Shown in pieces: positions 1-64,000 of a DNA stretch of 64,000 bases. Positions within the stretch are counted from its first letter, which is position 1. Every line of letters starts with the position of its first letter. This DNA comes from Branchiostoma lanceolatum (taxonomy: Eukaryota > Chordata > Leptocardii > Amphioxiformes > Branchiostomatidae), in NCBI RefSeq assembly GCF_035083965.1, contig NC_089727.1:16444769-16508768 (forward strand), written 5' to 3'. A model generated the notes under the pieces. It was not told the origin of the DNA, ran no database searches, and worked only from the letters and a program-made list of their open reading frames with translations. The position numbers were made by a program, and so were the translations under genes.

Positions 1-149
1 GACTCTAGAGGGTATTTTCACGGGAGAGGCGCGTTGCGTCGTTTTCGCTGTTTAATAAAATAAGCGTGTTCTAGAGCATTGGCCTTTCGACTATTCTTTC
101 CCCAAGTGCTGAGTGCTAAGCGGAGAAAGCAGTATGTTTTTAAAGTCTT

Positions 150-236
150 TGGTATGACCCGGCCGGGGATCAAACTCACTACCTACCGTGTGCAACGGCG
201 AACACTCCACCCATTAGGCCATTGCACTAGCAGAAA
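150..236 (-). repeat. tRNA-derived SINE-like fragment
   Basis: Read on the minus strand, this stretch has an A-box-like TGGCCTAATGG (near 211-222) followed by a B-box-like GAGTTTGATCCC (near 166-178), spaced as in a tRNA. It lacks a convincing complete cloverleaf, so it is more likely a SINE head than a functional tRNA. Apart from this, I see no supportable gene in the first ~880 bases. Confidence 0.4.
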
Positions 237-883
237 ACGTACAGCATGTAATCAGCAACGTGTTGTCAGCAGTTGGGGATCCGCAAATACTCGTTACCCA
301 TACTTATCACAATATGGACCATGAAATAATCAAAGAATTCCGTTGGCATCATAACGTACATGACCATAACAAAACAGTCGTCTTACGTCGGTTTGATATA
401 TATCTCAACACAGTGCGACAGAAAACTGTACTTAGGACGAACTCAAGGGATGTGGAGATGTGCCAGTATTTATGTCAACAGGGCACAGGTACCTTGCTGA
501 CTGTGGTGTTGCCATCTATCTTCAGTCTCCAAACAGACCCAACGGTTGCAAAGACCGTATCCAACTGACAGAAGGAGTTTTTATTGCAACCCGACGGTGC
601 CTGACAACTTTCCTGGCTGACTGGAGCTTCTCTGGCTAGCTTGTACGATTTTGGCACCGTGGAGATCTGCTTGGAGATTAATCTATCTTTACCAATCTGA
701 CAAAACTATTCACGGATGTTCAACAGTTTTTCTTACCTACGTGGTCTCTCGGGGGCTTGTACTGTCACCCTGGGACGGGCGGGTCGAGGAGGCGGGCTAG
801 GGGAGTCCAGCACGAGTATCACGATGTGAGCACAAGACCTGCAAACGAGAGACACAAACAATCAGCTGGTTCACGGTTGCTAC

Positions 884-1225
884 TACGCATGTGCAGTGTC
901 AAAGGTGTGCGTTGTTATGCAAATCTAGACAATGTCGAGACGAGAACTGTTTACAATCCGGGGCCTTCACCTTTGACACTGCACATGCGTAGTTGCAACC
1001 GTGAACTAGCTTATAAACTGGTTACCTTCAAACGGCTGTAGATGGGGGGCAGATTGAGAGGATAAACGCAATATGCCCGTTCGTAATTTCGCACCTGAGA
1101 CGTAAATATAACCCGTCTGGGCGTTGTTATGCAAATCTAGACAAAACGTGAGACCAGAACTGTTTACAAGCCAGGAGCCTTTACCTTTGACACTGCGCAT
1201 GCGTACTCGAATCTACGAATGGGTT
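884..1225. repeat. Dispersed inverted-repeat modules
   Basis: The module CGCATGTGCAGTGTCAAAGG (near 887) recurs inverted at about 972-993 and again near 1186-1205. A linked motif, GTTATGCAAATCTAGACAA, occurs near 914 and 1128. Related modules recur at 1572-1761, 6105-6240, 11210-11350 and 14245-14290, so this is an eroded terminal-inverted-repeat family rather than coding sequence. A short (AATC)n tract follows at about 1256-1390. Confidence 0.55.
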
Positions 1226-1571
1226 TATAATCAGCTGCGGCTTTATCAATGAACCAAATCAATCAATCAATAGATAGATTAATTGAGAATCAATATTTAC
1301 ATTTGGTGGTCTTTCAATTCCCAGATTGAGACAATTTAATCGATAAACCAATCAATAAACCAACCAATCAATCAATCAATCGAGCAAGCAATCATCACCT
1401 TTGATGTTCGTGCAACTCCCACTCCCACATCTCCTCCTCGCAACCGTCGTTAAGGCAGGTGACCACGCCCAGTCGTCTCTGGGCCAGAATGGAGTCTTCT
1501 GGGATGATCGGCCTGGACATATGATAGATAGATGCAGTCTATGTTATGTCAATCAACAACAGTTGTTCCTA

Positions 1572-1761
1572 AATAAGCCCATTCGTAGATTCGAGTACGC
1601 ATGTGCAGTGTCAAAGGTGAAGGTCCCCTTGCTTGTAAACAGTTGTCGTCTCACCATTGTCTCGATTAGCATAACAATGCCTAGACGTGTTTTGTTTACG
1701 TCTCAGGGGCCTTCACAATCGACACTGCACATGCGTACTCGAATCTACAAATGGGCTTATT
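1572..1761. mobile_element. MITE with ~50-bp terminal inverted repeats
   Basis: The left arm (1572-1625) begins AATAAGCCCATTCGTAGATT. The right arm (about 1706-1761) is its near-perfect reverse complement, ending CTACAAATGGGCTTATT. There is no coding capacity. The arms contain the same CGCATGTGCAGTGTC module as the repeats at 884-1225. I could not define a target-site duplication. Confidence 0.65.
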
Positions 1762-1897
1762 GCAGAGCACAGTGCTATATGTCACTGATTTCTGCATCAC
1801 GCGGCTGTACCGGGAAACTTGACGTGAGGTTCCATAATGCCTTCGTATAGTATTTGTACGACATCTAGCGATCCGAAGAGGAAAGACACCCTTGTAC

Positions 1898-2053
1898 CTT
1901 GTTTTAGGGAAGCAACCCTCCTCCTGGCAGACTGGACAGACCGTCAAACTGAGCTTGCCCGAGTCTTCGTACAAGCAGGAGTCACAGACACGGTGCTGAC
2001 AGAGACCCACCACCATTTTCAGCCGCGGGGACAGGCAGATGGGGCAGTTGAAC
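1898..2053 (-). CDS. Probable exon of a RING-finger protein
   Basis: On the minus strand this 156-base open segment follows a CAG acceptor (2054-2056) and ends at AAG|GTACAAG. It encodes a C3HC4-like RING: CPIC, then CQHRVCDSC, then CPVC, with spacing fitting C-x2-C-x11-C-x-H-x2-C-x2-C...C-x2-C. RING domains usually bind E2 enzymes in ubiquitin ligases. A second minus-strand segment with good splice borders lies at 2687-2772, but its open frames end in phase 0 or 1, while this exon needs an incoming phase of 2. The two cannot be joined directly, so the rest of the gene is not defined. The surroundings are repeat-rich, so an orphan or decayed exon is possible. No specific family member is recognised. 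Confidence 0.45.
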
Positions 2054-2431
2054 CTGTGATTGGGCAAGGAAAAAGAGAAAATTTACATTCAGCGCTTCAC
2101 GTAATTTTTATTTCAAAATGTCAATTGTGATAATGGCATCGATGCATCGTTCTTACAGCTGTGGTTCCCTATCTCCACTTGTAAAAGCATAGAAAAAAAT
2201 GTCAGCGAATTCCTTTTTGACGATGGCGATACATGAATAGGAGCTTCCGTAAAGTCGTAATTTTTTCAAAATGTAGTGTGTGAAACAGTCGATTTTATGA
2301 ACGTCTGAGTGATTTTACTGCGTAACACGAAACCGTGGGATGGCAAGAAAGTCTAGAACTTAGTAGAAGCAAACCTGACCATATTCACCAGTATAAGAAA
2401 TAACAAATTTAAACATGGTGGCGCTATGCAA

Positions 2432-2592
2432 TAGACTCTACCAGTCTCCACGGGTCGCTGGGAAAATAGTAGAAATTGACCAGGGTTGCCATATTTGACC
2501 TTATCTCCGTAGCAGACTCCCTTCAAACATTTGACTCTATTTGGCCAATTTCTACTATTTACCCAGCGACTCGTGGAGACTGGTTGAGTCTA
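2432..2592. mobile_element. Foldback MITE, 9-bp target duplication
   Basis: The arms start TAGACTCTACCAGTCTCCAC and end GTGGAGACTGGTTGAGTCTA. Both carry the inner block of AATTTCTACTATTT and its complement. The flanks are GCTATGCAA (2423-2431) and GCTATACAA (2593-2601), a 9-bp target duplication with one mismatch. Long inverted arms, a TA...TA border and a 9-bp duplication suggest a non-autonomous Mutator-like element. The inner block is shared with the elements at 36680 and 57981. Confidence 0.75.
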
Positions 2593-2601
2593 GCTATACA
2601 A

Positions 2602-3338
2602 TGCAATACAGGATAAGCTGTTCTTTCAATCTGACTATACCGCTAAATGGGAACTTTTAATGTAAACCATGTACACTGAATCATACCTGTCTTCCATGTC
2701 TTTTTGGATCCGTGTACTCTCCATACTGAGCATTTGCCTCGTTGAACACGCGGGGAGACGAAAGGTTGCCTACTGGAAAAAATGGTGAGCCCACGTTACC
2801 GGTCTGTTCTCCTTTATATTTGTGTCTGATACACCTGAGCATTTTCAGGTGTCAAAAATGGCGGGGAAATTTGTCTTTTCTTGTTGCCTACTCCTGATTG
2901 GTAGATTCAAATACGCCGTAATTTTCTTCATTTGCGCATGACTAGAGTAACCCGCAAGTAAATTTGATTGAAACTCTTTACCAGCTGAGTAAGCAAAAAA
3001 AGAGAAAACATTAACTTGAAAGCCGATCATTTGCAGACTATGATAAGTAGCTGTGTACATTTTGTACGCAATGTACAGGATTTGAATAGGTTATGAAAAC
3101 AAAGTTAGTTTGGAATCGTGGTAACAAAAAGTACTTGGAGAAAATGAAGTCATTTGCAGACAAGTTCTTAGAATTAAATTACCGGAGAATCAATCAATGA
3201 ATCCAAGCAAAATGCACATTCTTGAATCTGAGAGATAAACTTCAGTGTAGGGGAGGGACCACCATTTGAGTTGAGCAGAAAGTGCATCGTGCGTTTTATC
3301 TTGACCTTCGCAAAGAAGGTTATGTTTGGGTACCGTTG

Positions 3339-3340
<2 letters not shown>
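2602..3340. other. No gene recognised
   Basis: Apart from the possible minus-strand exon at 2687-2772 (see the RING entry), I find no coding, RNA or repeat signal that I can support here. Short open frames lack splice context and motifs. Confidence 0.4.

Positions 3341-3388
<48 letters not shown>
3341..3388. repeat. (GT)n microsatellite
   Basis: About 24 GT dinucleotides in tandem. The tract forms one edge of a dispersed repeat whose unique part follows at 3389-3660. Confidence 0.95.
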
Positions 3389-3391
<3 letters not shown>

Positions 3392-3665
3392 AGACCAGCA
3401 TAACCCGAGAAGGCCTGGATGGATCGTCTTGATCATGATATTTGGTATGTGGGTAGGTAGGTAGGTATTAGATTTTGGCCCCTTAGCGGCCTGTTACGGT
3501 ACTGCAGTGGAACTTCCTGTTTTGATATCTCGTGTTCTGTACATCCTATGGTCCTGCTTTCTAATTCTTAGTGGTAGATAGCTCTTTGGACCGAGAGTAA
3601 GTGGTGTAGGTTTGGGCCCCCCAGTGGCTTTTCGGAACTGCAGGAGCAGGTTTTGCTTCATTGCT
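3389..3665. repeat. Dispersed repeat next to the GT tract
   Basis: The segment with TTGGCCCCTTAGCGGCCTGT and CTGCAGTGGAACTTCC recurs at about 17238-17440 in the same orientation and at about 41755-42060 inverted. The inverted copy again lies beside a CA/GT tract, after a block around TTGAGATTTGGTAGGTGGG. Repetition at unrelated sites marks it as an interspersed element of unknown class. Translated frames across it are open only by chance. Confidence 0.6.
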
Positions 3666-4109
3666 AATCTTTTTAAAAAAGTTTTTCCCTTGGGCAATCT
3701 TTTCCTCAGACATGTAAGAAAGGTCCAGTTTTCTTCTAGGGAGGATAAATGAATGTGCATTTTAAAAATCCGGCCAAAAACTTTGACCGTTGACATGTCT
3801 TGACCTCTGATTGACCCATGAAAGGAAAGCCTCCTCACTGGCTGGACTGATCCATTAGGACAGGGGGGTGAAATCCTGGTCTCATCTGAAACTTCTGGCA
3901 GTAGCTCTTTCAAATGCTAGCATTGGCCTCCTGTTCTTTTTTACCTGACAAATCCAGCTTAACAATGGTGGTAAAGGTTTGAAATTTAGTTTAATGTGTT
4001 TAAAAGTGGTTGTTTTCGCATGGCTTGTGGTCATGTTTTGCGTTGGAAACTCTATTTAACGTTACTTGTCTCTCCCCTGTGTTGCCGCTCAACTCTGACC
4101 TATATTGAC

Positions 4110-6250
4110 CCATCACAAGTCCTGAGTCCCGAAGAGCTGAGTCCAATGTCCACTTGCCTCACCTTACTGTGTACACCACATGTTAGATCGCCCGTAGTTG
4201 ATTTGTGTGCACATGTGAATGTGGGTGGCTTCATCTACAAAGAGCGACGATACAGAAGGTAAACGTTTCAGCATTTTATTTTGGTTAGGAAATGTCGTCT
4301 GGAGCACGGAAACTTTTAGCCTGGAAGCCATCCGATTACTACCGGGGCTCCTACACTCAAAATCAGGGCAGCGAGCGTACATATTGGCGTTACAAGGAGC
4401 CCCGAAAGTTATGGCACACTCAGGCAAGGAATTTTTGCCTTGTCATGATGATCCTGCATGGCCTATAGGTGCAATCCTACTTAGTTTGATAGCGCGGCTC
4501 TCATACTTGCGCCCTCAAATGAGCGAGTAAGCTTATAGGATTGCACCCAGGCTACCATCATGATACCTATCATATGTTGAGTACGCGGCATTTACCCCTA
4601 GGCCTGTTTCAGGAAGTAAGAAAGCTGATTGCACCCCCCCCCCCCGTATGTTTGCATTAAGTAGTATGGCCCATCGCGGAAGACTCAGGTGTGCTGCAAG
4701 ACGCTCTGTAAGAAGTAATATGACCTTTTCCACCACCAGCCAAAGGCCTGGATGCCAGACTGTTTCCAGGGTCTACACAGGGCCAACAACATCCTCCCAC
4801 CAAGATAGAATTTCATTGGGGGCATGCATTATAATAATGTAACGTTGGGTAACATAAATTCGCGGGGTACTTAAATTCGCGATTTTTCGAAAACGGCGTA
4901 TTTAGGGATATGTGCTACATGCAAAATCAGTTATAACGCCAGCAATGCAAAGCAGATAGACTAACGTATTCAGAACACTGGCTGAAAAGCTTCGATAACC
5001 ATGCATTAGAAGTTGGCGACGTCAAAAACTCTCCGTCCCTTATTGACAGAGTCTGGGGGCTTCGTGGGAGAATCACCCAGCACGGTTGTTCGCTGGTTTA
5101 TAAGACAAATGTCACATCTCCTGCCTGCTAAACACAATTATTTATAAGACAACTTATTACAATCTCTTTTGCTAACCTGCAACTGGATTCTAAGTGTGAT
5201 CAATCATCAAAACTCCTCTCTGTTGCTACAACCTACGGCACGTGTATTTTCCAGCCGCCATATTGTTAATCAGAATCCTGTTGTCAAGCAGACGACAAAG
5301 GTTTGTGAGGAACACTTTTTTGTCTAAATGCTGCGTGTGATAGTGGACTGAGGAAGATATTTTCCTCAAAGTTTGCTCCTAACACAACAAGGAACACATG
5401 GACATAGTAGTATTACCATTGCTACGGCATCCAGCTAACTTTCCATGAATAATGTAACGTTACACGTTGCCCGATGATGACGATGGGTCGACTTTGAGTG
5501 AAGTTCTACCGACTCAACACACGGGTTGTTCCCGAACTGGCCTGATGTGTGCGGTACGGCCGTTTTTTCGTGTATTTTTTTTACTTGGGCACGTCTATAT
5601 CCATAGCACTCTCCTCAAGCCAAGGATGGAACGAATAGCTGCTGTATAAAATGTGATTAGCGGTAAGATATTCAAGACGAATCTTCTCTCCCGAATTAAT
5701 GTGCCCCCCTGTCCGACAGCACCTTTATTGTGCGTGCGGCGGACGGTAGTTTCAAGTTGAAATATTATGGTGTCAGCACGACTAGAGACAAAATCTACCA
5801 TATATATGATTAGTGCAAAGATAGTACATGATACTGACAGAATTATAGAAAAAAAGGATGGTTTATTGTTCTGCTAGATTGATTTCAGTCAACCATTATC
5901 GGAAAAATCCCGAATTTATGTTACCCAACGTTACTGAAACAGCCTGACATCCAGACTATACGCTACAAGCCATGGAATATTAAAGCACACATACACCCTT
6001 TATCTGCAGTAGTAACACAATCCAAGGTACTAGCCACAATGTTCAGTAGCGTCTAGCTACGTGTCTGATTTCACAATGCGACACACGGTTAAACAATAAT
6101 ACAAAATTGCGCACGCGCAGTGTGTATGTCTAACATGTCAAAGTTGAATGCCCATGAGATTTAGACGTTAACAAAATGCCTGCTGGGCATGTATGAAGCG
6201 TGCTCTAGACAAGAAATGTTTAGACGTTTGGGGCTTCACCCTTGCTCCCG
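4110..6250. repeat. Upstream part of sulfotransferase duplication, copy 1
   Basis: Blocks here recur in order upstream of the second sulfotransferase gene. The block at about 4125-4280 (TGAGTCCAATGTCCACTT onward) matches about 10270-10415. The block at about 4670-4830 (ACCTTTTCCACCACCAGCCA) matches about 10870-11035. The block at about 5940-6250 matches about 11090-11350. Copy 1 is interrupted by a DNA transposon at 4840-5934. It also holds an AGCCTGG-type foldback half at about 4317-4376 and a related foldback at about 4459-4557. The duplication therefore spans the genes and several kilobases of flank. Confidence 0.7.
4840..5934. mobile_element. 1.1-kb DNA transposon with 22-23 bp TIRs
   Basis: The left end TAACGTTGGGTAACATAAAT is mirrored at 5911-5934 by ATTTATGTTACCCAACGTTA; the inner base pairs CG/CG also match. 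No transposase-length frame is present, so it is non-autonomous. The corresponding position upstream of the second sulfotransferase gene (about 11035-11090) lacks it, so it probably inserted after the duplication. The superfamily is not assigned. Confidence 0.7.
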
Positions 6251-6263
6251 GGCATGCCACAGT

Positions 6264-7039
6264 TATAATAATAACTTTATTGCAAGTTCATGCCCGAAGG
6301 CTAATTGCAGACAAACAAGTACATGGGAATACATGGGAATCAAAAATAGGTATCTAGGCTACTGTCAAAGTTCTAAGTTAACTAAGGTTGACTATGGTTG
6401 GGTTTGACTTCTTTTTTGAAGGCAGTGGAAAATGAAGAGACCCACGTTTTTCATCGTAAGTGGGTTTGTTGATTTTAGTAGTGATATGGATTTTTGTAAG
6501 CTATTCAAATGGTGAAAGCTAGGAGAATTAACGAAAGCTGTTTTATATAAATCGTTTCTTTCGGCCTCATATAGAGGGCATTGGCAAAGGAAATGTATTT
6601 CATTTTCCACTGCGTTCATTGTACAAAACTTACACATTCTCTCGTGAGCGGGCAGCTTTTTATATCTACCCTTTTCTATTTCTAGTGGATGTGCACTTAT
6701 TCGTATCTTACACACAGCTGACCGTTGTTCAAAATCTTTGTTGGAAAGATATTTTTCCATTGAGTATTCTGTTTTAACATTCCTATAAAATCTTAACTTA
6801 CTGTCATCGATAGATAATTTATAAAGAAAACTTTGAATGTAAATGTCGGTCAGCCTTTTTCTTAACAATGTACATATATGTTGTATGTCTAGATCGAGAT
6901 TGTTGGCGTTCCAGATAAAGGAGTATCCGCTATAAACCGTGAACCTTGTTATATATGTTTCATGATGTGTCAATGGATGCTTGTTTTGTGTCGATATGCT
7001 TACCTGTAACCTGTATGGGACAGGTAATAGATTTGGCAT
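6264..7039 (-). mobile_element. Truncated non-LTR retrotransposon, C-terminal end
   Basis: A 215-codon minus-strand frame (7039 to 6392) ends in the module typical of LINE ORF2 C-termini: KKLPAHERMCKFC, then HFLCQCPLY, a CCHC-like zinc-binding pattern. Downstream on the same strand lies an A/T-rich 3' tail whose plus-strand copy begins TAATAATAACTTTATTGC. No endonuclease or reverse transcriptase motif is present, so this is a 5'-truncated copy. Only its upstream-most part (about 11356-11440) remains before the second sulfotransferase gene, so the insertion predates the duplication and was later mostly deleted there. Confidence 0.65.
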
Positions 7040-7142
7040 TAGATTTTATTCTAAACGTAACCTATTTCTTTGCTACTTTGCTTATGTAAGGAAATTTACT
7101 GGAACGTTGCCATGTGTTTATGTATTTTCCCAACAGGCTAAA

Positions 7143-9440
7143 ATGAGCGGCCGTCACAGCATGTTGTGGACCCACGAGGGGGTTTCCCTGAGTCGTGCCA
7201 TCACCAAGGAGACTCTGGATGCCGTGTTGGATTTTCAGATCCGAGATGACGACATTGTTGTGGCGAGTTTTCCAAAGACAGGTATGAACTTTGGTTTGAT
7301 GTATGCCGATATCTGCAACCTCTGTCGCTTTCAATCTTTCGCGATGCATTTGCAAAATTTAATGCTTTAAACCGAAAAAAACACACACACGGTGTCTGGT
7401 TATCTTATAGCTTGCTATTACTAGTATTAGTATCAGTACCATTCCTGACAGAAGATAGCACACAACATCAACACTGTAACATCTTATACAGCCGATTCAA
7501 CCAATGTTTTTTCAGGAACAAACTGGCTGGCAGAGATCGCCGTTAAGATCCTAAGAGCCGCAGGAAAAACAGACAAAAGCGTGGACTCCATGGAGTTTGG
7601 ACCCATAGAGATGAAGCGACCGACAGCCACGCAGCCTGGCTATATCACGCTCGCAGACATGCCCTCCCCTCGCCTGGTGATGACACACCTGCCGGTCAAG
7701 TTTGCACCGCAAGGGATATCCAAGCCACAGAATAAGGTAATCTCAGAGTACCCAGAAGAAAATACACATGTAGGTGAGTCGTAGGAAACGTACCCTGGTG
7801 CATCTACAAAATTAAATGCTATAGAATGCTGTACTACTTTGTCTATCCCTCTACATACATAAAGCTCCATACGTAGGTGATGACTTACATGTCAGTATAT
7901 TACATATAACAAAGGACGATGAATAGTTTCTTAGTATTCTGTGTATTACATCAACAATGTCTGAAACCCTGATAAGAGAAGCTCAAGATCAAGGTGAGCA
8001 TACTGTTGTACCTATAGGACGTCTGTAGAACGCTCTTGTTTTTGTCGAACTCACCACAGGTAAAAGTGCTGGTGCCGATGAGGAACCCAAAGGACACAGC
8101 TGTGTCGAGGTTCCATTTCATGAAGAAAGTATGGAGATTGATGAACGTAAACATGGAACTGCGCTGGGAAGAGTTTGTGGAGGACTTCAGGAGCGGAATG
8201 GGTCAGTTGTGAAGGCAATTCCAGTGATCATTGACTGGCTAGAACTGTACCGTTTCATTGCATACATATGCATCTTTGCCAAGTACAGTAACTTACGTTT
8301 CTTTGACGGATTTTTCAGCACTGAACATATGTCGAGTATAGGTTGAAACGTGTACATGGACTTCGGGAATTCTGTACTGTAACGTTGTACAGGCTTGGAT
8401 CTAGAGGACTGCTTGTGAGAATACTTTGACACTTGACTTTTACTAACGGTAGTGTGCTATTTTCTTGCGCGGTAGTGTAGTCTCAAAATTTAGCTAAAAT
8501 TCAAATATTTGACAAATCAGACCTCTCCTAGTAACGTGTTTGCAATTGAAATCATCATCTTATTTTCTAATTGGCTTATCCATGCTCCCTTATCTAGTGC
8601 CATTCGGAGACTACTGTGACTGGCTGGTTGGCTGGTTGGAGATGCGTGACGACCCCCACTTCCTCTTTCTTAAGTTTGAGGACATGAAGAAGGTAGGGTA
8701 CAGATATGACTACCTAACCATCATCAAACCCATGCCGATACGTGTTTTGTTACCTGTTGACAGGATATGGGTATGCGCAAAGGAAATTTTCATAGCTAGT
8801 CTTCTGAGTACTCGTATCTTCGGAATATCATAGTCAGTAGTAGGCTTGATGTATTCATGGAACGATTTTCGGCCATAAAACCCATTTTACCCTTGCAGGA
8901 TCTGCTGAGTGCTGTAAAGACCATTGTGGCATTTCTGGAGGTGGATCTGGATGAATCGACCGTCAAAGAAATCGCAGAGGCCAGTACTTTTGACAACATG
9001 AAGGCAGGCCTGGATAATTCGACTATCGCCGAGAGAAGGGGTATAGCCAGGAAAGGTAGGTATCGAAGTCATCGCACTCAATAAGAGAATAAATAATTAA
9101 GAAGTGCTGGCGTGAACATTTGTATCATACCAAACGATTATATGCGAAAAATACCCAAAAAAGATAATAATTCTGTAAAAGATCTGCATAGATACCAGAG
9201 CAATTTTGATTTTTTTATTCAAGCACCTCTCCAGTTACGCTCTTTCGCACTGACAACATAACAATAATTGATGCTGACAGAATACCGTACTTCATTTCAA
9301 ATATTTCTATGTTTTTGTCTGAACTTGCAGGAATTATCGGAGACTGGAAGAACACTTTCTCTTCAGAGGAGAGCGCTGCGTTCGACGCATGGTGTGAGAA
9401 GAAGCTCGGTAGTACGGGCCTTACGTTTGACTTCGAATAA
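7143..9440 (+). CDS. Cytosolic sulfotransferase (SULT family), copy 1
   Basis: Six exons: 7143-7281, 7516-7736, 8060-8201, 8598-8692, 8899-9055 and 9331-9440. All junctions are GT-AG and the phases join into 287 aa, the usual SULT length. Family knowledge: SULTs move sulfate from PAPS to hydroxyl or amine groups of small molecules. Seen here are the 5'-phosphosulfate loop FPKTGTNW (residues ~43-50), the catalytic His in MTHLP, the 3'-phosphate site RNPKDTAVS, and the C-terminal PAPS loop RKGIIGDWKN. The segment after it, NTFSSEES, lacks the TV of the usual dimer motif (KxxxTVxxxE), so dimerisation may differ. An acceptor (CAACAG) six bases before the ATG implies an upstream non-coding exon. 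AATAAA lies near 9789. The substrate cannot be inferred. Confidence 0.93.
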
Positions 9441-10254
9441 CTTTTGACTTTATCGTTAATCATAGTAAGAAAGAAGAGAAAAAAACGCATGAAATTAATT
9501 CCGTTGAACATAAAGAATGGATACTGGTTTCTTTGTTTGTTACGCACAACTATAAAACTTTTCATCAGCTCTGAATTGGGTTAATTTAGATTCTTATAAG
9601 TTGATTTAGTTTTTAAAATCGTACAAAATTTGGTCCCGCATCAGACTTATGACATGCATAAATGTATCCGATGGTCGACTTAAAAACACTAGTACAACTT
9701 TATCCATATGTTTGCTATTTCGATCAGAGGTATTTGCCTAGCTGTTTCAATGCAGTTTCTCTTGTAAATGTTAGGCTAGACCATATTGAATAAACAAATG
9801 AAAACCTCTCTGGCTTTGATTTCAATAATAGAAAACACTGACACTATTTAAGAGAGTATCTCAACTGTCGGAAGAAAATTAAAAGCATACTGATTACATT
9901 GACAAATAGATTGGGGTGTACGTTCTGTCTTTGTATGTTGTTATGACGGTGGGATTTTAACAGGCTGTTTACGATGTACGGTTTACATAAGTTCCAGACA
10001 ATTGTCTCAGTGACCGTCTGGTGACGTAGCTGAAAGTGGGAGAGTTGAGCTGACAGCAGCTTCCCATTACAATGGCAGCAGCTACTGGCGAACTGAACAA
10101 CTCCATCTTTGCAGAACAAGAGCTAATCTTCGATGAAAACTCAGGCATTTGTTACATAGTGTGTCACGAGGAAACCCTTTCTTATTTGTCTTGCATCGGT
10201 AGTTATTGATTGTCAAAGACAAACTTTAGTGTAATGCCGTTTAACTTTGACCTC
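9441..10254. other. Intergenic, 3' flank of first sulfotransferase
   Basis: This holds the presumed 3' UTR, with a candidate polyadenylation signal AATAAA near 9789. No gene, RNA or recognisable repeat is seen in the remainder. Confidence 0.45.
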
Positions 10255-11350
10255 TGCACAGGTACGTTCTGAGTCCAATGTCCACTTACTTGGCTTTGCT
10301 GTTAGGACCGTGTACACCACATTAGATCTCCCGGAGTTGATTTGTTTGTTAATTAATGTTGGTGGCTTCATCTGCAAAGATCGACGATACGTAAGGTAAA
10401 CGTTTCAGCATTTTAACACAGGGGTTATCTTAACATTTTTGGGTTAGGACAATTTCATCGGAAGCACGGAAAATTTGCCTTGTCATGCTGACCGGGTTAG
10501 ATTAGCGTCACCGCCACCAGTTGCAACTTCAGTACAGGACTACAGGTATCCGTGTCTTCTTGTGTTTGCTACGGTAGATCCATTGTATGCTATCGGCAGA
10601 AGAACATTTTGGGGTTAGGAAAATTTCATCGGGAGCACGGAAAATTTGCCTCGTCATGATGATCATGGCCTGGGTGCAATCCTGTTTAGTTAAGCGGGGC
10701 TCTCATACTTGCTCCCTCAAAATAGCGAGTATGGAAGCCTCGGTAAGCTAACTAGGATTGCACCCAGGCTACTACCATGCGTTGACTATGTGGCAGATAC
10801 CCTGTTACTGGAAGTCAGAAACCTAATTACAACCCCTCCAATCTATGTATTACATAGTTTAGCACTTCATGGATACTAAGTATGGTGTGCCGCAAGACTC
10901 CGGCTCTGTAAGGAGTATTACGACCTTTTCCACCACCAGCCAATAGTCTGGATACCAGGCTCTTGCCAGGTCCTACAGAGGGCCAATACCATTCTTCCAC
11001 CATTCGGGCTGTGATAAAATTTCATTGGGGCATGCACATGTTCGTCCTGTAGCAGAGGAGCTGACCTGTGTACATGTAGGCTCTAAAACAGTCTGGCATC
11101 CAGACTACCAGCCAACGAATGAGTATATATCAAAGGTACAATGTTTTATAGCAGCGTCTCCAATTCCACAGCACCACACGGCACGCGGCTTAAATAATAA
11201 AACAAAAATGCGCATGCGCAGTGTGTATCTCTGATATGTCAAAGTTCAAGGCCCCTGAGAAGTTAAACAAAAATGTCTGTGAACATGCATATGTATGAAG
11301 CATGGTCTAAACAAGAAATGTTTATAAGTTAGGGCCTTCGCCATTGTTCT
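10255..11350. repeat. Upstream part of sulfotransferase duplication, copy 2
   Basis: This matches 4110-6250 in blocks but lacks the 1.1-kb transposon. It contains a foldback element of the CCTGGGTGCAATCC type at about 10668-10775. The left arm GCCTGGGTGCAATCCT is mirrored by AGGATTGCACCCAGGC, and the same arms occur, more eroded, at 4459-4557. Confidence 0.65.
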
Positions 11351-11610
11351 CAATTTAAACCATGAACCTTGTTGTATACCTTAATATGTCAGTGAATGCT
11401 TGTTTTGTGTCGATATGCTTACCTGTGACCTCCATGGGACCTCATCATTAGCATGTCGGGCGGCTGGCCAGGACCAAGTTGGGACCTATATGTGCTACAT
11501 ACACGCTGCCCAAGGCACCATTGTGTGGATGGTAGAATTGGCTTTAGATTTGATTTTAACCGTAACCCATTTCTCTGCTACATCGTTATGTATTTTCCCT
11601 ACAGGCTGCA

Positions 11611-13961
11611 ATGAGCGGCCGTCATAGTATGTTGTGGACCCACGAGGGGGTTTCCCTGAGTCGTCTCATCACCAAGGAGACTCTGGATGCCGTGTTGGAT
11701 TTTCAGATCCGAGATGACGACATTGTTGTAGCGAGTTTTCCAAAGACAGGTATGGACTTGGATTTGATGTATTTCGATAGCTGCAACCATTGTTATCTTA
11801 GTGTTCCTTCTCACAACCAGAATTGTGACGTAATTTTAAACTCTGTCGGCTTCTGTCTTACTTCGATATACCTTAAGTCCGATGCCTTCGGTCGGTGTCT
11901 AGTTATCTTGTAGCTTGTAAAACACATCTATATCTATTTAGTAGGTTGTATGATCACAGTAAAACCCCTGTCCCACATTCGACGAGCTTCGACGGTATTT
12001 AACCAATGTTTTCCAGGAACACACTGGCTGTCAGAGATCGCCGTTAAGATCCTAAGGGCCGCAGGGAAAACAGAAGAAAGCATGGACACCATGACCTCTG
12101 GGCCCATGGAGGCGACGCGACCGACAGCCACACAGCCAAGCTACATCACGCTCGCAGACATACCCTCCCCTCGCCTGGTGGTAACACACCTACCTATTCA
12201 GTTCGCACCAAAAGGGATATCCAAGCCACAGAATAAGGTAATCTCAAAGTACCCAAAAGAATATACACATAAATGAGTCGTAGGAAACGTACCCTGGTGC
12301 ATCTACTAAATTAAATGCTATAGAATGCTGTACTACTTTGCCTATCTCTCTACATACATAAAGCTCCATACGTTTGTGATGACTTACATGTCAGTATTAT
12401 ATACATATATCAAAGGACGATAAATAGTTTCTTAGTATTCTGTGTATTTCATCAACTATGGCTGACACCCTGATAAGTGAAGCTGAAGTCGAGCATACTG
12501 TTGGGCCTGTAGGACGTCTGTAGAACTCTCTTGTTTTTGTTGAACTCACCACAGGTAAAAGTGCTGGTGCCGATGAGGAACCCGAAGGACACAGCTGTGT
12601 CGATGTTCCACTTCTATAAGAAACTATGGAGATTGATGGGCGTAAACATGGAACTGCGCTGGGAAGAGTTTGTGGAGGACGTCAGGAGCGGAATGGGTCA
12701 GTTGTAAAGGCAATTCCAGTGATCATCGACTGGCTAGAACTGTGCAGTTAGCTGCTTCTATGTTCCTTTGACATATTTTTCAACGGTGCACCTATGTCGA
12801 GCATAGATTGAAATCGTACATGGTCTTCGAGAATTCTGTATTGTAACATTGTTTTTACCCAAAATTGGACAATTGGCCAGTACAGGCTTGGATCTAGAGG
12901 ACTGCCCGTGAGGATACTTTGTTACTGGACTTTTACTAACGGTGCTGTGCTATTTTCCTGTGCGGTAGTGTAGTCTCAAATTTAACTAAAATTCAAATAA
13001 CTAATTAACAGCAATAAGGCCTCTCCTAGCGACGTATTGATAATTGAAATCATTGTCCTATTTTCAACTCTTTTCATATGCACCATTGGCTTATCCATGC
13101 TCCCTTATCTAGTGTCATTCGGAGACTACTGTGACTGGCTGGTTGGCTGGTGGCAGATGCGTGACAACCCCCACTTCCTCTTTCTTAAGTATGAGGACAT
13201 GAAGAAGGTAGGGAACAGATGTGACTACCTAACCATCATCAAAACCATGCCGATACGTGGTTTGTTACCTGTTGACAGGATATGGGTATGCGTGAAGGAA
13301 ATTTTCATAGCTAGTCTTCTACGTACTCGTATCTTCGGAATATCATAGTCAATAGTAGGCTTGATGTATTCATGGAGTGATTTTCGGCCATAAAACCCAT
13401 TTTACCCTTGTAGGATCTACTGAGTGCTGTGAAGACCATTGTGGCATTTCTGGAGGTGGATCTGGATGAATCGACCATAAAGGACATCGCAGAGGACAGC
13501 ACTTTTGACAACATGAAGGCAGGCCTGGATAATTCGACTATCGCCGAGAGAAGGGGTATAGCCAGGAAAGGTAGGTATCGCTGTCATCGCTCTCATTAAG
13601 ACAAGAAATAATTAAGAAGTGCTGGCATGAACATTTGTTTCATACCAGACGATCATATGCGAAAAATATCCAAATAAGATAATAATTCTGAAAAAATCTG
13701 CATAGATACCAGAGCAACTTTAATTTTTATGATGCAAGCACCTCTCGAATTAACGTTGAGCTCTTTCGCACTGACAACATAACAACATTTGATGCTGACA
13801 GAATGCCGTACTTCATTTCAAACATTTCTCTGTTTTTGTCTGAACTTGCAGGAATTATCGGAGACTGGAAGAACACTTTCTCTTCAGAGGAGAGCGCTGC
13901 GTTTGACGCCTGGTGTGAGAAGAAGCTCGGTGGTACGGGCCTCACGTTTGACTTCGAATAA
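11611..13961 (+). CDS. Cytosolic sulfotransferase (SULT family), copy 2
   Basis: Six exons: 11611-11749, 12017-12237, 12555-12696, 13113-13207, 13414-13570 and 13852-13961. Exon lengths are identical to copy 1 (139, 221, 142, 95, 157, 110), again giving 287 aa. The PAPS loops are FPKTGTHW, RNPKDTAVS and RKGIIGDWKN, with the catalytic His in VTHLP. Differences from copy 1 cluster in substrate-facing stretches, for example MDTMTSGPMEATRP against VDSMEFGPIEMKRP, SMFHFYKKLW against SRFHFMKKVW, and WWQMRDN against WLEMRDD. Some introns are as similar as exons, so the duplication is fairly recent. The dimer-motif region is again NTFSSEES. AATAAA at 13998-14003 is a good polyadenylation signal only 37 bases after the stop; copy 1 has lost the equivalent. 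Confidence 0.93.
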
Positions 13962-15086
13962 ACTCACGTTTTATCGTTAATTATAAAAAAAAGAAGAAAT
14001 AAAACGCCTGACATGTTAATTCAGTTTTAGAGATAGGGAGAGAGACAGAAAGAAAGAGAGAGAGAGAAATAGCATTGTTCGTATACTTACACTCAAATGT
14101 GAGAATGTAAGAAAGAGTAGATCTATCATTGCCCTATATGTGGATGTCTGTTTGTAAATACAAACAATTTATTTTGTTTTGTCATCATTACTAATTTTAA
14201 CTTAGCCCTTTGAGGACGACTGATTAGGAAAATCAATAAGCTGGTTCACAGTTTGAACTGTGCATGCGCAAGGTCAAAGGTGAAGGCCCCTAAGACCCCG
14301 TTCACACCAACAAAATCTATCCGAATAGATCATCGTTCCGGATCAAAATCTATAATCCAGAATATTTTAATCCGTTTTTACAAATACGCTCGCACTGGTC
14401 TTTGACAAGCCGCTTGGTCCCGGCTTGCGCCCTCTTGGAACTTTGAACTTTATTCACCTTTTCAGCGATGGCACACATCGGCAACGCCGAGTACGAAAAG
14501 CACAGAATAAAACGCAATTACATATTAATAACAATACTTAAAATCTAGGGTGCTAAGATATCAAAGAGTAATGAATTTATCACTCGAGGCCGATCACCCG
14601 TGAGGTCATGCGGGTCATTGGCATTCAACTTTGTACGTATTACCCATGGTGCAACATACAAATGTTCAAACCGGGAACCAGCTTTTTTATATGTTTGTCT
14701 TTATTTACTTTCTGAAATATGATATAACAAGACTGGACATAGCACCTAGTCTATAAGAATTCCCTTTTCACGTTTCTGCTTCCTTGTGTCTCAAATTGAA
14801 TAAAATATAGTTGTAAATTGTAATGTAGAAGCTGAGTTCTTGTTTCGTCATGAATTAGGGAGTCACTCTTAGCAAAATTTTAAAAAAAAACACCCACACA
14901 GTAAAAACATGTAAAGCTGAAACATGCAATCACACAGAGGGACATCAAAACAAACCTTATTGTAGCATGTGTGCTTTGTGTTCATACGTTCATGATTTAA
15001 TTCACACCTATGTTTCAGATTTCAGCAGAGCTGGTGAAATGAGTCTGGCCAGCGCGTGCATGGCGTGTTGTCCTTTTAACGATGTG
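13962..15086. other. Intergenic between sulfotransferases and receptor gene A
   Basis: This contains a short GA-rich tract (about 14030-14070) and a fragment of the CGCATGTG/GTCAAAGG repeat (about 14245-14290). A LINE-like 3' tail lies near 14430-14540. From about 14850 the sequence matches 29860-30110, the start of the larger duplication carrying receptor genes A and B. No gene is recognised. Confidence 0.45.
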
Positions 15087-15095
15087 AGACATTGC

Positions 15096-15274
15096 TACTC
15101 TCCAAGCAGAGGAGGGGTTCCGGCAGGTTTTTGACGTGTTTTTTTAGGCGTTTTTGTCGGGCTTTCTACATTGTCATTTTTCTTATCTCTTTAAATGGCA
15201 AAATAGAAAGCCCGACAAAAACGCCTAAAAATACGTCAAAAACCTGCCGGAACCCCTCCTCTGCTTGGAGAGTA
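15096..15274. mobile_element. Foldback MITE, TACTCTCCAAGCAGAG family
   Basis: The arms begin TACTCTCCAAGCAGAGG and end CCTCTGCTTGGAGAGTA, continuing inward over ~75 bases through GTCGGGCTTTCTA. The left flank is AGACATTGC (15087-15095). The right flank GGACATGTACATTGC is the same 9 bases with a 6-base internal duplication. The paralogous locus near 30075-30100 reads straight through without the element, which shows the empty site. Other members are at 16269, 47494, 54642 and 56915. Confidence 0.85.
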
Positions 15275-16006
15275 GGACATGTACATTGCTACATTGTAGG
15301 CATGCGCACTCAGTGCTGACGTGCCTCGATCCCTTTCGTCAGGGTCATTTCTCTCGTCATCTCTTGTATCATGCAATACATATTATGTGATTCATAGAAA
15401 TCACAGTATTAGTCTGGAGCTGGTTTAAGAAGGTGTTGCACGCGATTTTCGCTCTGTGATACGTACGTTTGCCATACCTACTAACAGACGTTTCTCAATA
15501 TTGGGATGCAAGTTGGCTGTCAACAAAATGTATGTCTGCTTGCCTTTATTTTTATCTCATCTATAAGGAGGAACACATTGTACATGTTTTTTGTGGTGTT
15601 TTGCAACAAAGTAAATGCAGCCCTGATAATTCAGGTATCATACCCCACCATCATGTATAGTGTAGCCGTATTTCTAGATACTATTGATGTTATGACTATG
15701 TAAAGGTAAGATACAATTAGGATTTGTAACAAAAATAAGGTCTTGTCCTGGGTTTTACTTTCTGTATGCCTTACACATCTCTGCTAGCAACATACAATAA
15801 ATTTATATTTTTCATGTCCACGGAACATTCAGATTGGGCCGACTCAACAAAGAAAATTATCCGTAATGTATTCTTCATAACAGGTAATCTTTTAGACCTG
15901 TGATCATGTCATGGATGTTGAGAAGGCATCAATTTTTAGATACGAGCGTCGTATGTACCAACTGTGTCTTGTTGCTAGGAAACAAAAGCTGCAACAAAAG
16001 CAGAAA

Positions 16007-19000
16007 ATGAATGTACATAGCTGTACATTCACCAAGTCAGATACTGACAAGGACCATGCAGCGCCCATTCCGGGCCAAGACGAGTCGTCCATAGACGGGG
16101 ACAACAACGGGCCTACCGATACGGACGACTACGAACGACCCGTGAATGTTCGCTTTGGTTATAAGGTTCGAGGTACGTCCTGGTCTAGTTGTCATACTAC
16201 AGTCAGGCCACAAAACTGCAACATGCTTACAAGAATTACTGTTCTTAGTGGCAAATGTGCAATTCGTCTACTCTCCAAGCAGAGCACGGGTTTCGGCTGG
16301 TTTTTGACGTGTTTTAGGTGTTTTTGTCGGGCTTTCTACTTTGTATAAAAAAAAAAAAGTAGAAAAACAAAGTAGAAAGCCCGACAAAAACGCCTAAAAA
16401 CACGTCAAAACACAGCCGAAACCCATGCTCTGCTTGGAGAGTACAATTCTTCGCGCTTTGGCATGCCAAATATGTCACGGTACATGTAATGTTATGTCCT
16501 CAGCCGTGTTAGCACACACTTTAGTAGATTAGGCGAGAGGTGAGGTGCACGTGGGCGTCAATCCTAGCCTGGGTGCCATCCGATTACTACCCAGGTTGGC
16601 TCCTGCACTCGCTACCCTGAAAAAAAATCAGGGTACTACCGGGCTCCGACACTAAATTTTCAGGGTAGTGAGTGTAGGAGCCCCGGAAGTAATCGGATGG
16701 AATCCAGGCTACGTCACTCCACTGTGAAGTGAGGAAACTTTAAGTCGTGTAAAGGGCTTTTCGCAAGGGCACAACATCGGTTTCATGTCGGAGGATAGAA
16801 CCAGGATCTCTTGTTTCTGACCAAATGCCGTAACTATTACGCCACACAGCATGCTTGATTAATAAACGCTGTATGAGGTTTCTCTTTCTGACTATTGCAT
16901 ATACATTTTCATCGTTGCGTATTTTGTATGAGATATATTTGATACATAATTTTATATCATGTATCAATATCTGTATTGTTATGACGATTATCTGTTGATT
17001 ATGATGTATCGTTTTTACATTGGAAACGGATCGATCAAGAGTGTGTCTTGCTGGCCCTTTTCTTTTACATTACTTTGTTGTTATAAGGCTGAAATAGATA
17101 AAAACAATCCCATTATGGATTCTAGACAAAAGTGCGTTACAATTGACTGCCTGCAGAAATATTTTCCAAAAATACACATTATATACTGAAGAGAGTTTGA
17201 TGTGACAACGTTACACGTTGGCAAGAAAATGAGTTTTAATGATTAGATTTTGGCCCCCAAGCGGCTTGTTACGGCACTGCAGTGGAACTTCCGGGTTTGA
17301 TATCTCGTGTTCGGGACATGGTCGTGATTTTTGAGTGGTAGATAGCTCTTGGGGAAGGGCATAAGTGGTATAGGTTTGGGCCTCCTAGTGGCTCTTTTGG
17401 AACTGCTGGAGCAGCTTCAGACTTAACTCAAGAGAGGGTTAATGGATGGTCATGATTGTTGGTATGTAGATAGCTTCACTGATGATTTCCATGATATATT
17501 ACATAAGATACCAGTTATGCGAATCCATATCTTATTTGCATAATCAATGAGGAAAGTTTAGACATCCGCTGCATTTCATGATAGGACTCTCAAACATGTG
17601 ACATGTGTAACTGAGAAAGAGAGAAATATTGATAGATATCAACTATGTAAATGAAGACCTCATTTGCATAGTCAAGGAGAAAAAGCTACAACTCATGATG
17701 GGGCTCACGAACCATCTTCATTTTGATATGTAGATAGCTTGAGTGATGTTTTGTTTAACTAGACAATGATAATGAGGAAATTTCAAAAACCTTCTGCATT
17801 CCATGATAGGACCATTCAAATATGTGACATTTGTAACTAAGGAAGAGAACACTGTTGATATATATGTATAGATAGAAAGTATGCAAATGAAGACCAACTT
17901 TGTATAATTCATGAGAAACTACTGTAATTCCATACCGGCAAATGACAGCAATTGCATGCTTGTGGCGTTTAGAAGTTAAGCGAATGTGAACATCGTTGAA
18001 TATAAATTATGCTGATGAGGACATCATTTGCATAATTCATGATACATGCTAGAATATACTTCTGTTATTTGGGTGGAGAAGTTGATCAACTGGTATGATT
18101 CATAATCGATAAGAAGTACTCATCATACATCAGTCATCAAGGTCGAAATCATTTGGCGAAGGTATGTGGTCGTGGAAAATCTAGTTTGTCACACGGTTTT
18201 TGTTGGTTAAGGCAAAAAGGGAAGAGATATTGGACTATGACAGTGATCTAAATGTTATGATTTAGATCTATATGCATTTTGTATATCACATCATAGAGGT
18301 TGCCAGGCAGATATGGACTAAGGGAATGTCTGGTGCAGTTGGCCGACTTCTGTTGGCTTGTGGAGTCCTTGTACTCGTCATCACTGTGATCTGCGTCACC
18401 CAGAACCAACCTGGACAGAAGGTAAGAGCAGGAAGACTTCACACATTACCTTCGCCAGGAAGGATATGTTTTAGGTGCCGTTTGTGGTTTATTGGTTGGT
18501 TAGTTGGTTGGTTGGTTAGTTAGTTTGTTGTTTGGATGGGCGTTTGTTTGGTTGATTGGCTGGTTGGTTGGTTGGTTGGTTAATTGGTTGGTTGGTTGGT
18601 TAGTTTGTTGTTTGGATGGGCGTTTATTTGTTTGTTTGGTTGGTTGGTTGGTTGATTGGCTGGTTGGTTGGTTGGTTGGTTAATTGGTTGGTTGGTTGGT
18701 TGGTTGGTTGGTTGGTTGACTGGCTGGCTGGTTGGTTTCTTTGTTTCTATGACCCTTACTTCTTCCCTCATGAAGAAACATTCAAGCAAACAAACAAACA
18801 AAAAAATGCTGACTGGATCACCAAATGTTACCTCATCCATCGTAATATTTTCCATGATATCAAGGTTGTTCCTGGATTTCAGGAGAACGAAGATGGCGTG
18901 TTGATGGAAGCAAGCATTATTCAGTCAGGCACCAGTACTCCATGGATGATGGAACCCTCCCAGAAGTACAACTCGGTCATCGTTACAAAAGCGGCAGAGT

Positions 19001-22000
19001 CGATCGCAAACGCCAGCGTGAACGCAGGGACCTTACCGACCACCGTCACTCCTCTGTACATGTCATCCACAGGTCAGCTGTCTTATGACATACCCTAAAG
19101 TGTACGTCACTTTTTTTAAAGTGTACGTCACTTTAGGGTATGGCTACATCCTGTGAAAAAAGGTCACATTGAGAGGAAGTAGAGAAATACCTCCCGGCGA
19201 GGAGGTTCTTTTTTTAAACATCCATTTGTTATTATTCTAGTCAATCATTCTTACTCAGGAATATAAATCCGTTATTAGCTAACTTAATCATGTCGCAATA
19301 TTGACAGTCCAATCATTTACTACTTTTATAAACTATGGCACTTTTGCATTAATTATGCAAATTAGGAATAACTTGCATAATTGGTAATTGTTTATGTTCC
19401 ATCTGTCATAAGCTACATATGTTATGTATTTGAGTCCCATCATGGAAAACACTGCAAATGCAGATTTTTATCGTTTATCATGCAAATTAAGTCACAATTT
19501 GCATAATTTGCACTTCATTATGTACAGCTAGCTGTGTCTAAGCTTCCTGCATAAGAGACACGCAGACACACAAAGAGACACACACACAAAGAGACACACA
19601 CGGGCCTAATGGTTACGGACTGGCTGCACAAACGACCAAGAACAAAAACAAGTCATCAGCAAAAAGTGTATCACAGCCTAACAAAACAATATATCCATTT
19701 TTCATGGAGATAATTAAAATTAGAAGTTCCAGCTGTGCACGCACCCTATGCAGCCACATAAAAGTACAAACAGGAATTGTGCATGTCTTGCAAGACAGGA
19801 GCCCGAGGACTCTGCCTTAAAGCCAGCTGAAATACAGAAAATAAGTGATAGCAACTTATGTCCCGCTATAGAATCTTAATTTGGGCGAGCTGCATGGTGT
19901 CTATATTGTAAAATCTTTTTGTGCTTTTCTTCAACACAGCCATGATTGGGTGCTCTGGACAGACCTGTGTGAACAACTCTGGTCATAATTACACATGTTC
20001 TCCTGGATGGACTGGACCAAACTGCCAGCAAGGTGGTCGATTCTTTTATCAGAAGTTCTTATACCCTGTTTAGTCCTGTAAAATATTCTTGTTTGTTTAA
20101 TCTATCGATACCTTTTTGTCAGTGTAATGTCAATTGACTAAAAACATGGCACTATTAACATTTATCAACACAACATTTGAATGCCGAAGCCGAGTCAGTT
20201 TTAACCACACGATTCGTTTATTTGCCACACAGATATCAATGAGTGTGCTGGAAAACCCTGTCAACATGGACGCTGTGTGAACAAAGATGGCGGATACAAA
20301 TGTATCTGCTTTCCCGGATGGGCTGGACCGAACTGTCAGAAAGGTGAGCACTTTTTGTCAACTTACCGAGTTTTTCTCCAGTTAATTTGAAACACGACAT
20401 GAATGAGGTCTATGCCTAACGTATAAATGTTGTAACTCATTGTTATCGCCCTCAAGTTTTGCTTTCTTCCTCACACAGACATCAATGAGTGTGCAAAGAA
20501 ACCATGCCAACATGGACGTTGTGTGAACAAAGATGGTGGATACAAATGCACCTGCTCACCTGGATGGACTGGACAGATCTGCCAGCAAGGTACGTTTCGT
20601 CCTTAAACTAGAAATAGTTTCATACTCCTCTGAAGCCGAGACATACTGAGTTATTCCGGGGTTTTTTTTAAATCTTCATCCTCATTTATCTCACAGATGT
20701 CGACGAATGTGCAAAGACACCCTGTGAACATGGACGCTGTGTGAACCAAGATGGCGGATACAAATGTATCTGCTTTCCCGGATGGGCTGGACCGAGCTGC
20801 CAGAAAGGTGAGCACTTTTTGTCTACTTACCAGTTGATTTCTATCATGAATGAGGCTTATTGCATAGCATGTAAACGTAGTGCCATTGCCAGCAATTTGT
20901 TTTCTTTGTGACACAGACATCAATGAGTGTGACGAGAGACCCTGTCAACATGGACGCTGTGTGAACAAAGATGGCGGATACACCTGTACATGTTCTCCTG
21001 GATGGACTGGACAGAACTGTCAGCAAGGTAAATGCATGTCGTACTTATAGATTTGTGTTTTATATAGCAGAGACAAACCGTGTGTTCTCGTCTTCTAATC
21101 TTCTTCTACATTTGTCTCACAGATATCAACGAATGTACAAAGCAGCCGTGCCAACATGGACGCTGTGTGAATAAAGATGGCGGGTACAAATGCATCTGCT
21201 CTCCCGGATGGACTGGACAGAACTGTCAGAAAGGCGAGCACTTTACTTAGACTACTAACCAGTTGATTTCAAACATGGCATAATGACGCTATGCATAGCA
21301 TGTAAACATCCATCGCCAAGAAGTTTTGCTTTCTTACTCACACAGACATCAGCGATTGTACCAAGAAACCCTGCCAACATGGACGCTGTGTGAACAAAGA
21401 TGGCGGATACAAGTGCACCTGCTCACCTGGATGGACTGGACAGAACTGTCGGCAGGGTTAGCAATTCTTTTTTCTCTCATCCGGTACCAAGATCTGTCCC
21501 TTAGCTAAGCTAAACTATGTATGTACTAGATTTGTGTGCACAGCATCTGCACGTTGTGTCTCACAATGAGAATACTTAGTAATTCTTTAGAAATAGAATC
21601 GACTGGACAGAACTGTCAGCAATTAAGTATCATCGCCAATCGTCTTGTTTTCTTTATCACACAGACATCAATGAGTGTGCCAGGAAACCATGCCAACATG
21701 GACGCTGTGAGAACAAAGATGGCGGATACAAATGTATCTGCTCACCCGGATGGACTGGGCAGAACTGTCAGCAAGGTGAACACCTTTTGTCTACTTTCCA
21801 GTTAATTAAAAAAAAGTATGGAGAAGGCTTATGTATAGTTTGTAAACATTGTAATTCAGTGCCATCGCCCTCAACCGGTAATGCCCCATTTGAAAATCAA
21901 GACAGAGTGTAGTGATAACTCTCTTTGAGTTCCATCAACCAGGAGATTGCCAGGTGGGAGATGGACCATCTTACAAAAGAACAGTTCCTGTGACTCTCAT

Positions 22001-25000
22001 GAATGCATGTCGTTCTTAGAAAGAAATAGATTTGTCGTCTTCCTTTGTAGCAGAGACATATCATTTGTTCCCGTTTTAATATCGTCTTCCACATTTGTCT
22101 CACAGATGTCGACGAGTGTACAAAGCAGCCCTGTCAACATGGACGCTGTGTGAACCAAGATGGTGGCTACAAATGCACCTGCTCACCTGGATGGACTGGA
22201 CAGAACTGTCAGCAAGGTCAGCACTTTTTTTCAACTAACCATTGGCAAGTGTTTCTACAGTTAATTTGAAATACGGCATGGGTAAGGTCTATGCATGGCA
22301 TATAAACGCTGTAATTCACTGTTTTAATCAGATTTGTTTTCTTTTTCACACAGACATCAATGAGTGTGCTGGAAACACATGCCAACATGGACGCTGTGTG
22401 AACAAAGATGGCGGATACGCCTGTATCTGCTCACCTGGATGGACTGGACAGAACTGTCAGCAAGGTGAGCACTTTTTGTCCAGCCAGTTGATTTAAAATA
22501 TGATATGCAGAAGGCTTATGCATAGCATGTGGAGATTGTGATTCAGTATCATCGCCCTCAAGTTTTGTTTTCTTTCTCACACAGACATCAATGAGTGTGC
22601 AAAGAAACCCTGTCAACATGGACGCTGTGTGAACAAAGATGGCGGATACACCTGTGTCTGCTCTCCCGGATGGACTGGACAGAACTGTCAACAAGGTGAA
22701 TGCATGTCGTACTTAGACTAGAAATACATTTTGTTTTCCTCTGTAGTAAATAATGAGATACTGGGTGTTCCCGTCTTCTAATTTTTTTCCACATTTGTCT
22801 CACAGACATCGGCGAGTGTACAAAGCAGCCGTGTAAACATGGACGCTGTGAGAACAAAGATGGCGGCTACAAATGTACCTGCTCACCTGGATGGACTGGA
22901 CAGAACTGTCAGCAAGGTGAGCACTTTTTGTCAACTTACCAAGTTTTTCTCCAGTTAATTTGAAACATGGCATGATTAGCATATAAACGCTGTAATTCAC
23001 TGTTTTAATCAGATTTGTTTTATTTTTCACACAGACATCAATGAGTGTGCTGGAAAAACATGCCAACATGGACGCTGTGTGAACAAAGATGGCGGCTACA
23101 CCTGTACATGCTCTCCTGGATGGACTGGACAGAAATGTCATCAAGGTCAGCACTTTTTGTCTAGTTTCCAGTTGATTTGAAATATGGTATGAATAAGGCT
23201 TATGCATAGCATGTAAACATTGTTATTCAATGTCATCACCCTGAAGTTTTGCTCTCTTTCTCACACAGACATCAATGAGTGTGACGAGAGACCCTGTCAA
23301 CATGGACGCTGTGTGAACAAAGATGGTGGATACACCTGTACGTGCTCTCCTGGGTGGACTGGACAAAACTGTCAGCAAGGTGAATGCATGTCGTACTTAG
23401 ACTAGAAAAACATTTTGTTTTCCTCTGTAGTAAATAATGAGATACTGGGTGTTCCCGTCTTCTAATTTTTTTTCCAAATTTGTCTCACAGACATCGACGA
23501 ATGTACAAAGCAGCCGTGTAAACATGGGCGCTGTGAGAACAAAGATGGCGGCTACAAATGTACCTGCTCACCTGGATGGACTGGGCAGAACTGTCAGCAA
23601 GGTGAGCACTTTTTGTCAACTTACCAAGTTTTTCTCCAGTTAATTTGAAACATGACATGACTAGAATATAAACGCTCTAATTCACTGTTTTAATCAGATT
23701 TGTTTTATTTTTCACACAGACATCAATGAGTGTGCTGGAAAAACATGCCAACATGGACGCTGTGTGAACAAAGATGGCGGCTACACCTGTACATGCTCTC
23801 CTGGATGGACTGGACAGAAATGTCATCAAGGTCAGCACTTTTTGTCTAGTTTCCAGTTGATTTGAAATATGGTATGAATAAGGCTTATGCATAGCATGTA
23901 AACATTGTTATTCAATGTCATCACCCTGAAGTTTTGCTCTCTTTCTCACACAGACATCAATGAGTGTGACGAGAGACCCTGTCAACATGGACGCTGTGTG
24001 AACAAAGATGGTGGATACACCTGTACGTGCTCTCCTGGGTGGACTGGACAAAACTGTCAGCAAGGTGAATATATGTCGTACTTAGACACCTATTCGTAAT
24101 CAAGACAGACATACTGGGTTTTTCTGTTTTCTCATTTCCTTCCACATTTGTCTCACAAATATCGACGAGTCTTCAGAATGGACTGGACAGAACTGTCACT
24201 GTGTTGCATTCTATATTTATAAAACGTAACAATGGAACGCAATCACCATACGGTAGCACGTGAGTTACCACACTCTGTCAGTCCCAGCCAGCTCGTGTGC
24301 CCTACATGACAAGCTGAGCATCATTACCCCACGTCTGTCGCCATAAACGTCCCAAACTGTCCTCAGCTCTCATCCCAAACTTGGTTATATTCCACTTGAA
24401 AATCGTTACAGCGTGAACCAATAGCTCTCTTTTTAAATTCCATCAACCAGGGGATTGTCAGGTGGGAGCTGGATCATCCTACCGAGGAGCAGTCTCTGTG
24501 ACCAGAACAGGCAAGACGTGTCAACGCTGGGACAGTCAGACACCCCATGACCACACCAGGACACCTGCTAAGTACCCGTCATCCGGACTGGAGCAGAACT
24601 ACTGCCGGAATCCGGACGGTGAATCCGCAGTTTGGTGCTACACCACGGATCCCAGCAAGAGATGGGAGCATTGTGACGTACCAGTCTGTGGTAAGGTCTG
24701 ATTATGAAATCTTTATTGACACAACAAAAGTACAGGGTCTTTAAACCTAGTTCTGTTTTTTGATGTACCCTCATCTGAATCTACTGTCGAATCTGACATT
24801 GACACTTCAATGTTTTCATGCACATCAAACAATAACCTTGGATACCATAAATTTTCTAGTGGGACATAACCATGTTGCGATGGGAGGGGGTAAGAAAAGA
24901 TTACGATGCTTAGCTTGCCATGTGTATGGGAAGGACTGGCTATGGTGTTCGTACTGTATGGTACATAAACGTTACGTTGTTTCGATATATTATCACATAG

Positions 25001-27593
25001 TTTATCGTAACGAAATAACGTTACGTCCCTGCAATCTAACACCTGTTACTGCTCATCCGGATGGGATGGACAACAGATCTGTCAACAAGGTGAATACGCC
25101 TCGACAGACTGGTAATAGATGTGTATTTTTTGTATCTGTATGAGCAACATACTGAGTGTTTCTCTTTTTTAAATTTCTTCCACACTTGTCTCGCAGGTAT
25201 CGACGAGCGTAAAAGGAAGCCGTACCAACATGGACGCTTGCTGGACAAAGATGGTGGGTACACCTGTATCTAGCCTCCCGGATGCACTGGACAGAACTGT
25301 CGGCATTGCGAGCCACGGTTATTTTCTCTTGGTCACATATGTGTGCAATATTACAAGGTCTTTCTTCTTTTTGGGGGGTGGGGGTTCGAGGGTTACTTTT
25401 AGATTTAGAGTTGAATATCAAAATTTGTTAAGTTTACCAATCTTTACAGATTTCCTTTAAATCTTGAGTCCGACAGTCGGAGGTACTCGGGCACCACAAA
25501 CAGACTAGAATCCTTATAAGACTGCAGGCGAGAGAACTGTTACCACGGCTAGATTGGACTATAGATCATTCCAAGAACATGGTGGTCTGTAGAAGCGTCA
25601 CCCAGAGGCAGCTACATGTAATTGTAATGTACCACTTTATGATTGATCCTTACAGGCCAATGTCGCCCTGGGTGGAGCGAATACCGCAACCAGTGCTACA
25701 AGCTGATGAAAGACAAAGTCAGCTGGACTACAGCAAACGCAAAGTGCGAGCGTCTTCGCGCAAACCTGGCATCTGTCAAGGACCAAGGAGAGAACAACTT
25801 CATCAAGGGTCTAATCGTTGGTGGTAGGTAATAAACAGCTTTGTTGCCAGTGCTGAAGGGTGTTCATAGCTCCAAGTTTCTAAGGTTTTATCTTGACATA
25901 AAGACTACACGTGACTCATTTTGTTTCAGTAAACAACGCATATTTCGCTTTTGTTAACTCTCTCTCTCCTGAACAAGAAATGCAGACTGTTTCTTTTGCC
26001 AGCCTGATTTACACTCATTTCAACGGCAACTAGAATAAATACGATCTCGCGTTTTTGCTTTGGTACACCATTCGAAACACATGTAATCATTTTTACATTA
26101 ATTAAGAACGGTATGAAAATGGATCGTGAGCAACGGATAAAGACTACTTAACAGTATTCATCTGTAAAGAAAGCTGACAGATTCAGTAAAGTTGTAGATT
26201 CATAACAGTCGCAGTAAATTCTTGTGAGAAAGCTGCACCGAAATAATCCCACACAAGATGTTATGTTGGCTGATAATACGACTTTATGATGTGTCCCACG
26301 ACTTACGAGAAATTGTAGATATCAAAATTGCTCACTAGACACAACAATCCTATAGCAAAAAGATCACTGTCAAATCAAACTCCATTGCAAGTAAACCTGG
26401 ACATGACTGATAATCACGTTACCATCTGATTGCAGCCCCTAAAGGCCGTGTCGCGTATGTCTGGCTCGGACTGTACAAAGTCGGAAAAAAGTGGAAGTGG
26501 ACGGATGGATCACGGGCCAGCTACACTAACTGGGCTCCCCATGAACCAAACGACAGCTGGTTGTTCGGTGGAGAGAATTGTGGCGGCGTGTACTCTGAGG
26601 TCAGTGTCAGTGGTCATTCATGGAATACTATAAATGCATCCTCCCAGCAGGCCCGATATGGTCGGTTCATTACCTCCCATAGCGGCCCTGCAATTTCCAG
26701 CCTGTGAACTCGCTTCGATCTGGCGACGTCACAGACAAAACAGCTTCAGCCAATCAGAGGGTTTGCTAAAGCTCAAACTCGAGCAAAAGCGAAAAGGACG
26801 CTGTGAAGCTATCAACCAATCAGGTTTCGTCTTACATCGCTAATTTGGGTTCAGAGTAAAAATAATGTTTTTTGTACCAAATAAGGCTGGCTCATTAATT
26901 ATTCATGAGCAACTGTCAATAACGTCGCCAGAAACGAGTTCACAGGCTGGAAATTGCAGGGCCGCTATGGGAGGTAATGAACCGACCATATCGGGCCTGC
27001 TGGGAGGATGTATGAATCTAAATTCCGTCAGTTTTTTTAGACTGGAAAATTACAATAAGGTTTCTTAGGCAACGGTGATTATTTTGTAGTTAAAGTTTAA
27101 AGTTAACCAGGAATGGCTCTTTAAACGGTACATTGAATACCATCGCAATGCTTTACACATTTAATGTTAAAGTATCGAATACTACGTACGTGTATCAGAT
27201 GATGTATTGGTATAAGAAGACCCTTTTACTCGGGATAAAGTAACAGTTGCCAGCAGCATGCTACCAAAAATATGTTAATCGGTCAGTTTGTAGAAAACAC
27301 GCTGTATTGAAGTTGGCTTTTCTCTTGCTTTTCTTACGCAAAAAATATCAATCAAAATCCAGACCTTCTCTGGTCTTTAGAATGTTCAAATGTTTATTAA
27401 TAAAAAGAGGGAAGCTAATGAATATCCAAGTTAGTGGTAGAAAACTGCACAAGGATGACTGACTTTTTTTGTGTGTTTGACTATGTTACAGACCGGAAAG
27501 AAATGGGCTGTCCGCTGGTACAGCGAGCGGGGACAGTGGAACGACAATAACTGCAGCTGGAAATACCCTTACGTCTGCGAGCGTCCAAAATAA
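16007..27593 (+). CDS. Type II membrane EGF-kringle-C-type lectin receptor, gene A
   Basis: Exons: 16007-16172, 18297-18421, 18883-19072, 19940-20032, sixteen EGF exons of 111 bases from 20233 to 24064, then 24451-24690, 25656-25823, 26436-26599 and 27492-27593. All phases join into 1007 aa. The order is acidic tail (1-55), membrane anchor with core [17 protein letters not shown] (~73-90), Ser/Thr-rich stalk (98-160), half EGF, sixteen EGFs (192-783), kringle (784-863), lectin domain (864-1007). There is no signal peptide, and basic residues precede the anchor, so N-in/C-out is inferred. The first exon is joined to the anchor exon by matching phase 1 and by its paralogues upstream of gene B; this is the least certain junction, and a start at 18272 within the anchor exon is the alternative. 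The lectin EPN and WND motifs suggest calcium-dependent binding of mannose-type sugars. I know of no named protein with this order. Confidence 0.82.
16269..16443. mobile_element. Foldback MITE, TACTCTCCAAGCAGAG family
   Basis: The arms are TACTCTCCAAGCAGAG and CTCTGCTTGGAGAGTA. The flanks are GCAATTCG on the left and CAATTCTTCG on the right, a 9-bp duplication with a small deletion in one copy. The paralogous sequence at 31550-31570, 33340-33355 and 35435-35450 runs uninterrupted. It lies in the first intron of receptor gene A. Confidence 0.82.
16565..16711. mobile_element. Foldback MITE, TAGCCTGG family, 9-bp duplication
   Basis: The arms are TAGCCTGGGTGCCATCCGAT and ATCGGATGGAATCCAGGCTA. 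The flanks are CGTCAATCC (16556-16564) and CGTCACTCC (16712-16720), a 9-bp duplication with one mismatch. The paralogous copies near 33465 and 35530 read GGGCGTCACTCCACG without an insertion. Related arms occur at 4317, 4459 and 10668. Confidence 0.85.
16718..16860 (-). repeat. tRNA-derived SINE
   Basis: On the minus strand the A box is TGGCGTAATAG and the B box region is GGTTCTATCC. They are followed by a tail containing CCCTTGCGAAAAGCCCTTTA. The same element follows two of the other acidic-tail exon copies (33478-33605 and 35545-35680), and its tail matches the plus-strand SINE at 59625. The B box is mutated here, so transcription by Pol III is doubtful. Confidence 0.65.
17238..18060. repeat. 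Intronic dispersed repeats, gene A first intron
   Basis: The part at 17238-17440 is another copy of the repeat at 3470-3660. The part at 17460-18060 contains several diverged units with ATTTGCAT(A)A and CCATGATAGGAC blocks, resembling the 127-bp satellite at 60531-62285 and the TTATGCAAATTAG blocks at 19340-19520 and 40555-40720. No coding signal. Confidence 0.45.
18489..18735. repeat. (GGTT)n tetranucleotide repeat
   Basis: An imperfect array of GGTT with interspersed GATTGGCT units lies in the intron between the anchor and stalk exons of gene A. It reads as repetitive WLVG on one strand and NQPT on the other, which is an artefact of composition and not evidence of coding. Confidence 0.9.
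19089..19142. repeat. Perfect 25-bp inverted repeat with 4-base loop
   Basis: CATACCCTAAAGTGTACGTC... is followed after a T loop by its exact complement. The gene B paralogue (about 37675-37710) has only the right-hand AGGGTATGGCTAC part, so the left arm was added in gene A. It sits in the intron just after the stalk exon. Confidence 0.85.
19940..24064 (+). other. EGF exon array of receptor gene A
   Basis: The first exon, 19940-20032, encodes a half EGF with four cysteines. Sixteen full modules follow, each exactly 111 bases and phase 1-1, starting at 20233, 20479, 20697, 20917, 21123, 21346, 21665, 22106, 22354, 22585, 22806, 23035, 23269, 23491, 23720 and 23954. The typical module has the pattern DINEC-x4-C-x4-C-x8-C-x-C-x8-C. 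DxNEC plus [10 protein letters not shown] fits the calcium-binding EGF consensus and the Asx-hydroxylation pattern. The module starting 21123 ends in a GC donor (AAG|GCGAGC); the rest use GT. A remnant of another module lies at about 21597-21625, and a dead one at about 24155-24200 has a mutated acceptor. Confidence 0.92.
22806..24175 (+). repeat. 685-bp tandem duplication of three EGF exons
   Basis: The three exons at 22806, 23035 and 23269 recur at 23491, 23720 and 23954, each displaced by exactly 685 bases. Introns as well as exons are almost identical (for example GTGAGCACTTTTTGTCAACT in both), so this is a very recent unequal-exchange event. It raised the module count by three without changing the frame. 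Confidence 0.9.
24451..24690 (+). other. Kringle exon of receptor gene A
   Basis: A single 240-base phase 1-1 exon encodes 80 residues with six cysteines and the kringle hallmarks [25 protein letters not shown] and WCYTTDP. Kringles are disulfide-rich binding modules, some of which bind lysine. In gene A the module sits between the EGF array and the lectin domain. The clean symmetric exon fits insertion by exon shuffling. Confidence 0.93.
25038..25310 (+). pseudogene. Dead EGF exons between kringle and lectin exons
   Basis: At about 25198-25310 an EGF-like exon keeps [14 protein letters not shown] and an acceptor. It has lost several cysteines (DERKRKPYQ in place of DINECxxxPCQ), contains an in-frame TAG after YTCI, and lacks a donor. 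A shorter EGF scrap lies at about 25038-25090. Gene B still has an intact EGF exon in this position (42206-42316), so gene A lost it. Confidence 0.75.
25656..27593 (+). other. C-type lectin domain exons of receptor gene A
   Basis: Three exons (25656-25823, 26436-26599, 27492-27593) encode a complete long-form lectin domain ending at TAA. Six cysteines are seen (GQC, NQC, AKC, ENC, NNC, YVC). YVWLGL is the usual WIGL equivalent. EPN (in HEPNDSW) and WND (in [10 protein letters not shown]) are the calcium and sugar ligands; EPN normally goes with mannose, fucose or GlcNAc. A foldback element lies in the last intron. Confidence 0.9.
26636..27014. mobile_element. Foldback element with ~70-bp arms in gene A intron
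   Basis: The left arm runs CATCCTCCCAGCAGGCCCGA onward to about 26710. The right arm (about 26940-27014) is its complement. The core at about 26738-26860 (CAGCTTCAGCCAATCAGAGG...) is nearly the same as the core of the element at 50720-51099, yet the arms of the two are unrelated. The matching intron of gene B (after 43700) lacks it. Confidence 0.75.
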
Positions 27594-28699
27594 GGACAGT
27601 TCCGTCAAAGCAGGCAAAGAAGATCCAACAAAAACAGTGAAGACAGAATCGGATATAATCAAGGGAAGCCATTCTTGAGCCAGTCAGGGTGCCTCTTTCA
27701 CGGGTGAACTGAACCCTGAGATGATGATGATTCTGTAGACCTTCTGTGTAACAAAATGAAAACCTAGGATTCTGAATTCCATAACTGGGACGATAGTGGT
27801 TCAGTAATCATTTTATTGGTGCACTGTAGGGAGCATGAGCGCATCATCAGTAGATGTCACAAAGCACCGGTGGGTTAACTCAGTTTGAGACATAGCACAT
27901 ATGTCAAATTAACAATGAACTATCATTCTAGCGCAAAAGTGCGCATCAAATAAGTTTTTGTAGAGTTAAGCTGAATTCTATATCTATCAAAGGAATCCGC
28001 CTTTGTAAATTTGTGAAAATTACTAGTAACTTGTATGTGTTGGACAAGTTCATACAAACTTCTAATGATGCACGGCTGTACAAAGAGCCAATGGCATGCA
28101 TAGACTGGTATAACGATGTTCATGCAGAACCTTAGCTGCTTTATAATATTTCTGTGCATATCTTACTGATATAAGTATTCATCATTTTTGGTTATATATG
28201 CTATTACATCCATCCTTGTTTCATTACCTGAAGTACAAATTATATTTTGATGTGTATACTTTTGCATTGATCTCTGACCCGTCTCGCTCTGATTTGGATT
28301 TCACATTCTTTTTCTGTTGATCCAAAGGAACATATTGTTACCTATCACTGTTGTAATATTTGTATCATTTTATTTTGGTCGACTCCAGGAAGGGCAGTGA
28401 ACATCATATCCTTAATGGAGAGATGAAGAAAACTAAACCAACCCAAATAATATCATGGCATATCATAACAAATAACATTTTGAAGTACAAGTAATGATAA
28501 CTAGCATCTTGAACTCTTGACAGTAACATCGTAGTGCAAATAAAAGAAGAGTGCAATGAAGAAAGACAATATTGTGTATTCTCTGTGCTGGATGTGACTT
28601 GTGAGAGTGGGAAGGTGCTATAGATGGGAAACAGGCTGTCAGTGACGTTTCACCTGCAGTGAGCATTTCTTGAGTGCAATTTGGCACTCCCAGACCTAT
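27594..28699. other. 3' flank of receptor gene A
   Basis: This presumably holds the 3' UTR. The sequence matches 44575-46160 downstream of gene B (for example AAGATCCAACAAAAACAGTG after both stops), so the flank was copied with the gene. An AATAAA lies near 28537. No further coding region is recognised. Confidence 0.5.
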
Positions 28700-29046
28700 G
28701 GCCATAACTATTGCTGTCAATAAGCAAAAGAGCCACATCATTGTGACCTATCTCCGTGAGTACAGGGGTGAAGTGAAGGCCTTCAGGCCAGACGGTTCGC
28801 CTGTGACCAAGTTGGGAGAACAACAGATCTAGAAATATAGCCATGGTGTACCCAGGGTCTGTCACGGTGGTCAGGGAGGGGAACATCTTTGTTTCAGACT
28901 CTGGTAACGTTACATGGTAAGGACCACGTCTACATCTTTAACGGACAGGGACAATATGCCAATCACCTTACAGGGCATCTGCACTGACCATTCGGACAAC
29001 ATCGTCGTGACGGGTGTTGGAAACGTCGCAACGGTTTTCACCTAGG
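28700..29046 (+). pseudogene. Fragment of an NHL-repeat protein
   Basis: Several phrases typical of NHL beta-propeller repeats (as in TRIM2/3/71-type proteins) appear in order but in different frames and with stops: VKAFRPDGSPVTKLGE, PGSVTVVREGNIFVSDSG, HVYIFNGQGQY and GICTDHSDNIVVTGVGN. There are no introns between them. It is therefore a decayed, probably retroposed, copy. It may have arrived with neighbouring repeats, since the 21-bp minisatellite starts just after it. Confidence 0.6.
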
Positions 29047-29178
29047 GAGTCACACTGAGCAAAATTCAAACAAGTGCTTCTGAAAAAAGCTGCCATTTTC
29101 GCGTCAATGAAGATTATTTATAGATGGTTAGTTGAGGAGTATGTTATAATGGGATGTGATGTACATCCGTAGCATTTC

Positions 29179-29700
29179 GCTACAAGTCGGGGTACATACG
29201 CTACAAGTCGGGGTACATACGCTACAAGTCGGGGTACATACGCTACAAGTCGGGGTACATACGCTACAAGTCGGGGTACATACGCTACAAGTCGGGGTAC
29301 ATACGCTACAAGTCGGGGTACATACGCTACAAGTCGGGGTACATACGCTACAAGTCGGGGTACATACACTACAGGTCAGGGTACATACGATACAGGTCGC
29401 GATCGGGGTACATACGCTACAAGTCGGGGTACATACAATACAAGTCGGGGTACATACGCTACAAGTCGGGGTACATACGCTACATGTCGGGGTACATACG
29501 CTACAAGTCAGGGTACATACGCTACAAGTCGAGGTACATACACTGTAATTCGGGTTTAATGATGGGTACGCCGGACCTTTAAAACTACTTTGGCTCCTTT
29601 GAAAGGACCATTCAAACGCTACAAGTCGGGGTACATACGCTACAATTCGGGGTACATACGCTACAAGTCGGGGTACATACGCTACAAGTCGGGGTACACA
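29179..29700. repeat. 21-bp minisatellite
   Basis: About 18 tandem copies of GGTACATACGCTACAAGTCG + G (29179-29555), a 60-base spacer, then about four more (29613-29700). Because the unit is a multiple of three and stop-free in several frames, both strands show open frames (LQVGVHT and YVPRLVA repeats). I see no start context, splice or homology to support translation. Confidence 0.95.
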
Positions 29701-29999
29701 CCAAATTAGAAAACCTGCTCATTCATGTGGGTTTTTTTTGCTTAGTTTTTGAAATATGATATCACAAGACTCGACATAGCACCAGTAGTCTGTATTAAGA
29801 TCCTTCAAACGTTCCTACATTCTTGTGCTTACAATGTACAAATTGAGTTCTTGTCTCGTCATGAAGTAGGGATTCACACTGACCAAATGAAGAAAAAAAC
29901 GCCCACACAGTAAAAAACATCTAAAGCTGGAACATGCAATCATAAAGAAGAACATCAAAGCAAATATTGCTTTGTGTTCATGCGTTCATAATTTAATTC

Positions 30000-31140
30000 A
30001 CACTTATGTTTCAGATTTCAGCAGAGCCGATGAAATGAGTCTGGCAAGTGACATGGCGTCCTTGCTTGTAAAGATGTGAGACATTGCTACAATGTAGGCA
30101 TGCGCGCTTGTTGACGTGCCTTGATCTCTCTCGTCAGGATTCCCGCTTCTATTACGCAATACGTATCATGTGATACACACAAGTCTAGTTTAAGAAGGAT
30201 TTACATGCGATTTTCGTTCTGTGCTACGTACGTTCGCCAATCCTACTGATAGCCGCGTCTCAACATTCTGATGCATGGTGGCTGTCAACAAACTAAGGTA
30301 TTTCTACCTGCCTTTGTTTTTATTTCATTCATAAGGGGAATCAGTTTCTCTTGTCTTCCTATGTCTTGCAACAAAGGTAAAAAAAGAAAGTTAAAGGCGG
30401 ACATCGACTCTAAAAATCGGACAAACAGATTACGAAGACTCTGGCTGTTCAGATATCATTCCCGGATAGTTTAGCCACATCCCTAGATACTACACTAGGC
30501 ACAGAAAGTTTGGAAACTTTACTTTGGTTGATCATATTTCCGTTGTTTCTGTATCAATTTCAATGCATTATATATCGGCGGAAAGCTTGTGTAATTTCCT
30601 TTCCTATGATACCCAACTCATTATAATTGCAATCTCATGGAGCGAGAACCAGGCCTGCTTATGCGAGTGCCCAAATTTCCCTGCTCGTGTTAAATACTCA
30701 GCTCAGCGCCAAACCCGTCCGTGGTGTCGTCCGCATTGTGAATGGAAGGTGTGTGGAGGAATGTTATGTTTACAGCTACAGATAAGAGTGGATTTATTTC
30801 GACTGTTGGATGGGTAAATGAAAGTGTTTGGGTAGCGAGGAGAACCCTATGCTGACTGTTGCACAGATAGACTGACAGTGTTTTTGGAGTCAACGTCATG
30901 GTGTGGGGCAACTGCGAGAGGAAAAGCCTCATAGAAGAGGCTGTATTTACAGAACAGAAAGTACAGTGACTTTCGTAGGGTCGACTGAAAACTACAAAAT
31001 ACAAATACAAAATAAGTCTTTATATTCTGCTTACTAAACAAAATAGCCAAATACGGTCGACTGCAAACTACAAAATAGAAATACAAAATAAGTCCTAAGT
31101 TCCTACTTGCTAATCAAAATAGACACATACATGAATCTGC
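30000..31140. other. Duplicated flank upstream of acidic-tail exon copy 2
   Basis: The part from about 29860 to 30400 matches about 14850-15640, the flank upstream of gene A, without the foldback at 15096. A short A-rich direct repeat (about 30980-31030 and 31058-31100, CGACTG..AACTACAAAATA) is present. No independent gene is recognised; a promoter for the receptor could lie here but cannot be shown. Confidence 0.45.
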
Positions 31141-31199
31141 AACATCTTGATACAATCAGGTGGGGCTATGTGTATGTAACAACTGTGTCTTGTTGCTAG

Positions 31200-31466
31200 G
31201 GAACAAGGATCGCAACAAGAGCAGAAAAATGAATGTACCTGGCCGTGCATTCACCAAAACAGAGTCAGATACTGACTCTGGTGGTGCTGATTCTGATGAC
31301 GACCACACCTATCTGGACCTTACGTCGCCAGGCCTTGACAAGGAGGGCAATCCAGCGCCCTTTCCGGGACGAGATGAATCATCCACCGCCGGGGACAACA
31401 ACGGGCCTACCGATACAGACGTCTACGAACGACCCGTGGAGGTTAGCTTTGGTTACAAGGCTCGAG
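31200..31466 (+). CDS. Acidic-tail exon, copy 2 (candidate first exon of gene B)
   Basis: The segment lies between TTGCTAG| and CGAG|GTACGT. The likely start is ATG at 31229 (MNVPGRAF...), giving 79 codons plus one base, phase 1. It encodes a Ser/Asp/Pro-rich tail with SDDDHTYLDLTSP (Tyr28 of the predicted protein) and DVYERPVEV. The phase fits the acceptor of the gene B anchor exon at 36994 and would give ...YKAR-AFARQMW. The YxxL next to an acidic run resembles the hemITAM of vertebrate lectin receptors but has two residues, not one, between acids and Tyr. Three related copies exist (16007, 33014, 35130). Whether this copy is transcribed with gene B is an inference. Confidence 0.55.
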
Positions 31467-31669
31467 GTACGTCCAGGTCTAGTTGTTATACAACAGTCAA
31501 ACCATAAAACTGCAACATGCTTAAAAGAATTACTGTTCACAGTGGCAAATGTGCAGTTCTTCGCACATTGGCACGCCAAATCAGCGTGTGCCCTCATCAG
31601 TGATGACAAGGACATCTTTAATCAACATGAAATTTTAGCTGAAGCTGTAAACTTCTATTAAAATATTCT

Positions 31670-32190
31670 TGTGCTTCTGTATGTGTAGGGATGATGCTTT
31701 TGTAAACCTGGCGTTGTCTTTATGAGAATGTTTTTCATGTTTTGCCCAAGGATATTGTACCATCTCTTTGTTTTGTACGGCTGTTGTTTGAACAGTAAGT
31801 ATTGTAGCCTGCTTTTTGTGTATTTGTAAATTCGTAAAGCTTTCTTTGTTTTGATTCTGTAAATGTTCTCTTATGCTTGTTAATGTTGTTGTGATTAATG
31901 ATATTTGCGTATTTGTACTGATGTATGTATATATTTGTATATGTTCTGATGTTTGTTTCTATACATTTGTTCTCACAAGTTTTTATGATATAATTGTTCG
32001 ATGTGATGTTTATGTGAATCGTTTGATTTTTATTTGTACCTGTAAAGTGGTTACATGTATTTTAATTTGAATGTGTGTGTAAAGAGTGAAGTGTTTTACA
32101 TATCAATATGTTTCATATATACATGTAAATGTTTTCTTTTTGAAATCCATAGAATATGTAAGATATGCAATGAAATTAGACAAGAGGTAA
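31670..32190. other. A/T-rich stretch, no gene recognised
   Basis: T- and GT-rich sequence with low-complexity open frames. No domain, splice or RNA signal that I can support. It may be an old retrotransposon 3' region. Confidence 0.35.
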
Positions 32191-32193
32191 GTG

Positions 32194-32710
32194 TTAAAGG
32201 CATCCAGAGCATTTTATGAGGCTTGAAACTTGAATTAGAAACATCCAATTTCTAGTCATTCCTACACATAATAAGTTTCAATAACACTTTGCCATTACAT
32301 GTCGACAATAAAGGAGCAAAGATACGATGTCGTTGTGTGATGAGAACTGATAGAAAATCCAAACTCTAATAGCTATATAGACTGATCCTGACTGTCCATC
32401 ACAATTAGCGGTTCGACCAATGAGAGAGTGACTGCATGTCCGTCAAATATTTGCATTTTTATGTTTTAATTTTGCATTTCTACGTTTTGACGGAGGTGGG
32501 CGGGGCTATGGTATCTGTCTATTTACACGAGGCGCGTGTAACTAAAAGATCACCATGTATCTTATTTTAGTGCCGCCTTTGAGCACTTTTGAAAAGAAAT
32601 CTGCACGCAAATGTGGTAAACAGTGGCATTGAATGTCAATTTCATAAAGATGACAGCAACTAGCATATTTCCACTTTTCAAGCCTCATAAAATGCTCTGG
32701 GTGCCTTTAA
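32194..32710. mobile_element. 517-bp element with 35-bp TIRs and TTAA borders
   Basis: The left end TTAAAGGCATCCAGAGCATT is mirrored by AATGCTCTGGGTGCCTTTAA; the match continues to TTTTATGAGGCTTGAAA. Both borders carry TTAA, which fits a TTAA target duplication as in piggyBac-type elements. There is no coding capacity. Confidence 0.7.
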
Positions 32711-32719
32711 ACTTAAACC

Positions 32720-33010
32720 ACAGGGAAGAAAAACCCTGCACAGAAACCCAGGGAAGACATCCCTGCACAGAAGTCCTAGGGAAGAAACCCTAGCACAGAA
32801 AATCTAGGGGGGATGAAACACCCCTGTCAAAGTCCTAGGGAGCACACCCTAGCCAAAAAAGCCAGTGGGAATGGCCCTGTAGATAAATGTAACTAGGGAG
32901 CACACCCTACCAAAAAAAAGGCAGTGGGACCCCTGCAACAATATGTAACTGTGTATATCTGTGGAATTTTAAATGTAAATGTACTGTTATGTTATGTTAT
33001 GTTATGAAAA
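32720..33010. repeat. Short-period CCTAGGG-rich repeats ending in (TTATG)n
   Basis: Imperfect units such as AAGTCCTAGGGA..ACCCTAG repeat every ~35-45 bases, followed by a (TTATG) tail and an A run. This runs straight into the ATG of acidic-tail exon copy 3 at 33014. A pentanucleotide tail like this is common at LINE 3' ends, so a retrotransposon end is the best guess. Confidence 0.45.
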
Positions 33011-33013
33011 AAA

Positions 33014-33251
33014 ATGAATGTACCTGGCTGTGCATTTACCAAAACAGAGTCAGATACTGACTCTGGCGGTGCTAATCCTGATGACGACCACACCTATCTG
33101 GACCTTACGTCGCCAGGCCTTGACAAGGAGGGCAATCCAGCGCCCTTTCCGGGACGAGATGAATCATCCACCGCCGGGGACAACAACGGGCCGACCGATA
33201 CAGGAGTCTACGAACGACCCGTGGAGGTTAGCTTTGGTTACAAGGCTCGAG
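33014..33251 (+). CDS. Acidic-tail exon, copy 3 (candidate first exon of gene B)
   Basis: ATG at 33014 opens 79 codons plus one base, ending at CGAG|GTACGT, the same phase 1 donor as copy 2. The protein starts MNVPGCAFTKTESDTDSGG and keeps PDDDHTYLDLTSP. It differs from copy 2 at only a few residues (for example GVYERP for DVYERP). The upstream splice acceptor found in copies 1 and 2 is replaced by the (TTATG)n/A tail, so if used, it must be reached from its own promoter. A SINE follows at 33478. Duplicate or alternative first exon is the favoured reading; a non-functional copy is possible. Confidence 0.5.
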
Positions 33252-33477
33252 GTACGTCCAGGTCCAGTCATTATACTACAGTCAAACCACAAAACTGCAA
33301 CATGCTTAAAAGAATTACTGTTCATAGTGGCAAATGTGCAGTTCTTCGCACATTGGCACGCCAAATCAGCGCGTGCCCTCATCAGTAACAGTTCTAGGAT
33401 ACACTTAAGACAACAGATTAGCCCAAGGACAATATCCTTGATTAGCCGAGAGGCCTGGTGGGCGTCACTCCACGTTG

Positions 33478-33605
33478 TTTGAGGAAGTTTGAGTCGTGTA
33501 CAGTGCCTCTCGCAAGGGCACATCATCGGGGCATGTCTGAGAATCGAACCAGGACCTCTTGGTTCTGACTAAACGCCGTAACTATTACACCACAGAGCAT
33601 GCTGA
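33478..33605 (-). repeat. tRNA-derived SINE
   Basis: The minus strand carries a B box GGTTCGATTCTC, an upstream A-box-like GTGTAATAGTTACGG, and the tail GCCCTTGCGAGAGGCACTGT. It is the same element as at 16718 and 35545, in each case about 230 bases downstream of an acidic-tail exon, so it was copied with that exon. Confidence 0.68.
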
Positions 33606-33802
33606 ACAAACACTGTCTTAGGTTTATGATAATTATCTTTATATCTATTGTATATACATTTTCATTGTTGTGTATTTCATATCGTTATATTATCATCTAT
33701 CAATATTTGTATTGTTATGATGAGTTTGTCTAGAATCCAAAGTATCATGTAGATTAGACTATTGGTTTATTTCAAAATCATTGCTTAAGTCAGCCAGAAA
33801 AT

Positions 33803-35136
33803 GTGACATTAGACCGTCACTCACTAGTTAAAGACCTACATAGCAAAGATGATATTCAGCCTGATAATGTAGAAAAATATCTATCAGACATAGCCTTAGA
33901 TAATATACTTACAGATTATGAGAAAAATGATATAGATAAACCAATTACCTTCAAAGAATGTGAGCAAGCTCTGAATGAAATGAAAAATAACAAAGCCATT
34001 TTTGGAATTTATCAGGGTCCCTAGTGCATAAATACTTTTTGAGGGTTTCCAAAGCAAAAACAATAGCTCATTCACAAAGAACAGCTTTCCTAAAATTATT
34101 ACATAAGAAAAATGAATTACATCTTTTGAAGAATTGGAGACCTATAAGCCTTCTAAATTGTGAATACAAAATGATAGCTTTTACCCTAGCTAATAGAGTG
34201 AAAAAGGTACTTCCAAAACTTATAAACCAAAGTCAAACAGCATATATCAAAGGAAGCTTCATTGGATAAAATATAAGAATCATAAATTACTATTTTATGC
34301 AAAATGTGAAAGAAAGACTTGTGCTTTATCATTCTTAGATTTTGAAAAAGCCTTTGATTCTGTAAATAGAGATTTCATGTACAAAACTCTTCACAAATTT
34401 AACTTTGGTCCAGCATTTATAGATTGGATAAAAGTATTGTATACGGATACATGCTGCAATATATTGAATAATGGCTGGATATCAGAACCCATAGAATTAA
34501 ACCGAGGTATAAGACAGGGTTGCCCATTATCATGTTTGCTGTTTATATTAGTGACAGAAATTATGGCCACTAAGATAAGGAAATCTAAAGAAATAAATTC
34601 GATTTTAGTTCCACATAATGAGGGTAGTGCAGAAATAAAAATAAGCCAGGTAGCTGATGACACAACATTAATTCTAGCAAATGGACATTTAATAGTAAAT
34701 GCTTTAAGAGTTATAACTGAATCTAGTAAGGTAGCAGGAACTAAGCTTAATAAGACTAAAACCAGGCTAATTGTGGATAGATGTGTGGGAGAAAAATGAT
34801 AGAAAGATTCCAGACCAATTAAAGCACTTGGGATGTACTTTGGCCACAGCCCAAGTGTAATTGACCTCTTAAACTGGGAAAAGAAAATAGAGAAGCTAAA
34901 GAACACCCTTAATTTGTGGAGAGGCAGAAAACTAACCCTTTATGGTAAAGTAATAGTTACTAAACAACTTGCATTGTCCAAACTAATTTATAATTTCATT
35001 GATATTGATACCCCAGAATGGGCGATAAAGGAAATAGAAAAGGTATTGTGGAAATATCTTTGGAATGGTAAACCAGATAAGATCTCTAGAAATCGTATAA
35101 TTGGCGATTACTGTGATGGTGGAATAAAAATGGTTG
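33803..35136 (+). mobile_element. Decayed L1/Tx1-type LINE reverse transcriptase
   Basis: Reverse-transcriptase motifs lie in order but in three frames with stops: KNWRPISLLNCEYK (34124 on), FLDFEKAFDSVNRDF (motif A, 34332 on), RGIRQGCPLSCLLF (motif B), QVADDTTLI (motif C), then the L1/Tx1-type thumb region LWRGRKLTLYGKVIV and WKYLWNGKPDKISRN. There is a frame change between 34024 and 34269 and a double stop (TGATAG) at 34797. The endonuclease domain and 3' end are missing. It ends abruptly at GGIKMVDVK, where it is fused in frame to acidic-tail exon copy 4. It is not able to move on its own. Confidence 0.85.
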
Positions 35137-35346
35137 ATGTCAAAACAGATACTGACTCTGGGGGTGCTGATTCTGATGACGACCACACCTATCTGGACCT
35201 TACGTCACCAGGCCTTGACAAGGAGGGCAATCCAGCGCCCTTTCCGGGACGAGATGAATCATCCACCGCCGGGGACAACAACGGGCCTACCGATACAGAC
35301 GTCTACGAACGACCCGTGGAGGTTAGCTTTGGTTACAAGGCTCGAG
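35130..35346 (+). CDS. Acidic-tail exon, copy 4, fused to LINE sequence
   Basis: From about 35140 this matches copies 2 and 3 (TDTDSGGADSDDDHTYLDL onward) and ends at the same CGAG|GTACGT donor, phase 1. The original start MNVPG... is gone. The junction lies within AAAACAGA, so the preceding LINE codons MVDVK are in frame and supply an ATG at 35130. The result would be a 72-codon tail with five retrotransposon-derived residues. It is the copy nearest to the gene B anchor exon (36994), at a distance similar to the first intron of gene A. Use of this start is an inference. Confidence 0.5.
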
Positions 35347-35544
35347 GTACGTCCAGGTCCAGTCATTATACTACAGTAAGACCACAATACTGCAACATGC
35401 TTAGAAGAATTACTGTTCACAGTGGCAAATGTGCAGTTCTTCGCACATTGGCACGCCAAATCAGCGTGTACCCTCATCAGTGACAGTTCTAGGATACACT
35501 TAAGACAATAGATTAGCCGAGAGGTCTGGTGGGCGTCACTCCAC

Positions 35545-35680
35545 GTTGTTGTGAGGACGTTTGAGTCGTATACGGTGCCTCTCGCAAGGCCACATCATCG
35601 GGGCATGTCTGAGAATCGAACCAGGACCTCTTGGTTCTGACCAAACGCTGTAACTATTACACCACACAGCATGCTTAACA
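35545..35680 (-). repeat. tRNA-derived SINE
   Basis: Same element as at 33478 and 16718, with B box GGTTCGATTCTC and tail TGGCCTTGCGAGAGGCACCG on the minus strand. It sits about 200 bases after acidic-tail exon copy 4. Confidence 0.65.
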
Positions 35681-36071
35681 AACGCTGTATTAGATTTATT
35701 GTAACTTTATGTCTTTTGTATATACGTTTTCATTGTTGTGTATTTCATATCGTTATATTATCATCTATCAAAATTTGTATTGTTATGATGATGATGTGAC
35801 GATTATGATGTATCGTGTTTTTTTTTTAAATTGGAAAGGGGCCGTGCCGCCCCTGTCATGTTACATTACTTTGTTGTTGCAAGGCTGAATTAGATCAAGA
35901 CAATCTCATTATGAATTCTAGACAACAGGGCGTTACAATTGAGTGCCTGCAGAAAGCGAAAGAAAGGTGTTTGAAGTAAATTCAGGCTACCCCATAGGCC
36001 AAATGATATTGATACGTATGAAACTCTGTGAACATTGGTAATGTCGGCGCACATCACAACAAGCACACAAA

Positions 36072-36109
<38 letters not shown>

Positions 36110-36182
36110 CACGTGCACACACACATACACACACACACACACATACACACACACACACACATACATACACACACACACACTA
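36072..36182. repeat. (CA)n microsatellite
   Basis: CA dinucleotides interrupted by TATATACACG and CATACA. Open frames across it on both strands are compositional. Confidence 0.95.
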
Positions 36183-36547
36183 ACACACTCAAAAATACAA
36201 TCCTCCAATTTTCAAGAAAGTTATAATCGCGGAGTCACAGTACAGCACATCAAATAGTTGGGCTAGAACGACTACGTTTTTTTCTTCTTTTCTTCCAAAT
36301 CTTTATTCAAAGTGGCTCTATTCTTATGAAAATCAAATATGACTTATTGTTGTAATGTACTCTAATATTGTTGTGCTTTAATGTTTGAATATTCAACATC
36401 TTGAACCACACCGAGACGAGAAGACATTGCTGTCTTTAAGTTCGAATCTAAATAAGATTTTGTTTCTTGGATTTCCGTTTGTCCGTTGGCGAAGTTGAGA
36501 ACGACATAAAGGACTATGATCATAGTAATGTTGGTTTATGTAGGCTT

Positions 36548-36640
36548 AATGCATTCTTACGAGCGTAGCGTGCGTATTCCAGTAGTTAGTGACCCTGCCG
36601 TCGGACCAAGAAGCCGTGAGTTTGAATCCCCGCACGTTAC
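36548..36640 (+). repeat. tRNA-like SINE fragment
   Basis: The B-box-like GTGAGTTTGAATCCCC (near 36615-36630) follows a weak A-box-like stretch near 36580. There is no complete cloverleaf. It is probably a degenerate SINE head. Confidence 0.35.
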
Positions 36641-36679
36641 TGGAAAGGGTTGCAGTTTTGGAGGACGGGACATTAACCC

Positions 36680-36807
36680 TGGCCTCTACCAGGCCCCGTC
36701 TTATCGAAAATGGAGCTTCACTGTATAGCGGACTACCCTGTATAGCGGACTACCTTGGCCGATTTCTACTATTTTCCCAGCGATAGGACGGGGCCTGGCA
36801 GAGGCTA
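36680..36807. mobile_element. Foldback MITE, CTACCAGGCCCC family, 9-bp duplication
   Basis: The arms TGGCCTCTACCAGGCCCCGT and ACGGGGCCTGGCAGAGGCTA face each other across GGCCGATTTCTACTATTTTC. The flanks are CATTAACCC (36671-36679) and CATCAACCC (36808-36816), a 9-bp duplication with one mismatch. Same family as 57981-58201; inner block shared with 2432-2592. Confidence 0.82.
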
Positions 36808-36993
36808 CATCAACCCGTGGTCCACTGTTCATTGTGCTTGTCAAAAAGAGCCAGTGGAATTTCCTAGGTGCAATGAACCTGTAAGGACGGTGCATAGCGT
36901 CTGGCTTGACTCTTCTCTGTCCCGACCAGTGGCCGAAGAGTAGCTCTTCGGTAAGCTAAACTGGTTTGAGATCAATATTACCTTTTTTCGCAG

Positions 36994-44574
<7,581 letters not shown>

Positions 44575-47057
44575 GGACAGTGCCATCAAAGCGGCAAAGA
44601 AGATCCAACAAAAACAGTGAAGACAGAATCGGATTAAATCAAGGGAAGTCATTCTTGAGCCAGTCAGGGTGCCTCTTTCACGGGTGATGGAACCCTGAGA
44701 TGATGATGATTCTGTAGACCTTCTGTGTAACAAAATGAAACTTAGAACTCTAGAACTAAAATTCTAGAACTTGGACGAATAGTGGTTCAATCATCTTTTT
44801 ATTGCCACACTGTAGGGAGCATGAGCACATCATGAGTAGATGTCACAAAGCACCGGTGTGTTAACTCAGTTTGAGACATAACACATATAATAATTTATGA
44901 TTTTTTTAATGTTACGCTCTATATCTTAACTTGTTCTGAAAGAACCCTCAGACATAAAGCTCTTCATGGTATTGACATCACTGTCCTTTGACACTGGTAT
45001 TGTCGCATATATTTTATGAGTATCAGGCAAAAAGCACGATTGCTTGTGTAACAATTCTGCTCAAAAACATAAATATAAAACAAGATTAAAACACAATGTC
45101 AATATACATACATGAATACAAAATGGATATAAGAAAACTGAATGTAAACAAGACAAGTTGGTGGCCTTTCAATTACGAGAATCTACTTGTACAGTGAATG
45201 AACGTGCGGACTTTAACACTATTGACGCGTTCGTCTTCTTAATTAGAATTAGATGGAAATAGACTGGCCTTGTGTTTTTTTTTTCTAATTGTTTACTAGT
45301 ATTTCATTGTTTATTTTACATAAGACAAGTAATTATAATGAGCAGAAATGATGATACAACTGGTCAAGGGGGGCCAGAAGCTTGAAAATTTAAATGTTGA
45401 CCGTCCTTTGTCAAATTAACATTGAACTATCATTCTAGCGCAAATGTGCGTATCAAATATGTCTTTGTAGAGTTAAGCAGAATTCTAGATCTACAATGTA
45501 ACAAAGGAATCCGCCTTTGTAAATTTGTGAAAATTACTAGTTTCTAGTATGTGTAGGACGTATGTGTAGGACATGTTTATACAAACTTCTGATGATGCAG
45601 GGTAGTACAAAGAGCCAATGGCATTGCATAGACTGGTATAACGATGTTCATGCAGAACCTTAGCTGCTTTATAATATTTCTGTGCATATCTAACTGATAT
45701 AAGTATTCATATTTCTTGGCTATATATGCTATTACATACAGTCTTGTTTCATTACTTTAAGTACAAATTATATTTTGATTTGTATAATGTTGCATTGACC
45801 TCTGACCCCTCACGCTCTGATTTACATTTCACATTCTTTTTCTGTTGATCCAAATGGATATCTAGTTACATATCTCAGTTGCTATATTTGTTTCATTTAA
45901 AAAATATTTTGGTGGACTCCAGGAAGAACAGTGAATATCATATCCTTAATGAAGAGATGAATAAAACTAAACCAACCCAAAAAGTATCATGACATATCAT
46001 AACAAATATAATTTTAAGTACAAGTAATGATAATTAGCATCTTGAACTCTTGTAACATCGTAGTATATATAAGAAGTGCGCAATGAAGTAGACAATATTG
46101 TGTATTATCAGTACTGGATGTGACTTGTGAGAGTGAGAAGGTAATAGATATGAACTGAGTCATCAGTGACGTCACAGCTGTATTGCACATTTCTTGTATG
46201 CGATTTTCTGGTGAAATGGTTATGGCTCAAAAAAGAAGGCCGACCGCTTGTTTTAGAACGTTTTATTATTTATTATAGTACAAAAGATTATCACTCATCC
46301 AGGCTCTGTGTGCTGCTGTCGGATACATTCATTTTCACATTCTCTATCCAACCAGAACATATATGTCATCTAACATAGATATTTTGAAATACAACGGATA
46401 TTAACCACAATATCATTCAAAAAAGTGATCTTCTTCAAAATTGTATAGAATTTCCATTTGACAGATATCAATGTCACTCAAGAATTCCCAACGTAGCTGT
46501 CCATAATATTTACAATTTATACATTTTATACCACCGTCCTCGGTATAAACAAGACACTTGCATTGTCCACCTTTGGTGAAACTTTTTTCAGACACTCACG
46601 GGAAACATATGTCTATCCAACACATCCTACTTTGTAGGTTCTTTTATTTTGCAAAGACACACTGTCTTTTGCTAAAAACTAGGTGGAACATGCAAGCAGT
46701 GATCTCTTCAATTATTTCTGGATTTAAAATTCCTCTTAACAACAAATATGGAAAAATACAATAGTATGGTTTTGTCTAATGTTCGTTTAAGGTTAGCTGT
46801 CACTTTATATGGTGATCATACCACACACTTAAGGGCGGTTTCAAAAATATATCGTCGCATTCTACCTAGCTAAATAATGAACCAACACCTTAGTACGTAA
46901 CGTTACAAATATGATAGCTTCGTTACAATGACATGTAGATAAAATATATCATAGCCACCATCTTTGCGTATACATATCAATCTATATCTATCTATATCTA
47001 TATCTATATCTATCTATATCTATATATATATATATATATAAATATGTATACGCAAAG

Positions 47058-47143
<86 letters not shown>

Positions 47144-47493
47144 TGTGCATATGATATCATCAGGAAAAAAGTGCAGAGATCGATAGAGTTTCCTGTGGCC
47201 TCTTTGATTTTATAGCCTTCTCTTAAATATAGCCAGTCTACACGGATACACCAAACTGATAATTTTACAAGAAACCTACATTTAAAAAATCGTACATTTA
47301 TGATACACATCTGAAATGGTCGAAAGTATGGTATTAGCTGTACCTCGGGCCACTTGACATTTTCTATTTGTTGTTGGAGTACAAAGTACGGCACATCATA
47401 GGTGCAGTACCCTGGAGTTCAGCCTTGATAAATCTTGTTAGCTTCGGTCCGCTCCCATCATTGCTAGCCAAAGTAAACAAGGCTGGACTACAG
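44575..47493. other. 3' flank of gene B and repeat-rich intergenic sequence
   Basis: The segment 44575 to about 46160 matches 27594-28640 after gene A, with an extra ~500 bases between about 44900 and 45400. An (AT)n array with TATCTA units fills about 46980-47142. A minus-strand frame near 46413-46595 contains CKCLVYTEDGGIKCINC but has no recognisable domain or splice context. No gene is supported. Confidence 0.5.
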
Positions 47494-47681
47494 TACTCTC
47501 CAAGCAGAGGAATGTGTCGGCTGATTTTTGACGTGTTTTCAGGCGTTTTTGTAGGGCTTTCTTTTTTTGTCATTTTTTTCATCGCACCAACCAATACATT
47601 TGTGGGTTGGTGAGAAAGCCCGCCAAAAACGCCTAAAAACTCGTCGAAAACCAACCGACCCACTCCTCTGCTTGGAGAGTA
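47494..47681. mobile_element. Foldback MITE, TACTCTCCAAGCAGAG family, 9-bp duplication
   Basis: The arms TACTCTCCAAGCAGAGGAAT and TCCTCTGCTTGGAGAGTA continue inward through GTAGGGCTTTCTTT. The flanks are GGACTACAG (47485-47493) and GGACTCCAG (47682-47690), a 9-bp duplication with one mismatch. It lies just beyond the stop codon of the minus-strand PPPY gene. Confidence 0.85.
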
Positions 47682-47712
47682 GGACTCCAGGCTATAGTTG
47701 CAGTAGGTAATG

Positions 47713-48416
47713 TTACTCTAGAAGGCCTGCCGTGTCCGACTCGGTGTGTGTGTTATCCCCTTGCGACGAGTTCACGGCTGATATCCGCGCCATGTCAATG
47801 TAAGCTTGCTGATTGGCCCAAGGGTTGTTAGGCGTGGTCGGGCTGCCTGGATACGGCGGTGGAGCTTCTGTTGAGAATAAAAGCATGGCATTTTTAGAAT
47901 ATATGAGAATAGCTTAGAAGAAGAAAAAAAACAAGGATGCCAAGTATATCAAGAACTTTTAACAGCAATCACCAACCATGACCTCATCAACCTATGTACT
48001 GACATTAAAAGCAACATATACGAAAGTTGTAAGATGGCTTCGTCGAGCGCTAATCTAAAAAAATTATCATCATCTTGGCCAGCTGTTAGGACTGGGCACG
48101 TACGTACTCCTTTTAATCAACTCTATAGTCTTATCCCGTGGCGAGTTTAACTTTTAGTATTTTGTACGCGGTGGACATCAAAGAGAAGATCTTGTGCTGG
48201 AGCAATTGAAACTGTTTGAAAATATCGTAGACAAACCTTGCATGTAGCCTTGTGGTGTTGGGGAGTAGGGCGGCGGTGCCATGGGCTGGGCGGGAGGCAT
48301 GGGAGGTGGCGCCGACTGCGACAGCCTTCCAGCCAGCCTCTCAAGCATTACCAGGGGGTTTGAGAATTCTATCAAGTCAACCTGGCGAGAGAGGAGAGAT
48401 GATAGAGAGCTTTGTC

Positions 48417-48456
<40 letters not shown>

Positions 48457-51338
48457 TACATCATCATCATCATCATCACATCATCATCATCATCATCATA
48501 ACTTTGTACACTTGCAATCATAGATCCTTTACATGGCCATGGGTTCCAGTGAATTGTTGACATATGACCCAGACTATCGGTTCACCCATTGAGGTTCTGA
48601 CGAAGAGAAAAACAACAGCAGTTGACTTGTCCAAGTTGTCCTACCTTCCCTTGAAGGTCCACCCGGACGTCGTTGCATCCGCAGAAGAACTTGCAGCCGG
48701 AACCGCTAGAGGGCGCTTGTGGGCGACCAGCGATGAGCAGTGACGCACCCGAACACCTGAAGGCTGCGTACATCCCCTCCTCGCCCAGCACGTCGCGGTA
48801 GAACTGCTTTATCACAGCGTTTAGACTGATCTGTGTAGGAAAATTACAAAAACAGTTGTTGAAAAGTTGTTGAAAAAGATAGAAGAAACTTTTCCGTTTT
48901 ACCGCGCTTTTCACAACTTCGCTCAACACAAAAAGTTCGGAAACTTCATTTGATCAATCATATCTTCCTTCATACTTTATCAATTGTGTAGTATTAAGTA
49001 TCATCGGCAAGCATATCTACTTTCTTCATTTCAATTTACAGTGATACCACATTTGTCATAATCATACACTCAAAGGTTCGACCAGCAGAGCTGACTATTT
49101 GTTTCTTTGTTTGTACTGCATACCCAGTAAACCGCCGCATGGCGTAACTCGCCAGGTTTCCATGTTCCCATCGATCACATGATTCCATTCAGCTTCCATT
49201 TTGATTTTTTCTTACCTTCATGTCGAACTTCTTCCCCTCCAACATCTTCTCGTAGGCGAGCTCGAAGCCTTGGTCCAGCTGTCTCCTGATGTACGGGTGA
49301 CGGGTGTTCACCATCAACATGAAACTCGCTGTACACACATAAAAACAACATGTTAGGGTGTCCGAACTTTTTTTCTGGATATTCATAAACGTACTGCGTA
49401 TCTAAGTATATATGCCCGTGCTACTTACTAATATATCATCAACGTAAACCTTATTGTACACACATGAAATCAACAACATGTTAGGGTCTTTTGAAATTGT
49501 ATTTTTAGGACAAACTTCATAAACGTACGCATACGCTTCTTGATATATTTCTCTTGAAGATATCTAAGATTTGTTGCTTGCTGCAATCTATGATTTTATG
49601 ATCTAACGGAAATTCAAGTTTACACCACAATATCACAAATTTCCCAGTTACTATTAAGGTTTTTATGTAGGAAGAATTGCATGTTTCTAGCTATAATTGG
49701 ACTCACAAAACCGACTGAATTCGAAGGTCCTCATCTGGCGACTTACGATGGACGAACATCGTCATCATCGGCTCTAACGCTAGCCTCTCTAAGGAACTGC
49801 ACCCGGATATATATCCCGCTTTAACATCAATCTGTACAAAAAAAAAAGGAAGCTCAGATATCTCACCTTTCAGATGTTTGGTGACCCTGACGATGACGTA
49901 GTGGTTGGTGCTGCTCCTGCACGCGTCCGCCTGCATCCAGAGAGGAGCGCCGACTAGCCGTTCCCGCAGGGACTGCAGCGCCTCTGCTGACTCCACGCGG
50001 ATTTTCCTGGAGAACGGGTGGCATCAGCAAATTGTTAGGAAAGGACCAATACCCTACATGTATCTATCTACAGAGGGCATCAGTTTGTTTTCAAAACAGT
50101 TTCCAATTTCGCAAGTTAGTTATGTTGATTTCTCTTGCGTTGCTAACCGTGATTTTTTTTTCATCTCATCCTATCTATCCCTTATAGCGATCCTCAGTCT
50201 CTAACTATTGACCGTTGGGCAACATAGAAGATCTGGTAACCATCTTTCTCCACCCTTCTCGGTTTTCTGTTCTTTTTCATGTTTCTTTTATTGTCATGCC
50301 TTTCCACCCTCTGATATTGTCATCTCTTCTTTTCTGTTGCCTACAATACCCCTCTTTCTTCCTCCTTGAAACATACTTTATTTGATTCGATACTCAGATA
50401 TTAGTGACATGCAGTCAAACCTGTACAAGTGATCATGAATTAAGGATCACTTGGCCAATGCGACCACTTTTGGTGCACGTGGTCCCTTAGCAATTTTCCC
50501 CATCGACACAAGCATTAAGAACCCTATCTATAGTGACCACCTGTCCACATAAAACAGGTTCTATCGGTCCCCCGAGTGGTCTTCTTGGGCAGTTTTTGAT
50601 TGCAGCTATATCGCTATAAAGATATTTGATTCTGAAAAAAAAGTCCTTTGGCTTGAGATGCCTCGAACACGTTATAAAATGCACTACAACAGCCTCATTA
50701 CTCAGATGGGTACCTACTTGCACCCTCCTGAAAGCAGGACCCCTATCGCTAGATTCGTGGGCGGCTCACTCGCGTAGGGGCACTGCTCTTTAGCCCCGGT
50801 AGACACGGTTCTGGCGCCGTCGCCAACAAAACAGCTTCAGCCAATCAGAGGGTTTGCTAAACCTCATTTTGAGCAAAGCCGCAAAGGACGCTGGGAAGCT
50901 ATCTGTCAATCAGGTTACGTCTCACATCGTTACTTCAGGTTCAGAACAAATTAACCGCCAAATTGTGCTAAGTAAGGATAGCTCATTAATTATTGTCAGT
51001 AACGTCGCCAGAACCGTGTCTACCGGGGCTAAAGAGCAGGGCCCCTACGCGAGCGAGCCAACGAATCGAGCGATAGGGGTCCTGCTTTTAGGAGGGTGCT
51101 TACTTGCTGTATAATGATATGTCTTTAAAACGTACCTCCCCAGTCTGTTGGCGAACACAGGCAAGTCCACGCACACGTTAGCCATCTGCGGATCGTGCAC
51201 GATCTTCCTGGTACCCGGGTCCACCACGAACGTGCTTCTGGGCAGGTTTCTGAGGAAGTTCTGCATGATAGCGGCTCCCACCATCATGTCGTCCTCCTGA
51301 CGTTGGGGCGGGACGGGGGCGCCATACACTACTGACAT
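47713..51338 (-). CDS. Unrecognised 313-aa protein with PPPY and dileucine motifs
   Basis: Exons on the minus strand: 51338-51136, 50006-49867, 49328-49216, 48830-48645, 48381-48237 and 47867-47713. All are GT-AG and the phases join into 313 aa. An acceptor 23 bases before the ATG implies a 5' non-coding exon further right. I do not recognise the family. No signal peptide or membrane segment is seen. Residues ~1-200 look globular (MMVGAAIMQNFLRNLP, RSTFVVDPGTRKIVHD, HPYIRRQLDQGFELAYEKM). A cysteine cluster GCKFFCGCND lies near residue 205. The C-terminal quarter is Pro-rich with two PPPY motifs (APPPYSPTP, APPPYPGSP), the kind bound by WW domains such as those of Nedd4-type ligases. The end, ESDTAGLLE, contains a DxxxLL acidic dileucine used for endosomal sorting. 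A role in ubiquitin-linked trafficking is a guess. Confidence 0.78.
48419..48502. repeat. (ATC)n trinucleotide repeat
   Basis: About 25 ATC units with two interruptions (ATTACATC), in the intron between the fourth and fifth exons of the PPPY gene. Confidence 0.96.
50720..51099. mobile_element. Foldback element with ~100-bp arms, shared core
   Basis: The left arm starts GCACCCTCCTGAAAGCAGGA and runs to about 50825. The right arm (about 50998-51099) is its complement, ending TTTAGGAGGGTGC. The core (about 50828-50995), with CAGCTTCAGCCAATCAGAGG and GCTCATTAATTATT, is the same as in the element at 26636-27014. It lies in the first coding intron of the PPPY gene. Confidence 0.78.
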
Positions 51339-51362
51339 CCTGGTGCAAGAGTTGTGGCTTTC

Positions 51363-54300
51363 CTGAAATTACAACGCAAAACATTCAATTACAAAAATCA
51401 ATCTAAGACTTAATCTAAGGGGGTTAAAAAAATTCTGTGGTATTTTTCTATCAGTTGGATCAAAATAAAGTTACTTTATCTAGTTCCACACCATAACTGA
51501 ATCACGATTTTATCATCCTTTACCATACCCCCGCCCCTTTTAAACAAGGGCGGAGTATGGATACCCAGGTCTGGTAAACTAGCTAGGATGGCACCCTGGC
51601 CATCTTTATCTATTCAAAAGAGTGATATTTATCATTTAACGTGAACCTTGAAATTACCACTGGGCCATTCGCAGGCTTCATACCTTAAGAGCCCACAAGT
51701 TAAGTATCTTGTGAATAGTCATAATACATTGTAACGACGGAACTGCACAATAATAGGATTAACTTTGTCCTCCCACCGAACTGAATGGAGGAGTCGAGGT
51801 TGTTACGCTTAATACACTGGTAATGGTGGGCCGGACGATATATTTCATTGTTTACATTAAAAAAATTTTTTTTTCTTTATCTAGATCTCTTACATTCATT
51901 TTTATGGACCGTACATAAGCTGTCTTCTGAACTGAGTGACAAAGACAAGATAGTTATAAGATTTCTAAGTAACTCTTCTGTTTTGACGTCATCCATTTCA
52001 ATGACTAGTCACATATCCATTCTTTTCAGTCTCGATGTTTGTTGTGATGCACTCAACTGTAAAAGAAAGAGATCCTACCCTCGGGCATAACAAAAAACCC
52101 AGACACATACGTACACGTTAGTAATTAGTGAAGTATGACATTACAAGCGACACTAGAGTTTATCCATTGCTTATCTGTATAAAAAAGGTAATCTTTTGGT
52201 CGTTGTATATGTACGTGTTATTACTCTATGGGTATTGGGTACCCTGTATTCTCTTTGTGTAACTTTCTGACAACTGAAACAGGTCCGACATGTTAGTCAC
52301 CCCCCAACTGACCTTTGCATTGTTACGAGCCTGTCCATGCTTTGAGTTCAAGAAACAGACAACAAACTGTATTAAAACACAAAATTAAAAGGCTGGAGGT
52401 ATTTGCATAGTCTCAATTGAATAGCCTCAAGCATAATTTTGTAATCTACATAATCTTTATAACTGACGAAATGAAGTTCAGATTACTATTGTAAGTGAAA
52501 TCAACACTCCCCCGAACCCCAACTCCAGTCGTTATTTGCCTTTAATCAACGTTAACGGCTTCGGGGCAATGCTAGATTTGAAAGGTCACGACGGCGACCG
52601 AATAAAGTTGTCTCTGCGTCGATAGATATGGATTTTGATATTCCTATCAAATACAGTTTATTCCTACAGTGTAGGACTGTGTTGCCATTGGGCGGAGGGT
52701 CCATTTTGTATTCTTGTTCCGTTCCAGCCACCCCCTCGTAAAATGTGTATCTATCTATAATTCAAAATATTTCCAAGTTAATGATTCGATGACTGTGTGA
52801 AAGTTCAATAGTCTGTGCCAGTCTCGGTTGGGAACGATTTAACGGAGTGGATGATTTGCCCTAGGGGAAAACCGTAGATTCTCTGGTCAGCGAACTCCAA
52901 ACTGACAAATTATGCCCCTTTTCGGCATGTTCTTGCTATCTATTCCACCATAAAAGCAGTCTTTAGTGAAGTAGAGAACATAAAGAAATTGACAACAACA
53001 ACCAAATCGGACTTACATAACGTTACTGATACACAGACACTTGTAAGAGCTGAAAACCATTACGTCATTTATTTACTATTTACTATGACGTCATATATTT
53101 AGAAAGTCGTGCTTGGACGACAACCTTCCTTCTCGGAGTGGTTGACACAGGACAAATTCGCTTCATGTCGACGCCTCTTTCTTTATTTCAATTTTCATAT
53201 TTGAACTCATTTGCTTCTAAAGTCAACAATATTCCAAATTCATCCAAATGTCGTCCCATAACTAGGTGGTCGTGGGGAAGGCACATCTAAAGCTATGGAC
53301 AGCCAAAGTTTGTGTTACTAGAAACTTGGAAGCACTCGGAAACCACAAGCCGTTACTGCGAAACTGTCTGGGAGGGAAAGTTCAATGATAGAACAGAAGG
53401 TCATACAGTTTGATAAGATTAGACCTATTCATGCGTTAAAGGTCAATTTTACAGTAGTGTAACCGTTACATCATACGTAGTTCTTGATTTTAAGTCTCAA
53501 AAGTCTTAATTTGGTTCATTCCTTCTCATGTGAGCCAACAAACGCGAGCAGTTATATCCGCTTTATGGTATAACCGTCACTAACCGAACGTACTTTCTCT
53601 CACATGTTCCTGCCTTCTGTACATGTTGTTTATCACGTTTACACCTCAACACACATTCATGTGTACATGGTACAGTTTTTAAGGCAGTGATATAGATACT
53701 ACAGTGGCAACACGCTTGCCAAACGTGTGACTTCCTGTCGTATTCTTAAGTTCCGAGTAACTAGCCCGCGGGTCGTTGTATCATAGATATCGGCAGTGAC
53801 GTAAAAGTGAGACTCTAGTCGGCACATGTTACTCTTAACTGACACAGGTGGCCAAACTTCTTAAGTTTAGTTCTTACTAGAGATGATATTTCAGTGACAA
53901 CAGGAAAGAGCTAACCCTTAAGGAAGTATTAACAATCGGGAAAGTTCGCTACGTACCACAACAGTGAAGAATGCCTCACCAGACAGACGACGTAACTCAC
54001 CTATTAAATCTCCGATCGGCGAAAGTATGCCCAAAAGTTCTCCTTGTTGCTCCAAGGAAACCTTAAGAACCGTAGAGGGACGAACTTAAGGGTTGTCGAC
54101 AGCAGCTTTGGGTAGAATTAACAACGATCGGCGTGGTATCGTTCCCCTTTTCTCAGTTTGCAGTGCGAGAGTAGAAATGGCGGACCTACGTAGTGTTTAG
54201 TATTCTATACAATGATCACACCCAGGTCGAACAAGTCGGACAACTTCCTCTTACGTCACTAAGGGGGCGGAGTCTATTCTTAGTCGGGGTTCCCATAGTT

Positions 54301-54641
54301 CTCAGGAAACCCACTAGACAATACTACTTATGGACTTCTTGGATAACCAGGAAATCAATTGTTTCAAGATGTCGCAGTTTACGTACACGTACACTAATAC
54401 CTGGCCCGACTGTTACTGTTGAGTAATATCATAATCATCCCTTTTGTATTATTTTAAATCAAACAGGGCCCAGCCAATGAGAAGAGAAAGCACCCTTGTA
54501 AAACAAATAAATGAACAAATAAGGAGTTTATTTCAAGCTCGCTAACTTTACCATCTAAAGTTGTGTTGGCAGTTACTCATGACGTAGAGAAATATGTTCT
54601 GAATTTTGGAACTTCCTTCCTTATTGGATCCTGTCCATACC
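51363..54641. other. Intergenic, no gene recognised
   Basis: No exon with motif or clean splice support on either strand. A fragment of the TAGCCTGG-type foldback (AGCTAGGATGGCACCCTGGC) lies at about 51580-51600. The upstream non-coding exon and promoter of the minus-strand PPPY gene should lie in this stretch but cannot be pinpointed. Confidence 0.45.
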
Positions 54642-54772
54642 TATTCTCCAAGCAGAGGTTTCGGTCGAGTGGGGTAGGAGTGTCCGGGATTTTTTTACGT
54701 TCCTCTTCCTTCGCGAAGAAAAAATCCCGGACACTCCTACCCCACTCGACCGAAACCTCTGCTTGGAGAATA
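54642..54772. mobile_element. Foldback MITE, TATTCTCCAAGCAGAG variant, 9-bp duplication
   Basis: Almost perfect arms of ~58 bases start TATTCTCCAAGCAGAGGTTT and end with the complement. The loop is short, around CGTTCCTCTTCC. The flanks are GTCCATACC (54633-54641) and GTCCAAACC (54773-54781). The ends belong to the TACTCTCC family, but the inner arm (GTCGAGTGGGGTAGGAGTGT) is different. Confidence 0.87.
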
Positions 54773-55097
54773 GTCCAAACCACCGTCAACAACACTTCTG
54801 TTGATCAAACATAACTACTGTATATGCAATTGCATGTTAACTCTTGAGCCTTCTGATTTCGACCTTAGATATAGAGTAGTCCAAGGGTATTTTCCAAACC
54901 CACCATTATTTGCGAGAGTTGATTAAGAATAAGAGCAAAGAGAATACGCAATAATGCTACTGTGTCTGTAATTCTGGAGTTAGACATTCAAAGGATTCTC
55001 TCTGGTAATAGTTACCACGTAAAATAGGTCCTGAACTACAAACAGTACCCTCGACCCCGATAGTTCAACCCCTGGCCCAGACTATACTGGTCAAACA

Positions 55098-55324
55098 TAG
55101 CATCCGTTGCAGGCTTCTCCCACCGGTGATTTTTCAACTTATCGGGCCAGACTCTTTGGCAGGGGGGCCGTATCTGCTTTGAGACCGTATCTGCTTGAGG
55201 CCCCGTATCTGCTTGGGATCCAAGGTAACAAGATACGGTCTCCAAGCAGATACGGTGCCCAGCCAAAGAATCTGGCCCGATAAGTTGAAAAATCGCCGGT
55301 GGGAGAAGCCTTCAACGGAGGCTA
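55098..55324. mobile_element. Foldback element with perfect 9-bp duplication
   Basis: The arms TAGCATCCGTTGCAGGCTTC and its complement run inward for ~75 bases through TTTTCAACTTATCGGGCCAG. The centre holds three or four copies of CCGTATCTGCTT. The flanks are an exact GGTCAAACA duplication (55089-55097 and 55325-55333). Confidence 0.9.
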
Positions 55325-55333
55325 GGTCAAACA

Positions 55334-56914
55334 GGTGTCCCGTTCCTTTCAAGACCTTATCACGGGACGGACGAGGAAGGATACAAACTGTCGATTCCAC
55401 AGTTATCATGTTTTACAAACAAGGTTCTAACATGACCTAAGACAAACAAACAAGGGAGTATCAAGCAAAATAACATTTTTTAGAATACTAACACATGTGT
55501 AAACTAGAGTTAAGTATTTGTGCTTCATATACTTCAGGTTTGATATGTTAGTTTAGCGATTATGGGGAATTTTTATAAATATTGAATTTTTCGTTTTATT
55601 TGATTTGAATGTGTGATAGTTGTGTGCCGATTTGTTAAAAATAGACGCTAGCGACCCCAAAAACACCCCTCCCAATGAAATGGTATGGCTAGCCTGTAAA
55701 GTCACAAAATCAAGATGGCGGCCACCACACATGCCAACGGATCCAACAAAGGTTTTGCTACGCAAACCTGTAAAAAGGAAGACACGACACAAATGTATAC
55801 AGACGTGTAAGACAATTTACTCAGCGAGATTGTGCACTTTCATAGCACCAAATTACATTTGACTGGGTATGTGTATATCAAACCAAAACACAGTAAGGAG
55901 TGCATTAACTACAAAAACACAAATATAAGTGTATAGTATACAATGTAATATGGATACATGTATGGCAAGTTACAACTACAACTTCTACTGTGCATTAAGA
56001 ATGCTTCTCCTTTATATGAAATTCTGAAATGTGTGACAGGCCGTGATATAACTTTCTCTTTATCAAATACAATGCCCAAGCTAAGGAAGCACAATATGCA
56101 TTTCTATATTTGTGTTGTACTTCAGACTAAATAGTACTCATTTAGTTGACAACAACAAAAATGTCATATTGTTACTATGACATTGTGACATACCTTTAAC
56201 AAGTACATTAAATAAGTACTTTTTTTTCTTCCAGAGGAAACTGAACGGTCTGTCATTTCTACATTAAGTTACAGCTCCAAATTTATGAAAACGATAAATT
56301 TGAGTGATATTCATTTTGCCATCCCTATACTAACTGTTCTCAAAGGTTCTTCTTAAAGCTTATAATACAGTAAAGGAGAGAGAGAGATTAGAGGGAACAA
56401 TATTGATTTGAAGGTCACTTCAACAATCTTATCCATACAGTGACACATCTTTATACAAGTGTAACTTGAACATCATGTCATATCTACAGGTGTCTAAAAT
56501 GGTACAAAACAAGACTCACAATTTCATTATCAACTTTGGCCTAGTTTGAAATGCTGAGATTGTAGGCATGTAGTTGGAGAAGTGTATACCACTGTACATC
56601 TAAGATTCTAAAATGGTAAAAAACTACAAAAGTTAAGAACTATTATCCTTTATCAAATTTAGACAACTTTACAATGCATCATGATCATGAGGCTTAAGCC
56701 ATTTTGCTTTAAAAAGTCTTCCGTTAAAAAATCCCCCAAATTTTGTCCCTTAACTATATTGTAAAATGTCTTAAAAACCCAGATAATGTACAGGTTGTGC
56801 TAAAAATTGTGATATTTCAGCTCACTTCGTTTTACTTAACTACAAAAGTATGCAGTGCTTAAATTGTTGCCCCTGTATGTATAACTGAAGGCACAGGATT
56901 TAACTGTAAAAAAT
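55334..56914. other. Intergenic, A/T-rich, no gene recognised
   Basis: No domain, splice or RNA signal that I can support on either strand. Confidence 0.45.
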
Positions 56915-57075
56915 TACTCTCCAAGCAGAGGTCGGGCTTTGGCTGGTTTTTGACATGTTTTTAGGTGTTTTGTCGGGATTTCTATTTTGTTTTTTTTCTG
57001 TCGCCAGTGGACAAAATAGAAAGCCAGACAAAACGCCTTGACACATCAAAAACCTCTGCTTGGCCTCGGAGAGTA
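56915..57075. mobile_element. Foldback MITE, TACTCTCCAAGCAGAG family, eroded
   Basis: The left arm TACTCTCCAAGCAGAGGTCG faces a right arm ending CCTCTGCTTGG(CCTC)GGAGAGTA, with a 4-base insertion in the terminus. The inner GTCGGGATTTCTATTTTG pairs with CAAAATAGAAAGCCAGAC. No clear target duplication remains, so this is the oldest-looking copy. Confidence 0.75.
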
Positions 57076-57980
57076 ATATTTCATAGTTTCAGAAAACATG
57101 CGTCAATCTTATGTCTACTTTAAAGTACAAACTTGTAATATTTTCTGTATCAAATGTGGACAAAAACAGTTCCTATTGCTCACTATGCATTGCAATGCTT
57201 CAGTAACTGTTGTAAATGACATGGTCAACTCCCCCCCCCCCTTTAACCAACTAGCACAAGTGTCATTGATTGTTCATGCATAATACCAAAACTTTTTACT
57301 ATTCAGAAATATTAGATTTGAAAAACAAAACATCAACAGATAAAATCATACTACGACGGTTTAAAATCAAAACAAAGGTTGTTTCTAAGCTTGTCTACTC
57401 AATTAATTCTAGGGACAATAACTGCAACATATATTTTTCAGCTTATAATACAATAACCATAATATTGTAAATACTGACTAAAAACTACAAAGAGCACTTT
57501 TGGCACTGAAATGATGCGAACAATGGCTTTCGTATTATGTAAGAAAGATTAAACTATAAAACATTAAATGACATTTACAAATAACTAGAATATATGTTTG
57601 AGAATGTGGTTGTGGGGGCTATAAAGCTTAGTCTACACTTATTTGTGACGTTTCTCCCAAATGTCCTAAATTCTTGAAGATCAAGAAACTGTGAACATTC
57701 TCTACACATCATAAAATGCATGTACATGGATCGAGTAAAAACACGAGCTGACAATTTTAGCTTGGAGCAGATTAAAAACACACCGTAATGGGTCAGATGG
57801 TTCAAAAGGCACTACTTGGCCAAGTGTTTTACATCATTACTTGGATGTAAAGTCATCAAAGGATAAAATCTAAGGCAGAATAGCAGAAAACCACATATAG
57901 AGAGTTTAAAGTTAAAATCACTTTAACTTGATGCAATGTAAATACATGTTAATAGAATGAGAAGCATTTTTCTCTTCCTC
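57076..57980. other. Intergenic, no gene recognised
   Basis: A/T-rich sequence with a short poly-C run at about 57231-57241. Nothing else supportable. Part may be 3' UTR of the minus-strand sarcoglycan gene. Confidence 0.4.
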
Positions 57981-58201
57981 TAGCCTGTACCAGGCCCCAG
58001 AGGCGGCTCGAAAGAGTAGAAATTGACCAAATAGACGGATAACATGCAACAAGAGTTAGTCTGCTATAGGGGTACAGTTTGACGCTCTGAATGGCATATT
58101 GGACCCTCTCTCCGTAGCCGACTTCCTTAGCATATACTATTCACTCTATTTGGCCAATTTCTATTATTTTTCCAGCCATCCGCGAGGCCTGGTAGAGGCT
58201 A
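57981..58201. mobile_element. Foldback MITE next to the sarcoglycan stop codon
   Basis: The arms are TAGCCTGTACCAGGCCCC and GAGGCCTGGTAGAGGCTA, with inner AGTAGAAATTGACC / GGCCAATTTCTATT. The flanks are CTCTTCCTC (57972-57980) and CTCTTCCGC (58202-58210), a 9-bp duplication with one mismatch. The duplication ends two bases before the minus-strand stop codon (58215-58213), so the element lies in the 3' UTR, directly after the stop. Confidence 0.87.
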
Positions 58202-58212
58202 CTCTTCCGCCA

Positions 58213-61200
58213 CTAGCTGCAGATTCCAGCGTTCACTTCGCAGCCGGATGTCGGAACGGCGAGGAAGAGTTTCCCGTCGGGACACGTGCAGAGTTCGTAG
58301 ACGTTGTTCAGCTGTTGACCCGATCCGAGCGGCCTGCTCTCCGGGATGTTCTGTAGGTGGATGTTACCAGCATCCAACACAATCTTGGAGGGGGAAGGAA
58401 AAGGGAAATTTGAAAAATCTATAAAAAAAGGACCCAGTATATACGCAGCATATTTCTCAATACCGTACGACTGAAATCTATGGAAGCAGCAGAAGCCTGT
58501 GTGATAACCTAAAATATCACCCGGTCCAGAACATTCGTATCAAACATTATCACGACACAGGTATGACATAACGTATAACATACTGTAAACACAGTCAAAC
58601 CTGTACTACAAGTGACCACCTCAACATAAGGACCCACTATTGTATCGATAATATACAGGGCTCAAAATGCTTTTTCTGCATACCTGTATTGGTGCAGGTA
58701 ACATTGAAAATTACCGGCAGTCCGGCACCATACAAATTTTATTTGTACCTTCACCTCTGTGAAATTCGGAAGTAGGCATCACAATGGAAACTGTTTAGAA
58801 ACCATTGCCATTATTTCTTTTACACTTCATGTAGATACAAATGTAGGTGGTAACAGTCAATGCAGCAAATAAGAATCAACATGCACTATAGACCCAGTAC
58901 ATGGCCCAGTGCTGGCAGACATCAGAAATACGTATGTACATACACAACTCTACCTGTGCTAACCTGCATATGCATGTGGTATTTCCTGTCGTATAATGTA
59001 AATACCATATATCTATAGTGGTCTAAGATGGAACTTTTGGAGCAATGTTTCGAACTGTGGAAATAGAACAAGTACCTTTCCCTGGCTGGACGTGAGTTTG
59101 AGGTCGGTACGACAGGTCGTGGAGAAACCTCCCCCCTCTGCCTCCATGGTTACCCCCTCGGGAGCCTCCACATACAGGGACCTGGTGGTCGACTCTAGCC
59201 TAGCAGAAGGTTAAAGGTCAGTGACAAAATTAGACTTTCACAGGAGAGGTGTATTTGTCATAGCTGAAACCTACAGCTGCAGTACTTCACTGCACCAACA
59301 GGAGGCAGTGTTTGAGAATGCTAACTACTAGTATATGTATGTCATAAAACAGTTACTAGCCATTTGTCTACGTAAAACATAAAGTTAATACTTACTTAAG
59401 GGGTTCAAACGGTTCTGCTCTAACATGTGGGGTCTGCACTGAGCCTGCAAAGACTGCCCCTTGCTCTCCTGTAAAAAAAACAATTAGAGAAATAGTAAGT
59501 ATCTGTTTGACAACAAAAACTGTGTTTTTACCTTCATTGGCAAAGGCTTTATACATGTGAAATAGATAATATTCTGTACTTGACAAAATGTGCTTGAAAA
59601 AAGAAGCTTCAAGACTTCAAGTGGGGTCGTGTGGCGCAACGGCAACGTGTTCCGCTCAGAACCAAGGGGTCCCGGGTTCGAATCCTGCCGTGTCACCGAT
59701 CTTGCGCCCTTAGGAAAGGCACTTTACACGACTTTCCCAACATGCCAAAATGGTCATCATCATGACCATGGGCATTAAAGGCAAGAAAGAAAGACCGATT
59801 GAAAAATTGGCAGGACGAAATAGAAAGTATGGCCCAGCCAGTAACTCACCTGTGACTCTGAGTCTGTCAGCTCCTACCACCACTTCATTGGTGTCAGCAT
59901 AGAACAGCATCTTTCCATTGTTATCATCCACTTGAAACTGGTCATTTGTGGCAACCACGTCATTGGCACCTAGCAAAAACATCACAAAATATGTCAGCTC
60001 TATCATACCATGAATTTTCGTTGTGAAATGTACATGTTTCTGTTTAAAACATAGCTAAATCCAATTTTTTTTTGGAGAGATTTAGAATAAATTTTTTGTG
60101 TGACGTCAAAAGAATTACAATCACACAAAAATCAATACGAAGTCCAAGTTCTAAAGAAAGGTACACAGACATCCATGAATAGTTTCATCAGGTTGGTAAG
60201 TCACTGAATAAAAGTGACTCTTTTTACACAACCAAGAGATTGATGAAATAGATGATAATCGTTGCATTGTTTTTTGATCGATAGTTGTGTATGTGTTACA
60301 CTTCTGTACATTTGGGACTGCATAGTGATGTCATCCCCTGTGATTGTACATATGTAAATACTTTGCGTTTGGGATTGCATCCCATGCATTGCTATGTGAA
60401 CCAGTCAGAATTGCCTTGGAGAAGTTGACAGATGGTCACCGAAACGTTGGTGGAATAAATCTCTAAGACTTGGTTGTGTAACTAGAATGGCAACATTTTC
60501 GGGAAAATGCAGAATATTCCCCTCCCATTACCTACACCTCAAATATGACGTCCTTAGCATTGACTGTAAGGATATGACGAAGTTTCTGCATAAATTATGC
60601 AAAGTAGGTCGGCATTAGCATAATTTATGGCCAGGTGTGTTCGGCCTTTCCTAAAGGTACCTACATCTCAAATATGACATCCGTAGCTTTTATGGTTAGG
60701 GATATGCATAAATTATGCATAATGCACTCATTAGCATAATTTATGGCCAGGTTTTCTGACCTTTCCTAAAGGTACCTGCATCTCATCCGTAGCCTTTACA
60801 GTAAGGGAAAAACAAGTTCATGCATAAATTATGCAAATGAGGTCTGCATTAGCATAATTTATGTACAGGTGTGTTCACCTCTCCTAAAGGTACCTACATC
60901 TGAAATATGCCATCCGTAGTCTTTATGGTAAGGGATATACATACATTATGCAAATGAGGTCTGCATTAGCATAATTTATGTACAGGTGTGTTGACCTCTC
61001 TTTAAGGTACCTACATCTGAAATATGCCATCCGTAGTCTTTACGGTAAGGGATATACATACATTATGCAAATGAGGTCCTCATTAGCATAATTTATGTCC
61101 AGGTGTGTTCACCTGTCCTAAATATACCTACATCTCAAATATGACATCTGTAGCTTTTACGGTAAGGGAAATACAGGTTTTTGCATAAATTATGCAAATG

Positions 61201-62626
61201 AGGTCCTCATTAGCATAATTTATGTCCAGGTGTGTTCACCTGTCCTAAATATACCTACATCTCAAATATGACATCTGTAGCTTTTACGGTAAGGGAAATA
61301 CACGTTTCTGCATAAATTATGCAAATGAGGTCCTCATTAGCATAATTCATGGTCAGGTGTGTTTACCTTTCCTAAATTTATCTACATCTCAAATATGACA
61401 TCTGCAGCTTTTACTGTAAACGCAATACAAGTTTTTGCATAAATTATGCAAATGATGTCCTCATTAGCATAATTTATGTCCAGGTGTGTTCACCTCTCTG
61501 TAAGGTACCTACATCTGAAATATGCCATCCGTAGTCTTTACGGTAAGGGATATACATACATTATGCAAATGAGGTCCTCATTAGCATAATTTATGTCCAG
61601 GTGTGTTCACCTGTCCTAAATATACCTACATCTCAAATATGACATCTGTAGCTTTTACGGTAAGGGAAATACACGTTTCTGCATAAATTATGCAAATGAG
61701 GTCCTCATTAGCATAATTTATGTCCAGGTGTGTTCACCTGTCCTAAATATACCTACATCTCAAATATGACATCTGTAGCTTTTACGGTAAGGGAAATACA
61801 CGTTTCTGCATAAATTATGCAAATGAGGTCCTCATTAGCATAATTCATGGTCAGGTGTGTTTACCTTTCCTAAATTTATCTACATCTCAAATATGACATC
61901 TGCAGCTTTTACTGTAAACGCAATACAAGTTTTTGCATAAATTATGCAAATGAGGTCCTCATTAGCATAATTTATGTCCAGGTGTGTTCACCTGTCCTAA
62001 ATATACCTACATCTCAAATATGACATCTGTAGCTTTTACGGTAAGGGAAATACACGTTTCTGCATAAATTATGCAAATGAGGTCCTCATTAGCATAATTC
62101 ATGGTCAGGTGTGTTTACCTTTCCTAAATTTATCTACATCTCAAATATGACATCTGCAGCTTTTACTGTAAACGCAATACAAGTTTTTGCATAAATTATG
62201 CAAATGATGTCCTCATTAGCATAATTTATTGTCAGGTGTATTCACCTTTCCTATAGGTACCTACATCTCAAATATAACATCCGTACATTGTAACATAAGG
62301 TACATATAACTTGCTGCAATACCATTAGTAGAGCTACCACCGCACATCTACTTGGTTTTTGGCAGAAGAAGAAGAAGAAAGAAGAAGAAAGAAGAAGAAG
62401 AACAGGCAAGCAAAAACAGTATATCCCCCTTCCCACTGGAAGGGGAATATAAAAAGACTCTTTTTTTATTCAAGGTACAGACATGTTTTACTAAAACAAA
62501 TATGTATGACCATAATATCATAGATGTGTTGTTCTTACCCACAACCAGTCTGCCAGTCACATCCCCATTCTGGTTCCTGGCATTCATGGTCACATTTCTG
62601 GCCGACTCCAGGACTAGAGGTTGGTT
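58213..62626 (-). CDS. SGCD: Sarcoglycan (gamma/delta/zeta type), C-terminal exons
   Basis: Five exons on the minus strand: 62626-62539, 59969-59850, 59468-59396, 59199-59076 and 58383-58213 (TAG). Phases join into 191 aa, about the last two thirds of a ~290-aa protein. Sarcoglycans are single-pass type II components of the muscle dystrophin-glycoprotein complex. Matching phrases are ESARNVTMNARN, NGKMLFYADTNEVVVGADRL, VQTPHVRAEPFEPL, ESTTRSLYVEAPEGV, FSTTCRTDLKLTS and the C-terminal cysteine cluster ELCTCPDGKLFLAV...CEVNAGICS. Vertebrate gamma, delta and zeta forms arose from one ancestor, so the symbol marks the group rather than one paralogue. N-terminal and membrane-anchor exons are not found in 62627-64000 and must lie beyond the right edge. 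One intron holds a satellite array. Confidence 0.93.
59625..59752 (+). repeat. tRNA-derived SINE
   Basis: A box TGGCGCAACGGCAACG and B box GGGTTCGAATCC lie with tRNA spacing, followed by the tail TTGCGCCCTTAGGAAAGGCA and CTTTACACGACTTTCCC. The same tail, diverged, is in the minus-strand copies at 16718, 33478 and 35545. It lies in a sarcoglycan intron. Intact boxes make Pol III transcription possible, but the tail and flanks mark it as a SINE, not a tRNA gene. Confidence 0.75.
60531..62285. repeat. Satellite-like array, ~127-bp units, in sarcoglycan intron
   Basis: About 14 tandem units of mostly 126-127 bases (some 115-120), each with CCTACATCTCAAATATGACA, a TTTACGGTAAGGGAAATACA block, TGCATAAATTATGCAAATGA and TCATTAGCATAATTTATG. 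Twelve units carry an exact TTATGCAAATGA, which includes the ATGCAAAT octamer. Later units repeat in a two- or three-unit pattern, showing recent segmental amplification. Diverged single units are scattered in introns of genes A and B. Confidence 0.92.
62360..62403. repeat. (GAA)n repeat
   Basis: GAA/AGAA units in the sarcoglycan intron just left of the exon at 62539. Confidence 0.9.
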
Positions 62627-64000
62627 CTGTAAGGTAAGGGCGACATACATGTATGATGTTTCAAATTCTTCAGACAATTTTCTACCAGATTTTGTAGAAA
62701 AATTACTTTAAGTACCGTATCATTATAACTAGCCTGATTTCAATCAAGCCTCCTGTAACGGCTTGCTACCCTGTAACCGCCTTGCCGACGCGGGGAGGGG
62801 ACAGAAACCCCTGGACAGCTGGAGTTTGTGTTATACAGACTACAGTATAACTATCTACCCTCAGTAACTCCCTTCCACATTGTATGCAGGGCTGTCTCCA
62901 GGAACCGCCCTTATTCTCTCTCTTCTCTCTCTCTCTCTCTCTCTCTCTATCCAATTTAACGTCTTTTGTTCCCCATCATCTGGGGGTTAGACGTGCTTGC
63001 ACATGGATGGGGAAGCCCCAGAACTCCTCATCAAGTGCAAGTCCTTTTTTGTAGCAAGAGTTTTTACGGCTGGATGCCCTTCCTAAGGCCAACCCAAACC
63101 CTACTGCTGGGCTTAGGACATGGGAAATGTGTGCCTTCCCAAAGGGCACAACGTCTGGGTGCATGTCCCAGAATAGAAATCTGCTTGTTGGGACGGACAA
63201 AAATTTCACCCCTTCTGACCAAAAAAATAAAAATGTATTATTGAGATTAAAATGACAAATTTAACAATGGAAATTAACAACATGGGTTTCAAAACAATGA
63301 GATGGAGAGAAAAAAAATCAAAGTTGAAGACTAGCCATTCAGAATCCGTCTTTCACTTGTGCCTGCCGATGCTAAATCCTGTTTTATCAGAACAGGGTTT
63401 ACGCTAACGCCTTATATCCTGGCAACTTGAGCTCCTACTGGCGTCATTCTGCCCCTTATCAACTCTGCCTAACATACTATGCGGTACAAACGACAGCCAG
63501 ACATTACAAAATTCTCACGCCAGGCTTCTCTTTCACCCCTTTAAAAATAAATGCAGGTCTTTAGTTGCTTCTGAAAGTTACACAGGCCATGTCTTTGACT
63601 AACGTCTATTTTCTTGGAACAAATTGAGGAGCATCCCTGAAGGAAACTTGGCACATGAACTTGTAAACTTCCAACAGAGGTGAATTTATAGTTTAAACCC
63701 TTCAATCTGCTACTGTAGGATGTTTAGATAACCCTAAAACTAGTCAGAATACCATAGCTAGCCGTTTCAGCATTCAATATTGGAACATGATAGAAATGGA
63801 TCCACGTAAAGTGACAAGCCTTTGACCTACATACTTCATATGACATGCCTTCCAGAGAATATCAGAAAATGTTGTGATTGAACTGCATTCTTTGCCCTGA
63901 CAGCTGTGATACCAGCTTAGCTAAAAAATGCCAGACTCTAGATACAGTTGCAAGAACACATTCAAGATAACTCTGTGTGGGTGTCTAATTTGGACCCCAC
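62627..64000. other. Sarcoglycan intron and repeat remnants to window edge
   Basis: This contains a (CT)n tract (about 62915-62948). A repeat at about 62960-63200 has the block CCCAAAGGGCACAACGTCTG and a CATGTCCCAGAAT segment related to the SINE tails. I looked on the minus strand for the sarcoglycan membrane-anchor exon and did not find it. Nothing else is supportable. Confidence 0.45.

Follow-up and report, generated by a model that had tools for sequence, protein, structure and literature searches.

A YxxL motif behind an acidic triplet in the predicted tail of a lancelet type II lectin receptor, and its comparison with hemITAM receptors

Introduction

Dectin-1, CLEC-2, DNGR-1, NKp80 and NKp65 are type II receptors which carry a single YxxL after acidic residues in an N-terminal tail and a C-type lectin domain (CTLD) at the C-terminus. 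The hemITAM consensus is DGYxxL, to which members conform to varying degree, and the tyrosine is at position 7, Dectin-1 excepted, with a fixed spacing to the membrane (PMC3819593). Replacement of the glycine at −1 by isoleucine in Dectin-1, or by alanine in CLEC-2, impairs signalling (PMC12669754). Accepted atypical members include NKp80, which has ERYxxL, and DNGR-1, which has EEEI before the tyrosine and is Syk-coupled nonetheless.

Here, a predicted gene of Branchiostoma lanceolatum (gene B) and its sister (gene A) were analysed in the window, which is the whole 64,000-nucleotide stretch of DNA under study. A sequence-only reading had proposed that, provided the splice join is real, gene B encodes a hemITAM-type lectin receptor, by descent or convergence. 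The reading tentatively preferred below, at somewhat short of an even chance, is that gene B encodes a type II lectin receptor in which YLDL, through its one tyrosine, serves for sorting or for SH2 docking. Coupling to Syk through convergence is possible.

Results

The copy-2 model of gene B is open, spans 576 residues and has GT-AG borders with consistent phases. Its first join is in frame and connects the donor CGAG/gtacgt after 31466 (phase 1) to the acceptor gcag/CGTT at 36994. The domain order is an acidic tail, a type II anchor, EGFs, a kringle, an EGF and a C-type lectin domain, encoded as follows:

31229..31466, + strand: copy 2 of the gene B tail exon; 79 codons and one base, phase 1; acidic, putatively cytoplasmic; open frame, GT donor
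36994..37115, + strand: anchor exon of gene B; hydropathy maximum 2.57 in 19-residue windows, at residue 93
37438..37663, + strand: gene B stalk exon; 10-residue insertion relative to gene A, containing Cys160
38860-38952, 39239-39349, 39476-39586 and 39998-40042, + strand: gene B EGF-type exons, the last one short
41206..41445, + strand: gene B kringle exon
42206..42316, + strand: gene B EGF exon 3' of the kringle
42862-43020, 43528-43700 and 44473-44574, + strand: gene B C-type lectin exons; stop at 44574

There is one hydrophobic stretch in the model (19-residue windows of at least 1.6 start at residues 88-99; the next best elsewhere is 0.89). Pfam matches were obtained for the kringle (1e-26), Lectin_C (3.9e-18) and EGF_CA (6.5e-16), and the lectin domain has EPN at residue 522 and WND at 559. 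The previously claimed arrangement of N-terminal tail, type II anchor and C-terminal lectin domain is well supported by this one open, phase-consistent model. A type II single-pass receptor is likewise well supported by these features, with the membrane orientation predicted from them. EPN is of the mannose type, and the lectin head would bind a sugar-bearing ligand.

In a PDB sequence search, the mannose-receptor group (LY75, PLA2R, MRC2, MRC1) was closest to the gene B CTLD among the best 60 of 206 rows, and also in the 18 rows at 1e-12; the whole-chain scores of these proteins add up the contributions of several CTLDs. Of the single-CTLD chains among the matches listed, 9qy1 (MRC2) scored best, at 5.1e-17. 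Neither Dectin-1 nor CLEC-2 was among the best 60 of the 206 rows, and neither is known to have the EPN/WND Ca-site set. Because gene B has EPN/WND and its best matches among those listed are mannose-receptor-group chains, descent from Dectin-1/CLEC-2, as the sequence-only reading had allowed, was set aside. Mannose-receptor-group proteins are multi-CTLD chains, a topology that differs from that of gene B. The 89 N-terminal residues of gene B had no match in a PDB sequence search at E up to 10. Viral contigs yielded three pattern matches to the 195-residue tail-anchor-stalk protein and no relatives. The letters TYLDLTSPG were not found in a literature text search, and no lancelet receptor of this kind was among the literature matches listed (titles and abstract openings).

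The sequence DDDHTYLDL is coded at 31295-31321, 33080-33106 and 35175-35201, with no other match among the 809 six-frame ORFs, which confirms its reported presence in tail exon copies 2, 3 and 4. In copy 2 it occupies residues 23-31 of the gene B protein, and its tyrosine is residue 28 in both copies 2 and 3. The copy-2 tail has three tyrosines (Tyr28, Tyr66 and Tyr76), of which one lies in a Yxx[LI] motif (YLDL). The additional copies and gene A are arranged as follows:

33014..33251, + strand: tail exon copy 3; ATG and donor kept, 5' flank replaced; motif at 33080-33106
33758..35141, + strand: broken LINE piece with approximate outer limits; reverse transcriptase match (RVT_1) at E 9e-22 in 34197-34796
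35146..35346, + strand: tail exon copy 4; 5' part missing at the junction with the LINE; motif at 35175-35201
16007..16172, + strand: gene A tail exon (copy 1); without the 63-nt block that holds DDDHTYLDL; YERP and FGYK retained
18297..18421, + strand: gene A anchor exon; 25/40 aligned residues identical to gene B

The three copies are not the equivalent exons they had been taken for. Copy 2 has a 5' flank in common with the gene A tail exon. Copy 3 is without this flank and carries R6C, D21N, S22P and D64G relative to copy 2. Copy 4 has lost its start, and its reading frame is continuous with the LINE reverse-transcriptase ORF, where an ATG at 35130 (putative as a start) holds the frame open; as an ordinary first exon it was ruled out by its truncation at the LINE junction. 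The likeliest working exon is copy 2. With the exon end taken one base inside the intron, nucleotide identity is 96.7% for copies 2 and 3 (239 nt), 99.0% for 2 and 4 (198 nt) and 96.5% for 3 and 4 (198 nt). Judged by this 96-99% identity, copies 2-4 are recent duplicates, so the motif counts as one observation rather than three, the shared tyrosine says little, and "three conserved copies" was ruled out as a sign of selection. The different surroundings of the copies speak against a simple assembly or allele artefact.

The YxxL could also have no signalling role and have arisen as a by-product in a tail that is acidic and loosely constrained, a reading to which a low probability is given. When the 80-residue gene B tail was shuffled 200,000 times, Yxx[LI] appeared in 10.6% of the shuffled tails, and the copies, at their level of identity, offer no independent conservation. 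The sister gene lives without the block, and exon and flank have diverged to a similar degree between A and B (144/166 aligned exon bases identical and 84/95 in the intron flank). Against a by-product, copies 2 and 4 differ at 2/198 exon positions and 10/133 intron positions (Fisher p 0.004; three comparisons were made, with p 0.41 and 0.58 for the remaining two); private changes in copies 2 and 4 are 0 and 1 in 197 nt of exon and 5 and 5 in 134 of intron. The form with the acidic triplet (triplet, 0-2 residues, then Yxx[LIVMF]) is also rarer, at 0.9% of shuffled tails, a figure that flatters the motif since this loose pattern was defined after the motif had been seen. Gene conversion could give the same pattern of lower exon change in copies 2 and 4.

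The absence of the block from gene A, which the sequence-only reading had not mentioned, is probably due to a 63-nt in-frame deletion. The indels between the A and B tail exons are of 6, 63 and 3 nt and keep the frame; single-base gaps occur just 5' of the ATG. Substitution rates were dN 0.13 and dS 0.25 by NG86, and 0.16 and 0.16 by YN00. As compared here, the tail has evolved loosely between the two genes. Gene A would be a sister receptor which, as it is without the block, would differ from gene B in trafficking or signalling.

Compared with DGYxxL, HTYLDL has threonine instead of glycine at −1 and histidine at −2. The DDD triplet is present and ends at −3 rather than −2, one residue further from the tyrosine than in DEDGY, as had been pointed out before. 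The strict form [DE]3-G-Y-x-x-[LI], which arose in 0.013% of shuffles, is absent from the gene B tail. With the tyrosine at 28, not 7, and hydrophobic windows from 88-99, the tail departs from the hemITAM position rule. As for the proposed hemITAM-type receptor, the single YxxL and the type II lectin architecture fit, and the consensus and the tyrosine position do not, which leaves a likeness. An ITAM was rejected, as the rule is two YxxL modules 6-8 residues apart and the tail has one. Tyr28 was likewise rejected as an ITIM, which needs L/V/I/S at −2, where histidine is found.

Discussion

A convergent, atypical hemITAM is unlikely. Here, Src-family kinases would phosphorylate Tyr28, and two tails would engage Syk-type tandem SH2 domains, leading to activation. 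The acidic triplet before a YxxL, in a tail at the N-terminus of a type II lectin receptor, its rarity among shuffles and the single YxxL in the tail are in favour, and the stalk-insertion cysteine could link a dimer. In addition, a Syk-like gene and SHARK are present in invertebrates (PMC10253181). Accepted members such as NKp80 and DNGR-1 also deviate from the consensus, which favours convergence. Against it are Thr at −1, His at −2, Tyr28 instead of 7, the signalling defects caused by glycine swaps in Dectin-1 and CLEC-2, and the lack of the block in gene A.

In the sorting reading, YLDL would work mainly as a YxxPhi signal for sorting or uptake, with an acidic cluster next to it; once phosphorylated, Tyr28 could turn it into an SH2 dock. 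This reading is favoured by the fit of YLDL to the YxxPhi sorting consensus, by the frame-keeping indels between the A and B tail exons, by the mismatches with the hemITAM consensus at −1, −2 and in position, and by the best CTLD matches among those listed, to the mannose-receptor group, known for uptake. It is weakened because YxxPhi is cheap (Yxx[LIVMF] in 35% of shuffled tails) and by the loose A-B tail evolution. The acidic triplet is unneeded for a plain YxxPhi signal and counts against sorting.

Docking of another SH2 protein is improbable; phospho-Tyr28 or, more lastingly, Tyr66 (YERP) could recruit a phosphatase or a Crk-type adaptor. Crk prefers YxxP, and YERP is kept in all four tail-exon copies (1 to 4) in the window. 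Core Y-x-x-I/L/V motifs whose function is unknown are described in Botryllus fester co-receptors (FcoRs; PMC12065747), which also favours docking; the histidine at −2 counts against its ITIM form.

It is quite unlikely that all parts of the furthest-reaching proposal hold: a convergent atypical hemITAM in a non-vertebrate type II EGF-kringle lectin receptor, whose tandem sister lost just the signalling block, and whose duplicated tail exons could be used in turn as the first exon, one of them starting at a codon lent by a LINE. If true, genes A and B would be a natural pair of silent and signalling receptors with related ectodomains. Should the YxxL be functional, lectin signalling through a single tyrosine would have arisen outside the vertebrate Dectin-1 cluster, with neighbouring gene A at hand as a natural control. 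Otherwise, the locus cautions against calling a short acidic YxxL a hemITAM.

Gene B resembles the hemITAM receptors in its type II arrangement, its N-terminal single YxxL after acids and its C-terminal CTLD; unlike them, it places EGF and kringle domains between its anchor and the CTLD, which itself carries EPN/WND. CLEC-1 (MelLec) has YSST, not YxxL, and is not known to have EGF or kringle domains. Like gene B, it combines a tri-acidic DDD with a Y-containing tail motif, and its signalling is described as uncharacterised (PMC11624271). hemITAMs are reported in allorecognition proteins of Botryllus and Hydractinia, which favours the convergent hemITAM. Botryllus FcoR and Hydractinia Alr have hemITAM or core YxxL/I/V motifs and, like gene B, come from outside the vertebrates; unlike gene B, Botryllus FcoR is type I and has Ig and sushi domains rather than lectin domains (PMC12065747).

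Gene models and receptor architecture

Two sister genes for lectin receptors, A and B, lie in tandem on the plus strand of the window, and in both the cytoplasmic tail is encoded by the first exon (the tail exon).

Predicted genes and tail exons (plus strand)
16007 to 27593: gene A; start at 16007, last lectin exon open from 27492 to the stop at 27593
16007..16172: copy 1, gene A tail exon
31229-44574: gene B, 12 exons, open 576-residue protein
31229..31466: copy 2, gene B tail exon
33014..33251: copy 3, gene B tail exon
35146..35346: copy 4, gene B tail exon

The gene A model, one among 48 open variants, takes in 23 exons and the beginning of the final one, and requires a GC donor after 21233. 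In gene B, all 11 introns have GT-AG borders, the phases match and the frame stays open, which bears out, as a prediction and for copy 2, the splice join on which the sequence-only reading depended. By Pfam, the gene B protein has a kringle (E 1e-26), EGF_CA/EGF repeats and a Lectin_C domain (E 3.9e-18) that covers nearly the whole profile (2-107 of 107); residues 1-195 match no family. Hydropathy windows of 19 residues reach at least 1.6 only when they begin at residues 88-99, and the top window outside residues 75-115 is 0.89. As there is one stretch hydrophobic enough for an anchor and the C-type lectin domain (CTLD) is C-terminal, the protein is most naturally read as type II, and the proposed anchor before a C-terminal lectin domain is upheld with its orientation inferred. 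EGF exons are many more in gene A, where 22835-23507 and 23520-24198 match gene B 39041-39746 in turn, as if a tandem unit had arisen recently.

The gene B CTLD carries EPN at 522 and WND at 559, which together form a Ca-site set. At the start of the domain, B is without two cysteines of A (13 residues against GPGWTEYSNHY), which we take to be the pair of long-form CTLDs, and a 10-residue insertion in the B stalk brings Cys160, a possible dimer link. Among the best 60 of 206 PDB matches to this CTLD, in a ranking whose summed scores favour chains with many CTLDs, the top ones are LY75, an IgY receptor, PLA2R, MRC2 and MRC1, and Dectin-1 and CLEC-2 are absent. EPN is described as a mannose-type motif (PMC11624271).

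Elsewhere in the window, inverted repeats lie in gene A just 3' of the tail exon (16269-16443; 84% over 176 aligned bases) and after the second lectin exon (26634-27013; 91% over 104), and a minisatellite of 21-nt period precedes gene B (29166-29700). A weak sulfotransferase match (8800-9081) falls just short of the threshold (21.9 bits, with 22 required), and ORFs near 7.4, 8.8, 11.6 and 13.3 kb, similar by eye, suggest a tandem pair.

Divergence and duplication of the tail exon

The gene A tail (exon of 166 nt) aligns to copy 2 (238 nt) but lacks SGGADSDDDHTYLDLTSPGLD, a block of 63 nt with TGAC at each edge in copy 2. Since an edge repeat of at least 4 nt occurs in few possible 63-nt deletions of this exon (5 of 175, the observed one included), the block was more probably lost from A than gained by B. 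The in-exon indels (6, 63 and 3 nt) all keep the frame and single-base gaps fall just 5' of the ATG, which supports 16007 and 31229 as start codons. Over 54 shared codons, dN and dS are 0.13 and 0.25 by NG86 and 0.16 and 0.16 by YN00, and the exon is no more alike (144/166 aligned bases) than its intron flank (84/95). This divergence and parity argue against strong constraint on the tail. The tail-exon flanks are 86-89% alike versus 68-81% in longer blocks of other compared introns. The remaining compared exons are likewise loosely held (NG86 dN/dS pairs: anchor 0.27/0.36, stalk 0.15/0.36, EGF1 0.09/0.41, kringle 0.15/0.19, CTLD1 0.09/0.18, CTLD2 0.09/0.05).

The 5' flank of copy 2 matches that of gene A (48/56 aligned bases), and the gene A downstream intron 16712-17159 is matched after copy 4 (35534-35955, 75.5%) and less fully after copy 3 (33463-33723, 74%). 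One exon was therefore probably duplicated, copy 2 keeping the ancestral upstream side and copy 4 the downstream side. Similarity of copy 3 to copy 2 begins 4 bases 5' of the ATG; copy 4 starts within the exon, adjoining a broken LINE (RVT_1 in 34197-34796, E 9e-22) at a common CAAAACAGA, in the same frame. A continuous open frame (34803-35483) runs from the reverse-transcriptase piece into copy 4, possibly an exon-LINE fusion, or chance. In the intron 3' of copy 2, a MITE-like element (32188-32715) has inverted ends of ~40 bp with TTAA flanks, presumably a piggyBac-type signature.

Copies 2 and 4 differ at 2 of 198 nt, both silent, copies 3 and 4 at 7 of 198, and copies 2 and 3 at 8 of 239 (7 codons hit, 4 residue-changing); one exon site has three states. 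Changes private to one copy, counted over 197 nt of exon and 134 nt of intron, number 0/5 for copy 2, 5/2 for copy 3 and 1/5 for copy 4. These are small counts in a comparison devised after looking at the data; they would fit constraint or gene conversion acting on copies 2 and 4, with copy 3 relaxed.

The tail motif

In copy 2 the tail sequence is ...ADSDDDHTYLDLTSPG..., with acids at -5 to -3, His at -2 and Thr at -1 of Tyr28 (DDDHTYLDL). A loose pattern, an acidic triplet, 0-2 residues and Yxx[LIVMF], has three matches among 809 six-frame ORFs (at least 40 residues each, 50,867 in total), every one within a tail-exon copy. It occurs in 0.9% of shuffled tails, a rate to be read with caution as the pattern was defined after the motif was seen; YxxL/I occurs in 10.6% and YxxPhi in 35% of them. 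For the strict hemITAM pattern ([DE]3-G-Y-x-x-[LI]) the rate is 0.013%, and the gene B tail has no match to it. The hemITAM likeness thus somewhat exceeds chance, and motif and receptor are sound as predictions from sequence. We tentatively favour YLDL as a sorting or uptake signal (YxxPhi) that phosphorylation may switch; that the motif has no role we think rather improbable, and docking of other SH2 proteins strikes us as quite unlikely.

Comparison with known hemITAM receptors

According to PMC3819593, members fit DGYxxL variably, their tyrosine is Tyr7 save in Dectin-1 and keeps a certain spacing to the membrane, a single Syk is believed to span a pair of tails, and the NKp80 motif is weakened by Glu5 and Arg6. 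Gene B departs from the consensus at -1 and -2 and has its tyrosine at 28; because both consensus and position rule fail, it is not filed as a hemITAM. Of the hemITAM-like tail proposed earlier, the YxxL with preceding acids stands; the label is not earned. In Dectin-1, DEDG precedes the motif (PMC11624271), whereas the gene B acids stop at -3, with Thr in place of Gly. PMC12669754 describes Gly at -1 as required for Dectin-1 activation, and Ile at -1 in DNGR-1 as restraining while Syk coupling is retained. The gene B tail may work like an atypical hemITAM, which we consider doubtful; a weaker or sorting-type output would be the more natural prediction. Precedents outside vertebrates are described: hemITAMs in Botryllus FcoRs and hemITAM-type motifs in Hydractinia (PMC12065747), and BsCD94-1, a lectin-like receptor of type II from Botryllus (PMC3322459).
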